This document shows positions 1-64,000 of a DNA stretch of 64,000 nt, one piece after another (the first letter of the stretch is position 1; every line of letters begins with the position of its first letter). The notes beneath the pieces are model-generated. The model was not told the origin of the DNA. It made no database searches and was given only the letters and a program-made list of their open reading frames with translations. This stretch comes from Candidatus Melainabacteria bacterium (lineage in GTDB: Bacteria > Cyanobacteriota > Vampirovibrionia > Obscuribacterales > Obscuribacteraceae), in NCBI GenBank assembly GCA_027451745.1, contig DAIDIP010000011.1:1-64000 (forward strand), written 5' to 3'. Position numbers and translations under genes: made by a program.

Positions 1-234
1 AAGTTTAGCTACTGGAAAAGGGCTTTGCTCAAACGACACAAAGAGAAAAAACCAGCACGACCATCAGAAAACAAAACAACCATACCATTTGTGCCTTTAA
101 ATATCCCAGATAATCTTGATTTTACCAGCCAGCAAAATGTTGAGCATATAGAAATTTGCAAGATCGTTTTGCGATTATCTGCTAATACAGATAAAGCAAC
201 CATTGCTTCTATCCTTCAATCTCTGGGGGCTTAA
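1..234 (+). CDS. tnpA: IS66 accessory protein TnpA, C-terminal part
   Basis: The frame is open from the first base of the window (residues K-F-S-Y-W-K-R-A-L-L-K-R...), so the start lies upstream and the TTG at 25 is not a real start. The motif around SYWKR and the position directly before tnpB identify it as the IS66 Orf1/TnpA helix-turn-helix accessory protein. Its stop TAA (232-234) shares its last base with the tnpB ATG at 234, the translational coupling usual in IS66. Only about 77 C-terminal residues are present. The tail, rich in Lys and Pro, is poorly conserved, so the call rests mainly on context. Confidence 0.7.
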   Translation, partial: KFSYWKRALLKRHKEKKPARPSENKTTIPFVPLNIPDNLDFTSQQNVEHIEICKIVLRLSANTDKATIASILQSLGA

Positions 235-668
235 TGCTAAATCCCATCTCTCACCAACTCCGTATTTTTTTGTGCACCGAACCTGCTGATATGCGAAAAA
301 ATATAAATGGGCTTAGTGGCTTGGTTAGAAAATCAATGATGCTCGACCCTCTAACTGGGCATCTTTTCGTTTTCCGAAATCAACGCGGCGACAGACTTAA
401 AGTACTCTACTTTGACAGTGATGGCTTCGCTATTTGGTACAAACAGCTCCAGCGCGGCACCTTTCGCTTCCCTGATTTATCAAATTATTCCTCTGCCGGA
501 CTAGAAATCGATCACTCGACTTTACGCCTGATCCTTGATGGCATTGATCTATCCACTATCCGCAGACAACAACGCTACAAAATAAACTCCAGTAATTGGC
601 AAAATACACAGCCTATTAGCAGCAGCCACAAGCCCCTAAAACAAAATTTAGTTGCCAGCAGACAATAA
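234..668 (+). CDS. tnpB: IS66 accessory protein TnpB (Orf2 family)
   Basis: This 144-residue protein has the hallmark IS66 Orf2 sequence: CTEPADMRK near residue 15, GLSGLVRKS, GHLFVFRNQRGDRLK near residue 43, FDSDGFAIWYK near residue 60, and GIDLSTIRRQQRY near the end of the conserved domain. Family members are about 115 residues, so the last 30 residues (Ser, Gln and Asn rich) are an atypical tail. It is translationally coupled to tnpA. TnpB is needed with TnpC for transposition in studied IS66 elements, but its biochemical role is not settled. Confidence 0.9.
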   Translation: MLNPISHQLRIFLCTEPADMRKNINGLSGLVRKSMMLDPLTGHLFVFRNQRGDRLKVLYFDSDGFAIWYKQLQRGTFRFPDLSNYSSAGLEIDHSTLRLILDGIDLSTIRRQQRYKINSSNWQNTQPISSSHKPLKQNLVASRQ

Positions 669-960
669 GTCACTGCCGCCATATCTGGATTTTTTATCAA
701 TTCTGAAAAACACTTACGCCCTCCATCGCTACCCCAGATATAGCGTATCATCACGTTGTCATGATCTAGATTGCTCCGCCCCTCAGTAAGCTTGCTCATC
801 TTTACCAACCTTGCTTGCCTTTCTGGATAAAAATGAAACATAAAGCGCGATGTAAGACACCCACCACCACCTAAAAAGAAGTACGAATTAATACATAGTA
901 TGCCACCGTATGTAGTGGCATGTTGTATAATTATTGTGTTCCCGAAATAGAGCGTAACCA
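669..960. other. Intra-element spacer between tnpB and tnpC
   Basis: A 292-base gap separates tnpB and tnpC, whereas IS66 genes normally abut or overlap. A seven-pair stem (ATGCCAC at 900-906 with GTGGCAT at 915-921, eight-base loop) lies 40 bases before the tnpC start. A minus-strand frame spans 575-961 but its C-terminal third is antisense to tnpB and I recognise nothing in it. The spacer may hold a tnpC promoter or inserted DNA. Confidence 0.4.
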
Positions 961-2519
961 TTGATGAAGCCTAGCTCTCCTGAAGATCCTAATTACCTAC
1001 CAGATAACCTCCCTGAATGCCATAAGTTAATTACTAACTTGCGCGGCGAAGTTAAAGAACTTAAAGCCACCATGGCAGAAGAAGTTAAAAAACTTACAGC
1101 TCGTATATCTGAACTCGAAAAACAACTTAGCCGCCGCAATCGCATGGTCTTCGGTAAAAAATCTGCCAAAGTCGATGCTACTCTTCTTACTGGCACTGGA
1201 AAAGCCGTTCATATTCAAACTGCTAACGAGCTTGATGACGAAAAAAATAGATTGAATATTGTTCCTGATAAAAAACATGGTGGCGGCCGCACCGGTCAAC
1301 CAGCTTCTCTTGAAACTAATAAAGTCGAGCACCGCATTGACGAAAGTCAGATACCCTGCCCCTCTTGTGACCAACCTAGGGAAATCATTGGCTTTAATGT
1401 CGCTCACCAAATTGAATTTGTTCGTTCTCTTTTTGAATACATCCAACATGTCATGTTTAAATACGCCTGCAAAAGTTGTGAAGGTCAAATCATTACCAAC
1501 CAATTGATAAAGGTTTGCCCGGTCCTGGTCTGCTTGCCAAAATTGCCACCGATAAGTTCTGGCTGCATTTGCCACTTTACCGCCAGGAACAAGTGTTCAC
1601 CGCCTTGAGCATCCCAATAAATCGTTCCTCCATGTGCCGATGGTTGAAAGAAATCGCTGACCTTTTGGCTCCAATTGTTAAACGAATGAACTGGCACATC
1701 TTGAAAAGTCGGGTTGTTCAATCTGATGCCACCACCCTTCCTGTTATTAAAAAAGGACTTGGTAAAACACACAGAGGATACATATGGGTCTACCGTGGCG
1801 ATGCTAATTATCCATATGTTTTCTACGATTATTCCAATACCGAACATTCAATTTACCCAGAAAGAATTCTTGCTGGCTTTACCGGCATCTTGCAAACGGA
1901 TGGAACCAACAGATTTAATGAACTCGTTGATAACGGTGCCACCGCCGCTGCTTGTTGGGCACATGTACACTGTTACTTTGAAGACGCCTGGAAAAATGAT
2001 CCAGTAGCGGCAGAATTGCCCATGGGTGTTATCAAAAGTCTTTTTGATATCGAACGACTGGCAATAACTCTTCCTGAAGCTGAACGCAAAGATTTGCGAC
2101 AAAGATTGGCTAAGCCGAAAATCGCTACCCTCAAAGACTGGATTGATGAAATAAAAATGGTCGAACCACCAAAGACACAACTGGCAGATGCCATCTCGTA
2201 TACACTTAATCGCTGGCCAGCTCTTTTGGTTTACCTCGACCATCCTTTTGTAGAAATTTCCAATAACGCCAGCGAACGCAGCGTCAAACCAATGGTGCTC
2301 AGTCGAAAAAATTGGCTGTTTGCTGGCTCCGAAGAAGGTGGTCATACCGCCGCCACGATCATGAGTATCATCGAGACCTGCAAACGTCTTAGCATTAATC
2401 CTTTTGAATATATGAAAGATGTGCTGAGCAGATTTCCCTCTGCCAAGACTTCCCAAATTGATGACTTCCTTCCTGACCGCTGGCTCGCTCTTAAACAAAA
2501 TCAATCTCAGTCTACTTAA
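961..2519 (+). pseudogene. tnpC: IS66 transposase TnpC, frameshifted
   Basis: Two overlapping frames together encode one IS66 DDE transposase. The first (from ATG 964 or the TTG at 961) carries the N-terminal coiled coil, the LSRRNRMVFGKKS segment and a zinc-finger-like CPSCDQP...CKSCEG pair. The second carries GLPGPGLLAKI, HLPLYRQEQVF, a catalytic region around QSDATTLPV, GCWAH-like ACWAHVHCYF, and the C-terminal NNASERSVKP. The total length of 1559 bases is one short of 520 codons. The second frame is open back to 1482 (stop TGA at 1479-1481), so the frame change lies between about 1482 and 1505. IS66 tnpC is not known to use programmed frameshifting, so a disabling deletion or a sequencing error is likeliest. 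Confidence 0.88.
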
Positions 2520-2554
2520 CCTAACGAGATTAACTTAATTCTCTCGTGCGCGTA

Positions 2555-2776
2555 CTACCTATTCAAGGGTGTGCTTGCTGCAACGCTTTCCAAAGGACGA
2601 CGAGCTCTATCATTTAATCCTTCCAAACCGCATTCCTCATAACGGTCTAATATTTTGTAACCAGTTCTACGAGTTATCCCAAATTCACGGCATAGCGAAG
2701 CCATGCTTTCGCCATCTTTGAGCCGAATAACAAAGCGCATACGTTCGTCCATAACTGAACTCTCCTTCCACGGCAT
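2555..2776 (-). pseudogene. IS481-type transposase, N-terminal fragment interrupted by IS66
   Basis: The 73 residues start MPWKESSVMDERMRFVI and continue with SLCREFGITRRTGYKIL and YEECGLEGLNDRARRP. This is the N-terminal helix-turn-helix of IS481-family transposases that begin MPWKE. The full protein should be about 300 residues with a DDE core, which is absent. The frame stops at TAG (2557-2555), exactly at the proposed IS66 right end. A strong ribosome binding site (AAGGAGGC near 2790) precedes the start. Bases near 2805-2820 (GTGTATACCATGTCTCC) probably include the element's terminal repeat. Confidence 0.85.
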
Positions 2777-2865
2777 TTCCCTCTTGCCTCCTTAAAAGGC
2801 AAAAGTGTATACCATGTCTCCGGAACGTTCTGGATACTATGTGTTCGGAATGGACCATTGATAAA

Positions 2866-2940
2866 TGGTGGGCAGTACAGGACTTGAACCTGTGACCCCC
2901 ACTATGTCAAAGTGGTGCGCTACCACTGCGCCAACTGCCC
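2866..2940 (-). tRNA. tRNA-Val (GAC)
   Basis: Read on the minus strand, the gene folds into a cloverleaf. The acceptor GGGCAGT pairs with ACTGCCC, the anticodon stem is CCACT/AGTGG with loop TTGACAT (anticodon GAC), and the T arm is ACAGG-TTCAAGT-CCTGT. The discriminator is A (2869) and CCA is encoded at 2868-2866. GAC reads valine codons GUC and GUU. Confidence 0.95.
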
Positions 2941-3042
2941 TTAAGCGTTTATTTTAACCGAATAAAGTTCTAATTTGAACCAAATGACGAGTATCTTGAA
3001 GTGCAAGCTTTCGGTTAGAGCTTTTATATAAAAAAAATACTA

Positions 3043-3114
<72 letters not shown>

Positions 3115-3196
3115 AGGATAGCTGATTGGTACATTTTAGCGCTTTCCTTAAATTATCACTCGTTTTTGTAGAAATATACGTTCAAAAAACGCAATT

Positions 3197-3225
3197 TTGA
3201 GTCTGTTCATATAAAGAGCTACAAT
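3197..3225 (+). promoter_or_regulatory. Sigma-70-type promoter for the 3257 lipoprotein gene
   Basis: TTGAGT (3197-3202) and TACAAT (3220-3225) are separated by exactly 17 bases, a near-consensus sigma-70 promoter. Transcription would start near 3232, about 25 bases before the ATG at 3257. It lies just upstream of and points away from the minus-strand tRNA genes. Confidence 0.6.
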
Positions 3226-3256
3226 AAACATTCTTTGGTTAGCTTTAGAGAAAATT

Positions 3257-3775
3257 ATGACAGAACACTTCAATTCGACTTTTTCGCCAAAATATATTGC
3301 ATTTTTATTAGCCAGCTGCCTACTCTATAGTTGTGGCAATGCAAAAGAAGTCAGTTATAAGTCTTCAGGGGTTACCCAAACCTTTACTGAAGGCAAAGCA
3401 AGTGTATCAAAAGATTTCGAAAGCTACATTTATCCGGATGCCACTACAGCTGGTTCAGTGTCAGCAGAAGGGGAAAATGAGGAACAGTCTAAATTTCTAA
3501 TGCTCACTTCAAAAGCGTCGCTTGATACGGTTAGTAAATGGTATAGGGACAAGCTCAAGGAAGAGCAATGGAAAATTGTTAATCAACAAGAACAGCCCAA
3601 GCTAATAAGCATTACCGGCTGCAAAAATAATACTGAACTGAATGTAATGATCACCGAAGAAAATGGAAGCACCAGTATAAGTTTATCGATTGCAAAACAA
3701 GTAGATAGTAATGAGAGCGACGAAAACAAGTCTGAAAATTATGTACCAAACAAAGATACCCCACCCACGGATTAG
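3257..3775 (+). CDS. Putative lipoprotein of unknown function
   Basis: A 172-residue protein with an N-terminal signal peptide ending in LLYSC, a plausible lipobox (Cys about residue 26), so it is probably a membrane-anchored lipoprotein. Residues 90-160 contain the pattern LDTVSKWYRDKLKEEQWKIV followed by beta-strand-like segments. A matching pattern (AVIDFYKNAFSGNGWKIL) occurs in the 13220 gene, so the two may share a fold. The C-terminus is acidic and disordered-looking. A good promoter precedes it. No function can be assigned. Confidence 0.75.
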   Translation: MTEHFNSTFSPKYIAFLLASCLLYSCGNAKEVSYKSSGVTQTFTEGKASVSKDFESYIYPDATTAGSVSAEGENEEQSKFLMLTSKASLDTVSKWYRDKLKEEQWKIVNQQEQPKLISITGCKNNTELNVMITEENGSTSISLSIAKQVDSNESDENKSENYVPNKDTPPTD

Positions 3776-3780
3776 TTGTT

Positions 3781-4398
3781 GTGCAAGAAATCGCCGAAGT
3801 TGTTGCTTCTTCTATTACAAGTTTTGTTGCTGAGTGTCCAAAGGATGCAAGTCTATCAAGTGCTCCAGTGCCATATTTTGGTTCTTTGGTTTGTGTAGAT
3901 TCACAAGATAGAAATTTAAAATACTTGGCCGTTGTTTACAACATTACAACTGCACCTTCTGATGGAGTGCATAGACCGGTTGCCTTTGGGATGACAAGGG
4001 AGTTCCTGCAAAAAGAGCAACCACAAATATTTCTTCTCTTGCAAACTCAAATACATGCATGGATAGTTGGTTTTATTCGGAATGGAAAAGGTTTTCCATC
4101 TGCGCCCCCATATCCTCCGAGAATCCATGAATTTGTTTACTTTGCGGATAAAAATGATTTAGCCAAATTTGGCGAAAGTTTTGACTTTCTTAGATTATTA
4201 TCTGAGGTTAACATGGGAAGTACTGATGAAATTATTGCCGCAGCTATCAGAGAGGCTTATTTGATCAATAATAATGACCATCGAGTTTTACTTAAAGCAG
4301 GCCAAGCACTAACACAAATATTTAAATCCGATTCTCAGCGCCTGTTAGCTATTTTAAAAAGGATTCAAACTGTGGGGATAGTGGAAAAGTACGATTAA
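3781..4398 (+). CDS. HAS-barrel domain protein, cyanobacterial type
   Basis: The 205-residue protein starts at a GTG five bases after the lipoprotein stop and has no clear ribosome binding site. Residues 1-95 look like a HAS barrel, the beta-barrel found at the N-terminus of HerA ATPases and ATP synthase subunits (VASSITSFVAECP, FGSLVCVD, YAVVY-like LAVVYNITT, VHRPVAFG). The segment PPRIHEFVYF, LDFLRLL-like DFLRLLSEV and the Ile/Ala-rich C-terminal helices match, from memory, a conserved uncharacterised cyanobacterial family. There is no ATPase domain. This supports a cyanobacteria-related host. Confidence 0.65.
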   Translation: MQEIAEVVASSITSFVAECPKDASLSSAPVPYFGSLVCVDSQDRNLKYLAVVYNITTAPSDGVHRPVAFGMTREFLQKEQPQIFLLLQTQIHAWIVGFIRNGKGFPSAPPYPPRIHEFVYFADKNDLAKFGESFDFLRLLSEVNMGSTDEIIAAAIREAYLINNNDHRVLLKAGQALTQIFKSDSQRLLAILKRIQTVGIVEKYD

Positions 4399-4400
4399 GT

Positions 4401-4622
4401 GGAGGAAAGACCTTGAACACTGCTAATAATAATAAAGAACGTCTATTTCTTCGGCAATGGGTGGGTGAAAAAATCTCTGTTAGAACAACAGAAGATGGCA
4501 GTTTTTCTGGCAGTTTAACCAATATTGTTTTTGATCAAAGCAATAGACTTACATACATTATGCTTGATGAGAAGCATTGTATAAATTTTGACCACATTAT
4601 ACATATCACTTTAGAAAAGTAA
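4401..4622 (+). CDS. Small hypothetical protein with TTG start
   Basis: A 69-residue protein whose start TTG (4413) is fixed by the ribosome binding site GGAGG (4401-4405), seven bases upstream; the feature includes that site. The sequence is rich in alternating hydrophobic strands (VGEKISVRT, GSLTNIVFD, TYIMLDEKHCINF, IIHITLEK), suggesting a small five-stranded barrel, perhaps Sm-like, although no family motif is firm. It lies between the HAS-barrel gene and fmt in the same orientation and may be cotranscribed with them. Confidence 0.6.
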   Translation, partial: GGKTLNTANNNKERLFLRQWVGEKISVRTTEDGSFSGSLTNIVFDQSNRLTYIMLDEKHCINFDHIIHITLEK

Positions 4623-4682
4623 TGGTGGGAGTTTACTATCGCTCTTATTGACTCACTAAGCTGCTAATAACGAGATAACAAA

Positions 4683-5645
4683 TTGCAAATAGTATTTTTT
4701 GGTACACCTGAATTTGCTGTGCCTACATTGGAAGCACTCATAAATGACAAAGACATAAAAGTTTTGGCGGTTGTAACACAACCAGATCGACCTTCGGGTC
4801 GGGGACATAAACTGCAAGCCCCACCAGTAAAATTAGTTTGCCAAAAATATAATATTCCAGTTTATCAACCAGAAAAACTCAGCAAAGCAAATGACGTTGT
4901 TGAGTCTTTAAGAGTTCTGCAGCCCGATTTAATTATCATGGTAGCTTTCGGACAAATACTTAAAAAAGCTGTTCTAGAAATCCCCAAATTGGGCGTAATA
5001 AACTTACATGCATCTCTTTTACCAGCTTATAGAGGAGCAGCGCCAATAAATTGGGCAATTATAAATGGTGATACCGTTACTGGTATCACTACAATGTTTA
5101 CAGAGGTGGGTCTTGATACAGGTCCTATGCTACTTAAGCAAGAAATTTGTATTGATGCCAATATGAATGCAGCTGAGTTAAGCAAAGAACTTGCAAACTG
5201 TGGTGCGTCATTAACCGTCAAAACAATTCAGCTATTGCAAGCCGGGGGTCTTCAGTCTCAAAAACAAGACGATAGTAAAGCTACCTACGCGCCATTACTT
5301 AGCAAAGAATTAGGCAAAATTGATTGGTCTAGATCGGCTGTAGAAATACACAATTTAGTGAGAGGACTTATTCCATGGCCTCTGGCTTTCACTAGTTTCC
5401 GCGATAATATCGTCAAAATATGGCGCACATCATTGGTGGAAAGCAATGAATTGTCTAATTTGCAACAAAACAGTCCTAAAGGCGAACCAGGATTGATTAG
5501 CTTGTTAAATAATCGCTTATTTGTATGTTGTCAAAATAACATTTGGCTTGAAATTAAAGAGATACAACCTGCAAATAGGGCAAAACTTAATGCATTCGAT
5601 TGGATAAATGGATTACATCTACAATCTAACGAGAAATTGGTCTAG
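4683..5645 (+). CDS. fmt: Methionyl-tRNA formyltransferase
   Basis: Formylates Met-tRNA(fMet) with 10-formyltetrahydrofolate for initiation of translation. The 320-residue protein has the normal family length, starts MQIVFFGTPEFAVP, and shows the catalytic set Asn107, His109 and Asp145 in NLHASLLPAYRG and GLDTGP. The N-terminal Rossmann domain covers about residues 1-190 and the smaller C-terminal tRNA-binding domain about 205-310. Translation starts at a TTG with only a weak upstream purine stretch. No def (peptide deformylase) gene is adjacent. Confidence 0.96.
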   Translation: MQIVFFGTPEFAVPTLEALINDKDIKVLAVVTQPDRPSGRGHKLQAPPVKLVCQKYNIPVYQPEKLSKANDVVESLRVLQPDLIIMVAFGQILKKAVLEIPKLGVINLHASLLPAYRGAAPINWAIINGDTVTGITTMFTEVGLDTGPMLLKQEICIDANMNAAELSKELANCGASLTVKTIQLLQAGGLQSQKQDDSKATYAPLLSKELGKIDWSRSAVEIHNLVRGLIPWPLAFTSFRDNIVKIWRTSLVESNELSNLQQNSPKGEPGLISLLNNRLFVCCQNNIWLEIKEIQPANRAKLNAFDWINGLHLQSNEKLV

Positions 5646-5741
5646 TTCACTTATAATGTTCAAAATTGGGAATAGAGTTGAAGTCGATACTACTGACATG
5701 TCAAAATTGGCTATTTTAAGTTCCGGGAAGGAGAAATAAAC

Positions 5742-6503
5742 ATGATTTTCGGTTCGTTTATGACATTCGCACTTGTATTGTTAGTCATGTATATATTTGC
5801 CTGTTTACGTGTTATCCAAGAATATGATCGACTAGTAGTTTTTACTTTAGGGCGCGTCACTGGTGTAATTGGACCTGGATTGCAATTTGTTTTAGTTCCA
5901 TTTCAAACCACACGCCGAGTTGGACTGCGAATAACAACAATGGATGTGCCTCCCCAAGATGTTATTACACGCGACAATATCTCAGTTAAAACAGCAGCAG
6001 TTTGTTTTTTTCAAGTCGTTGATCCTTTAAAGGTAGTAGTTAAAATTCAAGACCCGATGATTGCTATTAATCAGATTGCTCAAACTACTTTAAGGAGCGT
6101 TATAGGACAGCATGAATTAGATGAATTACTGAGCGATAGAGAAACAATTAACGGTAAATTGCAAGAAATAATAGACCGCCAAACAGAAGGTTGGGGCATA
6201 AAAATTTTATCGATTGAACTTAAAGATGTGACAATACCGGATACTATGAAAAGGGCCATGGCGCAGCAAGCAGAAGCAGAGCGGGTGCGTAGAGCAAAAA
6301 TCGTAGCAGCAGAAGGTGAAATGCAAGCATCTGAAAAATTAGCTCAAGCTGCTCAAATTATGGCTACCCAACCGGGTGCGATGCAATTAAGACAATTACA
6401 AACTTTAATGGAAATAGCAGCAGAAAAAAATTCTACGATTATTTTTCCCATACCAACAGATTTGCTTGAAATAATCCATCAGGTTGCAAGACCTAAAAGC
6501 TAG
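5742..6503 (+). CDS. Slipin/stomatin-type SPFH (band 7) protein
   Basis: A 253-residue membrane-anchored scaffold protein. Residues 3-25 form one transmembrane helix, residues 25-190 the SPFH domain (RVIQEYDRLVVFTLGR, GPGLQFVLVPF, MDVPPQDVITRDN), and residues 190-230 an Ala/Glu-rich helix (AMAQQAEAERVRRAKIVAAEGE) typical of slipins. A strong site (GGGAAGGAG) precedes the ATG. No NfeD-type partner gene is adjacent. The family forms oligomers in membrane microdomains; the cellular role here is unknown. hldA follows after three bases, so the two are probably cotranscribed. Confidence 0.9.
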   Translation: MIFGSFMTFALVLLVMYIFACLRVIQEYDRLVVFTLGRVTGVIGPGLQFVLVPFQTTRRVGLRITTMDVPPQDVITRDNISVKTAAVCFFQVVDPLKVVVKIQDPMIAINQIAQTTLRSVIGQHELDELLSDRETINGKLQEIIDRQTEGWGIKILSIELKDVTIPDTMKRAMAQQAEAERVRRAKIVAAEGEMQASEKLAQAAQIMATQPGAMQLRQLQTLMEIAAEKNSTIIFPIPTDLLEIIHQVARPKS

Positions 6504-6506
6504 TGC

Positions 6507-8276
6507 ATGAGCAATACCTCTAATCAAAATATTCCCAACCCAGATGATAAGCACAGAAGCAATTCATCGGATCAGGGTTTGGAGTCCACGAGCGAACAAA
6601 ATCTGCATAACCGTTTTTTGCAAGATATTTCTTCCGTTAGGCATCTTCCTGATTTAAAACAAAGCAACAACAAAGAATCCCGAATAACATTAATAGAAGC
6701 TATCTTTAATGCCACAATATTGCGAGCTATTGGTGACACAGTAAAGGAACTCCGTTTATTGGGAGGCAGTTTCATCAATAAGTCGGTTCTATTAGGTTTA
6801 TCAAAAGACTTTGGTCAATCGCCATACCTAAATGCACTGAAAGGTGAGATTCTAGACAGTACGCAATACTGGGATCGAGAATCTCGTCAAAGGATCCTCA
6901 AATTGCAAAGCGAAAAGAAAGCAAAAGAAAAGGATACAAAAAATATAAAGGAAACTCAAAAGGAACAAAAGCAAAAAGAAATTCTAAGCAAGCAAAGTAA
7001 AGTCGATAATGCAGCTACGAAAAGGAAAGAAGAACAAGAATTAAAAGAACAAGAATTATTAGAAGAAAACGAACCTGAAAGAATTTCAAACCAAGATTAT
7101 AAGACTGAACCCAAAGACAAACGGTACAATATAGTTGAAAATATACGCAAAGCAACAGAGTTCGAATTAAGCATGCTTCCATCCGCAGATAGCCCTAAAA
7201 GTTTATTCGGTAAACTAGAACAATCTAAAACTACCGATTTTGGTGGCGTATCTTTTTCAAAAGATACATTAACACTTTCTATCGATCGTTTAAAACACTG
7301 CATCGAACAGTTTTCACGGGGCAGAATCCTGGTTATTGGAGACTTGCTTATAGATGAATTACTGGAAGGAAAAGCTGAGCGCATTTCTCGCGAAGCACCT
7401 GTTCTTATCCTCGAACATGTCGACACAGTTCTTATTCCGGGCGGGGCAGCAAATACTGCTCATAATGTAGCTGCTTTAGGCGGACAATGCCATGCCGTTG
7501 GCATTGTTGGTGAAGATGATTATGCCACTAAATTAATGAATATTTTGGATAAATATGGAATTAAACACAGCTTGATTGTTGATCCAAGTCGAAAAACTAC
7601 AGTTAAAACAAGGATTCTTTCTAAGTCACACTCTTTGTTGCAACAGCTATTGCGATTGGACCGTATCTCAAGAGAACCAATCAATAGTGGCATTGAAACT
7701 CTTGTAGTAGCTAATTTAGAAAACATTGCCAAAGATTATCCTGTGCTTATTCTTTCTGATTATAGAGCGGGGCTAATAACTGATGGTGTCATCCATGCTT
7801 GTAAAAAGATAGCTGCCAAACAAGATTTAATGCTGATTGTGGACGCTCAAGATCAATTTGAAAGATTTCAAAATGCCAAATTGCTAACACCTAATCAGCC
7901 AGATACAGAAAAAGCAGTAGGCTACAAAATAAACAATCAATCTGAGTTGTTACAAGCTGGCGAAGATATGTTATTGCTTACTGGAGCGCAGGCTGTTCTT
8001 ATTACCCGCGGACCAGAAGGTATGTCTTTATTCCAAAGAGGAATTGCACCGATTCATCTGCCGGCATTTAACCGTAGTGAAGTTTTTGATGTTTCTGGAG
8101 CAGGCGATACTGTAGTTGCAACTATTGCTTTGGCATTATCTACAGGAGCAACTTTTGCAGAAGCCATTGCTTTAGGAAATATTGCTGCCAGTATTGTGGT
8201 CACTAAACCGGGCACTGCAGTTACCAGCCAAAAAGAAATGCTTGATTTATTGCCATCAATAAATCTTTCAACATAA
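6507..8276 (+). CDS. hldA: HldA-like heptose-7-phosphate kinase with long N-terminal extension
   Basis: Residues about 260-589 form a PfkB/ribokinase-family kinase of the RfaE1/HldA type: GRILVIGDLLIDELLEG, ERISREAPVLILE, PGGAANTAHNVAALGG, VGIVGEDDYA and the ATP/anion-hole motif DVSGAGDTV. HldA phosphorylates D-glycero-D-manno-heptose 7-phosphate at C1 for LPS inner core synthesis. The C-terminal nucleotidyltransferase domain of bifunctional HldE is absent. The first 250 residues are not part of the family: residues 130-200 are a Lys/Glu/Gln-rich coiled coil. The ATG lies three bases after the slipin stop. Confidence 0.88.
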   Translation: MSNTSNQNIPNPDDKHRSNSSDQGLESTSEQNLHNRFLQDISSVRHLPDLKQSNNKESRITLIEAIFNATILRAIGDTVKELRLLGGSFINKSVLLGLSKDFGQSPYLNALKGEILDSTQYWDRESRQRILKLQSEKKAKEKDTKNIKETQKEQKQKEILSKQSKVDNAATKRKEEQELKEQELLEENEPERISNQDYKTEPKDKRYNIVENIRKATEFELSMLPSADSPKSLFGKLEQSKTTDFGGVSFSKDTLTLSIDRLKHCIEQFSRGRILVIGDLLIDELLEGKAERISREAPVLILEHVDTVLIPGGAANTAHNVAALGGQCHAVGIVGEDDYATKLMNILDKYGIKHSLIVDPSRKTTVKTRILSKSHSLLQQLLRLDRISREPINSGIETLVVANLENIAKDYPVLILSDYRAGLITDGVIHACKKIAAKQDLMLIVDAQDQFERFQNAKLLTPNQPDTEKAVGYKINNQSELLQAGEDMLLLTGAQAVLITRGPEGMSLFQRGIAPIHLPAFNRSEVFDVSGAGDTVVATIALALSTGATFAEAIALGNIAASIVVTKPGTAVTSQKEMLDLLPSINLST

Positions 8277-8346
8277 GCTTTGTCAAGCAGTAAATGTGTA
8301 TACAATTAGGCATATTATTTCATGCCTTTGTTTCATGAGGATTAGA

Positions 8347-8862
8347 ATGCTGACCAAGTCTGACTCTATTTGGCGTTTCAACATTATTGATACTGGACTT
8401 ATGGTATTGGTGATGCTGTGTTTGTTAGGTTATTTCACTGCTCGCTCGGGACATGCTGGGGTGAATAATGTCATAGAGAGCAGTCACAATGTAGCCATAG
8501 ACGTTTATATTTCTGGCATGAAAACTTTGGATACCAATATTTTCAAAATTGGCGATAAAGCGGCAATTACGATTCGCAACCAACCAGTTGAACCGCCAAT
8601 GACTATAATTGGTGTAAAGTCAAATCCCAAAGAGGCTACATTCTTAAGCCTAGACGGCAAGAAAGCCATCGCATTACCAGATCCAGCCAATTCTGTTGCA
8701 CACGATTTTTATATTACTTTGGCGGACCAAGCTGAACAAACAAGAGATGGCTATGTTATTCGTGGCAATAAAATAAAAATTGGCAACCAGGTTGAGCTTG
8801 AGGGATTTAAGTATCGAATCCAAGGCATTGTGGTTGATATCAAATCATTATCTGCTCATTAA
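8347..8862 (+). CDS. DUF4330 family membrane-anchored protein
   Basis: The 171-residue protein has one transmembrane helix near residues 14-30 (the FNIIDTGLMVLVMLCLLGYF region) and a largely extracytoplasmic beta-rich domain ending VELEGFKYRIQGIVVDIK. The FN.ID start and overall layout match DUF4330, a family of unknown function that I associate mainly with cyanobacteria. I chose the ATG at 8347 because GAGG (8337-8340) lies six bases before it; an upstream in-frame GTG at 8296 has no such site. It sits between hldA and an O-antigen-ligase-like gene, so an envelope role is plausible. Confidence 0.7.
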   Translation: MLTKSDSIWRFNIIDTGLMVLVMLCLLGYFTARSGHAGVNNVIESSHNVAIDVYISGMKTLDTNIFKIGDKAAITIRNQPVEPPMTIIGVKSNPKEATFLSLDGKKAIALPDPANSVAHDFYITLADQAEQTRDGYVIRGNKIKIGNQVELEGFKYRIQGIVVDIKSLSAH

Positions 8863-8879
8863 GTTTTATCGTAATTTGT

Positions 8880-10331
8880 ATGTTTGATCCTACGGTGAAA
8901 TTTTCTCTTATTAACAAATTGGATAACAGGTGGGATTCAACCATCAAAGAATCCAAAATAGTTACAACTTTTGAAAAAGCGAAACAAGCAATAATAAGCA
9001 GACTCGAAAACATTTCCATTCTCCAATCCATTGGTCAATGTCTAAAGCTTATGAGCTTTTGTTTATCAATACTTCTTTTCATTTGTTTGCCACTGCCACA
9101 ATTTGTAAATGACAAACAAGGATTAGCAATAATTGTTATGGCAGCTGCTATTTGTTGGTTGTTTAGAAAATCACCTTTCAAAAAAGAGAATTACAAAGCC
9201 AATTTTATTGACGCGTTAGTATTACTGTTTCTTTGTTTCAATATTGTATCTACATGCTCGTCACATTATTTGGCAGCCAGCATCCATGGCTTACTTAAAC
9301 TAATTGTCTATGTCGTAGCTTATTTTCTTCTTTCCGAGCAATTAAAGGAAAGTAGCAAGTGGCAATTCGTTTTTGTGGCAATTTTATTGATTGGTGGCGC
9401 CTTAGTTTCAATCGACGGACTTTATCAATACAAAATCGGTGTAGCACCTCTTGCCACATGGGAAGATCCTAATATAGAAAATCAAGCTACGCGCATTTAT
9501 GCCACTTTTAATAATCCTAATTTACTAGCTGGGTTTTTATTGCCACTAATTATGTTTTCAGGATCTTTGCTTTTTGCAACTTGGAATAAAGGTAAATGGT
9601 TAGTGAGTGTACTTCCAGCAGTACTGACAGTATTACTTACAGTTGCACTAGTCCTTACTGGCAGTCGGGGTGGGTACATAGGGGCTTTTGTTGGCTATTT
9701 AGGCTTGTTTTTTATCGGCATTGCTAGATTATGGCAAGGAAAGAAAAAAAGACGATTTTTTATACCAGTTTTACTTCTGTTATTAAGCGTTGGTGCTGCT
9801 CTTGCTTTCCATTACATGCCTACATTTCAACAGCGTATTGTGTCTATTTTTGCAGGACGTGAACACAGTTCTAATTCGTTTCGTATGAACGTTTGGCTAT
9901 CGTCTTTGAAGATGCTCAAAGACAATTGGTTGATAGGTATTGGTGTAGGCAATCAAGCTTTTCGTTTAGCTTATGGTCTATATATGCGCAGCGGTTTTGA
10001 TGCTTTAGGAACTTATTGTGTGCCATTAGAAATAGCAGTCGAGACTGGAATATTTGGACTAATTGCTGCTATCTCTCTTGTAGGCGGACTATTTTATAGA
10101 GCCCATTTAGTTTTCTGGTCAAAAACTTTTTCATTTAAGCAGCCTTTGCAGCAATCAGAAAGCAGCGAGAATATCTTTATCTATAAGCAATGGCTTACTG
10201 CTGGAGCAGCTGTGGCATTAATAGCAATGTTATCCCACGGCTTAGTGGATACTGTTTTTTTTCGTCCGCAAGTTGAATTTATTTTCGTTTTGCTAGCAGC
10301 AACTATTGCTGCCAACAGTCAAACACAATAG
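8880..10331 (+). CDS. O-antigen ligase / IctB-type polytopic membrane protein
   Basis: A 483-residue membrane protein with about ten to twelve hydrophobic segments after a 50-residue cytoplasmic N-terminus. The family signatures are a long periplasmic loop near residues 320-370 (EHSSNSFRMNVWLSSLKMLKDNW, here split by the membrane border) followed by GIGVGNQAFR, and LTGSRGGYIGAFVGY near residue 265. WaaL-type ligases transfer glycan chains to lipid A core; cyanobacterial IctB belongs to the same family but has a disputed role in bicarbonate uptake. Neighbouring hldA favours a surface polysaccharide role. Confidence 0.85.
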   Translation: MFDPTVKFSLINKLDNRWDSTIKESKIVTTFEKAKQAIISRLENISILQSIGQCLKLMSFCLSILLFICLPLPQFVNDKQGLAIIVMAAAICWLFRKSPFKKENYKANFIDALVLLFLCFNIVSTCSSHYLAASIHGLLKLIVYVVAYFLLSEQLKESSKWQFVFVAILLIGGALVSIDGLYQYKIGVAPLATWEDPNIENQATRIYATFNNPNLLAGFLLPLIMFSGSLLFATWNKGKWLVSVLPAVLTVLLTVALVLTGSRGGYIGAFVGYLGLFFIGIARLWQGKKKRRFFIPVLLLLLSVGAALAFHYMPTFQQRIVSIFAGREHSSNSFRMNVWLSSLKMLKDNWLIGIGVGNQAFRLAYGLYMRSGFDALGTYCVPLEIAVETGIFGLIAAISLVGGLFYRAHLVFWSKTFSFKQPLQQSESSENIFIYKQWLTAGAAVALIAMLSHGLVDTVFFRPQVEFIFVLLAATIAANSQTQ

Positions 10332-10738
10332 AAGATATCGTAGATATATTTGTTTGATTTATATATGCCATTAATATTGCATATGCATAATGGTGTAAAT
10401 ATACATACACCGGTAAAGTTTAATCTGAATATGCTGATACTCAATAGGCTTATTGGGAATATCTTCGATGAGTGACAAAAATATTTAGGTAGTTTAATTA
10501 ATCTGCATTAATCTTTCTAAGTATTTAAATAAAAAATCGGTTTTCATTGATTGCGAATTATCCTCTACTGGCGTTGGGAGCATTTACAATTCTCCTGATT
10601 TTGCTGTATGCATAATTCACTTGACAATTAAAACAGATTAAGGAATACTAATTAAAACCAGTTAATCTTTATCGCTTTTATGTGTCATTCAGTTTATAGC
10701 CACCTTATATGTAACTTGTGGCAAATGGGAGAGCAATC
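10332..10738. other. 407-base AT-rich intergenic region with a palindrome
   Basis: No open frame of note. It holds a perfect six-pair palindrome GGTGTA (10392-10397)/TACACC (10406-10411) with an eight-base centre, an adjacent GCATATGC palindrome, a distant inverted pair GAAGATAT (near 10333) and ATATCTTC (near 10460), and the promoter at 10621-10649. The palindromes could be operator or structured-leader elements; no RNA family was recognised. Confidence 0.4.
10621..10649 (+). promoter_or_regulatory. Candidate promoter for the TadG-like gene
   Basis: A consensus -35 TTGACA (10621-10626) is followed after 17 bases by AATACT (10644-10649, four of six matches to TATAAT). Transcription would start near 10656 and give a leader of about 80 bases. 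Confidence 0.5.
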
Positions 10739-13198
10739 ATGGGTGTTTATCGAAGAAAAGGCGCTACCTTAGGACTGATGCCGGCAATCATTTTGCTAAT
10801 GATTGTAATTGGCATGGCCGTATTTTATTTTGCTCAATTTGTCGGTGGAAATAAAGAATTAGTCAATGCCACTGATGCTGGTGCTCTAGCTACTGCTAGC
10901 AATATTTTAGCAGTTGGTCTTACCTCTGATGAAGTAAAAAATCTTCCTCCTGAATTTCAGAATCTAGGAGTAGATAATACAGGCACACCAATTGGTATTG
11001 ATGCAAATACCGGCAGCCCTGATTTGACCAATGCCATTTTTAATGTATATGCTTTCAATCGCGCTGCCGGGCTAACCCTATTGGTAGCATTGAATGCTGC
11101 TGAGGATGGTAGTCCCAGTGCAATCTATAATGCCAATACTTTAATCACAGCCTTAAATAATTTCGGCACTAAACTCAATACCGATATGCAAAATAGTCCA
11201 TCCTTTGCCAATGCATTCGTTAATTTAGCAACAAATAATCGCGTAGAAATGCTAGGAAATTCAACTATATCTTTAGGGGATAATGATCAAGTGCAATTTG
11301 CTAACGTACCAAGTGATGGCAGCGGTAAAGCAAATGTCTATTTTAATAGTGCTATTTACCAAAATGATCCAACACTAAAAAATTGGATCCAACAAATGAC
11401 TTCTAGTTCAGGTGCCACTTCTCAAATCAATAGTCGATATAACGCCAGCGATCCTAATGCACAAGCCGGTCAACCATTTGTTTGTGGTTATAAAGCTTTA
11501 GATATGAGCACTATAACAGGAGTGCCTGGCTTCACACCATTGATCTATACCTGCGCTGTAAACCCTGGACAGTTACCGCATATGATTGATCAAAATCGTT
11601 TCAACAACTTAGGAGCGTCTGCTAATTGTTATGCTCCCAGCAACTCAACACTAGCTAAAGCAACAGCCACAGATAATCGGTCTAATTTATTATGCTCGGC
11701 TCTTGGATGCGCTATGTTGGGCTCTTCTGATAATCAATATCCGATAGCCATGTCTTATGGTTGGATCAGAATAAAAAATAATCCTGATGCCATAGAAGCT
11801 AATGTTTCACAAAGTCCAGCAGTTGTTCCTGTGCCATTGTGGATAAACGGTATTGCTAGTATTTTCAACAATGAATTGTGGATGGGTGCAGGCGGCTATG
11901 GTGGTATTAATTTAGCAAACAACAGTGTTTTTGATACAGAAGGCTATGATAATCCTAACGATCCATTTGATGTTGGTCCACCTGGATACAGCGGTGTTGG
12001 AGAGTTAAATGGCTGGGTTTGTTATAATAACTCAAATCCAACAGATCCAACCCTTAAAGATCAATATGGTCATGATAAAACACTTGACCCAAGTCGCTTA
12101 CAGAACTCTGGAAACTATATTCTAGGTTATCCTTCACCAACAGCAAATGTACGTATGTCAGGCAATTTTAATCAAACTGCCACAGTCAATGATATGCGTG
12201 GAGTAACGTCCGTAGTAGCTTACTGCAATTCTGATATGTATATCGCTGGTCAAACACCACAGCTTTGTCAGGATAATTTAACTACATGGACAAGCAATTA
12301 TCGGGCACCTACTACTGGTCCAAATGGTTTGTCGTCTGGTCCCTATGACAATGGAACACAGCCGGTTGGTGGCTTAACTAATATAGAATATTTAAAAGGA
12401 GAAGTAATAGGCGCGTATTGGGATGTGATTCAACAAGTTCATAGCGGTAATAATAATCCACCTGGCCTGACTTTTACCTTAAATGCACCTCAATTACCTT
12501 CTGGCTCAAAAGTCTACGATCGCTCAGATCAGATTGCTTATGCTGTCCCAGGAAGTACACATTCAGTATCTTTTGGTACGGTGGGTACACCTGCAGATTT
12601 GCTAAATCAGCTATACACATATAATGCTACTTGTGCAAATGTGGGCGATACGACCCAATGGAATGATCTCACTACACCGTTAGGCATGTTATTGCAACGC
12701 GCCAAACAAATTTTACCCACTGTGGCAGGATCAGATTTGACTGCCTTATTACAGACGTATCCAATAAACCTTAACCAATATCAGTACATATATTTACCGA
12801 TTGGCGGATCCAAATTGACCATTAGTCAAAGTCCTCCTGCATGGCTCAGTCCATATCCAGAGCATAGCAAACCTGGCGCTACTATTCCAGATGGCACTTC
12901 TGTTCTTACCTGTAAAGACGCAAGTTGGGATGATTCTGGAACTTATATCAAAGGCAAAACAGGTATTGTACCAATAAGTGTTTCAAATACCGTAGTTAAC
13001 TCAATTGCTGGAGGAGTAAACGGCATATACGGAGACGGTTATACCCATCAACAGCCATATGATTCTTTTGCAGGAAATCTCAATACATATGACTCAGTTA
13101 CCTGGACTTCTAATTCCGGACGAAACTTTTTCTTGGGTGAATTGTCTTTCGGTAATTATGTTAATGGCAGTTATGGTACTTACACACAGGCAAATTAG
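10739..13198 (+). CDS. Large TadE/TadG-like protein with N-terminal membrane helix
   Basis: An 819-residue protein. Residues 1-45 carry a basic start (MGVYRRKGATLG) and one hydrophobic helix followed by FVGGNKELVNATDAGALATA. This resembles the Tad domain of Flp-pilus TadE/TadG-like proteins, in which an N-terminal helix precedes a D-A-G/A-L-A-like stretch. The remaining 770 residues are Asn, Ser, Gly and Thr rich, with scattered Cys, and look extracellular. I chose ATG 10739 because GGAGAG (10728-10733) precedes it; the in-frame GTG 10718 lacks one. No other tad genes are nearby, so involvement in a pilus is unproven. Confidence 0.6.
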   Translation: MGVYRRKGATLGLMPAIILLMIVIGMAVFYFAQFVGGNKELVNATDAGALATASNILAVGLTSDEVKNLPPEFQNLGVDNTGTPIGIDANTGSPDLTNAIFNVYAFNRAAGLTLLVALNAAEDGSPSAIYNANTLITALNNFGTKLNTDMQNSPSFANAFVNLATNNRVEMLGNSTISLGDNDQVQFANVPSDGSGKANVYFNSAIYQNDPTLKNWIQQMTSSSGATSQINSRYNASDPNAQAGQPFVCGYKALDMSTITGVPGFTPLIYTCAVNPGQLPHMIDQNRFNNLGASANCYAPSNSTLAKATATDNRSNLLCSALGCAMLGSSDNQYPIAMSYGWIRIKNNPDAIEANVSQSPAVVPVPLWINGIASIFNNELWMGAGGYGGINLANNSVFDTEGYDNPNDPFDVGPPGYSGVGELNGWVCYNNSNPTDPTLKDQYGHDKTLDPSRLQNSGNYILGYPSPTANVRMSGNFNQTATVNDMRGVTSVVAYCNSDMYIAGQTPQLCQDNLTTWTSNYRAPTTGPNGLSSGPYDNGTQPVGGLTNIEYLKGEVIGAYWDVIQQVHSGNNNPPGLTFTLNAPQLPSGSKVYDRSDQIAYAVPGSTHSVSFGTVGTPADLLNQLYTYNATCANVGDTTQWNDLTTPLGMLLQRAKQILPTVAGSDLTALLQTYPINLNQYQYIYLPIGGSKLTISQSPPAWLSPYPEHSKPGATIPDGTSVLTCKDASWDDSGTYIKGKTGIVPISVSNTVVNSIAGGVNGIYGDGYTHQQPYDSFAGNLNTYDSVTWTSNSGRNFFLGELSFGNYVNGSYGTYTQAN

Positions 13199-13219
13199 TC
13201 GCTAGAGAGGCAGATCTCC

Positions 13220-13678
13220 ATGGAAGCTTATTCAAAGAAGAGAATCACAATCTTATTCTTATTGCTCTCAATGCTAACTTGTCCGGATCAATCTGTTTTG
13301 GCTGCCCCAGCACAGAATCAATTGCCAGCTGGTAAAACAGAAAAAAAATTACCGTCTATGGATAGTTTTCACAAAATTCAAAAACCAGAAAACTTTCCTG
13401 ATTTGCCAATTTTTGATGGACATACAACTTTTGCCGGCGGGTTTTATCAACCTGCAATTAACGGTATTAGTATTTGTCAAATGAGATACTATGCGCAAGA
13501 AGATGCTCAGGCAGTCATAGATTTTTATAAAAATGCTTTTAGTGGTAATGGTTGGAAGATACTAAATGCGGCCGGCACTCATTTAACTGCTCGTCACCAG
13601 GATGGGCACATGTGTGCAGTAACTGCAACCGGGTCAAGATTACCCAAAAAAAAAATCACAATTTACTTTGTGTTATAG
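13220..13678 (+). CDS. Secreted protein of unknown function
   Basis: A 152-residue protein with a signal peptide (hydrophobic residues 9-28, cleavage probably after SVLAAP). Residues 85-150 contain AVIDFYKNAFSGNGWKIL and a beta-rich end, resembling the core of the lipoprotein at 3257. A ten-A run (13646-13655) encodes the C-terminal PKKK; slippage there would change only the last ten residues. It lies 21 bases after the TadG-like gene and is probably cotranscribed. Function unknown. Confidence 0.65.
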   Translation: MEAYSKKRITILFLLLSMLTCPDQSVLAAPAQNQLPAGKTEKKLPSMDSFHKIQKPENFPDLPIFDGHTTFAGGFYQPAINGISICQMRYYAQEDAQAVIDFYKNAFSGNGWKILNAAGTHLTARHQDGHMCAVTATGSRLPKKKITIYFVL

Positions 13679-13728
13679 ACAACTAGATAAGCGACGCTAA
13701 ATTATAGCAAGGCTTGGACGGGTCAATT

Positions 13729-14631
13729 ATGAATAAGTCTATTATCTGCTTTATTTTTATAGCTATTCTCTCAACTCAGACAGTTGTTGCAGCATCAGCA
13801 AATGTTTTGATTAAACCAAGTAATGATCAAGATAATGAATCTATTGCAGTCATGCTTAATAGACCGGCCAACCTGAATTTTCTTAGCAAAACAGATATTT
13901 TGAACAAAAGAGAAAAGTACTTACAATTGTCGCCAAACTTGCTACAAGATGCATATCGTCCAGATCCTTCCGTTTTTGAACATATGGAAAATGGCAAAGT
14001 ATGGTGGGGTATGCAAGGTGCATTTATCTGGGGAGCGGGCAAACGCAGTATAGAAGGTCCTGCTGAAGAATCTCGCTTTATACTCAATCCACTTTTGCTG
14101 GTTGGTGCAAATCCACACACTGCTTTGATGTGGAAAACAAACAGTATTACCGACAATGATTTGGCTGATCCCAATTTTCCTCTATGTTGGCTACCTAGTT
14201 CTTTAACTTATTTTCCCGGACTGTCGTTAGCGCAAGTAACTTATCCTGTGTCTGAGTTCAATCAGCAAATTAAAATTAGGCAGGACAAGTTGCGCTTTAA
14301 CCCTACCTCTCTCAAAATAAATGGCTTTGGTCTAATCGCTTATAATGCTCGGGATTTTGGTTTTCAATACATGTATCTGGACATTAGCAAATCAATTAAT
14401 GTAATAAATGCGAACGGTTGCAAGGAGGCAATTGCTATAAAACAATTGATTCATTGCGGAAATAGCTGCAAATATCCTGGTGGATGTAATAATATGAGTC
14501 CGGCAATGCCAGCTATTGATCACTTTATCCTTACCAATTTGCCAGCCCGAGCTTGTGTTTATCTTTGGAAAAACAAACCTTCATCAATTGCCGATAAAGC
14601 AGACTTTACTTTTTATCTAGATTTTCGCTAA
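13729..14631 (+). CDS. Secreted protein of unknown function
   Basis: A 300-residue protein from ATG 13729; an in-frame TTG at 13714 would add five residues. Residues 4-24 form a signal peptide (IICFIFIAILSTQTVVAAS). The mature part is rich in aromatic residues (VWWGMQGAFIWGAGKR) and has four to six cysteines near the C-terminus (HCGNSCKYPGGC), which suggest disulfides outside the cytoplasm. It follows the 13220 gene and precedes DUF2203 in the same direction. I recognise no family. Confidence 0.6.
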   Translation: MNKSIICFIFIAILSTQTVVAASANVLIKPSNDQDNESIAVMLNRPANLNFLSKTDILNKREKYLQLSPNLLQDAYRPDPSVFEHMENGKVWWGMQGAFIWGAGKRSIEGPAEESRFILNPLLLVGANPHTALMWKTNSITDNDLADPNFPLCWLPSSLTYFPGLSLAQVTYPVSEFNQQIKIRQDKLRFNPTSLKINGFGLIAYNARDFGFQYMYLDISKSINVINANGCKEAIAIKQLIHCGNSCKYPGGCNNMSPAMPAIDHFILTNLPARACVYLWKNKPSSIADKADFTFYLDFR

Positions 14632-14635
14632 TAAA

Positions 14636-15139
14636 ATGCCAGCTCATAAAACATTCACTTTAGCTCAAGCAAATGCATTATTGCCAAAGCTAAAAGCTTT
14701 GCTTTTGGAAGCAAATAAAGAAATAACAAAAAATGCTGAAACTCTTGCAGATGCATATGCGGTACATGATCGGTGCGAAGAGGCCATGGGTAAGATAAAG
14801 CCAGTAAAAGTTATAAGCAATAACAATTCTGCCAATGAGCACGATCACATAAACAAATTAAGAGACTGCCGTTTAAATTTTCAAAGCAGCATCGAATCAC
14901 TATCACAGGCAAAACAGAACTATCTTGAAACATTGAATTATTGGTTGGAAGAAATCACACAAACTGGAGTGATTTTGAGAGATATAAAATCTGGCTTGCT
15001 TGATTTTCCTGCTCAGTCAGACGATTTTGAATATTATTTATGCTGGCAGGCTAATGAAGACCATATTCAATACTGGCACATGATTAATGATGGTTTTATG
15101 GGCAGAAGGCCGTTAGTTGTTTTAAGCGAATATCTATAA
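14636..15139 (+). CDS. DUF2203 family protein
   Basis: A 167-residue, mostly helical cytoplasmic protein. It begins with FTLAQANALLPKLKALL and ends with the family signature: GVILRDIKSGLLDFPAQ, YYLCWQANEDHIQYWH and GFMGRRPL, which correspond to G..LKD...GLVDFP, YLCW..GE..I..WH and GF.GR.P in DUF2203. The function of the family is unknown. The start ATG lies four bases after the preceding stop, suggesting cotranscription. Confidence 0.85.
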   Translation: MPAHKTFTLAQANALLPKLKALLLEANKEITKNAETLADAYAVHDRCEEAMGKIKPVKVISNNNSANEHDHINKLRDCRLNFQSSIESLSQAKQNYLETLNYWLEEITQTGVILRDIKSGLLDFPAQSDDFEYYLCWQANEDHIQYWHMINDGFMGRRPLVVLSEYL

Positions 15140-15342
15140 TTGATTCACTTATTTTAAGCGGCATCTTAGTCAGACAGCCTGGTGAAAATTTTAAATTGTA
15201 TAGACCCGACGACAGTATTACGACTTTAAAAAAAACAATGTCTGGAGATTATGAAATTACCAATGACAAAATAGGCTTGATTGGTACTGCTCGTACAGAT
15301 CAGTTAGGCATGCAATACGAATTCAAAACTAGCACTTTCTAG
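15139..15342 (+). pseudogene. Coding-like stretch without a normal start codon
   Basis: Directly after DUF2203, overlapping its stop codon, a frame runs 67 codons to TAG at 15340-15342. It has protein-like composition (GILVRQPGENFKLYRPDD, then TMSGDYEITNDKIGLIG). No ATG or GTG occurs at the head of the frame; the first possible starts are ATT 15139, TTG 15196 and ATG 15238, none with a ribosome binding site. It may be the remnant C-terminus of a lost gene, or a 3' frame once fused to its neighbour. No homologue recognised. Confidence 0.4.
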
Positions 15343-15358
15343 CAGCTGTTTAATACAA

Positions 15359-15481
15359 TTAGAATTCAGCAACTAGACCAAAACAAGCAATTAGAACTAT
15401 AAAAGCAAAATACAATATGAAAAACCAGAACCAGCGTTGGATAAGCTGAAACTCGCTAATTGTTTTCTTTTCTACGGCCAT
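15359..15481 (-). CDS. Small single-pass membrane protein (40 aa) at the end of the respiratory operon
   Basis: The frame starts ATG at 15481, 18 bases after the MvhD-like gene stop, with AGAGAG eight bases upstream. It encodes a polar start (MAVEKKTISEFQLIQR), then a strongly hydrophobic helix of about 21 residues (WFWFFILYFAFIVLIAC) and a short end (FGLVAEF), stop TAA at 15361-15359. Small single-helix subunits of this kind are common in cytochrome bc and oxidase complexes. Position and ribosome binding site support a real gene; there is no homology evidence. Confidence 0.6.
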   Translation of the reverse strand: MAVEKKTISEFQLIQRWFWFFILYFAFIVLIACFGLVAEF

Positions 15482-15499
15482 TTTATTTATCTCTCTATG

Positions 15500-15919
15500 C
15501 TATGAAGCGGCTTTGGCTGTGCTTTCTTCTTGATCTAATTTGGCCATTTGGGTGACAAATTCTTTTGCTTCAGAAAGAAATCTCTGTTTTTGCATTCTAG
15601 ACAGCCATAATGCCATAACACGGCGTCTATCGACTGCCTTCTTAAGTCCAGGCGGACGTTCGCCTAACAAGCGATCTCTTATCATTTTATTGCCTTCGCG
15701 ATAATAACAATCACCAATTTGGCAACCGCAAACTATAACACCGCCTGCGCCAGCCTTAAGAGCTGCTTCAATCATTAAGGGTTGAATCATGCCACTACAA
15801 GGGAATTTAACAACATGCACATCAGGCATGCCAACTATGCTTTCATTTTTATCAAGTAATGAATTTAAGTCGGCAGCTCTTTCACATACAAGAGTGATAA
15901 CTGTTTTTTTGTCAGCCAT
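15500..15919 (-). CDS. MvhD/FlpD-like iron-sulfur electron-transfer protein
   Basis: The 139-residue protein matches the FlpD/MvhD domain (delta subunit of F420-non-reducing hydrogenase), which carries a [2Fe-2S] cluster and links heterodisulfide reductase to hydrogenase or dehydrogenase partners. Seen: VKFPCSGMIQPLMIEAA, GGVIVCGCQIGDCYYREGN, RRRVMALWLS. Cysteines are at 12, 41, 64, 66 and 71; the usual N-terminal CxxC is reduced to a single Cys12. The start overlaps the stop of the cytochrome b-ferredoxin gene by one base (TAATG), so they are coupled. No hydrogenase or Hdr genes are in the window. Confidence 0.85.
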   Translation of the reverse strand: MADKKTVITLVCERAADLNSLLDKNESIVGMPDVHVVKFPCSGMIQPLMIEAALKAGAGGVIVCGCQIGDCYYREGNKMIRDRLLGERPPGLKKAVDRRRVMALWLSRMQKQRFLSEAKEFVTQMAKLDQEESTAKAAS

Positions 15920-17121
15920 TACTTTACCTCCGCCAAGCTTTTAATTTGAGTAAGGACTGTCGCATCTGGCAATTGCGGTAGATCTATAGCATCAAAAGCA
16001 CAGGCTCCAACACATATACCACAAGAGGAACAACGCGGGACATTGACTGTCGCTAACAATTTAAAACGTGAACCAGCAGGTGCTGGAACCATTTCAATTG
16101 CTTGATAAGGACAATCGCGATAACACAAAGAACAACCAGTACATTTGTTAATTACTACTTCAGCTGGTGTTACAGGTGGTGATACTGTTTTGACAAACCA
16201 AGGCAGTATTGTGGCTCCTACAGCCAATGCGGTCATACTTATCCAGAATACAGACATAGGCATATGAGCCATCAGCCAATAATTGAAGAGGAAAAACCAA
16301 TCAACATCATAAGTATTAGGCTGTGTATTCAAGTTGGCCATATTACCGCTGCTAATAGGCACTAAAAATACAATGAGTAAAATAGCTGCTACGAGAATGA
16401 AATTGACAGCAGGCGGAGGTGTAATTACAGGTCTGGTCATACGAACATAATGCAACCAGAGTACAAATAGAAGAGCAAAGGAAAGTCCAATATGGATAAA
16501 CAAAAAATTGGACAAAGTTAGATTTGTTATTGTGTCACCATTTAAGAACCAAGCTTTTAATGGAGCACCAATAATAGGCAAAGCATCTAAAGCACTTACT
16601 GTCATACGGGTAAGTAGCAATGAACGCTCATCCCAAACTAGATAATAACCAGTTTGACCAATAAACAAAACCATCAATAGAAGGATTACACCTGTCGCCC
16701 ATTGAATCCAACGATATTGACGATATCTATCCGTAAACCAAACACGTATTGCATGCAAGAAAATAAATAAAACCATAGCATCGCCAGAATAGCGATGAAT
16801 GCCTCGAATCACCCCACCAAATGGCAATGAATTAGTTATGTATTGAACAGAAGTCCAAGCATTAATAAGTCTATTGGATAAATAGGCGTTATCTATTGTG
16901 GGCACATAATAGGCGAATAATAATAGTCCAGATAAAAACAATACCCACAAATAAAATTGGGGGAGAGCGCCGTGATAATAGAAAGGATTATATTTGCTTG
17001 TAATTGCAGTATTAATGCCGTCTTCGATGGCTAGTGTCAGTTTATTAGCAGCCTCAATAAACTGGTTATACACTTGCTTTAACCAATTATTGTTTGTTTC
17101 ATTTTTGACTGAACTGGTCAC
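15919..17121 (-). CDS. Cytochrome b (four haem ligands) fused to a 2[4Fe-4S] ferredoxin domain
   Basis: Residues 55-310 are an N-terminal-type cytochrome b. Haem ligand histidines occur in two pairs at the 14-residue spacing of bc1: His109/His123 (RGIHRYSGDAM...FLHAIR) and His210/His224. The glycine motif GYYLVWD is kept, and the Qo PEWY motif is degenerate (VDWF at 273-276). Residues 325-376 form a two-cluster ferredoxin with Cys 327/330/333/337 and 364/367/370/374. This fusion is not part of ordinary bc1 or b6f complexes. It follows the 113-aa membrane protein by 13 bases and is coupled to the MvhD-like gene. It probably moves electrons between quinone or haem and iron-sulfur carriers; the direction is unknown. 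Confidence 0.88.
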   Translation of the reverse strand: MTSSVKNETNNNWLKQVYNQFIEAANKLTLAIEDGINTAITSKYNPFYYHGALPQFYLWVLFLSGLLLFAYYVPTIDNAYLSNRLINAWTSVQYITNSLPFGGVIRGIHRYSGDAMVLFIFLHAIRVWFTDRYRQYRWIQWATGVILLLMVLFIGQTGYYLVWDERSLLLTRMTVSALDALPIIGAPLKAWFLNGDTITNLTLSNFLFIHIGLSFALLFVLWLHYVRMTRPVITPPPAVNFILVAAILLIVFLVPISSGNMANLNTQPNTYDVDWFFLFNYWLMAHMPMSVFWISMTALAVGATILPWFVKTVSPPVTPAEVVINKCTGCSLCYRDCPYQAIEMVPAPAGSRFKLLATVNVPRCSSCGICVGACAFDAIDLPQLPDATVLTQIKSLAEVK

Positions 17122-17134
17122 TTTACCTATACCT

Positions 17135-17476
17135 CTATTTTTTTGCTTCTAAAACAGTCTTTTCAGAATCGTCTTCTTTGCCGATTAAAACAATAGCTAT
17201 CGCCGAGGCAGTCATAGCAACAAATAAGAATAAAGAATAGGCATAGTCACCTAGATTAGTTTGTACGTCTTTAGGAGTGACCAATTCCATCAATTTATTG
17301 TGAGTAGCCAAATCAGCAAAAAACTTGTTTACACCAAAATGTCCCATAACACCAGAGAGCCAACCAGGAAAGTTGCCAGTGAAATTAAGCTCTGACCAAG
17401 GCATAAATACTAAGCTCACGATTAAACATAAAGCTGCCAATATCAGAATTACGATGTCTTTTATTCCTTTGATCAC
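17135..17476 (-). CDS. Small two-helix membrane protein of the respiratory operon
   Basis: A 113-residue protein with transmembrane helices at about 8-27 and 80-100 separated by a 50-residue loop (MPWSELNFTGNFPGWLSG...), ending in a charged tail. It has no Cys pair or haem motif. It is 13 bases upstream of the cytochrome b-ferredoxin gene, so it is probably an accessory subunit of that complex. No family recognised. Confidence 0.6.
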   Translation of the reverse strand: MIKGIKDIVILILAALCLIVSLVFMPWSELNFTGNFPGWLSGVMGHFGVNKFFADLATHNKLMELVTPKDVQTNLGDYAYSLFLFVAMTASAIAIVLIGKEDDSEKTVLEAKK

Positions 17477-17582
17477 TCTATATTCGCTCCACTCACGCTC
17501 ACTTCATCCTTCGTTCGTTCCGCTTATTGCCGCTCACTACCGCCACCTCTCCGTCGCCGTTCGTTCGCTACTTCCTCATTTG
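17477..17582 (-). repeat. Purine-rich spacer with tandem-like GAGCG/CGAAC elements
   Basis: The 106 bases between two operon genes are strongly asymmetric: almost all pyrimidine on the plus strand, hence a GA-rich transcript. It has recurring elements (GTGAGCG and AGTGAGCGG; AACGAACGAAGG and AGCGAACGAACGG) and visibly higher GC than neighbouring DNA. No start codon with suitable frame is used. It could be a dispersed repeat, an mRNA-stability element or foreign DNA. Confidence 0.5.
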
Positions 17583-17963
17583 TTAATTTCCTTTTTTAAA
17601 CCAGCTTTGTTCTAACTTTTCAAAGTGCTCAATTTTTTTTCTTAATGTGCCTTTGTATTTTTCTTCTAAGTAGATCCAAAATCCTTGCAGCCAGAGTAAA
17701 ACAGCTGTTATTAAGGTACCGCTAACAAAAACTAAAATATGCGAAAGAGTAAAGCCTTTATTTATTTGACGCCAACCTTCAAAGAACCAAGAAAGAGCCA
17801 AAACTGACAAAACAATTACTGCTAGCCGAATAGGCAGCTTAACTTTAAAGCTCTTAATTTCTGGCGCTAGTACTTGGGCTGTCATTTTTTCTAAATCTTT
17901 TCCTTCTTTGTTTTGCTGTGGCTTTTCATGAGCTTTGTTTCGCTTTTTCTTTGCCTTAGCCAT
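17583..17963 (-). CDS. Small two-helix membrane protein next to cytochrome b
   Basis: A 126-residue protein with a Lys-rich cytoplasmic N-terminus (MAKAKKKRNKAHEKP), two transmembrane helices at about 45-62 and 72-92, and a charged helical C-terminus (EEKYKGTLRKKIEHFEKLEQSW). It starts six bases after the stop of the 609-aa cytochrome b, so it is almost certainly cotranslated with it and may be a small subunit or assembly factor. No motif recognised. Confidence 0.6.
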   Translation of the reverse strand: MAKAKKKRNKAHEKPQQNKEGKDLEKMTAQVLAPEIKSFKVKLPIRLAVIVLSVLALSWFFEGWRQINKGFTLSHILVFVSGTLITAVLLWLQGFWIYLEEKYKGTLRKKIEHFEKLEQSWFKKGN

Positions 17964-17969
17964 AACATT

Positions 17970-19799
17970 CTATGTATTAGAGGTTACCGGTTTAGCAACT
18001 TCTTTTTGTGTTTGCTCGGTGATTGGCTTTTTACTTATCCACCAAGTAGCAATACCTGCAATCAAAACAACCAATGATAGCCACATCCATGCAAGATCTA
18101 AATCAGGCACATTAAGTGGATACGGTGGAACTTTTCCTGGAGTCATACGATTATAGAAAGTCAGATAATCGTTCAACCAACGATTGGTTACCATAAAATC
18201 CAACATTCCTTGATATGACGCATGTGGCGCAGGGGTAAAAGTTGGTATTAATTTGAACATCCAATCTAAATTGGTATGAGTCTGGCATGCTTGAGCTAAT
18301 TGCTTTAGTAAATCCTGACCAGCTGGAGCGCCAACAGTTTTTATGTATGAAGGATCAAGAAGGGTGTGGAAATTCCAATATTCTTGATTTATAGGATGGT
18401 CAATTGGATTGAGTTTGGCTACCAATTCTTCAGCTTTTTTACAGGCGTCTCCGGCAGTTATTTTATTGCAAAATAGCCTATAGAACCAACCTTGTCCTAT
18501 AGGAGACAAGAACATTTCCGTTTTAGCCATGTAGTAATAAGCAATGGCTACAATACCTTGCACAGCACCAACCATAGCCAAAATCATTGCCGCTTTAGCA
18601 TTCTTTAAACGCTGTGGCATTTGTTTTTCTTGCCACATCAGTACTAATTGCCAAATTACACCAATATCTATTAAGCCATACAAGAAAAGGCGCCAATAAG
18701 GTGGATCGTTATGAATATTTGCGATATTAACAATGATCAAGAAGGAAAATATAATCCAGCATAAAGCTCCCATTACGCTCACCATAAAAATAAGTGGCCG
18801 TTTGGAAATATCTTTTTCTGGTCCAGTTATCCAACTATCTATAAAAGGCAACAAGATTACAGAAAGAGGAATGACCATCGTGATTTCAGTTGCAACGACC
18901 GGCTCCAGGTATTTATACATTTGGTAAAGTCCAAGGAAATACCAGTCAGACAAAATTGGTAATGGTGTTACATCAGGGTTTGAGCGGTGTCCTTGGGCAG
19001 CTGGCAAAACAACCGATACCAAGACCAACATAAGAATGATAACAGTGCGCTTTAGCCAACTAAGCGGTATACGCTTATATGAGTTTTTGTAAAAATAAAG
19101 CTCCACAAAAATAAGAGGAATTAACGAAAAAGCCAAGTGAATAGAAAAGAAACGTGTAATTGTTTCTTGTGTAATAGCAGCACCACCGCCTAATAGTGCT
19201 TCAGCTGTGTTCCAGCCCATATGCATCGATTTGACCAATGGCAAATAAAAATCTCCCATTACAGGAAATTGATCCATATAAGTTGGGAATGTAGCGAACA
19301 CTTTTGTAGCCCAAAAAGCGCGCTGATTCCAGATCAATAAATAACCAGTTAAACCAGAATACATAGAAAGCAAAAGACTCACTAAGCCAATTGCTATATT
19401 AAATTCCTTACCTGGCTTATAGTCAGCCATTAAAAACATACGATACAAGCGCATAGTAGCAGCAATAATCATGGCGTCGGCACCATATTTGTGCATGCCC
19501 CGAATTAAACCACCAAATGGAATACTATCTTGTATTTTTAAAATTGAATCAAAAGCAGCTGCTTTAGTGGGGATGTACCACATAATGAGTAAGCATCCTG
19601 TGGTTATAACAATGAACCAGACCAAATAGAAAATAGGGCCCAAAGCATAAAACGGATTTGTTTTTGCCTCAGTTTGATAGTGTTCATCAAAAATATCTAT
19701 ATTTGCTATCCTGGTTTGAGCCCAGTCAAGCGCACCATTTAATGCATTACCGATTGTGCTTGCGATGCCACCTGACACCGTCTGCGATGTGTTAGGCAA
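17970..19799 (-). CDS. Cytochrome b of a Rieske/cytochrome b complex, lacking bH haem ligands, with C-terminal extension
   Basis: This 609-residue protein has a cytochrome b core at residues about 50-400 (IRGMHKYGADAM, SGLTGYLLIW, TRFFSIHLAFS, Qo motif SDWY at 284-287). The bL ligands are His103 and His221. The positions 14 residues on, where bc1 and b6f have the bH ligands, are Arg117 and Tyr235, so only haem bL is expected. Residues 410-609 are an unusual extension: one helix, a roughly 130-residue extracytoplasmic domain with a few Cys but no CxxCH, and a final helix. It overlaps the Rieske gene end by eight bases. No separate subunit IV is present because the protein covers both halves. 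Confidence 0.9.
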   Translation of the reverse strand: MPNTSQTVSGGIASTIGNALNGALDWAQTRIANIDIFDEHYQTEAKTNPFYALGPIFYLVWFIVITTGCLLIMWYIPTKAAAFDSILKIQDSIPFGGLIRGMHKYGADAMIIAATMRLYRMFLMADYKPGKEFNIAIGLVSLLLSMYSGLTGYLLIWNQRAFWATKVFATFPTYMDQFPVMGDFYLPLVKSMHMGWNTAEALLGGGAAITQETITRFFSIHLAFSLIPLIFVELYFYKNSYKRIPLSWLKRTVIILMLVLVSVVLPAAQGHRSNPDVTPLPILSDWYFLGLYQMYKYLEPVVATEITMVIPLSVILLPFIDSWITGPEKDISKRPLIFMVSVMGALCWIIFSFLIIVNIANIHNDPPYWRLFLYGLIDIGVIWQLVLMWQEKQMPQRLKNAKAAMILAMVGAVQGIVAIAYYYMAKTEMFLSPIGQGWFYRLFCNKITAGDACKKAEELVAKLNPIDHPINQEYWNFHTLLDPSYIKTVGAPAGQDLLKQLAQACQTHTNLDWMFKLIPTFTPAPHASYQGMLDFMVTNRWLNDYLTFYNRMTPGKVPPYPLNVPDLDLAWMWLSLVVLIAGIATWWISKKPITEQTQKEVAKPVTSNT

Positions 19800-20364
19800 T
19801 TCCCCCAGCCTCCAATGACACTATTTTGTACTGATCCCCTTCTCTTTTAATATCAAAATGTCTTGGCGGACGCGGTGCTGGACCGCTTACTACTTTTCCA
19901 CCTTGAGCTATGTCATAAACACTTAAGTGACAAGGGCAGGCGAATACTGGACCTTCAGGTTTAAAGTTATAGCCTTTGGCACATTCTGAAGGATCTTTGA
20001 CAAAGTTAAATATACAGCCAAGATGTGGGCAAATTCGGCTATATGCAACAATTTCTCCATTTGGCAGCTTAACAATGAAACCGGGAATCATTCGTGTTTC
20101 TTTGCCTTCTGGATTGTATTCTATATAGCTTTGTTTAAATACAAATGGCAAACAAGTCCACGCTTCAGGGAAATCGCTATCTTTAAAAACAACTGATTCT
20201 TCGGCAGATGGTTGATCAGACTTACCAAAAACGTCTAATGGTTTGAGTGTAGGTCTTAAATATCTAAGCAGTGGCGAGGCTAATAAACCAAAAGTGGCAG
20301 CAAGCGGAATTGCTGCAGCAGTTTTGAGAAAAATTCTTCTTGATTTACTTAGCTCTTCAGTCAT
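19792..20364 (-). CDS. Rieske [2Fe-2S] protein of the cytochrome b complex
   Basis: A 190-residue protein with a Tat-type signal anchor (SRRIFLK at 8-14, hydrophobic 15-35) and a Rieske fold. Cluster and disulfide residues are all present: Cys112-x-His114-x-x-Cys117 (CPHLGC) and Cys143-x-Cys145-His146 (CPCHLS). It takes electrons from quinol at the Qo site and passes them to cytochrome c. A segment of about 20 residues (DPSECAKGYNFKPEG) between the two motifs is longer than in simple Rieske proteins and has an extra Cys128. It is coupled to the following cytochrome b by an eight-base overlap. Confidence 0.95.
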   Translation of the reverse strand: MTEELSKSRRIFLKTAAAIPLAATFGLLASPLLRYLRPTLKPLDVFGKSDQPSAEESVVFKDSDFPEAWTCLPFVFKQSYIEYNPEGKETRMIPGFIVKLPNGEIVAYSRICPHLGCIFNFVKDPSECAKGYNFKPEGPVFACPCHLSVYDIAQGGKVVSGPAPRPPRHFDIKREGDQYKIVSLEAGGIA

Positions 20365-20469
20365 TGATATTTACCATTTATTTATTGTTTTCATTATTCT
20401 AGTTAATTTATACTTTAAGTCGTCTTTACTACTTCTGATCATAACTTAATAACCGATTTTCAATTTTAC

Positions 20470-21246
20470 TTATGTACTTAAGTTTTTACCTTTAGATTCT
20501 TGAGATGAGGAAGGAAGCGTTTTTTCTGTCGTTTCGTGGAAATGTCTTACATAATCAACTAATTTCCATATATAAGCATCAGTAAATTGCACATTTTTTG
20601 CTTTATCTTCTTTGCCTAAGAAATTTGGCATGCCTTCCCATTTAATTCCATTGGCAATATGGTCCCACAGAATACTGTCTGTGCGATCGTAGAAACGTTT
20701 GAAGTCTTGAAAATTAGCCGGAATTGGCTCCAGGTTGTGCGCCAATGGTCCATCACCATATCCCTTTTTACCGTGACATACAGCGCAATTAGAACCGAAC
20801 ACAGCATCTACTTCCATGACTTGTTCTGGAGTAGCTGGCGGTCTGGCAATTGAACGGACATAAAAGACAAGGCTCCATGCTTCTCGCCTACTTACAAGTT
20901 TATCTATAGCAGGGTGCTTACCTTGACTATCGCCATATACCAAGAATTTATATTGATCAACAGGCTTTTGTCTGTTCATATAATTCTTGTCAGACAAATT
21001 GATCGAACTTTTTCCATTCACCCCTTTGCCATCAATCCCGTGACATGATGCACAATTTAGTTTTTGCCAAACAATCTGACCATCTGGCACTGACGGTGTG
21101 GCATCCGGGTAAATAATGTCTTCTTTACCAGCAGTAATATTTTCTTTAATCAAAGAAGTTTCTTTACCCTGCAGGACTTCTTTATTACTGCAAGAGGCAA
21201 GTAATAAGGGTAGTAACGTAATTAATAGGCTGATTCTTTTTTTCAT
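20470..21246 (-). CDS. Diheme c-type cytochrome lipoprotein
   Basis: A 258-residue protein with a lipoprotein signal (LAS-C19) and two class I cytochrome c domains, with haem-binding Cys65-x-x-Cys68-His69 (CASCH) and Cys154-x-x-Cys157-His158 (CAVCH). Likely Met ligands lie downstream (for example the MPNFLG region for the second haem). Located between the oxidase and Rieske genes, it probably replaces cytochrome c1 and carries electrons from the Rieske protein to the cbb3 oxidase. This links complex III and complex IV functions in one operon. Confidence 0.9.
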   Translation of the reverse strand: MKKRISLLITLLPLLLASCSNKEVLQGKETSLIKENITAGKEDIIYPDATPSVPDGQIVWQKLNCASCHGIDGKGVNGKSSINLSDKNYMNRQKPVDQYKFLVYGDSQGKHPAIDKLVSRREAWSLVFYVRSIARPPATPEQVMEVDAVFGSNCAVCHGKKGYGDGPLAHNLEPIPANFQDFKRFYDRTDSILWDHIANGIKWEGMPNFLGKEDKAKNVQFTDAYIWKLVDYVRHFHETTEKTLPSSSQESKGKNLST

Positions 21247-21261
21247 TTTTCCTTAGTTCAA

Positions 21262-21504
21262 CTAATAACCAAAAAACGGTATCCAGGAAAATAAAGCCCA
21301 GACAACAATAAAAATAAAAACTACAACCAAAAAAAGCGGTGGCGGTCCTTCACCAATGCGATACTCAGATACTTCTTCATAGTGTTCATCATCAGGAGAG
21401 TGTGCGGATTGCTGAGCAAGCGCTTTTGCTTGCACTGCTTTGCCTTGTCCTGTTATTGGTGCACCTGTTTGTTGGGGTGCTTTTTCCACTGCTTCTTCTG
21501 CCAT
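21262..21504 (-). CDS. Small C-terminally anchored membrane protein of the cbb3 cluster
   Basis: An 80-residue protein: a polar, Gln/Ala-rich first half and one transmembrane helix at the C-terminus (PPPLFLVVVFIFIVVWALFSW). The segment DEHYEEVSEYRIGEGPPPLF resembles in layout the N-terminal anchor of CcoP, which precedes its helix with an acidic stretch. Because the cytochrome domain of CcoP is fused to CcoO here, this may be the separated anchor, or a CcoQ-like subunit. This is inference from position and layout. Confidence 0.55.
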   Translation of the reverse strand: MAEEAVEKAPQQTGAPITGQGKAVQAKALAQQSAHSPDDEHYEEVSEYRIGEGPPPLFLVVVFIFIVVWALFSWIPFFGY

Positions 21505-21521
21505 ATCACTTCTCGATTTAC

Positions 21522-21761
21522 TTAACCAATATTTTCAGCACGCAATTTTTCAAAATGAGCTTTAGCTTTTTGAGCAAGATCTCCTTCAGGACCGTCATCT
21601 AACATGTCAAATTTGCTATCTTCCATATTTTCAAATTCGCCATTCTTAAAAGCCCACATCATAGCCAAAACACCAACGATAAAAAACAATCCACAAATGC
21701 CAAAGGCAACATACATTCCTGATTGGAGGCTGGCTTGATTAAGAATGCAATTAGGGCACAT
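21522..21761 (-). CDS. CcoS-like cbb3 oxidase assembly protein with an N-terminal CPNC motif
   Basis: A 79-residue protein. After one helix (about 15-37) comes AFKNGEFENMEDSKFDML, closely matching the CcoS/FixS pattern W-A-V-x-S-G-Q-F-D-D-L. CcoS helps insert copper or haem into cbb3 oxidases. Unusual is the start MCPNCILNQ: a CxxC pair that could bind a metal is not part of ordinary CcoS. It lies two bases after the ccoO stop. Confidence 0.7.
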   Translation of the reverse strand: MCPNCILNQASLQSGMYVAFGICGLFFIVGVLAMMWAFKNGEFENMEDSKFDMLDDGPEGDLAQKAKAHFEKLRAENIG

Positions 21762-21763
21762 AA

Positions 21764-22717
21764 TTAACCTCCCGTATGAGGTTCGTATTGTTGTTCAGAC
21801 AGTTTTGGTAATTTAACTGGCTGCAGCTTATCAAGCTGGTTAATTTGATCGATAACTACTTCTTTGTCTTTAGGCAAAGTTTTCAAATAAGCGACTAAAT
21901 ACCAGCGTTGCTCTTCAGTGAGCACTTCACCAAATCGTGGCATGCGCGTACCAGCCACACCCTCGCTTACACGATAGAACCAAAACTCGTCTGGATACTG
22001 TTTATAGAATGGGCGACTGAAATTAGCTGGCTTTTTCTCTAATGTGATTGAATTTGGGCCATTACCAAAGCCTTCTAAGCCATGACAGACAGCACAATTT
22101 TGTGTATAAATACCGCGTCCAGCATTTGCTGCTGCTGATGAATTGGTATCGACAGTTCTGCGAGCTATCAACTTTTGTCCCGCTTCAGTTGTTGATTGAT
22201 ATTCATCTGGAGCTTCAACATAATGCTTCACTTTACGCATATTGCCAAGAGTTTGTATGTACGAAACCAAGTCATTCATGTCTTCGTTAGACAAGTAGCT
22301 AAAGCTTGGCATAATCGAACCTGGTTTCACTGCTCGTGGATTTACCAAATGTGCTTTTTGCCATTCAGAAGACATCCGTCCACCTTCATTAGTTAAATCA
22401 GGACCAGTACGCGCTGTACCCAACACATGCGGAGTTTCATAAGTTTGGTCATTATCTTTGTAGTAATCCCCAGCTCTAACTAATGGACCGTAGCCACGAT
22501 CTTGTAAGCGAGTGAATTGGCTGTGGCAATAAAAACAGCCTTCTCGTACATAAATTTGTCTGCCGCGATGAGGATTAGCAATTTTAGTAGCTATGTACTC
22601 ATTCCCGTTCCCGGTTTGCTTGGGATTAAAAACATACATAGGCATCAAAACAGTAGAAAAAATGATTATAAAGAAGGTGGTCATGATACCAATAGCTGCT
22701 TTACCGTAACTGTTCAT
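21764..22717 (-). CDS. ccoO: cbb3 oxidase cytochrome c subunit, CcoO-CcoP fusion
   Basis: Residues 1-165 are CcoO: one membrane anchor (10-30), the haem site Cys61-x-x-Cys64-His65 in REGCFYCHSQF, and GPDLTNEGGR. Residues 195-300 are a second cytochrome c domain with Cys208-x-x-Cys211-His212 (NCAVCHG), as in CcoP. So one 317-residue protein carries both electron-input haems, whereas proteobacteria use a mono-haem CcoO and a di-haem CcoP. The start overlaps the ccoN stop by one base (TAATG). Confidence 0.92.
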   Translation of the reverse strand: MNSYGKAAIGIMTTFFIIIFSTVLMPMYVFNPKQTGNGNEYIATKIANPHRGRQIYVREGCFYCHSQFTRLQDRGYGPLVRAGDYYKDNDQTYETPHVLGTARTGPDLTNEGGRMSSEWQKAHLVNPRAVKPGSIMPSFSYLSNEDMNDLVSYIQTLGNMRKVKHYVEAPDEYQSTTEAGQKLIARRTVDTNSSAAANAGRGIYTQNCAVCHGLEGFGNGPNSITLEKKPANFSRPFYKQYPDEFWFYRVSEGVAGTRMPRFGEVLTEEQRWYLVAYLKTLPKDKEVVIDQINQLDKLQPVKLPKLSEQQYEPHTGG

Positions 22718-24129
22718 TAGGCTTTCACCTCCACAGGTTTAGCCAGTTTTACCTCTTGTGCAGTTTTTGGCGTATATAAGGTTTTATAAGTGTTATAAGC
22801 AAAAATACATTGACCAAGCAAAATCATAATTCCGCTAAGTTCACGGAAGAACCAGTAGGGTCGAATTTGCAAACTCCATTGATCAACTGGAATACCAAAT
22901 GCCCAGCCAGCTGCTTGAACTAGACCAGCAATGGTCAAAGAAACCATCATCAAAATAAAGCCCAATGTTTTAAGCCAATAATGGGCTCTGATCATTCCTT
23001 GACTGTGCCAATTTTTACCGGTTAAACGCGGCATACTGTAATAAAACGCAGAAGTTAAAATAAAAGAAAACGTTCCAAGAAGTGCTAAATGGGCGTGTCC
23101 AACTACCCATTGGGAAAAGTGCAAATACCAGTTAACCCAGCGAGTAGCTTGAAATGGCCCTTGTACGCAAGTAATGAGATAAAACACTGCTGAGGTAACA
23201 GCAAAACGTAAAGGTAGATCGGTGACAACTTGTCCCCATTTCCCCCGCATAGTCATAAAGAAATTTGTTAGCACAGTCAAAACAGGCACAAGCAAAAATA
23301 TAGAAGAAATTACAGCAATTGCTTTCAGCCATTCTGGAGCTGGTGATTGCAAAATATGGTGGGTGCCAGTTGGAGCATAGAACAGAGCGATACCCCAAAA
23401 GCCCAGCATTGATAATCCATGACTGTATAAAGGTGCCTGAGTAAGTCTTGGTAGAAGGTAATACATCATGCCTACACCAACAGTAGTGAACCACATGCCT
23501 AATATATTGTGACCATAAAACCAGCCAACAATGGCATCGTTCAAACCAGGCAAAGCAACAAAGGTTCGTTGTCCAATAATGTATACAAGCGGAAACCAAA
23601 AGAGCGATCCAAGAAAATACCAGAGTGAAACATATAGCTTTTTTACTTTGCGATTGATCAAAGTCATATATATGTTGACGGCTATAGTAAGAAGACCAAC
23701 AACAACCAACACATCTATAATCGCTCCCAATTCAGCATATTCGCGGCCTTCTGTATTGCCATTAAGCAAAGTGCACATAGCACAGACCATTAATATGTTC
23801 CAAACCCACATTGTGAAATTGCCCCAGCGCTCACTCCACAACTTTGTCTTACATAAGGTCGGAACCATGTGGAACATTGCTCCCACATATCCCATTGATA
23901 GCCAACCTATAGCAACTGCATTAACATGCCACATGCGTAAATGAGGCATAGCTAATTGCGGAACATTATGTACTAAGTCTGGCATCGCAAATTCGGCAGC
24001 AGCAAACAAACCCGCCCCCATGCCAAGCAGTGACCACCACAAAGCAGAAAGGAAAAAGTTTCGACTTGCACTACCTTCTTGATCGCTCAACAAATTTGCT
24101 GAAATATTTTTGGCAATCGCCCCTAACAA
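22717..24129 (-). CDS. ccoN: cbb3-type cytochrome c oxidase subunit I
   Basis: Catalytic subunit of a C-family haem-copper oxidase, about 12 helices. The ligands are all in place: the low-spin haem His in RMWHVNAV, the CuB His in GWFYGHNILG, the CuB pair in TGTHHIL, the haem ligands in VVGHAHLALLG, and the helix VII tyrosine region GVGMMYYLLPR. I prefer the TTG at 24129 (470 aa) because GGAG (24141-24138) lies eight bases upstream; an upstream in-frame TTG at 24171 gives 484 aa without such a site. It is the first gene of the minus-strand respiratory operon. Confidence 0.95.
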   Translation of the reverse strand: MLGAIAKNISANLLSDQEGSASRNFFLSALWWSLLGMGAGLFAAAEFAMPDLVHNVPQLAMPHLRMWHVNAVAIGWLSMGYVGAMFHMVPTLCKTKLWSERWGNFTMWVWNILMVCAMCTLLNGNTEGREYAELGAIIDVLVVVGLLTIAVNIYMTLINRKVKKLYVSLWYFLGSLFWFPLVYIIGQRTFVALPGLNDAIVGWFYGHNILGMWFTTVGVGMMYYLLPRLTQAPLYSHGLSMLGFWGIALFYAPTGTHHILQSPAPEWLKAIAVISSIFLLVPVLTVLTNFFMTMRGKWGQVVTDLPLRFAVTSAVFYLITCVQGPFQATRWVNWYLHFSQWVVGHAHLALLGTFSFILTSAFYYSMPRLTGKNWHSQGMIRAHYWLKTLGFILMMVSLTIAGLVQAAGWAFGIPVDQWSLQIRPYWFFRELSGIMILLGQCIFAYNTYKTLYTPKTAQEVKLAKPVEVKA

Positions 24130-24270
24130 CTTTTTTGCTCCTGAGAACTTGTAATGAATGAATTTTATCAATGGTCATTATGTCAGCCGAACTTAGTCAA
24201 ATTAATTACGCGATTACCATTGATACAAAGCGTAACGGATGTTTGAAGAGATTTATTTTTTGCATATATT

Positions 24271-24288
24271 TTGTTGTTGTTGTTGTTG
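24271..24288. repeat. (TTG)6 simple repeat upstream of ccoN
   Basis: Six perfect TTG units (CAA on the transcribed minus strand) lie about 140 bases before the ccoN start, between pth and ccoN. The repeat is outside coding sequence and in the probable promoter or leader of the respiratory operon. Copy-number change could alter promoter spacing. Confidence 0.8.
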
Positions 24289-24332
24289 CTTTTTGATCGA
24301 ACAGCTTGGCAATTTGATTTTATTTGATTGTG

Positions 24333-24932
24333 CTATAGGGCAAATAAATCCAAACCATTAAACTCATTCATTGCTTGTTCTATACCACTGGTCAGCCACA
24401 CACAACATGCGTTACTGGCAAGCTCTATTACTTGCTGCAGAATATTCCTTTCACTTTTAGTGAATTTTCCTAAAACATAATTTGCTCTTAATTCGCCACC
24501 TGGATCAGGCCCGATACCTATTTTTAGACGATTGAAATCTTTTGCGCCACCAAGAGAATTGATAATTGATTCCACTCCGTGCTGACCTCCTGCCCCACCT
24601 TCTTTTTGCAAGCGAATCTTTCCCAAAGGCAATGAAACATCATCATGAACAACCAATAAATTGTTAGAATCAATCTTGTAAAAGTTTTTTATAGCAAGTA
24701 CAGCTTTGCCAGATTCATTCATGTATGTAGTTGGTTTTGCAAAATAAACTTTATCTGAGCAAAAACTTGCCGCAGATATATATGCATATAAACGTTTATT
24801 CAAGGAAAAATTTTCTGCTTTTATATTGTGCCTAAGAACAAGGTTATCTAATACATCAAAACCAGCATTGTGTCTTGTGTTTTCATATTTTGAATCGGGA
24901 TTGCCAAGACCGACTATGACTTTAGTATTCAA
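24333..24932 (-). CDS. pth: Peptidyl-tRNA hydrolase
   Basis: Recycles tRNA by hydrolysing peptidyl-tRNA released from stalled ribosomes. The 199-residue protein shows VIVGLGNPDSKYENTRHNAGF (catalytic His in RHNAG), KPTTYMNESG, VVHDDVSLPLGKIRL and GGAGGQHGVESI, all typical. Two TTG starts are possible; the one at 24932 sits eight bases after AGGGA, the one at 24938 only two. It lies upstream of ccoN on the same strand but 160-200 bases away, so it is probably a separate unit. Confidence 0.96.
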   Translation of the reverse strand: MNTKVIVGLGNPDSKYENTRHNAGFDVLDNLVLRHNIKAENFSLNKRLYAYISAASFCSDKVYFAKPTTYMNESGKAVLAIKNFYKIDSNNLLVVHDDVSLPLGKIRLQKEGGAGGQHGVESIINSLGGAKDFNRLKIGIGPDPGGELRANYVLGKFTKSERNILQQVIELASNACCVWLTSGIEQAMNEFNGLDLFAL

Positions 24933-25271
24933 ATTCAAATATCCCTAAAAAGCTTTCAGAAATTAAGCCACTAAATATGGTGGCTTATTGCTCCAGCACC
25001 ATAAAAACATTCCAATGCGGATTGCTTATTAAAGCGTCCATTTATTTAAGATACCTTATAAACACTCAATTAGCTTTTGAAATATTTAGTATTATTCAAA
25101 ATTGAGTGCAGCTAAGATTTATGTAAGCAAACCTTTTGCTGAGAGAAGCGTTTTGATCACTAATAAGAAAGATTTGAGCGATAGTTAAAAGACTAATTAG
25201 CCAAAATTACTGGACGAATTGCTAGGATTAGGCTTTCCATCCCTATAATTTGGGAGCAATATAATTTTATT
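24933..25271. other. Divergent intergenic region between pth and gcvPA
   Basis: About 340 bases. An eight-pair stem TAAGCCAC (24964-24971)/GTGGCTTA (24980-24987) lies close to the pth start and could be a terminator-like or operator element. TATAAT occurs at 25244-25249, close to the gcvPA start, but no good -35 is 17 bases upstream. I looked for a glycine riboswitch before gcvPA and found no recognisable paired aptamer. Confidence 0.4.
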
Positions 25272-26714
25272 ATGACTAATTGCCAAGAAACACTTACATC
25301 AGCAGCGACCACTAGCGAAACAATGAAAGCCAAAAGCGACTCAACAGAATTTTATCAAAGCAATACAGCAGCTGAGATACATTATCCGTATCTGCCTCAT
25401 ACTGAAGCTGACCGCATGGCTATGCTGGCAGAAATAGGGGTGCGCTCTTTTGAAGATTTAGTAAAACATATTCCATCGAGCATACGCTCTAAACCCTTGG
25501 CTTTACCTCAAGCAATGAGCGAGCAAGAATTAGTTAGCTATATTAGTGAATTAGCCAAAAAGAATAAACCAGCCTCAGCACAAAGCTGCTTTTTAGGCGG
25601 TGGTTCTTATAGACGCTTTGTGCCTGCCGTAGTACCAGCTATAGTTTCTCGCAGTGAATTTGCCACAAGCTACACCCCCTATCAGTCCGAAGTAAGTCAA
25701 GGCAATTTGCAGTCGATTTACGAATTTCAAACAGCTATTTGTTTGCTGACCAACATGGATGTTGCCAATGCTTCTATGTATGATGGTCCTACAGCCTGTG
25801 CCGAGGCAGTTCTTATGGCTTGTCGCATAACGGGAAAACAAAAGATTGCTGTGAGCAATTGTCTCAATCCAGAATATCTTGCTGTAGTAAGCACATATGT
25901 ACAATCTTGTGGGCTTAAATTAGAAACAATTGCCTCAGAACAAGGAAAAACACAGCTATTTAAGCCTGGTAATGATATAGCTGCAGTAATAGTGCAATAT
26001 CCAAATTATTATGGCACCGTGGAAGACTTAAAAATTCTGGAAACAACAATACACGCTGCTGGCGCTTTACTTATAGTTGTTTCAGACCCAATTGCACTAG
26101 GATACTTAACTCCTCCTGGAGATTTTGCTGCTGACATTGTAGTGGGTGACGCTCAACCTTGTGGTAACGGGCTTTCTTTTGGTGGTCCTTCAGCGGGGTT
26201 TATGGCCTGCCGGAAAGACTACATTCGACAACTTCCAGGACGGCTGGCTGGCATCACAGTAGATAGTGGAGGACGCAGGGCTTACACTTTAACCTTACAA
26301 GCTCGAGAACAACATATTCGCCGCTCCAAAGCCACTTCAAATATTTGCACCAATCAGGCTTTAAATGCGCTCACCATGCTTGTTTATCTATCCGCTTTAG
26401 GACCTGAAGGATTAAAGTCAATAGCGCACGCGAGTATGCAAAAAGCTCATTATTTAGCCGGCGAAATGACAAAGATACCCGGTGTGAAACTTGCTTTCAA
26501 TAGCTCATTTTTTAGTGAATTTGCAATTACCACACCCAAGCCAGCAAAAGAGTTACTCAAATTGCTAGAAGCTCAAAACATATTAGGTGGTTTAGAATTG
26601 AGTTCGTCAGACGCCAAATTAAACAATGGCATTTTGATTGCTACAACTGAAATGAATAGCAAAAACGAAATGGATAATTATGTAAAAGTTCTAAAAGACC
26701 TTTTATCTAAATAA
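25272..26714 (+). CDS. gcvPA: Glycine dehydrogenase (decarboxylating) subunit 1
   Basis: N-terminal half of the split P-protein of the glycine cleavage system, which decarboxylates glycine and loads the aminomethyl group on GcvH. The family pattern begins PYLPHTEADRMAMLAEIG and continues FLGGGSYRRFVPAVV, YTPYQSEVSQGNLQSIYEFQT, MYDGPTACAEA and GLSFGGPSAGFMACR. The PLP lysine resides on subunit 2 (gcvPB), which is not in this window. The first 38 residues are an extra polar segment relative to the family; ATG 25320 is an alternative start. Confidence 0.95.
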   Translation: MTNCQETLTSAATTSETMKAKSDSTEFYQSNTAAEIHYPYLPHTEADRMAMLAEIGVRSFEDLVKHIPSSIRSKPLALPQAMSEQELVSYISELAKKNKPASAQSCFLGGGSYRRFVPAVVPAIVSRSEFATSYTPYQSEVSQGNLQSIYEFQTAICLLTNMDVANASMYDGPTACAEAVLMACRITGKQKIAVSNCLNPEYLAVVSTYVQSCGLKLETIASEQGKTQLFKPGNDIAAVIVQYPNYYGTVEDLKILETTIHAAGALLIVVSDPIALGYLTPPGDFAADIVVGDAQPCGNGLSFGGPSAGFMACRKDYIRQLPGRLAGITVDSGGRRAYTLTLQAREQHIRRSKATSNICTNQALNALTMLVYLSALGPEGLKSIAHASMQKAHYLAGEMTKIPGVKLAFNSSFFSEFAITTPKPAKELLKLLEAQNILGGLELSSSDAKLNNGILIATTEMNSKNEMDNYVKVLKDLLSK

Positions 26715-26840
26715 TCAACAATACTAGTCAAGGCTCTATGTGGCATTGAAGGCAGTATTTATTCGTGAGATAATAGTCAATCTGGGCAATGGGTAGTCTT
26801 AAATGCAACTTTTACTCAATGACTGCTTAATAGGTAAAAA

Positions 26841-27641
26841 ATGGAACAATTTGACTCAGTTTCGTCGCGTGAAGCAACGCCTCATTTAGCAGAACAAAAG
26901 CAAATGTCAGGACAAGATAATTCGCTTCAAAAACATAATAAGCAAGAACCTAATTTCATAGTCTCTTTAATAAAAGAAGTAGTGGAGCTGGTGGTAGTAA
27001 CTCTTGTTTTATTAATAGTGATTCGCTGGGCTTTGGCTGAAGCTCGCTACATTCCTTCAAGCTCAATGGAACCCACTCTACAAATTAATGATCGTCTATT
27101 AGTAGAAAAAGTATCTGGTCATTTCAATGTTCCTATTAAGCGTGGCGATATTTTAGTTTTTTATCCACCACCGGTAGAAATGGGTGGACATGATTTAAGC
27201 AGTGATCCATTGACAGTACTTGGACGTTTGACCGGGTTGCCGTTTTTACCTTATGAGGCTGCTTTTATCAAACGGGTTATTGGCTTACCAGGTGATCATA
27301 TTCGTATAGCTAAAAACCAAGGTGTTTTTATAAATGGCCAGCTTTTAAACGAATCGGCATATATTAAGGAATTGCCTGGCTATGATTTGACTGTATTGGG
27401 AGATATACAGGGAAGATCAGCTGGAGGCGGCGTTATTAGACCTTATGGGGACAGTGAACATGCTAGTCAGCCAATCGTAATTCCTCCTGGTCACTTATTT
27501 ATGATGGGCGACAACAGAAATAACAGTGAAGATAGCCATGTTTGGGGCTTTTTAGATCAAAAACGGGTTATTGGTAGAGCTTGCTTACTTTTCTGGCGTC
27601 AGTTAGAAGCCCCCAAATATCCTCAAGTTATTTACGAATAA
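26841..27641 (+). CDS. lepB: Signal peptidase I
   Basis: Cleaves signal peptides outside the cytoplasmic membrane. The 266-residue protein has a 40-residue polar N-terminus, one transmembrane helix (about 45-65), and the catalytic dyad Ser75 (PSSSMEPTL) and Lys144 (IKRVIGLPGD). The C-terminal box MGDNRNNSEDSHVWGF is complete. An insertion between the two catalytic boxes (VEMGGHDLSSDPLTVLGRL) is longer than in the E. coli-independent short forms and resembles cyanobacterial enzymes. No ribosome binding site is evident before ATG 26841. Confidence 0.96.
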   Translation: MEQFDSVSSREATPHLAEQKQMSGQDNSLQKHNKQEPNFIVSLIKEVVELVVVTLVLLIVIRWALAEARYIPSSSMEPTLQINDRLLVEKVSGHFNVPIKRGDILVFYPPPVEMGGHDLSSDPLTVLGRLTGLPFLPYEAAFIKRVIGLPGDHIRIAKNQGVFINGQLLNESAYIKELPGYDLTVLGDIQGRSAGGGVIRPYGDSEHASQPIVIPPGHLFMMGDNRNNSEDSHVWGFLDQKRVIGRACLLFWRQLEAPKYPQVIYE

Positions 27642-27789
27642 ATATTCAAGTTAATAAGTTATTGGACGCACAGCTCTCAATTTTGGCTAGATTAAAGCTA
27701 GCAATTGTTGTGTCGTTTACTTACTCTTTGGCAAAATACCCCTATATTGTTGTCAGGCAGCTTGTCTATTTCATAAAAAGCTCATAATT

Positions 27790-27828
27790 GCGGGTATATA
27801 TGGATATATTCAAGTATTGTATACCCGC
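27790..27828 (+). promoter_or_regulatory. Nine-pair inverted repeat upstream of the GAF/HD-GYP gene
   Basis: GCGGGTATA (27790-27798) and TATACCCGC (27820-27828) are perfect inverted copies separated by 21 bases, 36 bases before the ATG at 27864. There is no U-rich tail, so an operator for a dimeric regulator or a leader stem is more likely than a terminator. The rest of the gap after lepB shows no other structure. Confidence 0.45.
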
Positions 27829-27863
27829 TTGCGATTATTAGAATATTGCTTAAGAGTGCTTGC

Positions 27864-29318
27864 ATGTCCAAATCTATCTCGAGAAAAGGTCAGCACAAGT
27901 CGGAAAGACTTGAATTTCCCTTAGCTGTAAATAGCGGACACAACGGCAAGGATATTGTAGAAAGCATCGAAGCCCTTACGTCCAAATTAACCAAACAAGA
28001 ATTAGCCTTGGTAGAACGCAAAATTAAAGCTATGGGTATGGAGGAAGAGTTAAAGAGACTCCGACCTTTATCTGGTCTTTATCGCGTTATCAAAGCTATG
28101 ACCACAGAGCGCCGTCTTGAGTCTTTACTCGAAGTGATTACCAAAGAGACACAAAGCATTTTAAATTGTGATCGATGTAGTGTTTTTATTTTAGATAAAC
28201 AAAAAGCTGAGCTTTGGACGCAAGTCGCCCAAGGAATCAACAAGCAAAAACAAATACGTGTTTCTTTATCTGCATCCAGCGTGGCAAGCCAGTGCGCTCG
28301 TACTGCTAAACAAATAAATATTGCAGATGCTTATAGAAACAAGCATTTTGATCCTGCATTCGATAAATTAACTGGTTATCGGACAGACAGTATCCTCTGC
28401 GTACCTATGTTAAATCGACACGCAGATGTAATTGGTGTTTTTCAGGCTCTCAATAAAGCGAATGGTCAATTTACGGAAAGCGATGAAGAATGGCTTCTTG
28501 CCCTAACTACAGTCGCAGCTGGTTTGATAGAACAAGCGCAAGCTTATTTGGAAATCGAGCATTTCGTCGACCGTACTTTAGAAACACTTGCTCAAACAAT
28601 TGATAAACGGGACCCTCTTACAGCTGGTCATTCAGTGCGGGTAACTAATTACAGTTTGTTATTGGGGAATAGTCTAGATATTCCTGAAATAGATTTACCT
28701 GTTCTACGCTATGCCGCGATGATGCATGATTACGGAAAAATTGGTGTGCCAGAAGCGATTTTATGGAAAAATGATAGACTGACCGCGGCTGAATTTGCGC
28801 GAGTGCAAGAACATGCGCGATACACATACGACTTATTGTCTAATTTACCTTTCAAAGGCAAATTAGCTTCTGTACCTTTTGTCGCCTCCTGTCATCACGA
28901 AAAAATAGATGGCTCAGGCTATTATAGAAACTTAAAAGGTGATGAAATTCCTTATTTGGCAAGAATAATTGCTGTAGCTGATGTTTTTGATGCATTGACT
29001 TCAGAAAGACATTATCGAAATCGTATGCCAATAGACAAAGTAGCTGAAATTATGATGGCCGGTAAAGGCAATCATTTTGAACCTAAATATGTTGATTGCT
29101 TTTTCAAGTTGCCAAGCAGCCAGGTGCTGGCTGTTATGGAATCAGAGCGGGGACAGGCAATACCCTATCAAATCAAACAGTTTGAAAGTGTGAACTTGAA
29201 ACGTTTAGTTGAATTGGTTATGGGCGCTAAGCCTAAGAAGCGTGAAGAAGGTCTATCGCAAATTTTTGAAGCAATTTATAATGCTGGTTTACCGCCAAAT
29301 TATCAGTCCTTAGACTAA
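27864..29318 (+). CDS. GAF and HD-GYP domain protein, putative cyclic-di-GMP phosphodiesterase
   Basis: A 484-residue cytoplasmic protein: N-terminal helical region (1-80), GAF sensor domain (about 84-225, with LNCDRCSVFILD and SILCVPML) and HD-GYP domain (about 235-420). Metal-binding HD is in MMHDYGKIGVP (H288, D289), followed by the second His cluster CHHEKIDGSG. The signature GYP reads GYY. HD-GYP enzymes hydrolyse c-di-GMP; the changed GYP motif may alter partner binding. ATG 27864 is preferred over TTG 27846 because AAGAG lies seven bases upstream. Confidence 0.9.
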   Translation: MSKSISRKGQHKSERLEFPLAVNSGHNGKDIVESIEALTSKLTKQELALVERKIKAMGMEEELKRLRPLSGLYRVIKAMTTERRLESLLEVITKETQSILNCDRCSVFILDKQKAELWTQVAQGINKQKQIRVSLSASSVASQCARTAKQINIADAYRNKHFDPAFDKLTGYRTDSILCVPMLNRHADVIGVFQALNKANGQFTESDEEWLLALTTVAAGLIEQAQAYLEIEHFVDRTLETLAQTIDKRDPLTAGHSVRVTNYSLLLGNSLDIPEIDLPVLRYAAMMHDYGKIGVPEAILWKNDRLTAAEFARVQEHARYTYDLLSNLPFKGKLASVPFVASCHHEKIDGSGYYRNLKGDEIPYLARIIAVADVFDALTSERHYRNRMPIDKVAEIMMAGKGNHFEPKYVDCFFKLPSSQVLAVMESERGQAIPYQIKQFESVNLKRLVELVMGAKPKKREEGLSQIFEAIYNAGLPPNYQSLD

Positions 29319-29355
29319 AATAAGAGCTTAGGTCAGTAATTTTCTAGTATATAAG

Positions 29356-30165
29356 TTGAAATTTCATAGTCGGTTTTGTCTCTTTTGTATATTTTTGTTG
29401 GCTGTTTTTGTTGAAACAGCTAAAGTTTCGTGGGCTGTCAATTTGGACAATTCGCGTGAATCAAGCCCAAGTAGCGAAACTGACAGCATTATTTCGGATA
29501 TTTCAAAGAAAAATGCCAAGATTAGTCTAACTATTCGTATCGTTGTCCCTCAGAATAAAGGTGCCGTAGATACTTGCAGAGTTTATCCTTATCCGGTTGC
29601 TCCACCATTTAGAAAAACTGAATTGGACAAATTACCGCTTACTGACAAAGAATTGCGCAGTCTTGCTCTTAGCATGACTTACTGGAGTAAGTCGCATAAA
29701 AACAAACCGTATCCAGTGGGCGGTTGGCGTTTACAACATATTATGGACATGGCCATGAAAAAATCCGGTCTAGGACCACCGCATAGCATTTTTACTGAGT
29801 ATGCGTGGGCAGACGGAATTATCCCTTATATGCGCAAAGAAATACTAGCTGTGAATGCAGAAGAAACTGAGCGCAAAAGGCGTTATTACGAAGCACAAAA
29901 TGTTTTCAATGAATACAAAGCCGATCTAGAAGTACAGTCTTTTAACAAAGGGCTTTTTCCTATAGATGTACCAATTAAAAGAGAAGTTGGTGGTTATCAC
30001 CGCGGTCAAGTATATGTTGATAAATCTAATTGGTGGATAGTCGCTCTACATAAAGTTTCGGGGTTAAAGCTTTACTGGTTATGGCCAGTCAAGCTGAATG
30101 ATAATCCAGAACAAACAGTCACTTTAACTGAAGAGAATGCTATTTATATTGAAGGAGCTTGGTAG
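29356..30165 (+). CDS. Secreted protein of unknown function
   Basis: A 269-residue protein with a signal peptide (hydrophobic 7-27, cleavage probably after VSWA). The mature part includes a Pro/Tyr-rich region (CRVYPYPVAPPF), a stretch of charged helix (ETERKRRYYEAQNVFNEYKADLE) and a Trp-rich end (SNWWIVALHKVSGLKLYWLW). The start is a TTG at 29356 without a convincing ribosome binding site. It follows the HD-GYP gene by 37 bases and may share its transcript. No family recognised. Confidence 0.6.
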   Translation: MKFHSRFCLFCIFLLAVFVETAKVSWAVNLDNSRESSPSSETDSIISDISKKNAKISLTIRIVVPQNKGAVDTCRVYPYPVAPPFRKTELDKLPLTDKELRSLALSMTYWSKSHKNKPYPVGGWRLQHIMDMAMKKSGLGPPHSIFTEYAWADGIIPYMRKEILAVNAEETERKRRYYEAQNVFNEYKADLEVQSFNKGLFPIDVPIKREVGGYHRGQVYVDKSNWWIVALHKVSGLKLYWLWPVKLNDNPEQTVTLTEENAIYIEGAW

Positions 30166-30199
30166 TGCGCTGCCTCGGCTTCTCTAAACTTCGTGTTGT

Positions 30200-31921
30200 T
30201 TAGCTCACTAAGCGCTGAATGATAATTTGCAAAACGGGCTTTGTTTGCAATTGAGATCGCAGGGTTTTAAAAGCAGTATCTCTGACTAACGCTCTTATGG
30301 CTATGTCATCCAGCTCTTCATTAGATGACAATTCTGAGATTCTCCTCTCTAATGCTTCAGTGATATTTTTTGTCATCTCGACACAAGCATCTTTCCATTG
30401 CAAAGAATAGCGAAAGCTTGCAGCGCTGCAGTCAAATTGAGGGCCACTAACTAGCTTTCCCAGTTGATCGATAACAAGACTAATTGTAATTAGCCCTTCA
30501 GAACTCATCGCCCTTCGTTCGTTGACCGTAAAAGTGGTAATACGTTCACCGTGCTCTCTATTCACTAAAACCGCTTGATATTCAATTCGGCCTAAAATAT
30601 ATGCATCACCTTTGTCGACGGTAAGGATCTGACCATTCTGTAAAGCAAAAATAGAATCATTTTCAATGCCACATTCATTAGCAAGCTGAGCATGGTGAGT
30701 AATATGGCGTCCTTCTCCAAAAGCCGGAACAAAATAGTTTGGTTTAGACAAAGAAAGAATCAATTTTAGCTCTTCCTGACTGGCTGTTCGCGACACATGA
30801 ACACCCTGCTCTTCTCCCCAAAATATTTTTATATCAGCGAGCAAGAACTGGTCTAGTATCATAGCCATCTGTCTTAATCTACCAGGCTGAATTTCACTGC
30901 TATAAATAATAGTATCACCGGATTTAGTGCTAAGCCCTTTATATGTCCCATCCGCCAACTCTACAAGCGCAGACATTGGATTACCTTCTTTTCCGGTAGC
31001 AATAACAAGAACGCGTTCATCATCGACTTTGTTTAGATCATCAAGACTAATTTCTAAATCTGGTTCGTAAACAAGATTGCCAATCATTGCAGAAGCCACA
31101 GTGGAGCGAATTAAAGAATCACCTAATAGCAAAATTTTTCGATTGGTTGTTTTAGCGATATCTATCAATATTTGCAAACGATAAGTATTTGTCCCAGACA
31201 TAAGAACGATTACGCGACCTTCAGCACCACTAACACGCAACTGTAGTCTGTTCCGCAAAGTAGATTCTGATTCAGAATACCCAGGCTTTTCTATACCGGC
31301 AGAGCTTCCAATCAGCAAGGTTATGCCCTGTTCGCCAAGTTGCGCTAATCTTCCTAAATCGGCCATTTGTCGATCTAGCGGAGTTTGATCAAGTTTGAAA
31401 CTAGTCATATAAACGATCTCATTTGGACCAGCCGAAATCCGCAAAGCACATACTTGCGCGACTGAATCATTTACCCTAATCCATTCTGCTAAAAATGGTC
31501 CAATCTTGTATGACTTATGGACTTCTATATTTTCAACGGGAATATCTTGCAAAGGATGATCTGATGATAGATCCTGTTTTGTTTGTTCCAATAAACAGCA
31601 TACAAATTTAGAAGCCATGATTTTTGGAATTGTCACATGTTTAACCAAATAAGGTACAGCACCAAAATATTCTTCATTGCCGCTAGTTAGCAGTAAAGCT
31701 TTTATTCGATCTTGATTGGCTTCCAAAAACGTAGTATTTGGTAAAAGTAAGTCAACCCCTGGAGATTCTCTTGTAGGATAAGCAGCTCCGGCATCAACTA
31801 TTAGAATTTCACCCTGGTAAGAAACCAGCCACAATACTTGTCCTAATTCGCTTTGTCCGCCTAAGGGCACTATGCTCAAATGAGGACTATCAATATGTTT
31901 AACTAGCTCTTCTTGTTTCAT
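30200..31921 (-). CDS. RNase J-like metallo-beta-lactamase/beta-CASP protein with degenerate active site
   Basis: The 573-residue protein aligns by eye with RNase J: PLGGQSELGQ, ILIVDAGAAYPT, GVDLLLPN, then the region that should be HGHEDH reads S80-G-N82-E-E84-Y85. Other metal positions are also changed: LVPAFGEGRHI replaces P-V-H-G-E-Y-R, and YMTSFKLDQTPLD replaces the H-T-G-D-F box. The beta-CASP and C-terminal domains remain. It is therefore probably not a nuclease; it could be a structural or regulatory subunit for an active RNase J encoded elsewhere. No frameshift is seen, and the length is normal. Confidence 0.82.
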   Translation of the reverse strand: MKQEELVKHIDSPHLSIVPLGGQSELGQVLWLVSYQGEILIVDAGAAYPTRESPGVDLLLPNTTFLEANQDRIKALLLTSGNEEYFGAVPYLVKHVTIPKIMASKFVCCLLEQTKQDLSSDHPLQDIPVENIEVHKSYKIGPFLAEWIRVNDSVAQVCALRISAGPNEIVYMTSFKLDQTPLDRQMADLGRLAQLGEQGITLLIGSSAGIEKPGYSESESTLRNRLQLRVSGAEGRVIVLMSGTNTYRLQILIDIAKTTNRKILLLGDSLIRSTVASAMIGNLVYEPDLEISLDDLNKVDDERVLVIATGKEGNPMSALVELADGTYKGLSTKSGDTIIYSSEIQPGRLRQMAMILDQFLLADIKIFWGEEQGVHVSRTASQEELKLILSLSKPNYFVPAFGEGRHITHHAQLANECGIENDSIFALQNGQILTVDKGDAYILGRIEYQAVLVNREHGERITTFTVNERRAMSSEGLITISLVIDQLGKLVSGPQFDCSAASFRYSLQWKDACVEMTKNITEALERRISELSSNEELDDIAIRALVRDTAFKTLRSQLQTKPVLQIIIQRLVS

Positions 31922-32170
31922 AAGTCCATTTTACTAGAATAAAAGGTATAAATTGGCTATAAGGTATTTCTGATAAAATTCGTCAAAGAATATGTATCGG
32001 TAAAGGTACGTACCCAGAAGTGCAAAATACTTCGGCATTAAAAATCAATCAAAAATTTAACACGAATTTATCGCTCAATAACTAAAGCTTACATAGACTC
32101 ACTTATGGCTTTAACCTATGTTCAGCTATAATCTTCATTACTTGGATAGGCTTCGAACGGTTATTAGTAA

Positions 32171-33409
32171 GTGGCTAAAATAGTTCAAAAATTTGGCGGT
32201 ACTTCTGTAGCGAATCCTGAATGTATTCGCAAAGCAGCTCGCATTGTCGTTAGCGAGGCAAATGCGGGCAACGAAGTACTAGCTGTAGTTTCAGCAATGG
32301 GTCATACGACCGACAAATTAATTTCATTGGCACAACAGATTACCCCATCACCTACAGCTAGAGAATTAGACATGCTGTTGACTACCGGCGAGCAGCAGTC
32401 GGTAGCGCTAATGTCCATGGCTATACAAGAACTAGGTGGTCAAGCAAGATCTTTTACAGGCGGACAAGCAGGGATTATTACTGAAAGCAAACATGGTTCA
32501 GCTAGAATTGAAGAAATTCGACCCGCTCCTTTGGAATCTGCGATGAATCGAGGCGAAATACCTGTTGTAGCAGGATTTCAAGGAATAACGACAAATCACG
32601 AGCTAACTACTTTAGGACGTGGTGGCTCTGATACCACAGCTGTTGCGGTTGCCACTGCTATTGGTGCTGATCGTTGCGATATTTACACCGATGTAAATGG
32701 TGTTTATACCAGTGACCCACGTATAGTCAGTCGGGCCAGTAGACTGAGTTCTATTAGCTATGAAGAAATGTATGAAATGGCCCATACAGGAGCTACAGTC
32801 ATCAATGATCGAGCTGTTTCTTTAGCCAAGGAACATCAATTACCAGTGCGTATACGCTCAACCTTTTGGCCTGAGGACAAAGGAACTCTTGTAACGGAAT
32901 TATCGAATACTCCTGAACATTCTATATGTGGCATAACACTGGATTTAAACCAAGTTTGGTTCAGCTGGCAAATGTCAGTAAACAATGATCAAAACAGTAA
33001 GTTAGATAATGTAGCTTCATTATTTTTAAGACTCAACGAATTAAATATTACTGCGGACATGGTGATGTTATTGGCCCGTGAAGACGAACCATTACAAGAA
33101 CTTGTTTTTACTGTTGAAAAATCAGCCGCAAAAAGAACACAGTCAATTATTGAGTCACAAAATTCTCAAGGATCAAAACTTTTATTAGACGATAAATTGG
33201 CAAGAATATCAGTTATCAGTCGACGATTAAATGGCAAACCGGAAATTGTTGCTACTGTATTTGATGCTTTACATCAAGCAGACATTCCGGTTCATATGGT
33301 AGCTACTGGGGATCTGCGTTTTAGTTTGCTTACACCAAAAAATCATGCAGAAAATGCTCTCAATCTCATCCATCAACATTTCAATTTGAGTGATCCTAAT
33401 AGGAATTAG
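32171..33409 (+). CDS. lysC: Aspartate kinase
   Basis: First step of the lysine, threonine, methionine and diaminopimelate pathway. Residues 1-235 are the kinase (KFGGTSVANPE, TTGEQQSVALM, GFQGITTNHELTTLGRGGSDTTAVAVA, DIYTDVNGVYTSDPR); residues 250-410 hold two ACT domains for feedback control (NSKLDNVASLFLRLNELNI and ISVISRRLNGKPEIVATVF). Start is GTG 32171; the upstream sequence lacks a clear ribosome binding site. A TATAAT near 32130 may be a -10 element. Confidence 0.96.
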   Translation: MAKIVQKFGGTSVANPECIRKAARIVVSEANAGNEVLAVVSAMGHTTDKLISLAQQITPSPTARELDMLLTTGEQQSVALMSMAIQELGGQARSFTGGQAGIITESKHGSARIEEIRPAPLESAMNRGEIPVVAGFQGITTNHELTTLGRGGSDTTAVAVATAIGADRCDIYTDVNGVYTSDPRIVSRASRLSSISYEEMYEMAHTGATVINDRAVSLAKEHQLPVRIRSTFWPEDKGTLVTELSNTPEHSICGITLDLNQVWFSWQMSVNNDQNSKLDNVASLFLRLNELNITADMVMLLAREDEPLQELVFTVEKSAAKRTQSIIESQNSQGSKLLLDDKLARISVISRRLNGKPEIVATVFDALHQADIPVHMVATGDLRFSLLTPKNHAENALNLIHQHFNLSDPNRN

Positions 33410-33419
33410 AAAAGCAAAA

Positions 33420-33755
33420 ATGGTCGACAATAATTTAACTGGCATTTTCAACAAAGTTAAAATGGCTACACAACAAGTAGCCGATGCCACAGTACGCCAA
33501 GCAAAAATCGCTCGTTTGCGTTTTGATCTTATGGCACTACATAGTGAAAAAGCAAAGCATCTGCAAAATATAGGTAGTCATTTATTGTCCCTTTACAAGC
33601 AACAGGCTTTTTTTGATCAAGCAAAATTATTTGCCGAGCTAGATCCAGATATCATGGCAATTGAATCTTTAGACAAACGTGCCGAAGCTATAGAAGCTCA
33701 ATTGCAGGCACATCAAGCTGACGAAATAGAAGTAAAAGATATAACAAAATATTAG
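33420..33755 (+). CDS. Helical cytoplasmic protein of unknown function
   Basis: A 111-residue, almost entirely helical, charged protein (TQQVADATVRQAKIARLRFDLMALHSE..., here cut), predicted coiled coil over about 15-100. The ATG at 33420 lies ten bases after the lysC stop; an upstream start at 33390 would overlap lysC. The layout resembles small coiled-coil proteins sometimes paired with zinc ribbons, but none is present here. Its 3' end overlaps that of the convergent aminotransferase by four bases. Function unknown. Confidence 0.6.
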   Translation: MVDNNLTGIFNKVKMATQQVADATVRQAKIARLRFDLMALHSEKAKHLQNIGSHLLSLYKQQAFFDQAKLFAELDPDIMAIESLDKRAEAIEAQLQAHQADEIEVKDITKY

Positions 33756-34672
33756 ACCGGAATTAGCCAATGTTTGTATTTTTCAATTTTGCCTTGAGCC
33801 ATTGAATAATATAAGTCCATAAGTTTAGTAGTTAAAGGTCCAGGTTTGCCATTGCCAATTGGTCTTTTGTCGACTGAAAGAATTGGTTTAACTTGAGCAC
33901 CGGTGCCAGTAAAGAAAAGCTCGTCTGCAATATAGAGCTCGCTGCGATCAACAATACGGCATTCTGTTTTTAGATTTAAATTGTCTTGCGCTAAAGTCAT
34001 TATGCATGTACGGGTTATGCCTTCAAGAATATTTTCTGTTTTATCTGGAGTAATTAGCTGGCCATTTTTAACTAGAAACAGATTCATAGCACTGCCTTCT
34101 GAAACACTGCCTGATTCAGATAATACAATTGCTTCATCAAAGCCGGTTAGAACAGCATCTGCTTTACTTAAAGCACTATTAGAATAAGCACCCACTATTT
34201 TGCAGCGGGCTGGAATGGCATTGTCTTCTACACGTCGCCAATTAGAAATACAAGTGTGCAAGCCATCCTTTCCTTCATAATAATCGTCAAATGGAATGGC
34301 AAATATACAAATATCAGAAGGCAGATTTTGTAATCCTACACCTATTTTTTGCGCTGACTTATAGACAGTTATTCTTATATATACATCTCTTTGAAAAGTT
34401 TCTCGCCTCAGCAAATCAATGATTATTCTAGTTAAGTCTTCAATAGAATATTTAATTTCTAAATGCATGACTTTCATACTGTCGAACATACGTTCTAAAT
34501 GGTCTTGCAAACGCAATATATACATTTGTTTTTTCTCGCTATTCCAATAGGCTCGGATTCCTTCGAAAATGGAGGTTGCATACATAAAACCATGGGTCAT
34601 TATGCTCACTTTAGCTTCTTGTACCGGCACAATTTTACCTTCAAAAAAAGCATGTTTGACTAATTCTTGCAC
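33752..34672 (-). CDS. ilvE: Branched-chain amino acid aminotransferase
   Basis: PLP fold-type IV enzyme of 306 residues that transaminates Leu, Ile and Val. Key features: THGFMYATSIFEGIRAY, PLP lysine Lys158 (ARCKIVGAYSNS), EAIVLSESGSVSEGSAMNLF and FFTGTGAQVKPI. The GTG start at 34672 is fixed by an excellent ribosome binding site (AAGGAGG) six bases upstream. It is followed by no other ilv gene. Related D-amino-acid or aminodeoxychorismate enzymes share the fold, but the FEGIR motif favours BCAT. Confidence 0.93.
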   Translation of the reverse strand: MQELVKHAFFEGKIVPVQEAKVSIMTHGFMYATSIFEGIRAYWNSEKKQMYILRLQDHLERMFDSMKVMHLEIKYSIEDLTRIIIDLLRRETFQRDVYIRITVYKSAQKIGVGLQNLPSDICIFAIPFDDYYEGKDGLHTCISNWRRVEDNAIPARCKIVGAYSNSALSKADAVLTGFDEAIVLSESGSVSEGSAMNLFLVKNGQLITPDKTENILEGITRTCIMTLAQDNLNLKTECRIVDRSELYIADELFFTGTGAQVKPILSVDKRPIGNGKPGPLTTKLMDLYYSMAQGKIEKYKHWLIPV

Positions 34673-34683
34673 GGCAATCCTCC

Positions 34684-35112
34684 TTATAATGTCTCAGCAT
34701 GTTTGATACTATGACCTTTATCCATAGCTTCATTAGCTAAGCGATCAGCAGTTTTATTATTTTCCCGACGTATATGACTGATGTTAAAAGAAGCAAATTG
34801 AGAAGACAATTTTTTAGCTTTAACAAAAAGCGGTAGCAAGTTTTCATTCTTGACTCTATAGAGTCCGGTCATTTGTTTAACGATTAGCTCAGAGTCCATG
34901 TAAACATGCACCTGTTCAAAACCTAAGTGCAATGCTTTTTCTAAGGCTAGGACAAGACTAGTATATTCGGCCACATTATTGGTGGCATGTCCTAAAAACT
35001 TGCTAATTTCGGCTTGTGTTTCTCCCTGACAAGTTATCACTGCGCCAGCCCCTGCTGGACCAGGATTACCTCGTGAACCGCCATCTGCATGAATTACTGC
35101 GCCTTTAGTCAA
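34684..35112 (-). CDS. rnhA: RNase HI-family protein
   Basis: A 142-residue RNase H fold: Asp10 in HADGGSRGNPG, Glu49 in NNVAEYTSL, Asp73 in YMDSELIV and Asp123 in ADRLANEAM supply the four acidic catalytic residues. It belongs to the short RNase HI-like group without the basic protrusion of E. coli RnhA. It degrades RNA in RNA-DNA hybrids. It sits between alaS and the aminotransferase on the minus strand with short gaps; the start is a TTG at 35112. Confidence 0.9.
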   Translation of the reverse strand: MTKGAVIHADGGSRGNPGPAGAGAVITCQGETQAEISKFLGHATNNVAEYTSLVLALEKALHLGFEQVHVYMDSELIVKQMTGLYRVKNENLLPLFVKAKKLSSQFASFNISHIRRENNKTADRLANEAMDKGHSIKHAETL

Positions 35113-35133
35113 TCTTCTTACCTGCTCAATATT

Positions 35134-37824
35134 TTATTTGCCATTTTCTGATAATTCTTTCCAGGCGGCATTCAATGCATCAGTTATTTTAGATGGGAAT
35201 TTACCTCCAGCCTGAGCAAAATCTGGTCTGCCACCACCTGAACCACCAACCACAGTTGCCACTGTTTTGACTATTTTTCCAGCATTTATGCCTTTTTTAA
35301 TTAAGTGTGAATCGACAGCACAGGCTATAGCAACCTTATCAGCAGCCGGAGCACTTGCTAGGACTACAATTGATTTTGGTGTATGTTTAACAAGTTGTTG
35401 AGCTAAAGTTTTTAAATCATCTGCAGAAGCTGTCCCTAAATTGCTGCTTATCACTGTATAATCACCAAGCGATTTTGCTTGCGAAAGTAATTCAGGTACT
35501 TTTGCTAAGGCAAGTTCGGCTTGTAATGTTTTTGCTAAACGTTCTTGCTCCTTCAGCTGTTCTTTGAGTCTTTCAATTTGTGAGGCTAGTTCAGCTGGTC
35601 GGGTTTTCAGGACATTAGCAGCGTTGCCTAAATAATTTAGCTGCTGAGTAATATATTGCCAAGCCACAGGACCTGATACTGCTTCTACACGGCGCACACC
35701 TGAAGCTATACTGCCTTCACTAATCAATTTGATCGGACCAATATTGCCAACGTTTGGAATATGAGTACCGCCACAAAATTCCAAGCTAAAGTCTCCCATG
35801 CGGACAACTCTAACAATATCTCCATATTTTTCGCCAAACATAGCCATAGCGCCAGTCCGCTTTGCTTCTTCTATAGGCATGATCTGGGTTTCAACGTTCG
35901 CATTGCTCATTACCCACTCACTCATCATTGATTCAATTTTTTGCAAATCAGAAGGACTGGGTTGTTTGTCTAGGGTAAAATCAAAACGCATTGTGTCCGG
36001 CCCAACCTGAGATCCAGCTTGCATAACAGATTTGCCAAAATAGTCTCTTATAGCTGCATGAAACAGGTGAGCTGTACTGTGATGCAAAATGGTCGCCTGG
36101 CGTCTTGCTTTATCTACAACAGCATGCAGTTTTTGTCCAGGTCGAATAGTACCACTTTCTACACGCACTTTATGAATGTGTAATTGATTGTGCTTCTTTG
36201 TGTCGAGCACTCTTAATCGAGCTTCTTTACTTTCTAATACACCTGTATCACCAAGTTGTCCTCCAGATTCTGCATAAAATGGAGTTGTATCAAGAATGAC
36301 TTCAGCTTCTTCGTTTTCATTCAGTTCGTCAACAGCCTTACCATTTGCAGTCAATCCTATGACTTCGGCATTAGACTCTAATTTTTCATATCCGATAAAT
36401 TTGGTACCGCCACTACGATTATTCAACTGAGTAAGATAATCATCAGAAACGATATTGACATTAAATTTGTTGACCGAAGAGACTTCACCATGGACTTCTT
36501 TGGCTTGATCAAATCCAACCATGTCTATAAGTTTTCCACTTTCTTTAGCGATTTCTCTTGTAAGCTCAACTGGAAAACCATATGTTGAATACAAATTGAA
36601 GACTGCTCTGCCGTCTAGTTCTTTATCCGAACTATTTAAAAGCTCATCTAAAATAGTGCTTCCTTTTTCGATAGTGCGAGAAAACCTTTCTTCTTCTTCT
36701 TTGATTACGTCCATTACTAATTCTTCATTAGCAACAAGTTCTTTGTAGTGATTTCCATAAATACCAACTACTGACGGTACAAGTTTATAGAGAAACGGTT
36801 CCTTCAATCCTAATAGACGGCCAAATCGAGCTGCACGTCTAGTAATAAACCGAAGCACATAGCCCCTGCCTATATTGCTCATACGGACGCCATCGGCAAT
36901 AAGAAAAGTTATACAACGAGCATGATCTGTAATGATTTTTAAATAGACATCCTTATCGCTAGCAACCCGCCCTTTAGACATTTTGCCGGTATACTCTACA
37001 CCACTCAATTTGCTTACTTCTTGTAAGACTGGATAAAGAAGGTCTGTTTCAAATGTATTTTGTTTTTCTTGAGAAATTAAAGCTACCCGGTCTAAGCCTA
37101 AACCGGTGTCTATATTCTTGGCTGCTAGTGGCTTGTAATTTCCATGTTCGTCTTTGAACATTTCCATAAAAACCAGATTCCAAAATTCAAGATATCGATC
37201 ACATTCGCATTTACCTATGCCGCATTTGTCTGGATTATCATTACAGCTATATTTTTCACCACGATCATAATAAATTTCAGAGCAAGGACCACACGGACCC
37301 GTCGGTCCAGGTGGACCCCAAAAATTGTCTTTTTTGGGCATGCGGATGATTCGCTCAGCCGGAAGTCCTACTTTTTTATTCCAGATATCGAAAGCTTCAT
37401 TGTCAGGTGGTAATTGATCGTCCCCGCCAAATATAGTTACTGATAAGCGGGTCGGGTCAAATCCTAAATCGCCTGTAACAAACTCCCAAGCCCACGGAAC
37501 AACTTCCGCTTTAAAATAATCACCAAAACTAAAATTACCCATCATTTCAAAAAAGCTATGATGACGAGCGGTACGGCCAACGTTCTCAATATCAGAGTCT
37601 TTCCCTCCAGCTCGAGCACATTTCTGGGCAGTTACAGCTCGCGGCGGTACGGTTGGAGGAGAAGCCCCCAAAAAAATTGGTACAAATTGGACCATGCCTG
37701 CCGATGTAAGCAGCAGAGTTGGATTATCAGGGATTAAGCTTGAACTAGAAAGATGTAAATGACCCCGCTTATCGCGAAAATAAGCGATATATTTCTCCCT
37801 AATCTGATTTCCTGATAAATGCAT
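35134..37824 (-). CDS. alaS: Alanyl-tRNA synthetase
   Basis: The 896-residue enzyme is full length: aminoacylation domain (1-460, GNFSFGDYFK and the AlaRS-typical GPTGPCGPCSEIYYD), editing domain with the zinc motif HHSTAHLFHAA near residue 595 and CGGTH near residue 690, a coiled coil (about 745-785) and the C-terminal DHHA1-type domain ending GGSGGGRPDFAQAGG. Start is ATG 37824. It is the first gene of a small minus-strand run with rnhA. Confidence 0.97.
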   Translation of the reverse strand: MHLSGNQIREKYIAYFRDKRGHLHLSSSSLIPDNPTLLLTSAGMVQFVPIFLGASPPTVPPRAVTAQKCARAGGKDSDIENVGRTARHHSFFEMMGNFSFGDYFKAEVVPWAWEFVTGDLGFDPTRLSVTIFGGDDQLPPDNEAFDIWNKKVGLPAERIIRMPKKDNFWGPPGPTGPCGPCSEIYYDRGEKYSCNDNPDKCGIGKCECDRYLEFWNLVFMEMFKDEHGNYKPLAAKNIDTGLGLDRVALISQEKQNTFETDLLYPVLQEVSKLSGVEYTGKMSKGRVASDKDVYLKIITDHARCITFLIADGVRMSNIGRGYVLRFITRRAARFGRLLGLKEPFLYKLVPSVVGIYGNHYKELVANEELVMDVIKEEEERFSRTIEKGSTILDELLNSSDKELDGRAVFNLYSTYGFPVELTREIAKESGKLIDMVGFDQAKEVHGEVSSVNKFNVNIVSDDYLTQLNNRSGGTKFIGYEKLESNAEVIGLTANGKAVDELNENEEAEVILDTTPFYAESGGQLGDTGVLESKEARLRVLDTKKHNQLHIHKVRVESGTIRPGQKLHAVVDKARRQATILHHSTAHLFHAAIRDYFGKSVMQAGSQVGPDTMRFDFTLDKQPSPSDLQKIESMMSEWVMSNANVETQIMPIEEAKRTGAMAMFGEKYGDIVRVVRMGDFSLEFCGGTHIPNVGNIGPIKLISEGSIASGVRRVEAVSGPVAWQYITQQLNYLGNAANVLKTRPAELASQIERLKEQLKEQERLAKTLQAELALAKVPELLSQAKSLGDYTVISSNLGTASADDLKTLAQQLVKHTPKSIVVLASAPAADKVAIACAVDSHLIKKGINAGKIVKTVATVVGGSGGGRPDFAQAGGKFPSKITDALNAAWKELSENGK

Positions 37825-37954
37825 TGATGTCTTTTATGTGTGCTTATTAGCCCCAGGATCTCAGTATAACGCATCAATCTTCTATCAATTTGATTTTCTA
37901 CACTATAATAAGCAACGTATTTCGGCTCCGAATTAAGTTTTCAGGAAGATCAAA

Positions 37955-38887
37955 GTGCGGCTCAAGAAAATACTTTTATTTCATAAAAGATCCACCTATC
38001 AGCTCCAGGCTGTTGAGTATCGCGACAAGCGTTTTATGCAATTGCTTGAAAAAGAGCATCAAGCCGTTAATCGCGTACAAAAAGCTCATTTTGAGCATCT
38101 AAGTACTTTAGAATTTTTAATTGAAGAATTAAAATCAAGAAAAATAGAAGTAGAAAGTAAAGCGCGCTCTGCTTTAAACCATAAAATTAAAGATATTGAT
38201 TTATTGATATCAGTTGGCGGTGATGGTACTTTTTTAGACGCTTCACATTATCTAGACGAAACACCTATTCTTGGCGTTAATTCTGCCACATCATCCAGTT
38301 TTGGACATTTTTGCCTGGCTAACGAAAATACTGTTGCCTCAATTCTGGATCAAATAATTGATGACAGTATCGTCCCAATACCACTGATACGGCTTGAAGC
38401 AACTCTTAACGGTCAAACTCTTGGTCAATACGCTTTAAACGAAATATTAGTAGCTCATCACAATCCAGCTGGCACGAGCAGATACATTATTAGTATCAAT
38501 GGACATGAAGAAGAACAGCTATCTTCTGGCATTTGGATTGGGGGCCCAGCTGGATCAACCGGCGCAATAAAAACTGCTGGTGGCAAGGTGCTTCCTATAG
38601 ATGCACGTCAATTTCAATATATTGTTCGCGAACCATATTTGCGACCTGGACAACAGAAACAATTGCTCAAAGGAATTTTGTCTGAGACTAAACAAATAAA
38701 AATGATTTCGCAGATGCGAACAGGGGCAATTTTTATAGATGGACAACATCTAGAATATCCATTTAAGTTAGGAGACGAATTGATAATCACTGTATCTAAA
38801 AAAGATTTGCTTGCCTTTGTAAATCGCGATTTAAATGATTGTTTCTTAAATCCAGTAGCGAATAAGTTAACCACAAAAAATGGATAG
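37955..38887 (+). CDS. nadK: NAD kinase
   Basis: Phosphorylates NAD to NADP. The 310-residue protein shows SVGGDGTFLDAS with Asp90 of the GGDG motif, ALNEILVAH (NE/D motif) and GPAGSTGAIKTAGG, where the last corresponds to the G-S-T-A-Y segment. The first 75 residues are a basic helical region typical of larger members. Start is GTG 37955. It overlaps murT by eight bases, so the two are coupled. An NADP supply role fits the nearby pentose-phosphate genes only loosely. Confidence 0.88.
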   Translation: MRLKKILLFHKRSTYQLQAVEYRDKRFMQLLEKEHQAVNRVQKAHFEHLSTLEFLIEELKSRKIEVESKARSALNHKIKDIDLLISVGGDGTFLDASHYLDETPILGVNSATSSSFGHFCLANENTVASILDQIIDDSIVPIPLIRLEATLNGQTLGQYALNEILVAHHNPAGTSRYIISINGHEEEQLSSGIWIGGPAGSTGAIKTAGGKVLPIDARQFQYIVREPYLRPGQQKQLLKGILSETKQIKMISQMRTGAIFIDGQHLEYPFKLGDELIITVSKKDLLAFVNRDLNDCFLNPVANKLTTKNG

Positions 38888-40253
38888 TTTTCTGCCTTGT
38901 TTAGCAACTCTTGCGGCTAAGTCAATATCTAAACTGATCCGATTATCCGGTGCTGGCATGGCCTCCAATTTGCCAGGCAAGATTGCAAACGCAATATGTC
39001 CTAATACTTTGCCTTATTTTGCTAAACAGCTGACTAGGGGGTGTTTAGCCGTTTCTGGCACCAATGGCAAAAGTACCACCTCAGGTTTGCTGGCTTCAAT
39101 TCTTGCCCAAGCCGGTTATCAAGTTATTCATAACAGGCAGGGAGCCAATTTGATAGCCGGCATTACAGCGGCATTCACTGAAGCTGCCAATTTGAATGGC
39201 AGCCTTAAAGGAAATTTTGGCTTACTAGAAGTAGATGAGGCTGCCTTGCCCCTCCTTACAAAAACGGTTGACTGTCAAAATATCCTTGTCACAAATTTAT
39301 ATCGCGATCAATTAGATCGTTATGGGGAATTAGACAAAACAGCAAAATTGATTGCCCAAGGCATCGCACAGAAGCAGTCTAATGCCATTCTTAATGCCGA
39401 TGATCCAAATGTATGTAATTTATCCTGCCCAGCAACCAAAATATTTTATGGGCTCAATAACAGCAGTTTAAACTATGATACAACCTCACCAGTTAGCACA
39501 GTAAATGATCTATCCAATACAGAGATTTCTTATTGCCCACATTGTGGCAATGAAATCTATTATGGATCAAGTAAAACATTATCCGGCAATTGGAGCTGTT
39601 TAAGCTGCAACTATAAGCGTCCTGATTTAGACTTCTATGCTAGTAATATCAAATTATTTTCAGAACATTCCACTTTCGTACTGAATGACAAACACGGATC
39701 TGCCAGTATCACTTTGCCTTTGCCAGGACTTTTCAATGTGTATAATGCCACTGCTGCTGGTGCTGCTGCTTCGCATTTAGGGGTTAATCTAAATACTATT
39801 AAAACCGGATTGGAAAAATATGAAACCCTCTTTGGGCGTTCTGAGAAAGTGCATATAAATGACCGATTGGTTGTTATTCAGTTAATTAAAAATCCTGCTG
39901 GTGCAAGTAAATCTTTAGCCTCTTTGACAAACTCAAAGTGCGCCAAAGTAGTTATTGCCATCAACGATAATCTAGCTGATGGCCGGGATATATCCTGGCT
40001 TTGGGATGCTAATTTTGAAGCACTAGCCAATATTGATACATCTTTTATTGTAAGCGGACAAAGAGCGCAAGATATGGCAGTACGGCTAAAATATGCCGGG
40101 ATTAAAAGCACACAAATTGTTTGCATACCCTCAATTTCACTGGCATTAAAAGAAGCTCTTGAAGAAACACCTGTAAAAAGTACTCTTTGGTTATTGCCCA
40201 CCTATACTGCACTATTAGAAATACAAAGAATCCTGAAACAATATAAAGATTGA
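38880..40253 (+). CDS. murT: Lipid II isoglutaminyl synthase subunit MurT
   Basis: Mur-ligase-like protein that, with the glutaminase GatD, amidates the alpha-carboxyl of D-Glu in lipid II. The 457-residue protein has the ATP site SGTNGKSTTS at 59-68, NLYRDQLDRYGE, a zinc ribbon between Cys218/221 and Cys239/242, and the C-terminal MurT domain with DGRDISWLWDANFE. gatD is usually adjacent, but the next gene here is a kinase, so the partner must be elsewhere or absent. Amidation of muropeptides is best known in Gram-positives and is noteworthy in an LPS-bearing organism. Confidence 0.92.
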   Translation: MDSFLPCLATLAAKSISKLIRLSGAGMASNLPGKIANAICPNTLPYFAKQLTRGCLAVSGTNGKSTTSGLLASILAQAGYQVIHNRQGANLIAGITAAFTEAANLNGSLKGNFGLLEVDEAALPLLTKTVDCQNILVTNLYRDQLDRYGELDKTAKLIAQGIAQKQSNAILNADDPNVCNLSCPATKIFYGLNNSSLNYDTTSPVSTVNDLSNTEISYCPHCGNEIYYGSSKTLSGNWSCLSCNYKRPDLDFYASNIKLFSEHSTFVLNDKHGSASITLPLPGLFNVYNATAAGAAASHLGVNLNTIKTGLEKYETLFGRSEKVHINDRLVVIQLIKNPAGASKSLASLTNSKCAKVVIAINDNLADGRDISWLWDANFEALANIDTSFIVSGQRAQDMAVRLKYAGIKSTQIVCIPSISLALKEALEETPVKSTLWLLPTYTALLEIQRILKQYKD

Positions 40254-40263
40254 TTAGCTACTT

Positions 40264-42171
40264 ATGCAATCGCAAAATGAACTGTTGGAACAAATAATCG
40301 CCAATCGTTGGCGAATAGTTCGATGTCTTGGACAGGGCAATATGAGCTATGTGTATGAGGCCCAGGACACTCAAACAAGCAAAGTAATTATTCTAAAGCT
40401 CATAAAAAGCAATGTATTGGCGCAAATATCCGATCTGGAAAATTTTACAAGTCAAATCAAACAATTTATTGCGTTGAATCACGAGAATGTATCAAGTTAC
40501 TATGATGTTCTTGTGAGTGATGGACATTTATTTTTGGTATGTGATTATTTGCAAGGGGAGTCCCTGGCGGCAATGCTTGCCAAAACTGGTAGATTGCCTT
40601 TGGAAAAGTGTGTAATTCTTTTGCAAAAAATATGTGCCGGACTTGAATATGCTCATCAGCAAAAAGTTTTACACGGAGATATTAGACCTAGCAATATTTT
40701 TATAGTTAATGACCAATTTAATTTAGACGAACCAAAAATTGTCGACTTTGGGTTCATGCATTTAATTGACCACCTCGGACAACAAAAGAAGTTGCGCACT
40801 ACCTCGACTCATCCAATACTAGGCAATGCTACATATTTAAGTCCTGAACAGAGAATTGACCAACACTTAACAGAAAGATCTGATTTGTATTCTTTTGGCT
40901 GTTTGATGTACGAGATGTCCTGTGGAAAATCTCCCTTCACCGGTAAAAGCGCCATGGAAACTACTTACAGACAAAAGATTCAATCACCTACGGAATTGTC
41001 TCAACTTCTGCCATCCGATCCCCTATTGGATCGCTATCAGCAAGTTGTGAGCAAATTATTGCAACTAGATCCAAAAAAACGTTATCAAACAGCAAGTTTG
41101 TTATTGCAAGATTTATCTCTTATTAATGCTGCTAAAGATATTGATTGGCAAAAAAAAGCCAATGTATTAAAGGAGTCCAAATACAGTATATTTCTCAAAC
41201 ACAAAAAACAAATTCTTTCTGGGGCGCTTTTAGTAATTTGTTTGATTGTATTTAGTTGTTATGTTTATTCTACACTTAGTCCTTTTTACAGCGCCTGGAA
41301 AGGTACACCAATAAATACCGATAGGCTTTGGCTTGTTCAGGATAAATATAACGAGGGCATACCGACCCGCTTATTGCTACAGAAAGATTTTCAATCTGTC
41401 AAAGTAGCTGAAGTAGAAAAAAAAGAAGGGAAATCTTCAACTGCTTATCTGCAAAATGTTTATGATCTTGTTCAATGTTTGCTGGCCTGCAGACAATGGA
41501 GAGAAGCACAAACTAGGCTTGTGGAACTGCAAAGTCTAAACTCATCGCACAATCTCGACGCGTCCGAGTTATTAGCAAGCCTTTCTTTTTGCCAACTGAT
41601 GTTAGACGACACAAGCGGGGCCGAACAATGTGCCAATCAGATTCTGAATATGCCGAGCCAATACGAATCTAATGACAAGCACATCAACTGTAAAATAGCG
41701 GCATTAAAAATATTGGGCGACGTCTACAATCAGAGAAATGATATTCAAAGATGTCGCGAAATTTACACCGAACTCTACACCATTGTAAAAGCTCACCGTT
41801 TGAGTTATCCAGCAGAATATGCTTATGCTGCAGCTATGTTAGCTGACACTATGTATAAAGCAAAACAATTCAATCAAGCAGAGGAAATGTATAAAGAAGC
41901 TATTGACTGGGGAGGAAATTATATTGGTTACAAGCAGGTCTTTATGGCTAAAGCTTTATACGGCATAGCTTTGGCTGAGTACCAGCAAGGCAAATTGAAG
42001 CTCGCCAATATGCACTCACAACAGGCTTTGCAAATAGCTGCGGCAAGACGAGGACCACAAAGCGATTTAGCTCTCACTATTGATGGCTTTAGCAATTATG
42101 TACTCTTTCATCAGGATCTGCTTTCTTGGCTGAGGAATCGTTTGTCTATAGCCAATTTGCATCCAAGGTAA
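40264..42171 (+). CDS. Membrane Ser/Thr protein kinase with C-terminal TPR domain
   Basis: Residues 15-285 form a Hanks-type kinase (glycine loop CLGQGNMSYVYEA, Lys45, catalytic loop HGDIRPSNIF, VDFGFM, activation to SPEQR). The catalytic loop has Gly instead of Arg before Asp, so control by activation-loop phosphorylation is probably lost but catalysis is possible. Residues about 318-338 are a transmembrane helix. Residues 370-620 are tetratricopeptide repeats placed outside the cytoplasm, probably for sensing or scaffolding. It follows murT by ten bases. Confidence 0.88.
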   Translation: MQSQNELLEQIIANRWRIVRCLGQGNMSYVYEAQDTQTSKVIILKLIKSNVLAQISDLENFTSQIKQFIALNHENVSSYYDVLVSDGHLFLVCDYLQGESLAAMLAKTGRLPLEKCVILLQKICAGLEYAHQQKVLHGDIRPSNIFIVNDQFNLDEPKIVDFGFMHLIDHLGQQKKLRTTSTHPILGNATYLSPEQRIDQHLTERSDLYSFGCLMYEMSCGKSPFTGKSAMETTYRQKIQSPTELSQLLPSDPLLDRYQQVVSKLLQLDPKKRYQTASLLLQDLSLINAAKDIDWQKKANVLKESKYSIFLKHKKQILSGALLVICLIVFSCYVYSTLSPFYSAWKGTPINTDRLWLVQDKYNEGIPTRLLLQKDFQSVKVAEVEKKEGKSSTAYLQNVYDLVQCLLACRQWREAQTRLVELQSLNSSHNLDASELLASLSFCQLMLDDTSGAEQCANQILNMPSQYESNDKHINCKIAALKILGDVYNQRNDIQRCREIYTELYTIVKAHRLSYPAEYAYAAAMLADTMYKAKQFNQAEEMYKEAIDWGGNYIGYKQVFMAKALYGIALAEYQQGKLKLANMHSQQALQIAAARRGPQSDLALTIDGFSNYVLFHQDLLSWLRNRLSIANLHPR

Positions 42172-42192
42172 TAAAGATTACTTTTTAATCCC

Positions 42193-42930
42193 TTATTTGG
42201 AAGTACTCATATAAGCAGTTTGATCTAAAAACCAATACAAATTTCCTTCTGGCTTTAATTTGCTTGCCGGTAAGTCACCTTCTCCATTTAACACACTTTT
42301 TATGATGGTTTTTTTTTCGGCTCCTGTGACTAAAAATGCTACGGCTGCACTACTTTGTAAAGGAGGATAAGTCAATGTGATGCGATCTTCTTTTTTAACT
42401 CCAATTACAGCTTTAACCCAGGCGTTTTGTTCCGACAGAACAGCAGTATTTGGGAAAAGAGAAGCAATGTGACCATCGCCACCCAATCCTAATAAAGTTA
42501 CATCGAACAAAAAATGTTTCGGAGTAAGAACATTGCTGCCGTAAAAATTTTTCAATTCTTTTTCGTAAGCATCAGCTGCCGCGGCAGCATTAACCATGGC
42601 TGTATCGATAAAGTGTACATTGGCTTCAGGTATCGATATATGATCGAGCAAAGCTGTTTTCACCATTTTATAATTACTCAGGTCATCGTTTTGGGAAACA
42701 AAACGTTCATCCCCCCAAAAAAGATGCACTTTTGTCCAAGGTATTTGTTTGGAGTATTCTGGCTGAGCAAGTGTCTGGTACAAAAGTTTAGGCGTATTAC
42801 CACCAGATAAGCAAATCGAAAACTTATCAATAGCCTTTTGCATTTGCTCTATAAGCCATTTTGCCGTTCTTTCGGCCACAGCCACATTATCTGCTTGTAC
42901 ATCTATCACAGCTTGTTTTGCCTTGATCAT
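42193..42930 (-). CDS. pgl: 6-phosphogluconolactonase
   Basis: Hydrolyses 6-phosphogluconolactone made by Zwf. The 245-residue DevB-type protein has SICLSGGNTPKLLYQTLA, FWGDERFV and GLGGDGHIASLFP, all family hallmarks. It is divergently oriented to rpiA-tal-pgi-zwf, separated by 148 bases that probably carry both promoters, although no clean promoter could be read. It completes the oxidative pentose-phosphate branch in this cluster except gnd. Confidence 0.95.
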   Translation of the reverse strand: MIKAKQAVIDVQADNVAVAERTAKWLIEQMQKAIDKFSICLSGGNTPKLLYQTLAQPEYSKQIPWTKVHLFWGDERFVSQNDDLSNYKMVKTALLDHISIPEANVHFIDTAMVNAAAAADAYEKELKNFYGSNVLTPKHFLFDVTLLGLGGDGHIASLFPNTAVLSEQNAWVKAVIGVKKEDRITLTYPPLQSSAAVAFLVTGAEKKTIIKSVLNGEGDLPASKLKPEGNLYWFLDQTAYMSTSK

Positions 42931-43078
42931 ACTATCCTCGCTTGACTACCACAAACATTCTTTTTAATTTTAGGTGATGATCTGCACTTACCTATTGTTT
43001 TTCCCATTATGATCAACATTGTACCTATGTATAGAATTGTTCCCTTTTTAATTATTCATTATGAAAGTTGATCTTTAG

Positions 43079-43771
43079 ATGGCTATAGATATCGAAGCGT
43101 TAAAAAAACAAGCCGCTAAAGCAGCAGTCGATTTGATCGATAATGGCATGATCGTGGGTTTGGGCAGTGGTTCAACGGCTGCATATGCTGTTATTTCATT
43201 GGCTGAACGTGTAAAAGCCGGATTAAAAATAAAAGCTATACCCACATCTGAGCAAACGAAGTTACTAGCAATTAGAAACAGCATAGAACTCACTAGCTTT
43301 GCTCAAAACTCTACAATAGATATTACAATTGACGGGGCAGACCAGGTTGAATTAAGCTCACTAAATCTAATAAAAGGACTAGGAAATGCCTTATTGAGAG
43401 AAAAAATAGTGGCTCGCGCTAGTAAAAAGTTGGTGATCATGGTTGATGAGCGAAAAATAGTTGACCGCTTAGGTAATAAATCTCCTTTACCCGTAGAAAT
43501 TATTCCTTTTGGCTGGGAAGTAACTCAAAAAGCAATAGAAAAATTTTGCCCCTCTTCTAAGTTGCGCCTAGATAAGCGTGGTAAGCCAGTAATAACTGAT
43601 AGTGATCACTATGTATTAGATTGTTTGATACCGCAAATTAATAATGCTGAAAAGCTAGATCAAGATTTAAAATTAATCACAGGAGTAGTCGAAACCGGTC
43701 TATTCATTAAAATGACTAACATTGTATTTGTGGCTACCGAAAGTGGATTAGAGCAATTACAAAGCAAATAA
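43079..43771 (+). CDS. rpiA: Ribose-5-phosphate isomerase A
   Basis: Interconverts ribulose and ribose 5-phosphate. The 230-residue protein shows GMIVGLGSGSTAAYA, TIDGADQVE, KGLGNALLREKI and VDERKIVDRLG, the catalytic and substrate-binding segments of RpiA. Start is ATG 43079 with only a weak upstream site. First gene of the rpiA-tal-pgi-zwf run. Confidence 0.96.
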   Translation: MAIDIEALKKQAAKAAVDLIDNGMIVGLGSGSTAAYAVISLAERVKAGLKIKAIPTSEQTKLLAIRNSIELTSFAQNSTIDITIDGADQVELSSLNLIKGLGNALLREKIVARASKKLVIMVDERKIVDRLGNKSPLPVEIIPFGWEVTQKAIEKFCPSSKLRLDKRGKPVITDSDHYVLDCLIPQINNAEKLDQDLKLITGVVETGLFIKMTNIVFVATESGLEQLQSK

Positions 43772-43825
43772 TTTATTTAAGACTGAGTTATAATCAATAG
43801 CCGATTCTATGAAAAGGAAAAATTT

Positions 43826-44968
43826 GTGACAACCGCAGCAAATCCTCTTAAGTCTCTTTTAAACTTTGGTCAATCAGTATGGCTAGATTATATTCGCCGC
43901 GACATGCTTAATAATGGCGAATTAGCCAAACTAATCAAGGAAGATGGCTTGCGTGGTATGACATCTAACCCTTCAATATTTGAGAAGGCAATCGGTGAGA
44001 GCACTGACTACGATAGAACCATTGGACTATTGCTTAGTCAAAAGCTTGCGCCTATATCTTTATATGAAAAGCTAGCAATTGAAGATGTACAGCACGCTGC
44101 TGACATATTCAAAGACGTTTATAGCCAAACAAAAGGACGAGATGGTTATGTTAGTTTAGAAGTCTCGCCTCATCTAGCTTTTGATACAAAAAAGACCATT
44201 GCTGAAGCCCAAAGACTCTGGAAAGAAGTAAATCGTCCCAATATAATGATCAAAGTTCCTGGAACACCGGAGGGTATTCCGGCTTTTGAAGAACTTACTG
44301 CTCAAGGTATCAATATTAATGTCACTCTACTGTTTTCAAAAACAGTTTATGAGAAAGTCGCTAGGGCTTATATAAAAGGCTTAGAACGTTTTGCTGCTAG
44401 CGGTGGTGATGTAAGTAAAGTTGCCAGTGTGGCGAGCTTTTTTATTAGTCGTATAGACTCATTAATCGACAAAAAAATCGATGAACAGTTGAAGACAACT
44501 AATGCTAGTCAAAAAGATGGACTGGCGGCATTACTGGGACAAGCTGCCATAGCTAATGCACGATTGACATACCAGCTGTACAAACAAATAATCAAAGAAA
44601 GCAATTGGCAGAGTCTAGCCAAAAAAGGTGCCATGACTCAGCGTCTTTTATGGGGCAGTACTAGCACAAAAAATCCTCAATATAGCGATATCTATTATGT
44701 TGAAGAGCTCATTGGACCTGATACTGTGAATACAATACCAGTAGCTACGTATAATGCTTTTCGTGATCATGGAAGAGCAGCAAATACTTTGGAAACAAAT
44801 CTTGAAAAATCACAAACCATTTTGGCTGATTTAGAAAAATTTGGCATATCCTTAGAAGATGCCTGTGAGCAGTTAGTCTCAGAAGGCGTCAAATTATTTG
44901 CTGATGCATTTGACAAATTATTGACTGGTTTAGAACAAAAAAGCACTTCTTTGGTGGGCAAGCAATGA
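43826..44968 (+). CDS. tal: Transaldolase
   Basis: The 380-residue protein has GLRGMTSNPSIFEKAI, VSLEVSPHLAFDT, the Schiff-base lysine in NIMIKVPGTPEGIPA, and NVTLLFS, the pattern of the longer transaldolase group often fused to glucose-6-phosphate isomerase. The GTG start follows AAGGAAAA. Its stop TGA overlaps the pgi ATG (ATGA at 44965-44968). So this pair looks like the split form of the bifunctional tal-pgi gene known in other bacteria. Confidence 0.95.
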   Translation: MTTAANPLKSLLNFGQSVWLDYIRRDMLNNGELAKLIKEDGLRGMTSNPSIFEKAIGESTDYDRTIGLLLSQKLAPISLYEKLAIEDVQHAADIFKDVYSQTKGRDGYVSLEVSPHLAFDTKKTIAEAQRLWKEVNRPNIMIKVPGTPEGIPAFEELTAQGININVTLLFSKTVYEKVARAYIKGLERFAASGGDVSKVASVASFFISRIDSLIDKKIDEQLKTTNASQKDGLAALLGQAAIANARLTYQLYKQIIKESNWQSLAKKGAMTQRLLWGSTSTKNPQYSDIYYVEELIGPDTVNTIPVATYNAFRDHGRAANTLETNLEKSQTILADLEKFGISLEDACEQLVSEGVKLFADAFDKLLTGLEQKSTSLVGKQ

Positions 44969-46709
44969 ATACACTCAATTACAGTTTGAACAACAGCTTG
45001 CTTGATGAAGCTGTAAAAAAAAACTTTCTGATTGGCAAGAATCTGCAAAAATAAAGCAATTATGGTCGGGTGAGTCCAGCCTTTGGACCAATAAAGATGA
45101 ATCTTCTTGGTTGGGCTGGCTTAATATTGTCCAAAACGAATTGGATAATATGGCCCAATTAAAAAATCTCAGTACTGACATTAAAGAAACTGGATTTAAA
45201 TATGCATTGTTAATCGGAATGGGCGGCTCAAGTCTAGGTCCAGCTGTATTAGCAGCATCATTTGGCTATAAGACTGGGTTTCCCGAGTTTTTTATGCTTG
45301 ACTCAACTGTGCCAAGTCAAATAAAAGATATAGAAAGCAAAATTGATATTGACAAAACAATATTTATAGTTTCAAGTAAATCTGGTAGCACCCTTGAACC
45401 TAATGTACTCAAAGACTATTTTTATCAAAGAGTCAAAGATACAGTTGGTGCGAAAAAAGCAGGTCAGCAATTTATTGCTATTACTGACCCGGGTTCACAA
45501 CTTGAACAAATAGCCAAGAAGGAAGAATTTCGTTATATTTTTTATGGATTACCGTCTATAGGGGGTCGATACTCCATTCTTTCGGCTTTCGGTATGGTAC
45601 CAGCAGCGGTGATGGGAATCGATATTGAGCACTTTTTAAAGAATGCACAATCAATGGTACATGAGTGTCAGATAGAAACACCAACTTCTTCTAATTCTGG
45701 TCTGGTTTTAGGAACTATATTGGGAGTTTTGGCTAATGAGAATAGAAATAAAGTTACTTTCATTGTGAGCAAGCCTATAGCCAGTCTGGGTGCGTGGTTG
45801 GAACAGTTACTCGCTGAGTCGACAGGAAAATCTGGAAAGGGATTAATCCCCATAGACAATGAAGATCTGCTTTCACCTTCTGAATATGGAAATGATAGGG
45901 TCTTTGTCTATTTACGACTGAAAGATCAAGCAGATACTAAGCAAGACACTTTTGTGGCTGAATTACACAAATCAAGTTCTCCGATTGTGACAATTGAACT
46001 TGAGAATATTTATGATCTTGCTCAAGAGTTTTTTCGCTTTGAATTTGCAACAGCCATTGCCGGTTCAATTATGAAAATCAACCCATTCAACCAGCCTGAT
46101 GTAGAAGCAAGTAAAGTTGCCACTAGAAATATTACTAATGAATATGAAAAAACGGGCAAGTTACAAACCGAAGATCCTTTATTTACGCAAACTGAAAAAA
46201 ATTGCTCAGTTGAGGTGTTTACCGATGAAGATAATTGGCAGTTAATTAATAAAAGCAAGAAGTCTGTGAATTCACTTGAATCTATTTTGGCTTCTTTTTT
46301 TGAACAAGTTACAGCCGGTGATTATGTGGCAATATTGGCTTATTTACAAATGAATGAGAGCAATGAATCTGCTATACAAGAAATACGCTCAAGTATCCAA
46401 CATCATTTAAAAGTTGCCACATGCGTAGGATTTGGTCCGCGCTATTTGCATTCGACAGGGCAAGTTTATAAAGGTGGTCCGAACACTGGAATCTTTTTAG
46501 AAATTAGCGCAGATGAGAATATTGATCTAGCCATACCAAATAAAAAATATACTTTTGCGGTAGTAAAAAATGCTCAAGCAATGGGGGATTTTCAAGTACT
46601 TTGCGAACGCAAAAGACGTGCTTTAAGAATCAATATCAAAGGCAATCTTATAACCGGTCTATCTATTTTAAAAAAATATATTGACCAATCTCACAAGGCA
46701 ATCATATGA
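44965..46709 (+). CDS. pgi: Glucose-6-phosphate isomerase, frame interrupted at a nine-A tract
   Basis: The ATG (44965) overlaps the tal stop and starts MNTLNYSLNNSLLDEAVKK. At A45015-A45023 the frame changes: the original frame stops at TAA about 30 bases on, while the frame one base shifted continues LSDWQESAKIKQLWSGESS directly into the isomerase core with no start codon before TTG 45111. The rest is intact: IGMGGSSLGPAVLA, VSSKSGSTLEPN, STGKSGKGLIPI. Ten A's would restore one open frame of 582 codons. Transcriptional slippage, a programmed frameshift, a mutation or a sequencing error are all possible. The stop overlaps zwf (ATGA). Confidence 0.88.
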
Positions 46710-48241
46710 CAATCACAGTAATTGATCAGTCTAATACCAAGTCCAATTTGTGCGAGATGCCAGCTGGTCCTTGTGCTGTTGTAATATTTGGTGCTGCTGG
46801 AGACTTGACCAAACGCAAATTATTACCCTCTCTCTACAATTTGCGTCTTAACAAATTATTGCCAGAGTCTTTTGCGGTAATTGGGGTATCAAGGACAGAC
46901 AAAAATACTGATTCTTTCCGCGACGAATTGACCACATCAATGGAAGAATATGCCACAAGGCCATTTGACTCTGACCAATGGGACTGGTTTAAAGACCGTA
47001 TTTATTATTTAAAGGGCAATTTCGAAGACCCTCAAAGTTATATCGAGTTGAAAAAGTTGCTGTCTTCAGTTGATCAGAAGTTTGGCACTCAAGGTAATTA
47101 TCTTTTTTATCTGGCAACAGGTGAAGATTATTTTAAACCAATTATTGAACAAATCAGCAAAGTACAACTTCATCAATGCTCGGAAGATCAGTGGCGTCAT
47201 TTTATTATCGAAAAACCTTTTGGTCGTGATTTAGAATCTGCCCGAAAATTGAATAAACATTTGCTGGCTATTTTGAAAGAAAATCAAATTTATCGTATCG
47301 ATCACTATTTAGGAAAAGAAACTGTTCAGAATATTTTAGTTTTTCGTTTCGGCAATAGTATATTTGAGCCGGCGTGGACAAACCATTATATTGATCATGT
47401 ACAAATTACAGTAGCGGAGACGGTCGGTGTTGAAAGTCGTGGTGGTTTTTATGAAACGGCTGGAGCGCTCAGAGATATGGTTCCCAATCATATGTTCCAA
47501 TTGCTCAGTCTGATTGCAATGGAACCTCCTACAACATTTGATGCCGATGTAGTACGGACAAAGCGGGCTGAACTTATTAACGCTATACGTCCATTGTCGT
47601 ATGATGATGTACAAACTTCTGTTGTACGCGGACAGTATGACAAGGGTGAAATAGACGGACAAGAAGTACAAGCATATCGTAGTGAGAATCGTATAGCAAA
47701 AGATTCGACTGTAGAAACATTTGTAGCTCTAAAATTGATGATTGATAATTGGCGTTGGGTTGATGTTCCATTCTATTTACGAACCGGAAAACGTTTACCT
47801 AAACGTACTACTGAGATTGCCATACAGTTCAAGTCTCCGCCTGCTTGTTTATTTAGAAATACAACTGTGTCGCATTTAATGCCTAATTACTTAATTATGC
47901 ATATGCAGCCGCATGAAGGTATCTCTCTTCAAATCGGGGCCAAATTACCGGGACCACTTTTGCAAATAGGTTCTGTACAGATGGATTTTGATTATCAAGA
48001 CTATTTTGGACCTTCCCCTAGTACCGGCTATGAAACTCTAATTTATGATTGTATGGTTGGAGATCAAACATTATTTCAGCGCGATGATAATGTAGAAGCT
48101 GGTTGGAAAGTGGTAGAGCCAATTCAAGAAGTATGGAATTCCACCAGGCCACTCGATTTTCCCAATTATGCTGCTGGTACGTGGGGCCCACATTCTGCTA
48201 AAAGTTTAATTGAAAAAGATGGCCGTCATTGGCAAATTTAG
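46706..48241 (+). CDS. zwf: Glucose-6-phosphate dehydrogenase
   Basis: Oxidises glucose 6-phosphate to the lactone with NADP. The 511-residue protein has the Rossmann motif VIFGAAGDLTKRKLLPSLY, the active-site peptide RIDHYLGKETVQNI (catalytic His nearby) and SRGGFYETAGALRDMVPNHM. It overlaps pgi by four bases (ATGA) and ends the operon, followed by a likely terminator. Confidence 0.97.
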   Translation: MTITVIDQSNTKSNLCEMPAGPCAVVIFGAAGDLTKRKLLPSLYNLRLNKLLPESFAVIGVSRTDKNTDSFRDELTTSMEEYATRPFDSDQWDWFKDRIYYLKGNFEDPQSYIELKKLLSSVDQKFGTQGNYLFYLATGEDYFKPIIEQISKVQLHQCSEDQWRHFIIEKPFGRDLESARKLNKHLLAILKENQIYRIDHYLGKETVQNILVFRFGNSIFEPAWTNHYIDHVQITVAETVGVESRGGFYETAGALRDMVPNHMFQLLSLIAMEPPTTFDADVVRTKRAELINAIRPLSYDDVQTSVVRGQYDKGEIDGQEVQAYRSENRIAKDSTVETFVALKLMIDNWRWVDVPFYLRTGKRLPKRTTEIAIQFKSPPACLFRNTTVSHLMPNYLIMHMQPHEGISLQIGAKLPGPLLQIGSVQMDFDYQDYFGPSPSTGYETLIYDCMVGDQTLFQRDDNVEAGWKVVEPIQEVWNSTRPLDFPNYAAGTWGPHSAKSLIEKDGRHWQI

Positions 48242-48278
48242 TCAGTTATTTTGCTATCAGTCTTGCCTTTACTAAGAT

Positions 48279-48306
48279 CGGCCAATTATTGGTCGCTTTT
48301 CTTTTT
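48279..48306 (+). terminator. Rho-independent terminator after zwf
   Basis: CGGCCAAT (48279-48286) pairs with ATTGGTCG (48288-48295), with one G-T pair and a short loop, followed by CTTTTCTTTTT (48296-48306). It lies 38 bases after the zwf stop and overlaps the convergent patatin gene's stop. Confidence 0.55.
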
Positions 48307-49302
48307 AGCAATCTCAGCTAATTGTTGCTTTATAGATGGCATAGCCTGCTGAGCTGCTTTTTCACCTGCAATAACAGCGCGGCGAGCATCTTTTTTATTT
48401 AGTGACAACAAATTTATTCCAGAAACATCAGGATGAATTATAGTGCTGGCTAATTTTCTTTGGTGTCTATCTATGTGACTCAAATTTATGTTTATAACTC
48501 GTCGAGCTACACTTCCGATTGCTCTAAAGTTAGCCGCCGGTAATACACTAAGATCTTCATCAACATCAACAGCAATAATATAATCACAATTCATTTGCGC
48601 TGCATGCTCAACAGGTAAATTTTCTACCATACCACCATCTACTAATAATGCCTCGTCAATCTCTACTGGTCTTCTTAGCTGAGGAATAGCAGAACTGGCC
48701 TGTATAGCCCGACCAATATTCCCTTTTTTTACCGCATAAGGCTCACCATCCAGCAAATTGGTACCTATTGCCCAGAAAGTAGGCTTGTAGGTTTCAATAT
48801 TTTGTTTATCTGACGGCACTAATCCTGCTAAATAATTGGCAAATTTATTACCTCTATAAAGCCCATCATAGGGATGATAACCAAATAAATGCGGAATAAA
48901 CATGATTGGAATAACAGCAATACGCACAGGTATCGGTACAGTATCAAAAGCGTGAATAAGCCGTTTGTGATAGAAGATTTGTTCTATATCGTCAAGGTTC
49001 ATCCCCGCACAATAAAGTCCACCAATTAAAGCTCCCATGCTAGTTCCGACTACAGCATCTACTGTAATTCCTTCTTGTTGCAGTGCTCTCAATACGCCAA
49101 TATGCGCAGCACCACGGGTGCCACCACCGCCGAGCGCCAATACAACTTTCGGGCGCAGTGCATCAACCGTTTGCAGATTACTTTGTCCGCTTACTGGTAA
49201 GGTAAATAATGGGGACAATAACGCACTTATGCAAAGTATACTGGCTAAAAAAGTGGCTGTAGTCCGTTGAAAGAAGCGTGTTATATTTATCGAGGAATTC
49301 AT
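48286..49302 (-). CDS. Patatin-like phospholipase (RssA type)
   Basis: A 338-residue protein with an N-terminal hydrophobic segment (about 17-40) suggesting export or membrane anchoring. The patatin core follows: oxyanion loop GGGGTRGAAHIGV (58-70), nucleophile Ser88 in GTSMG, and the catalytic Asp in DGGMVENLPV. Family members are serine acyl hydrolases acting on phospholipids or other esters. The predicted signal sequence is unusual for cytoplasmic RssA. It is convergent with zwf. Confidence 0.9.
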   Translation of the reverse strand: MNSSINITRFFQRTTATFLASILCISALLSPLFTLPVSGQSNLQTVDALRPKVVLALGGGGTRGAAHIGVLRALQQEGITVDAVVGTSMGALIGGLYCAGMNLDDIEQIFYHKRLIHAFDTVPIPVRIAVIPIMFIPHLFGYHPYDGLYRGNKFANYLAGLVPSDKQNIETYKPTFWAIGTNLLDGEPYAVKKGNIGRAIQASSAIPQLRRPVEIDEALLVDGGMVENLPVEHAAQMNCDYIIAVDVDEDLSVLPAANFRAIGSVARRVININLSHIDRHQRKLASTIIHPDVSGINLLSLNKKDARRAVIAGEKAAQQAMPSIKQQLAEIAKKKSDQ

Positions 49303-49410
49303 TTTGATAGATTGGACTAGCTGATAGACAAATTAGAGGTTTTAAGTACTTTACACTATAAATAAATTGTCCAAGTTAGTTATAGCTAAGCCGGCACTGG
49401 GGCTCAATAA

Positions 49411-50202
49411 ATGGAACAAGAACCAAGCACTCAGAAACTTTTCAAACTATTTATTCTCAATTGTTTTCTCTGTTTATGTTACATTGCCGGCGCTGCGTAC
49501 TCTGCTGAAGCCAATTATCAATCAGGCGATAACCTGACAACCTCTAAAAGTTATACTCTTGAGCCTGGTGTTGTGCTTAGTAATAAAAGTCAAGACGGCG
49601 CAAGTCTTATAAATAAAATGCTTAATGCTGCTAGCGATTTGGATAATTACACCGCCGACTACAAAATGACTGTGCATAAAGAGCAGCAATTACTCACTGA
49701 AACAGGATCTATTTATTTTCGCAAGCCCAGGCTTTTTCGCGTTGAAGTTAAAACTGGTCCAAAGAAAGGCGCCTTAGCCATTTTGTGCAGCGATGGTAAA
49801 GTACACGGACATTTAGGTGGTGTTATGAAATACTTCACGGCAGCACTTTCCCCTGATTCTTCATTGGTCAAGGCCATTAATGGTTTTCCTATGTGTGGGA
49901 CTGATTTTTATTCACTGGCCGATTATTTGAAAAATATGCTCAATAAAGGCGCTTTAAGTGCCTGTACAATAGAACCAGTAATAACAAGCTCAGCAAGTAT
50001 GCCAGTTTATGTGTTAGACATGTACGTATGGGCAGCAAAAAATTCGGGGAAAAAGTTATTGCTGAAACGTATTTTTGTCGATTCTAAAAGCTATTTACCT
50101 GTGTATTGGCAGGATTATATAGACGAAAAATTATGGTCTGAATCGAGCTGGAATCATTTTCAAAATAATATCTCTCTGTCTACCTATTTATTTTCTCCAT
50201 AG
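49411..50202 (+). CDS. Exported DUF1571/LolA-like protein
   Basis: A 263-residue protein with a signal peptide (hydrophobic 11-31, cleavage near AYSAEA). The mature part resembles LolA-like/DUF1571 beta proteins: DLDNYTADYKMTVHKEQ, ETGSIYFRKPRLFRVEV, GKVHGHLGGVMKYF, then a C-terminal half-barrel with LLLKRIFVDSKSYLPVYW. Such proteins bind lipids or lipoproteins in the periplasm, but the precise role is unknown. Assignment is at superfamily level only. Confidence 0.6.
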   Translation: MEQEPSTQKLFKLFILNCFLCLCYIAGAAYSAEANYQSGDNLTTSKSYTLEPGVVLSNKSQDGASLINKMLNAASDLDNYTADYKMTVHKEQQLLTETGSIYFRKPRLFRVEVKTGPKKGALAILCSDGKVHGHLGGVMKYFTAALSPDSSLVKAINGFPMCGTDFYSLADYLKNMLNKGALSACTIEPVITSSASMPVYVLDMYVWAAKNSGKKLLLKRIFVDSKSYLPVYWQDYIDEKLWSESSWNHFQNNISLSTYLFSP

Positions 50203-50249
50203 GTTCTGAAATAATTGAGGCGAGAAACAACTGTATTCTTTCTCTTCTC

Positions 50250-50301
50250 AACTATAGAGGTAGTTCATGCTATCCTAAAAGAACTATCTAGTTTTTTAGG
50301 A
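50250..50301 (+). promoter_or_regulatory. Tandem hairpins in the cdd leader that sequester the ribosome binding site
   Basis: Hairpin I: AACTA (50250-50254) pairs with TAGTT (50261-50265). Hairpin II: TCCTAAAA-g-AACTA (50273-50286) pairs with TAGTT-TTTTAGGA (50289-50301), 13 pairs with a single bulged G50281. The AGGA at 50298-50301 is the ribosome binding site for ATG 50308, so hairpin II hides it. AACTA and TAGTT occur in both hairpins, allowing alternative pairing. No U tract follows. Confidence 0.6.
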
Positions 50302-50307
50302 AAGTGA

Positions 50308-50787
50308 ATGACTAAACCAAATAGTAAAAACCCTGAATATACTGTTGCTTTCGAAAAAATAAATCTGGAAGACCAGAATTTAATAAATGCAGCAATAAAG
50401 GTCTTGAAGGCAAATTTTCATCCTAAAAAGCATCAGATTGGTTGTGCTGTATTAGCAGATTCAGGAAAAATCTATACTGCTGTAAATATTCAATCAAGCA
50501 TATATGGTCCTTGCGCCGAAGTTATTGCAATAGGCAGTGCTATAGCCCATGGAGAAAAGAACATAGTATCTATTGTTGCTGTCAAAAAAATAGATGACGA
50601 ATACCCAGTTATTTCGCCATGCGGTGGTTGTCGACAATTAATTTTGGACTATGCTCATAATTCGACAGTCATTCTTAATATAGAAAGGCGAATATTGAAA
50701 ACCAGGGCTACATCGCTTCTACCAGAGCCTTACGAAAATTCATTTACTGCTATTGCTCGCTCGCCCAGCAGCGATCTCAGTGGATAA
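50308..50787 (+). CDS. cdd: Cytidine deaminase
   Basis: Deaminates cytidine and deoxycytidine. The 159-residue protein has the zinc site Cys69-Ala-Glu71 (GPCAEVIAIG) and Pro-Cys105-x-x-Cys108 (SPCGGCRQ), plus the substrate motif VNIQSS. The C-terminal tail after residue 125 is longer than in the standard 130-residue enzyme. Blasticidin-S deaminase-like proteins share these motifs, so substrate choice is not certain. The 3' end overlaps the convergent TPR gene by 48 bases. Confidence 0.88.
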   Translation: MTKPNSKNPEYTVAFEKINLEDQNLINAAIKVLKANFHPKKHQIGCAVLADSGKIYTAVNIQSSIYGPCAEVIAIGSAIAHGEKNIVSIVAVKKIDDEYPVISPCGGCRQLILDYAHNSTVILNIERRILKTRATSLLPEPYENSFTAIARSPSSDLSG

Positions 50788-51651
50788 TTGCTGAAGTTTA
50801 TTATAGTCTTCTCCTGTGGCTCCCCTATTTTTAGTCTCAATAACTAAACCTTTTTTTGCTATCTTATCAGCCTCATAGAAGTCCTTTGCAGCTATGTATT
50901 GCTCAATCACAGTGATACGAGTAGGAACACATTTAGGGCTTTCTTCACCGAATTCTTTTTCTTGCAATAGAAGAATATGCTCGTAATAACCACTTGCGTC
51001 ATCATATTTTTTATCATCCGCCTCTAGTTTGGCAAGTTTGGATAAAATTGGTACTAGCTGAAAGTCACCTGAACCATAAGTTTTGGATAAAGCAGCTAAA
51101 CTGCGTTTGTAATATACTCTGGCTTCACCATGATGCTTTTGTTTAAGAGCAATATCGCCAATTTTTAAAACTATTTTTGTCACTGCAGGATCGGCATCTC
51201 CCCATATGCGGACAAGTGAAATAGCCGCTTGGTAATAAAGCTGTTTAGCTTCGTCTAGCTTCCCTGCTTTTTCTTTTTCTTCGGCTTGTTTATACAGTTT
51301 ATTTGATTCTTCAGTTGCAATTTTTAGTTCGGTAGCAGAAAATCTTTTTCGTTTTGACTTAGCACTGCTAGTATTTTTACTCACTGCTGGTGTGCCGCTT
51401 GGATGGACTAGTGAGCCAGACATATTGGACACACCATTGTACATCTTAGTTATATTATTAATCGTAGATTTATTGTGCAATGCTCCTATAGAAGCTGCAG
51501 ATCCAGCGTGTACTGCAGCATGTTCAGATAATCCTTGCGTAAATGCAGGTGAAATAGTAAAAGAACAAGTCAATACATAAATTTCCAGAAGGAAAATTAC
51601 TTTTGCAGTATTTGTAAACGAGTTTGCACTTTTAAGATTATTACAAAACAT
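50740..51651 (-). CDS. Exported TPR protein
   Basis: A 303-residue protein. Residues 18-38 form a signal peptide or anchor (FLLEIYVLTCSFTISPAF region). Residues 115-285 hold about four tetratricopeptide repeats (NKLYKQAEEKEKAGKLDEAKQLYYQAA and similar, here truncated in quotation). TPR units mediate protein contacts; there is no enzymatic domain. It lies 22 bases downstream of nagA on the same strand, but a functional link is not evident. Its 3' end overlaps cdd. Confidence 0.75.
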   Translation of the reverse strand: MFCNNLKSANSFTNTAKVIFLLEIYVLTCSFTISPAFTQGLSEHAAVHAGSAASIGALHNKSTINNITKMYNGVSNMSGSLVHPSGTPAVSKNTSSAKSKRKRFSATELKIATEESNKLYKQAEEKEKAGKLDEAKQLYYQAAISLVRIWGDADPAVTKIVLKIGDIALKQKHHGEARVYYKRSLAALSKTYGSGDFQLVPILSKLAKLEADDKKYDDASGYYEHILLLQEKEFGEESPKCVPTRITVIEQYIAAKDFYEADKIAKKGLVIETKNRGATGEDYNKLQQLSTEIAAGRASNSSK

Positions 51652-51673
51652 CTTTTACCCTCCGGCTACTCAG

Positions 51674-52822
51674 CTAAACTATTTTAGTACCATTTGCTAT
51701 TACGTGCCTAATAGTCAGTGAAGACTTATCCCAAATCACCAAATCAGCCCGATGACCTTCTTTTATTTGCCCAATTTGCTGCTCTAAACCCATTGCTCGG
51801 GCAGGATTTAATGTTGCCATTTTGATAGCATCAGGGAAACTAGCTAGCCCCCACTTAACTACATTAACAACCGCTTCAGACAGCGTTATTGACGATCCCA
51901 TCAAACCACCACCTGTAGTGCCTACTGCAGCAATGTCAGTTACTAGAATAACTTTGTCTTTTCCTTTAACCTCCAATAAAAGCTTTACCATACTAGGATC
52001 GACATGTAAGCCGTCACATATTACACAACAATAGACATTCTTGTTTAGCAGAGCGGTAACTATCGCTCCGGGTTGACGTTGATGAATGGTTGGCAGAGCA
52101 TTAAAAATATGCGTCACCATAGAAACACCTTCAGCAAATGCATCTGATGCTTCAGCAAATGTCGCATTTGAGTGTCCCAAGGACGGCACAATTTTGTTCT
52201 CTAAAAGGCATTTGATTGCTAATTTGCCATTCTTCCCTTCTGGAGCCAAAGTCATCAGTTTCACCGAGGGTTTGATCAATTGTCTAAGCTCGTCTATGTC
52301 TATGGGTCGAATATGTTGCGGTGGATGCACTCCAGGTTTATGAACTGATAAATAAGGACCTTCTAAGTGAATACCTGGCAAAATAATTAAATCGTTGGCG
52401 ACACTAATGTCATTACTTGAGAGTTTAAATAGTCTGGAAATTTCTTTGTTCAACAAAGAAGAGATATTATTACCAACTCCAAATGATTCTAATAACAGGA
52501 TATTTTTTTGCATGTTCTTAATATCGTCAGTTATTAAAGTTGGCAAAAATGCAGTCACTCCCGACCTAAGCATTGATGCACAAAGTTTGGCAAAACTATT
52601 GACTGTAGGACTATTCCAGACATTGCAGTCTTTATTGCCATTTAGCTGCAAATCGAACAATCCAGGGGTTATATAGCAGTCTTTGGCGTCTATAATACTT
52701 GTATAGCTATCTTTGTTTTGCTTCGGCTGAAAGGAAAGCTCTTTCCCCTCAATATATAAATCGCCTTGCTTTATGGATTCGGGAGTTATTAATTCCCCTT
52801 TGGTAATTCTTAAATTACTCAT
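51674..52822 (-). CDS. nagA: N-acetylglucosamine-6-phosphate deacetylase
   Basis: Deacetylates GlcNAc-6-phosphate in amino sugar and cell-wall recycling. The 382-residue amidohydrolase shows ITPGLFDLQLNG, LEGPYLSVHKPGVHPP with the metal-binding Glu, SLGHSNATFAEA, VTHIFNALPTIHQRQPG, CDGLHVDP and the catalytic Asp in LVTDIAAVGTTGG. nagB is not adjacent. The N-terminal metal site is of the HxN/Q-type (DLQLNG), typical of many NagA enzymes. Confidence 0.93.
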   Translation of the reverse strand: MSNLRITKGELITPESIKQGDLYIEGKELSFQPKQNKDSYTSIIDAKDCYITPGLFDLQLNGNKDCNVWNSPTVNSFAKLCASMLRSGVTAFLPTLITDDIKNMQKNILLLESFGVGNNISSLLNKEISRLFKLSSNDISVANDLIILPGIHLEGPYLSVHKPGVHPPQHIRPIDIDELRQLIKPSVKLMTLAPEGKNGKLAIKCLLENKIVPSLGHSNATFAEASDAFAEGVSMVTHIFNALPTIHQRQPGAIVTALLNKNVYCCVICDGLHVDPSMVKLLLEVKGKDKVILVTDIAAVGTTGGGLMGSSITLSEAVVNVVKWGLASFPDAIKMATLNPARAMGLEQQIGQIKEGHRADLVIWDKSSLTIRHVIANGTKIV

Positions 52823-52944
52823 AAATGGATAAATTTTCGACCAAACCTTGCCTTGAATTAAGAGTCAGCTTTATCTTTAGATTGATATATTTGCTAGCTG
52901 GGAATAGAAAAATAGCACATTAAATTAGGAAAAGCCCATAAGCA

Positions 52945-53484
52945 ATGGTAGATGCAAATTCGACTATAAATACCAACAGTACTCCTGAGCAAGCTTTGGC
53001 TCAACAATGGAACATTAAATCATTGCTTGAGAAAGTGTTGGAGTTACAAGATTTGCTTTTACAGGCTCAAGAAAAGAACTTATTATTGTCGGCTCAGGCC
53101 AGGGAATTGGAACGCGCCGCCAGAGACACAGAAGACTTAAAAGCAGAATTATCAGCGCAGGGTTTAATACTGGCTGATAAAACTCGAGAAAACAAATCAT
53201 TGCATCAAGAGTTTTCACGTGTTAGCAATTTATTGGACGTCAAGATAAAAGAAGTAGAAGGATTAAAAACTGCAGTCAATGAACTGCAACACCAAGTAAA
53301 AAGCAGAGAGCAAGAGCGAGACATACTCACAGTTATGCTTAATGAAATGGAGAATGCTCAAAAACGAGCTGCTGAGGTACAAAGAAGAGCAATAGAAGCA
53401 CAAGCTCAACAAGAACCAGCAGCTGGAAAAGAACAAACTACTTCTGGTGGTTGGTTAAAACATTTCAAAGGGCGATCTCAATAA
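52945..53484 (+). CDS. Coiled-coil protein of unknown function
   Basis: A 179-residue protein, nearly all predicted coiled coil from residues 22 to 155 (ELQDLLLQAQEKNLLLSAQ and similar heptads), with a short basic C-terminus (GGWLKHFKGRSQ). No transmembrane segment. It precedes minC by about 240 bases in the same direction, so a role in cell division or shape is possible only by context. Confidence 0.65.
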   Translation: MVDANSTINTNSTPEQALAQQWNIKSLLEKVLELQDLLLQAQEKNLLLSAQARELERAARDTEDLKAELSAQGLILADKTRENKSLHQEFSRVSNLLDVKIKEVEGLKTAVNELQHQVKSREQERDILTVMLNEMENAQKRAAEVQRRAIEAQAQQEPAAGKEQTTSGGWLKHFKGRSQ

Positions 53485-53728
53485 ATAAGCAACTGACAAC
53501 ATTTGCTTTGACTGCCGAAGGTGCTGTCAAGCAATATCTTTGAGAACAGTATAAATTCTTTCATCTTGCCGCAATTAGTCACTACGTCTGCCTCATGTCG
53601 TTTCTTATGCTTATGTCATAAAAAAATAAATGCTTTGCATATATAGTGACTATGCCGCATAGTTGACGGCTAATCTTTCAGCCTATTAGGATTGCCTTTA
53701 TAAATATTTTTTGTGGGCATATAAATTC

Positions 53729-54706
53729 ATGTCGAAAATTACTATTGTCAGTCGTGGCGATCAGTCCTTATTAATAGATATAGCTGGTTGCTCCACATTC
53801 AAAGAAGCAATTGAGCAACTCAGCTCTACATATTTAAGTGCTGGACAATTCTGGCAAGAACAATTGGTTGATTTAAATCTTGGTTCTTTGATTCTAAATA
53901 GACCGCAGGCAGCGCAAATTCTTGCTCTTACAAATGGGATTGGTGCCAAACCGAATCAAGTATTTGCTAAGAACGCCGAAACAATAAATGCTTTAAAAGA
54001 TTTGGATATTGAAGTTACTAAAGGAAATCCTCCAACAGTATCTTCAACCACGATTAAACAAGAAGAAGCAACTGTAGTATCTAATAATAAGGATATAGCA
54101 AATTCTGATCCGGTTAAAGAAACATCTTCAGTTGATCAACCTGCTTCAGAAGTTAAGCAAAAAGAGTCGGAAGATAAGAAGGTTAAAACAAAGATCGAAC
54201 AAGTTATTGTTTTTGATGGAGAAGAGCAGCCTAAAGCAGGTGATGAGCAAAGTGCTCAAGTTAAAGAGGCGGATGCTGCCACCGAACTTGAAACGAGTCA
54301 AGACAGTATTCTGATGGCTGCAGCTACTGCCAATACTACAAAAACAAATAAAAGAACTGCTTTATATTTAAAACAAACTTTGCGTGCCGGTCAAGCCGTT
54401 AGCCATAATGGTGACCTAATAATTGTTGGCGATGTCAATGCAGGCGCTGAAGTCGTTGCTGAAGGCGATATTACAATTTGGGGTTCACTTAGAGGAATTG
54501 CCCATGCTGGTATAGACGGAAATACAAAAGCAGAAATACGAGCTTTGCGTTTACAACCTATTCAAATTAGGATTGCAAGCTATATTGCCCGTTCTCCAGA
54601 TAGTTCTAATTCGAGCTTATCAGCATCGGCTTCTGCCTACACAGCAGAAACTGCAAAACTGGTAAATGGCAAAATTCGTATTGTACATAGCACTTTAGAA
54701 GCATAA
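53729..54706 (+). CDS. minC: Septum site-determining protein MinC
   Basis: Inhibits FtsZ ring assembly away from mid-cell together with MinD. The C-terminal right-handed beta-helix (about residues 220-320) is clear: TLRAGQAVSHNGDLIIVGDVN, GAEVVAEGDITIWGSLRGIAHAG and the MinD-binding end region. Residues 1-100 are the N-terminal domain; between them lies a 110-residue acidic and Lys-rich low-complexity linker, much longer than in E. coli. ATG 53729 is preferred to TTG 53711. A weak promoter (TTGACG near 53664, TAGGAT 18 bases on) may serve minCDE. Confidence 0.92.
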   Translation: MSKITIVSRGDQSLLIDIAGCSTFKEAIEQLSSTYLSAGQFWQEQLVDLNLGSLILNRPQAAQILALTNGIGAKPNQVFAKNAETINALKDLDIEVTKGNPPTVSSTTIKQEEATVVSNNKDIANSDPVKETSSVDQPASEVKQKESEDKKVKTKIEQVIVFDGEEQPKAGDEQSAQVKEADAATELETSQDSILMAAATANTTKTNKRTALYLKQTLRAGQAVSHNGDLIIVGDVNAGAEVVAEGDITIWGSLRGIAHAGIDGNTKAEIRALRLQPIQIRIASYIARSPDSSNSSLSASASAYTAETAKLVNGKIRIVHSTLEA

Positions 54707-54752
54707 AACATTAGGTAAGAAATCGGTTAATCACTAATAACAGGGGCAAAGA

Positions 54753-55565
54753 ATGAGCGGACGAGTAATAGTCGTAACTTCGGGAAAAGGTGGAGTAGGT
54801 AAAACAACAGCCTCTGCCAATATCGGTGTAGCCTTAGCTAATACAGGCGCTTCGGTGGCTTTAGTAGATATGGATATAGGCTTGCGCAATCTAGATATTT
54901 TAATGGGATTAGAAAATCGGGTTGTATACAATCTTGTTGATGTTGTTGAAGAACGCTGCAAATTAAGACAAGCTTTGGTGCGCGATAAACGTTTGCCAAA
55001 TTTGAGCTTACTTCCAGCTGCTCAAACAAGAGATAAAACAGCTGTAAATGCCGAACAGATGAAAACACTATGTCAAGAACTCAGAAATCTTTTTGAATTT
55101 GTGATTGTGGATAGTCCAGCTGGTATTGAGAGTGGTTTTCAAAATGCTATTGCTGGAGCACAAGAAGCAGTCGTAATTTGTACTCCAGAAATGTCAGCGG
55201 TTAGAGACGCCGATCGAATTATCGGCTTATTAGAAGCAAGAAAAGAAGAGATCGAACAATACAGACTTGTCGTTAATCGTATCCGTCCCAATATGGTACG
55301 CAACGCAGACATGATGAGCGTAAACGATGTGCTCGATATACTTTCGGTTAAGCTTTTAGGAGTAGTCCCAGAAGATGAAGAAATCATCATATCTACTAAC
55401 AAAGGTGAGCCGGTAGCCGGCACAGACAATACTCGTTCTGGACTTGCTTTCCGTAATATTGCTAGACGCTTGCGAGGAGAAGAGGTACCTCTATTAGATC
55501 TTGATGTGCCTAACGGTAATTGGCTAAATCGCATAATGACTTTCCTAAATCCGGTGAAGGTTTAA
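54753..55565 (+). CDS. minD: Septum site-determining ATPase MinD
   Basis: The 270-residue ATPase has the deviant Walker A GKGGVGKTTASAN (about 10-22), MDIGLRNLDILMGLENR, LSLLPAAQTRDK and the switch II DSPAGIESGF. The C-terminal amphipathic helix (WLNRIMTFL) for membrane attachment is present. MinD-ATP recruits MinC and is released by MinE. minC and minD are 46 bases apart; minE follows directly. Confidence 0.97.
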   Translation: MSGRVIVVTSGKGGVGKTTASANIGVALANTGASVALVDMDIGLRNLDILMGLENRVVYNLVDVVEERCKLRQALVRDKRLPNLSLLPAAQTRDKTAVNAEQMKTLCQELRNLFEFVIVDSPAGIESGFQNAIAGAQEAVVICTPEMSAVRDADRIIGLLEARKEEIEQYRLVVNRIRPNMVRNADMMSVNDVLDILSVKLLGVVPEDEEIIISTNKGEPVAGTDNTRSGLAFRNIARRLRGEEVPLLDLDVPNGNWLNRIMTFLNPVKV

Positions 55566-55582
55566 TGTGGAGGAACCAAACA

Positions 55583-55843
55583 GTGCAAATACTTAATTGG
55601 TTTTTTCGCCTGAACGATAGTGATTCAGCAAGAAACACTGCTAAAGATCGGATGCAAAAAATGCTTGTATATGACCGTCTGGAATTGCCAGCCGGGAGAT
55701 TAGAAGTATTAGAAGAAGAACTTTTAGCAGTCGTTTCTCGTTATTTCGAATTGGATGCAGACACAACTCATTTTGATCTTCAGCAAACTGAACGTAAAGC
55801 AGCTTTAATTGCTAATTTCCGTTTGTTGCGAGCAAAGTGCTAA
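55583..55843 (+). CDS. minE: Cell division topological factor MinE
   Basis: Stimulates MinD ATPase to drive pole-to-pole oscillation. From GTG 55583 the 86-residue protein begins MQILNWFFRLNDSDSARNTA, equal to the usual MinE start, then AKDRMQKMLVYDRLELP and a C-terminal topological domain. The start is chosen because GGAGG (55569-55573) lies nine bases upstream; the ATG at 55565 overlapping the minD stop would place that site inside the gene. Confidence 0.93.
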   Translation: MQILNWFFRLNDSDSARNTAKDRMQKMLVYDRLELPAGRLEVLEEELLAVVSRYFELDADTTHFDLQQTERKAALIANFRLLRAKC

Positions 55844-55894
55844 AGAGGTTTTTCCAAGCCCTTTTTCTGATTCAATTCAAATAGGCAATCTACT

Positions 55895-57214
55895 GTGTAT
55901 TCTAGACCAGCAGGACGTAATCTGCTTATAGACATTTTGGAAGAATTTTCGCGCGGCCTAGATATTTGGCTTGCCGGTGCCACTGTTTTTTTAATTGCCG
56001 TTGGTTTGTCGATTTTGCGCTGGTCGCAACCCACCTTGGGATTTTTTGATCGGCAAGTTCAATTTGCCCTAGCTGGCCTATTGCTATTTTTATTGTTTAG
56101 CCGTATGCCATATACATTTTTAACTAATAAAATCTCGGTATGGGTTTTATATGTTATAAATCTGGCTCTTTTGTTAGCGGTAATGATAAAAGGACACTCT
56201 GCTCAAGGTGCTCAACGTTGGCTTGCTCTTGGTCCTATTACTCTCCAGCCTTCTGAAATAGCTAAGTTAGTAGTTATATTTACACTAGCGTCCTGGTTTG
56301 GTAGCCGTCCAGTTAAACGCTTTTGGGATATTTTTAAAGCGGCAGCTATTATTTTGCCTCCGGCAATTTTAGTCTTCAAACAGCCAGATTTAGGCACCTC
56401 GCTCACTTTTGGAGCCATATTTTTAGGTATGTCTTTCTGGTCAGGTGCAACATTGCTGGACCTGCTCATTTTATCAAGCCCTATTTTTAGTTTAATCCTT
56501 GATGCAGTCAAACCAATGTGGTGGCTGATTTTTTCCGGGTGTATTGGTTTGGTTTTGCTGGTATTTTGGCGCCGGCATGACTGGCATAGATACAGAGGCA
56601 GACTCAAACATATTCGCTTGTTTTTAATAGCAGCTATTGTATTGGTAAATCTTGGCGCAGGTGTTGCCCGTCCACATTTATGGGGGCTTCTCAAAGAATA
56701 TCAACAAAAGCGTCTAACAAGTTTTGTCAATCCATATATTGATCCACGAGGATCTGGCTATCACATTTTACAGAGTTTAATTGCCATTGGAGGTGGTGGC
56801 ATAGCAGGTGCTGGTCTTGGAAAAGGAAATCAAAGCCAAGGTGCTTTCATACCGGAAAGACATACTGACTTTATTTATGCAGTTATTGGTGAAGAATTAG
56901 GCTTTAAAATTTCTGCCTTAGTGATAGTTGCTTATACAATAATTTGTTTCCGTGGCGTTGCTACTGCACAACAATGTGCCAAAAGTCCTACTGGCAGTAT
57001 TTTGGCAATTGGTCTGACCTGCCTGTTTCTTTTTCACGTTTTTCTAAATATTGGTATGACCATGGGCATTATGCCTGTAGCTGGTGTACCTCTGCCATTC
57101 CTCAGCTATGGGGGAACGGCGCTTATAGTTGATTTAATTGCAATTGCAATTTTGCAATCATTACAATATGGTCACCCGCAGCAAGTAGAAAGAAGCTTAC
57201 AAATGAGAGCCTAG
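55895..57214 (+). CDS. rodA: RodA/FtsW-type SEDS peptidoglycan glycosyltransferase
   Basis: The 439-residue polytopic protein has about ten helices and SEDS signatures: GAQRWLALGPITLQPSEIAKL, KQPDLGTSL, the large loop with RLTSFVNPYIDPRGSGYHILQSLIAIG, GKGNQSQGAFIPERHTDFIYAVIGEELG and the C-terminal GVPLPFLSYGGTALI. It polymerises lipid II with a partner PBP2. Location after minCDE fits elongation or division. Rod-type is favoured by PERHTDFI and the absence of other ftsW context; no pbp2 gene follows. Start is GTG 55895. Confidence 0.93.
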   Translation: MYSRPAGRNLLIDILEEFSRGLDIWLAGATVFLIAVGLSILRWSQPTLGFFDRQVQFALAGLLLFLLFSRMPYTFLTNKISVWVLYVINLALLLAVMIKGHSAQGAQRWLALGPITLQPSEIAKLVVIFTLASWFGSRPVKRFWDIFKAAAIILPPAILVFKQPDLGTSLTFGAIFLGMSFWSGATLLDLLILSSPIFSLILDAVKPMWWLIFSGCIGLVLLVFWRRHDWHRYRGRLKHIRLFLIAAIVLVNLGAGVARPHLWGLLKEYQQKRLTSFVNPYIDPRGSGYHILQSLIAIGGGGIAGAGLGKGNQSQGAFIPERHTDFIYAVIGEELGFKISALVIVAYTIICFRGVATAQQCAKSPTGSILAIGLTCLFLFHVFLNIGMTMGIMPVAGVPLPFLSYGGTALIVDLIAIAILQSLQYGHPQQVERSLQMRA

Positions 57215-57215
57215 T

Positions 57216-57818
57216 TTATAACTGTGGCGGCTTTGGAGTATTTACTGTAACAAGGTTAGAAGCTTCGGCTGATTCAAAGGCTTGAATAGTAGAAGCAGGA
57301 ATATTGATTTTTGATAGACGAGTGTTTTGGCCTAGCGAAACCATACCATCCAAAATTTTGATTATTTCTTCAGCATAACGTGCCAAAGCCATGCCTTGAG
57401 GCAGTATTTGTTCCACAGAAGCATTTAAAAAATAATCGGCAACAATGCCAGCATCTTCTTCTGCTTCAGATTTGCTATTACTTGGCTTTTGCTCAATTTT
57501 GCTACCTTCATTCCAGACTGTTTTAAAACGAACAGTTAAAGGTGAGCCAGGGTGTGCAAATAAAACAAGTTTTCTTTGGAAGCCCTGGTTATTGATTTCA
57601 ATTTCGCCTACCAGTTGATTAAAGGCAGTTCCAGTGCGTATATTGCCATGGATCTTAACTGCTGCTGTACCCAGCTCGTGAGCCAGTAGCTCTACCAATG
57701 CAGCAAAAGAGGCTACTCCCTGCAGATCGATTGTTTTACCTGCATTAGCTAAGTCTTTTACTGGTTCTCTTTCGTTAAGGGAATCGTTATTAGCATTGTT
57801 AGCTGTGTTAGCGGTCAT
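57216..57818 (-). CDS. Protein of unknown function
   Basis: A 200-residue soluble protein without signal or membrane segment. The start is Asn/Ala-rich; a central segment KIDGNIRTG-like (VKIHGNIRTGTAFNQLVGEIEI) and FQRKLVLFAHPGSPLTVRF look beta-rich; the C-terminal half is helical with IPQGMALARYAEEII. Convergent with rodA, two bases apart. I recognise no family; it may have a basic cytoskeletal or DNA-related role only by guess. Confidence 0.5.
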   Translation of the reverse strand: MTANTANNANNDSLNEREPVKDLANAGKTIDLQGVASFAALVELLAHELGTAAVKIHGNIRTGTAFNQLVGEIEINNQGFQRKLVLFAHPGSPLTVRFKTVWNEGSKIEQKPSNSKSEAEEDAGIVADYFLNASVEQILPQGMALARYAEEIIKILDGMVSLGQNTRLSKINIPASTIQAFESAEASNLVTVNTPKPPQL

Positions 57819-58019
57819 AGATTGTCAATATCTCCTCGAACTCCACAATATATATTAAGACTTTTGATGGAAAGTGGCTTACTTATTTTATACACAGCCG
57901 AGCCATAGTATACCTTGACAAGACTTTTTCAAAAGCAGAAAATTTGCATTTCTTTTTTATTCTTCATCAGATTAGTATGCTACTAAAACATAGTGTTGCT
58001 TACTACTGGAAAAAACTAT

Positions 58020-58898
58020 ATGAATGCTAGCGTTTCATTCAAGCGTGTCCATGAATGGATAGAGTTAATTAAACTAGAACATACCGTGTTTGCGTTACCT
58101 TTTGCATTGTCCGGATTTGTTCTAGCCAGCAAGGATCATATTCGTCTAGATTCTTTCGCTTGGACTATTGTGGCTTTTACGGGGGCTAGAACAGCAGCAA
58201 TGGCCCTAAATAGAGTTATTGATGCCGAAATTGATAAAGCTAATCCACGAACTAAAAATAGAGCAATACCAAAAGGGATGATAAAAAAGCGTAATGCAAT
58301 TATTTTGGCTGTTTTGTCTTTTACTTTGATGCTTGGAGCAGCAAGTCAATTACCAGTTTTGTGCTTAGAGCTTTCACCAGTAGCAGTCATCTGGCTGTCG
58401 TTATACTCTTATAGCAAAAGAATCACACCGTTATGTCATTTTGCTTTAGGCATCGCCCTTGGTGGCGCAGCATTAGGTGGCTGGCTAGCTGCTGGAGGTA
58501 GTTTAGATAATCCCTCTGTGTGGTTTCTTGCAATGGCAGTAACTTTCTGGGTAACTGGCTTTGATATTATTTATGCCTGTCAGGATTATGACTTCGATAA
58601 ACAGAAGAACTTACACAGCTTGCCGTCTGATTTTGGCATAAACAAAGCGTTACAAATTTCGCGCTGTTTACATATAGTCACTGTACTCGCTCTTGTTATT
58701 GCAGGAACATATGGCGCTCTAGGAGTAGTTTATTACCTGGGTGTTGTATTAATTGCCGGAGCACTATTCTACGAACAGACTTTGATCAGTGTAGAAGATT
58801 TATCTAAAGTGAATGCCGCGTTTTTCAACATTAATGGTTTTGTTAGCATTTTGGCCTTTATTACAATTTTAATTGACCATATGCATTGTTTTGGCTAA
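58020..58898 (+). CDS. UbiA-family prenyltransferase (quinone biosynthesis)
   Basis: A 292-residue membrane enzyme with eight to nine helices and both Asp-rich prenyl-diphosphate motifs: NRVIDAEIDKANPRTKNRAIP and DYDFDKQKNLHSLP. It matches 4-hydroxybenzoate polyprenyltransferase (UbiA) and the UbiA-like MqnP of the futalosine menaquinone pathway; the two cannot be separated by eye. The product quinone would feed the Rieske/cytochrome b complex. Start ATG 58020; an in-frame TTG 57993 is possible. Confidence 0.88.
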   Translation: MNASVSFKRVHEWIELIKLEHTVFALPFALSGFVLASKDHIRLDSFAWTIVAFTGARTAAMALNRVIDAEIDKANPRTKNRAIPKGMIKKRNAIILAVLSFTLMLGAASQLPVLCLELSPVAVIWLSLYSYSKRITPLCHFALGIALGGAALGGWLAAGGSLDNPSVWFLAMAVTFWVTGFDIIYACQDYDFDKQKNLHSLPSDFGINKALQISRCLHIVTVLALVIAGTYGALGVVYYLGVVLIAGALFYEQTLISVEDLSKVNAAFFNINGFVSILAFITILIDHMHCFG

Positions 58899-58920
58899 AA
58901 CACTGTCCAGCTTGGATGGA

Positions 58921-59787
58921 CTACAACGAATCAATCACAGACTTAATCTGTTTAATTGACTGAAATCGTTCGTTTTTGTCTTTGGCCAACATACGTTTGA
59001 TCATTTCATCGAGCATTTGAGGAATCGCTGGGTTTATGCGGCATAGGGAAGGAACTGGCTTACTTATATGCAATCTGGCTAGTTCAATCATTCCTGGCGC
59101 TTCAAAAGGGACTTTGCCAACCAACATCTCAAAGAATAATATCCCCAATGAATAAATGTCAGAACGTTCGTCTTGTATTTCACCAAAACAAAGTTCCGGC
59201 GACATATAAGCAGGAGTGCCCATTCTTTGTGCCAAAGCTCTTGCTTGTGAATCGGTCATTTTATCTACAAAAGAAGGTGCATTACCAGTAATCAATCGAG
59301 CCAGTCCAAAATCACCAATTTTTACTGATCCATTACCATCTAAAAAAACATTAGCACTTTTGATATCTTGATGAATAATTCCTTGCTCATGAGCAAAACT
59401 AATAGCATCAAGCAATTGTTTCATCCATAATAGCGATTCGCTTACACGAACACCTGATTTGATTTTTGTAGTTAAATTGCCGCCTGGTAAATATTCCATG
59501 ACTAAATAATGAATTTGTTTACCTTGCCATTCTTCGGTGTTGATTTCGTAAATACCAACAATATTTGGATGCAATAATTTAGCAGCCAGCCTAGCTTCCT
59601 GCCTAAAAATTTCTATTTGCTTTTTATCTTCAATTAGCTCAGGTCTTAAGACTTTTATAGCGACAGCGGTATTCGAAGGTTTGTCAATGCACTGATAAAC
59701 AATACCCGCGCCACCTTCACCAATTAAACTAATGATTTCATAACGTCCCTGGGCAATAAGATCGGTCGGTTGATAGATGGTTGACAT
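58921..59787 (-). CDS. Ser/Thr protein kinase
   Basis: A 288-residue protein that is only a Hanks-type kinase domain: LIGEGGAGIVYQC (glycine loop), Lys45 in AVAIKVLRP, catalytic loop HQDIKSANVFL (Asp present; Arg of HRD replaced by Gln), GDFGLA, and the activation segment ending MGTPAYMSPE. No membrane helix or sensor domain is present. The extended activation loop (PSFVDKMTDSQARALAQR) is unusual. Targets unknown. It converges on the ubiA-like gene and diverges from kpsF. Confidence 0.92.
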   Translation of the reverse strand: MSTIYQPTDLIAQGRYEIISLIGEGGAGIVYQCIDKPSNTAVAIKVLRPELIEDKKQIEIFRQEARLAAKLLHPNIVGIYEINTEEWQGKQIHYLVMEYLPGGNLTTKIKSGVRVSESLLWMKQLLDAISFAHEQGIIHQDIKSANVFLDGNGSVKIGDFGLARLITGNAPSFVDKMTDSQARALAQRMGTPAYMSPELCFGEIQDERSDIYSLGILFFEMLVGKVPFEAPGMIELARLHISKPVPSLCRINPAIPQMLDEMIKRMLAKDKNERFQSIKQIKSVIDSL

Positions 59788-59897
59788 AATTACTCAATCA
59801 TTAACAATTTGTGCTTAAAATTATCGTGCTTTCCCGGTTAAAATAAGGAGCCTTATATAAACTTATATTTTAAGCTAAAAAAGCTTAGGTATACAAC

Positions 59898-60905
59898 GTG
59901 AACAAAGCGACAACAAATAACCACCAAAACAAGAGCACTAAGCTGCGTATTTTAGACCTGGCTAAACAAGTTCTTCAGATTGAAATTGCAGGTATAGGTG
60001 AGGTTCTGTCTCGTCTTGACGACACTTTTGATGCAGCCATTGACTTGTTGTTACATTGTGAAGGCAAGGTGATCATTACTGGATTAGGAAAATCAGGACA
60101 TATTGGCAATAAAATAGCTGCTACTTTTGCTTCTACCGGAGCACCGGCTGTATTTGTACATTCAGCTGAATTGCATCATGGTGATTTTGGGGTTATTGAT
60201 GATCGCGATCTAGTTATAGTTATTTCTGCTTCTGGAGAAACTAATGAGATCAAGTTAGCTCTGGAGCCGCTTAAAAGAGCTGGGCTCAAAATGATTGCAC
60301 TGACTGGAAATTTAGATTCAACTTTGGCTAAATATGCAGATGTAATTTTAAATGTAAATGTTAGCCAGGAAGCTTGTCCATTCAATATAGCTCCAACTGC
60401 CTCAACAACTGCAACTTTAGCCATAGGAGATGCTCTGGCTATAGTACTTATGCAATGCAAAGGTTTTACAGTAAAAGACTTTGCTCGCAGCCACCCTGGT
60501 GGATCAATTGGCAAGCAACTTTTGACTATTGATACTATTATGCGTAGTGGTGAAGCAGTGCCAAAAGTCCAATCAGATGCTGATTATCAACAAATCCTAG
60601 AAGAGATAGAAAAGAAAAAGCTGGGTTTTACAGCTGTATGCGACAGCCAGAACAAACTTATCGGCGTTATTACTGATGGTGATTTACGCCGTGCTTTAAT
60701 CAAATGGAATAAAGATATATTCGAACAAAACGCCAAAAGTATTATGACAGCTAATCCAAAGACAATTGAAGCTAATAGCCTTGCTGTTGAAGCTTTACAT
60801 ATAATGGAGCAATATACCATTGCTGATTTGCTTATTATCGATAAAAATTACTCACCAGTTGGAGTAATTGATTTAAAAGATTTACTCAAAGCCGGCGTAA
60901 TCTAA
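59898..60905 (+). CDS. kdsD: Arabinose-5-phosphate isomerase (KpsF/KdsD)
   Basis: Makes D-arabinose 5-phosphate from ribulose 5-phosphate, first step of Kdo synthesis for LPS. The 335-residue protein has a SIS domain (residues about 30-190: ITGLGKSGHIGNKIAATFASTG, HSAELHHGDFGVI) and two CBS domains (about 215-335: MRSGEAVPKV, GVITDGDLRRAL). Start is GTG 59898. With hldA it indicates an outer membrane with LPS. It draws on the same pentose pool as the pentose-phosphate cluster. Confidence 0.95.
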   Translation: MNKATTNNHQNKSTKLRILDLAKQVLQIEIAGIGEVLSRLDDTFDAAIDLLLHCEGKVIITGLGKSGHIGNKIAATFASTGAPAVFVHSAELHHGDFGVIDDRDLVIVISASGETNEIKLALEPLKRAGLKMIALTGNLDSTLAKYADVILNVNVSQEACPFNIAPTASTTATLAIGDALAIVLMQCKGFTVKDFARSHPGGSIGKQLLTIDTIMRSGEAVPKVQSDADYQQILEEIEKKKLGFTAVCDSQNKLIGVITDGDLRRALIKWNKDIFEQNAKSIMTANPKTIEANSLAVEALHIMEQYTIADLLIIDKNYSPVGVIDLKDLLKAGVI

Positions 60906-60938
60906 GCGTCTAGATCATGGATACAATCGTACAGTGAA

Positions 60939-61847
60939 TTATTTATTAGCGCACAGTTTCGCTTGCCTAATTTCTGCTTCTCGATTTTCTACTATTTGGG
61001 CACGACTATATTTAAAATCAGGATCTCTATACGGAATTCCGGAGTGACTTGATAGTTTTTCATTTTCTTCTTGAGAAAGAAAAAATATGTTTTCATTATC
61101 AACAATTTCTTCTGAATTTTTAAAGGCTATTGTTCCTCCTGATTTTTTGCCCACTGCAATTGTCTTTCTTATTTGTAGTCCACATTGTTTTAAGGCACTG
61201 CGAATCGCATAAGCACTACTATAAGTAATTATTCTGCCATCAGAATTTAATAGCTTTTTATAGAGTTGGAACAAGTCAATTGTCCATAGCTCGGGCATTG
61301 CTATTGGACTAAAGCCATCATGAAAAATACAGTCAAATTGTTCTTCATTTTCTACCAATCTAAGAACAGCACGGCGTAAATCTGCAAATTTAAGTTCTAG
61401 CGAAATTGAAAATGATGAATCGGCTTTGGGATTAAAAGAATAGATAGCCGAATTTTGTAAAGTGTCTAGCATCTGGTTACTATCCAATGTTTGGCAGAGC
61501 AATTTAAATTGCGATTGAGCAAGTATTTCGGGCAATAGTTTGACAATATCTCTATCTCTATCAATAGCAACAATGCGACAAGTTTCTAATACACCGCCCA
61601 AATTGTTTGTATTAAGTTGCTCAAGCAATTCATTGATAAAAACAAAAGTATTGTAGCCAAGTCCAAAACAGCTATCCAATACAGCAATTTGCTTTTGTTT
61701 TTTAACACGTTTTTCCAGGGCGCAGGGCTTTGCATAATTATTTAAAGCTTCTGTATAAGCTCCAGCACGGTTGTGATAAAGCTCGCCGCATTCCGGCTCC
61801 AAACAAGTTATCGAACCATCTTCTGTTGTTATAAATTTGTTGAGCAT
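60939..61847 (-). CDS. MnmC-like tRNA-modifying methyltransferase domain protein
   Basis: A 302-residue protein of the DUF752 group: LYHNRAGAYTEALNNY, LDSCFGLGYNTFVF (SAM-binding loop), FDCIFHDGFSPIAMPELWT (the catalytic Asp motif of MnmC) and ITYSSAYAIRSALKQCG. In MnmC this domain methylates 5-aminomethyluridine at the wobble base; the FAD oxidase domain of bifunctional MnmC is absent here, so the activity needs testing. The start is ATG 61847, with the quinone oxidoreductase gene 12 bases upstream. Confidence 0.85.
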   Translation of the reverse strand: MLNKFITTEDGSITCLEPECGELYHNRAGAYTEALNNYAKPCALEKRVKKQKQIAVLDSCFGLGYNTFVFINELLEQLNTNNLGGVLETCRIVAIDRDRDIVKLLPEILAQSQFKLLCQTLDSNQMLDTLQNSAIYSFNPKADSSFSISLELKFADLRRAVLRLVENEEQFDCIFHDGFSPIAMPELWTIDLFQLYKKLLNSDGRIITYSSAYAIRSALKQCGLQIRKTIAVGKKSGGTIAFKNSEEIVDNENIFFLSQEENEKLSSHSGIPYRDPDFKYSRAQIVENREAEIRQAKLCANK

Positions 61848-61859
61848 AGATAATAAGTA

Positions 61860-62840
61860 TCAATTACAGTCAAGAACAATTTTGCCAAAGTTTTTGTTAC
61901 TGGCTAAATATTTAAGGGCCTGACTGGCTTCTTTCAACGGAAATATTTCATCAATAACAGGCCGCAGTTTTCCGGCAGCGATAAGCGACAGTAAATTTTG
62001 TTCTAAAATATTATTAGCCAATATTTTTTCAGCCAGTGGTCTAGCTCTAAGGGTAGTGCCTTTTAAAAGCAAACGTTTACTTAAAACTTTGCCTAAGTCT
62101 ATATTCGCCATTCTGCCTGCTAAAAGCCCGACCAAAATTATGCGTCCTTTCATAGCTGCACTTTCAATGTCTTCTATTAAATAATCGCCTCCTACCAATT
62201 CTAGAATAACGTTTACACCGGCAGGAAAAATGTTTTGGACAGATTTTGAAAATTTTCCATCCTCAATACAAATTGAATAATCCAATCCAAATGATTCGGC
62301 TTTTTTAAGTTTTTCTTTGGAGCGAGAAGTACCGATTACCGTTACTCCCATATTTTTAGCAATTTGCAAGGCAGTTAAGCCCACACCGCTACCAATAGCA
62401 TTAATCAGCAAAGATTCGCCCATAGATAAATTCATTTGGCTGATTAGTGCATCATAAGAAGTAATACATGCTTCTGGCAATGCAGCAGCTTCTATAAAGC
62501 TTAGATTGTCGGGAATTTTACTTACACATTGGAAATGAACAATAAGTTCTTGTGCATATGCTCCACCGGCAATTAGACCAAATACTCGATCACCAATTTT
62601 CAATTTATCGACAGCTTGACCTATTTCGGTAACTAGTCCGGCAAATTCTAAACCAGGTATATCCTGAGGATAATTAGCAGGCGCTGGGTATTTACCTTTT
62701 GCTTGTAAAAGATCTGCTTGATTAACTCCTACCGCTTTAACTTCCACTTTTATTTGTTCAAATTGAGGACTTACCGCAGGTAAATCAACCATTTCTAAAA
62801 TTGGCTGATCGCTGAAACTTTTTATTTTTATTGCTTTCAT
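61860..62840 (-). CDS. Zinc-independent NAD(P)H:quinone oxidoreductase of the MDR superfamily
   Basis: A 326-residue medium-chain dehydrogenase/reductase: N-terminal GroES-like domain (VNQADLLQAKGKYP, PGLEFAGLV) and Rossmann domain (NAIGSGVGLTALQIA, VIGTSRSKEK, ELVGGDYL). The structural zinc cysteines are absent, as in quinone oxidoreductases of the PIG3/QOR type. Substrate is not known. It lies between the MnmC-like gene and a zinc-ribbon gene on the minus strand, with short gaps, so the three may be cotranscribed. Confidence 0.9.
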   Translation of the reverse strand: MKAIKIKSFSDQPILEMVDLPAVSPQFEQIKVEVKAVGVNQADLLQAKGKYPAPANYPQDIPGLEFAGLVTEIGQAVDKLKIGDRVFGLIAGGAYAQELIVHFQCVSKIPDNLSFIEAAALPEACITSYDALISQMNLSMGESLLINAIGSGVGLTALQIAKNMGVTVIGTSRSKEKLKKAESFGLDYSICIEDGKFSKSVQNIFPAGVNVILELVGGDYLIEDIESAAMKGRIILVGLLAGRMANIDLGKVLSKRLLLKGTTLRARPLAEKILANNILEQNLLSLIAAGKLRPVIDEIFPLKEASQALKYLASNKNFGKIVLDCN

Positions 62841-62846
62841 GTTTTC

Positions 62847-63077
62847 TTATTTCATATACTCGGACCAATATTCTGTACGCTCACGCCAGGGACAAGAATC
62901 ATTGGCACAAATCAACGTTACTTTAGCTGCACCAGTTTCCAGATTGGAATCACCGGCACCATCCCAAACTGAAGCAGTTGTTTCAACAAATTTTTCAAAT
63001 TGTTTAATAGCCTTGCCACAATCAGGACAAACAAATTTTCCTTCTTCTATTGCTTGCTTAAACTCATTTTGCTTCAT
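62847..63077 (-). CDS. Small zinc-ribbon protein
   Basis: A 76-residue protein with two cysteine pairs: CPDC (about 17-20) and a C-terminal CANDSC pair (about 57-62), probably a zinc ribbon. The rest contains TTASVWDGAGDSN and a Trp-rich end (CPWRERTEYWSEYM). It stops six bases before the quinone oxidoreductase start. Function unknown. Confidence 0.65.
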   Translation of the reverse strand: MKQNEFKQAIEEGKFVCPDCGKAIKQFEKFVETTASVWDGAGDSNLETGAAKVTLICANDSCPWRERTEYWSEYMK

Positions 63078-63264
63078 TCACGGCTCCTTTATAAGTCATT
63101 TATCACTATTAATGTACTATTTCTGACAAAGACAGTATTGACATAGGCTATATTTAGAGTTATTCTAAATTTAGTATTCGACCAACTTATTTTAGTATTG
63201 GATCTTCAGTCATTTGACGAGGGGCTACCAATGTATCGGGCTTGCAGCAATAAAGGACGAGGAA

Positions 63265-63726
63265 ATGAAAAAAACAAATCAAACCCAAACCGATAAAAAT
63301 TTACAAACAGCTTTTGCTGGTGAATCAATGGCAAATAGAAAATATTTGTATTTTGCTAAACAAGCAAAAAGATTGGGTAATCTGGAAATAGCAAAACTCT
63401 TTGAAGATACTGCCAATCAAGAAACCGCTCATGCATTCTCCCATTTGGAATTAATATATCCGCCAAATGAATTGAATGTAGCTAAGCTTTTAGAAATAGC
63501 CATTGAAGGCGAGCTATACGAAACTAATCAGATGTATCCAGGATTTGAAAAGACAGCAAAATTAGAAGGCAATCTGGAAGCAGCTATTGAATTTGTAGAA
63601 CAAGCAAAAGAATCTAAAGAGCATGCTTCAATTTTTGCTCAAGCAGCAAAGCGTTTTAATAGTTTGGCTAAAGTGGAAAAATTGCATGCCGACCGCTATC
63701 AAAAGGCATTAAACAATTTGCATTAA
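63265..63726 (+). CDS. Rubrerythrin (diiron domain only)
   Basis: A 153-residue ferritin-like four-helix protein: AFAGESMANRKYLYFAKQA and ETAHAFSHLEL near the N-terminus, and QAKESKEHASIFAQAA with the second Glu/His set. No C-terminal rubredoxin CxxC domain is present. Rubrerythrins reduce hydrogen peroxide. ATG 63265 is preferred to an in-frame start at 63214 because AAGGA lies seven bases upstream. It reads divergently from the zinc-ribbon gene. A stress role beside an aerobic respiratory chain is plausible. Confidence 0.88.
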   Translation: MKKTNQTQTDKNLQTAFAGESMANRKYLYFAKQAKRLGNLEIAKLFEDTANQETAHAFSHLELIYPPNELNVAKLLEIAIEGELYETNQMYPGFEKTAKLEGNLEAAIEFVEQAKESKEHASIFAQAAKRFNSLAKVEKLHADRYQKALNNLH

Positions 63727-63736
63727 GGTCAAAATG

Positions 63737-64000
63737 TTATTGCGTAGCTAAACTAATCTTAGTTCCATTTGCCGAAGCGCAAGTTTCGTTATATTTTTCT
63801 GAAGATAAATTATTAGCTTCATCAACATTGCTTCCACCAATAGAGCGATGATGGGGAAGCTTCAAGAATGCTGCCAAAATTGTTCGCCTTTCTTTAGTTG
63901 AAGGATGTTCACTGACAGCTAAAATTCGCTGGCGTAAGGCCATAAGAGTTTTAGGTAATTCGTTTTTTACACCTTCTCTGATAATCCACTGTGGCACTGG
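63737..64000 (-). CDS. C-terminal part of an unidentified protein, continues past window
   Basis: The minus-strand frame is open to the window edge, so the GTG at 63997 need not be the start. The visible 87 residues include ALRQRILAVSEHPSTKERRTILAAFLKLPHHR and a polar Asn/Ser-rich tail (cut in quotation). I recognise no family. It is convergent with rubrerythrin, ten bases away. Confidence 0.45.
   Translation of the reverse strand, partial: PVPQWIIREGVKNELPKTLMALRQRILAVSEHPSTKERRTILAAFLKLPHHRSIGGSNVDEANNLSSEKYNETCASANGTKISLATQ

Follow-up and report, generated by a model that had tools for sequence, protein, structure and literature searches.

A conserved operon of Vampirovibrionia that probably encodes a cbb3 oxidase with an asymmetric Rieske/cytochrome b complex and an iron-sulfur connection to the cytoplasm

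Electron crossing between the two bL hemes of a working complex III has long been argued, and its tests needed engineered asymmetric dimers; electron flow between ferredoxin and b6f in photosynthetic cyanobacteria is an old question as well. Soo et al. 2017 reportedly treat the genes for complex III and O2 reductase in Melainabacteria and in Ca. Obscuribacter phosphatis. An engineered bc1 in which the Qo site is killed in one cytochrome b and a bH ligand is replaced in the other (H212N) functions via bL-bL transfer, the sole link between its sites (Czapla et al. 2013, PMC4330944). For the anammox Rieske/cytochrome b complexes Kustd1480-1485 and Kuste4569-4574, quinol bifurcation with a cytoplasmic oxidoreductase has been proposed (PMC12954380). 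In Melainabacteria, Carnevali et al. 2019 (PMC6349859) place petB/petC beside an O2 reductase and describe an Obscuribacter complex III-IV 'fusion'. The initial annotation of the locus analysed here knew of no described complex of this composition; its idea does have precedents, as both the petB/petC–O2 reductase pairing and the anammox bifurcation proposal came earlier.

The locus lies on the minus strand at positions 15359–24171 of the window, by which we mean the whole 64,000-nucleotide stretch of contig DAIDIP010000011.1. Twelve tightly packed genes form one operon there, with gaps or overlaps of -8 to about +106 bp between neighbours, in the following order:

22717..24171, minus strand: ccoN, catalytic subunit of the cbb3 oxidase (ccoN family, E 6e-83)
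21764..22717, minus strand: ccoO-ccoP fusion with two CxxCH hemes (FixO E 4e-31 plus cytochrome c, Pfam)
21522..21761, minus strand: ccoS/FixS-like protein (FixS E 5e-6, Pfam)
21262..21504, minus strand: 80-aa protein with a single predicted TM segment and a conserved C-terminal end (56 loci)
20470..21246, minus strand: diheme cytochrome c with a lipobox-like N-terminus (Cytochrom_C E 1.5e-15, two CxxCH motifs)
19792..20364, minus strand: Rieske [2Fe-2S] protein with a Tat-like N-terminus (Pfam Rieske E 2e-9)
17970..19799, minus strand: cytb609, a 609-aa cytochrome b (Pfam Cytochrome_B; cytochrome b fold in Foldseek)
17583..17963, minus strand: 126-aa protein with two predicted TM segments (operon position conserved; without a Pfam family match)
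17135..17476, minus strand: 113-aa protein with two predicted TM segments (low conservation; outside Obscuribacterales it often escapes detection)
15919..17121, minus strand: cytb-Fd, a cytochrome b with a C-terminal 2[4Fe-4S] domain (Pfam Cytochrome_B plus Fer4 dicluster; bc1/b6 fold)
15500..15919, minus strand: MvhD/FlpD [2Fe-2S] protein (FlpD E 3e-20, Pfam)
15359..15481, minus strand: 40-aa peptide with a single predicted TM segment, the last operon gene (52 loci)

The start of ccoN may be TTG 24171 or TTG 24129, the latter having AGGAG upstream and being the start used in the initial annotation. The Cytochrome_B E-values of the two cytochromes b are 1e-25 and 3e-23. All genes named earlier are confirmed on this strand, in agreement with their Pfam family matches, while the conserved 80-aa single-TM gene at 21262-21504 had been omitted. 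Promoter and terminator scans gave nothing above chance.

The core gene order recurs in 60 of 60 retrieved loci, which belong to six families of Obscuribacterales, Caenarcaniphilales and Vampirovibrionales (class Vampirovibrionia) and include those of Ca. Obscuribacter phosphatis and Vampirovibrio chlorellavorus, with the small genes sometimes weakly scored or missed. Such recurrence means that the arrangement is not due to chance. The proposal of a single operon acting as one conserved unit is borne out, and a loss of order in relatives, which had been named as evidence against it, is clearly not what we see; the association of the Rieske/two-cytochrome-b/ferredoxin/MvhD composition with the cbb3 oxidase is likewise supported. 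When 382 genomes of the class were sampled, cytb-Fd was found in 80, cytb609 in 78 and FlpD in 78, an almost perfect co-occurrence; in those mismatched genomes whose contigs were checked, the genes lie at contig ends. One contig scan with the peptides CVGAC.F and TDRYR.YR found no full-length relative outside the class; as these peptides are family-specific, it could have overlooked more distant relatives that belong to other phyla.

Rieske residues C112, H114, C117, C143, C145 and H146 are conserved, and the two-Cys two-His ligands among them (C112, H114, C143, H146) are invariant in alignments of 21 and 59 sequences; the only other Rieske domain in the source genome sits in a 107-aa frame. 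The diheme cytochrome c, which may take up the electron from Rieske as a c1-type acceptor, carries two CxxCH motifs in 55 of 56 homologues. Exactly two such motifs are present in all 56 homologues of the ccoO-ccoP fusion, and there is no separate monoheme CcoO or diheme CcoP. In CcoN, H82, H221, Y265, H271, H272, H351, H359 and H361 are invariant in the alignment, and all of these except H351 we take, by spacing as in P. stutzeri, to be heme/CuB ligands. No NAD(P) oxidoreductase or multiheme cytochrome c is found among the operon genes in the window, and the same genes recur in the 60 loci.

The two cytochromes b are the only ones of their family in the source genome and in Vampirovibrio, and each is monophyletic with 100% support in a phylogenetic tree whose root is open. 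In cytb609 the heme-bL histidines H103/H221 are present in 60 of 60 genomes, and the bH-ligand positions hold other residues: position 117, which falls on the bH histidine of solved b6 in a HMMER alignment, is R in 52 and K in 8, and position 235 is Y in all 60. Four histidines are found in 31/31 canonical cytochrome b/b6 sequences (one joint alignment) and in 61/61 cytb-Fd sequences (H109, H123, H210, H224). The bH-packing glycine on the n-side of helix C is likewise invariant in those 61 and 31 sequences and is relaxed in cytb609 (A27 G23 C7 S3). The opposite holds for quinol oxidation. The Qo loops of cytb609 have mean entropies of 0.15/0.37 with 33 of 50 positions invariant, and at the place of the PEWY-type motif it has an invariant SDWY; in cytb-Fd the values are 1.65/2.14 and 2 of 50, and this stretch is reduced to a D-W-like remnant, which leaves some residual Qo function possible. 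Conversely, 14 of 28 positions of the n-side helix-A entry and B-C loop are invariant in cytb-Fd versus 4 of 28 in cytb609. The contrasts have Mann-Whitney P-values of 3e-9 for the Qo loops and 3e-7 for the n-side segments. The effective sequence numbers of the two cytochromes b are about 22 and 11. At the helix-A entry, where 23 of 25 cyanobacterial b6-type sequences have the heme-cn Cys, cytb-Fd has Tyr49 rather than a b6f-type Cys, and cytb609 has Ala/Ser/Thr/Gln/Lys.

It appears that cytb609 keeps the quinol-oxidising (Qo) side only and is devoid of heme bH, while cytb-Fd keeps only the inner (n) side and is wired to cytoplasmic iron-sulfur proteins, so that the two seem to be complementary halves of the work of complex III. 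The initial annotation had counted them as additive, and the loss of bH ligands in the one and the decay of Qo in the other speak against this. One could still suppose an essentially ordinary complex III beside the cbb3 oxidase, with the Fd domain and MvhD in a regulatory or structural role and unusual heme ligation offsetting the bH substitutions. Conservation of Y235 and R/K117 is compatible with a Tyr-ligated heme, and petB/petC is the annotation of these genes in the published gene-set descriptions (PMC6349859). However, heme is not usually ligated by Arg, only cytb609 shows a relaxed bH-packing glycine, and all eight cluster cysteines of the Fd domain and four of MvhD are conserved; we regard such a complex as very improbable.

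The locus thus probably specifies a respiratory assembly in which a cbb3 oxidase is combined with an asymmetric heterodimeric Rieske/cytochrome b complex made of two non-equivalent cytochromes b, an estimate that refers to the architecture and not to the direction of electrons. As part of this whole, and with the same likelihood, cytb609 would carry the sole well-preserved Qo site and pair with the Rieske protein. The high-potential electron would pass from Rieske to the diheme cytochrome c, to ccoOP and to O2. Having lost heme bH, cytb609 could not complete a Q cycle with the low-potential electron internally; that electron would have to move from its bL to the bL and then the bH of cytb-Fd on the cytoplasmic side, where a single n-side site may bring it to menaquinone, the HdrA-type 2[4Fe-4S] domain may carry it on towards MvhD, or both. 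We infer three things from sequence: the heterodimer, its dependence on bL-bL transfer and the function of the Fe-S wire.

Qmo-like membrane modules that combine cytochrome b and Fe-S proteins exist, and each half of the operon keeps a self-consistent set of sites. This would fit two separate assemblies, one in which cytb609 works with Rieske and cbb3 as a short-circuit quinol:cytochrome c reductase, the other formed by cytb-Fd and MvhD and acting on its own as a ferredoxin:menaquinone oxidoreductase. Yet the genes are locked together in one operon in 60/60 loci, and the bL ligands of cytb-Fd are strictly retained despite its decayed Qo, which is most easily explained if this bL takes electrons from a neighbour. 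Separate assemblies are therefore unlikely in our opinion.

The wire of the asymmetric complex has recognizable parts. The Fd domain of cytb-Fd matches HdrA2 571-644 and MvhD matches the adjacent HdrA2 649-776, and in the operon an MvhD with four cluster cysteines (C12, C41, C66, C71, all invariant) adjoins this HdrA-type 2[4Fe-4S] domain. The MvhD/FlpD protein also matches the solved MvhD 5odc_D (E 9e-25) and is the only FlpD in the source genome. A full HdrA with its FAD domain was not found in five genomes, where the remaining matches are short general stretches. It should be noted that the Fd domain is modelled at low confidence (AlphaFold single chain, pLDDT about 45), and that the Qo loops are of low confidence too.

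Electron direction is more difficult to assign. The initial annotation had allowed either bifurcation or ferredoxin input, and the architecture suits both. We prefer the outward one, a bifurcation that would drive low-potential electrons onto ferredoxin or a similar cytoplasmic acceptor and send their partners to O2, and give it about an even chance. The same asymmetric complex may, with a clearly smaller but substantial probability, run in reverse, from reduced ferredoxin or another donor via MvhD and 2[4Fe-4S] to bH, so that one ferredoxin and one Qo electron would reduce menaquinone at a single Qi site, as a ferredoxin-boosted Q cycle similar to ferredoxin-driven cyclic flow around b6f. Such reverse flow is favored by 2-oxoacid oxidoreductases that produce ferredoxin (two matches in each of 5/5 genomes), by menaquinone genes (5/5), by the absence of NuoF from four of the five genomes and its Hox linkage in the fifth, and by the partial complex I of Melainabacteria, reported (PMC6349859) to resemble one thought to use ferredoxin. 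The strong n-side conservation of cytb-Fd is also compatible with a kept Qi site. On the other hand, complex I could already oxidise ferredoxin at a better energy yield, cytb-Fd has Tyr49 in place of the b6f-type heme-cn cysteine, and reverse flow alone would not demand bH loss in cytb609. The NuoF of the source genome was rejected as a complex I subunit: it is the HoxF of a HoxEFUYH-type set.

Tentatively, and with rather less assurance than for the architecture alone, we propose a natural obligate heterodimer in which the Q-cycle halves reside on different cytochromes b, bL-bL transfer is the sole route between them, an HdrA/MvhD-type wire leads to cytoplasmic Fe-S carriers and the partner electron reaches O2 via cbb3. 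Evolution seems to have fixed complex III asymmetry in the aerobic orders of Vampirovibrionia; a natural enzyme would then depend on inter-monomer transfer, which could be measured in it, and the asymmetric enzyme engineered in laboratories may have arisen in nature. If true, close non-photosynthetic relatives of cyanobacteria would have an aerobic, quinone-based reaction that bifurcates electrons to ferredoxin or confurcates them from it, and a respiratory complex III would be seen trading electrons with cytoplasmic low-potential Fe-S carriers near the photosynthetic cyanobacteria. Respiration schemes of Vampirovibrio and Obscuribacter, now drawn as 'petB/petC, complex III', would have to be altered.

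Among known systems, the gene sets of Carnevali et al. 2019 (PMC6349859) come from the same organisms. In the passages devoted to them, petB/petC-like genes lie next to an oxygen reductase of type C, an arrangement for which the terms complex III-IV 'combination' and 'fusion' are used; these passages annotate b6f subunits and say nothing of two cytochromes b that complement each other, of bH loss, of the Fd domain or of MvhD. The anammox complexes (PMC12954380) share with the operon a Rieske/cytochrome b core plus a cytoplasmic redox module, to which the low-potential quinol electron is proposed to go in anammox. They are modelled as homodimers with a b6-type cytochrome b and subunit IV, heme cN, a multiheme cytochrome c and an NAD(P) oxidoreductase, whereas the operon has two different cytochromes b, an HdrA-like Fd with MvhD and a route to O2 via cbb3, and lacks an NAD(P) subunit. 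As in cross-inactivated bc1 (PMC4330944), the bH ligand is lost in one cytochrome b and Qo in the other, here at the sequence level; that enzyme is a laboratory fusion of Rhodobacter cytochrome b with no Fe-S module, while the division in the operon appears natural and class-wide. Compared with canonical bc1/b6f, the four histidines are found in cytb-Fd and not in cytb609 (H, R/K, H, Y), and the heme-cn cysteine of the b6f type is missing from both. Supercomplexes of bc1 and cbb3 (engineered in R. capsulatus, PMC7876108; P. aeruginosa, 8smr) couple complex III physically to cbb3, as the products of the operon may do, but have an ordinary homodimeric bc1 and no Fe-S module. Finally, HdrABC-MvhAGD (5odc) and HdrA2 likewise have a four-Cys MvhD beside a 2[4Fe-4S] domain like the HdrA2 C-terminus, but in the operon the FAD domain of HdrA is absent and its position is taken by a cytochrome b.

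The reading of this stretch in the initial annotation as a single operon for a cbb3 oxidase and an expanded Rieske complex was borne out: the minus strand does carry this operon, in complete form. Matches to Pfam and NCBIfam families cover CcoN, a CcoO-CcoP fusion, CcoS, a diheme cytochrome c, Rieske, FlpD/MvhD and two cytochromes b, the second of which carries a double [4Fe-4S] domain. All genes named earlier stand, but one more, which lies between ccoS and the gene for the cytochrome c and encodes an 80-aa single-TM protein, had been omitted. The main features of the window are:

15359–24171, minus: operon, 12 genes from ccoN to a 40-aa TM peptide
15500–15919, minus: FlpD/MvhD, [2Fe-2S] protein
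15919–17121, minus: cytb-Fd, cytochrome b–2[4Fe-4S] fusion
17970–19799, minus: cytb609, 609-aa cytochrome b
24333–27641: peptidyl-tRNA hydrolase and glycine-dehydrogenase-like gene

The host genome (G000, 3.0 Mb) is placed in the class Vampirovibrionia (Cyanobacteriota) by the kinship labels of a genome search and by named relatives from a scan of public contigs. These relatives belong to Obscuribacterales, Caenarcaniphilales and Vampirovibrionales; Ca. Obscuribacter phosphatis (L123) and Vampirovibrio chlorellavorus (L174) are among them. Gene order is identical in 60/60 retrieved stretches as far as contigs extend, with the very small genes scoring weakly or undetected in some. Of 382 class members, 80 have cytb-Fd, 78 have cytb609 and 78 have FlpD (44/319 each in good-quality genomes); FlpD is always single-copy, and every listed copy adjoins cytb-Fd. 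G331 and G374, where FlpD is missing, and G297, where cytb-Fd is missing, stop at contig ends. Families f2 and f44 are among the other sampled groups of the class whose listed genomes lack the operon; in the phylum sample full-length matches came from class members only, and one scan of public contigs gave none elsewhere. The neighbourhood is syntenic too, since the peptidyl-tRNA hydrolase and glycine-dehydrogenase-like genes adjoin the operon in most Obscuribacterales loci; a signal peptidase gene also lies beside it in some. Residues about 400–609 of cytb609, its C-terminal third, aligned only among Obscuribacterales versions (about 600–630 aa), those of other orders being about 440–530 aa.

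The two cytochromes b differ in their heme ligands. Four heme histidines are found in 31/31 canonical cytochromes b/b6 in a joint alignment and in 61/61 cytb-Fd. All 60 cytb609 keep the bL ligands H103 and H221, while the first bH position is Arg (52) or Lys (8) and the second is Tyr (60/60); PDB-based HMMER alignments agree on the helix-B position. The bH-packing n-side glycine of helix C is relaxed to A/G/C/S in cytb609 only. Residues 45–370 of cytb609 contain no invariant His, Met or Cys besides the bL ligands; M121, M257 and M343 are nearly invariant. Conservation at the quinol-oxidation (Qo) side and the n-side follows opposite patterns. The Qo loops (cd loop, TPLPILSDWY) have mean entropies of 0.15 and 0.37 in cytb609, with 33/50 positions invariant, versus 1.65 and 2.14 and 2/50 in cytb-Fd, whereas at the n-side helix-A entry and B-C loop cytb-Fd has 14/28 invariant positions and cytb609 has 4/28. 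Paired-genome rank tests gave p = 3e-9 (Qo) and 3e-7 (n-side), values that are descriptive as columns are not independent. In canonical b6 both sides are conserved.

The ferredoxin domain of cytb-Fd matches HdrA2 residues 571–644 and the operon's MvhD residues 649–776, so the two correspond to consecutive parts of one known protein. MvhD keeps four cysteines and matches a solved MvhD; a search of five genomes found no full HdrA. The chain starts on the n-side and crosses the membrane six times, which, by bc1 topology, places the ferredoxin domain on the cytoplasmic side, beside bH.

Each of five genomes examined has futalosine-type menaquinone genes and two matches to 2-oxoacid:ferredoxin oxidoreductase, and four lack NuoF, from which ferredoxin is probably plentiful and menaquinone the likely quinone. 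The sole NuoF-type match of G000 was rejected as NuoF; it is HoxF, explained by a HoxE-F-U-Y-H-type set for an NAD-linked bidirectional [NiFe] hydrogenase (L192:4754–9622; G000:C2, about 8754–13622). For at least two of the five genomes the operon is the sole complex III of the Rieske/cytochrome b type. G000 and Vampirovibrio encode no further cytochrome b of this family, and the only other Rieske domain in G000 lies within a 107-aa frame. A second Rieske/cytochrome b cluster was seen in L187:5950–10144 (Obscuribacter phosphatis) and L188:6248–10545, where a canonical cytochrome b (four His, PEWY) is accompanied by a multi-TM protein and by a membrane protein that bears a c-type heme motif at its C-terminus. 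In L190:427–8640 (Obscuribacter phosphatis), genes resembling NarG/NarH precede a Rieske-domain membrane protein and a cytochrome b, which suggests a further complex III tied to nitrate reductase.

Judged from sequence, the simplest model using all conserved features would be a cytb609/cytb-Fd heterodimer. Rieske and quinol oxidation would sit on cytb609, an electron would cross bL-to-bL to cytb-Fd, which would hold bH and the Fe-S wire, and cbb3 would receive the high-potential electron. Removal of bH from the Qo-bearing subunit would force low-potential electrons into the ferredoxin-bearing one and thus tips the balance slightly towards outward bifurcation; input from ferredoxin to a shared n-side quinone (Qi) site is almost as likely.

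The literature searched yielded no account of a Rieske complex containing a cytochrome b devoid of bH, of one that carries an HdrA/MvhD wire, or of two natural cytochromes b with complementary losses. For Melainabacteria a combination of complexes III and IV has been published (PMC6349859), and for anammox bacteria quinol bifurcation by Rieske/cyt b complexes has been proposed (PMC12954380). The proposed heterodimer would share its layout with a bc1 engineered for cross-inactivation, which has G158W in one half and H212N in the opposite one and where bL-bL transfer carried the electrons (PMC4330944).
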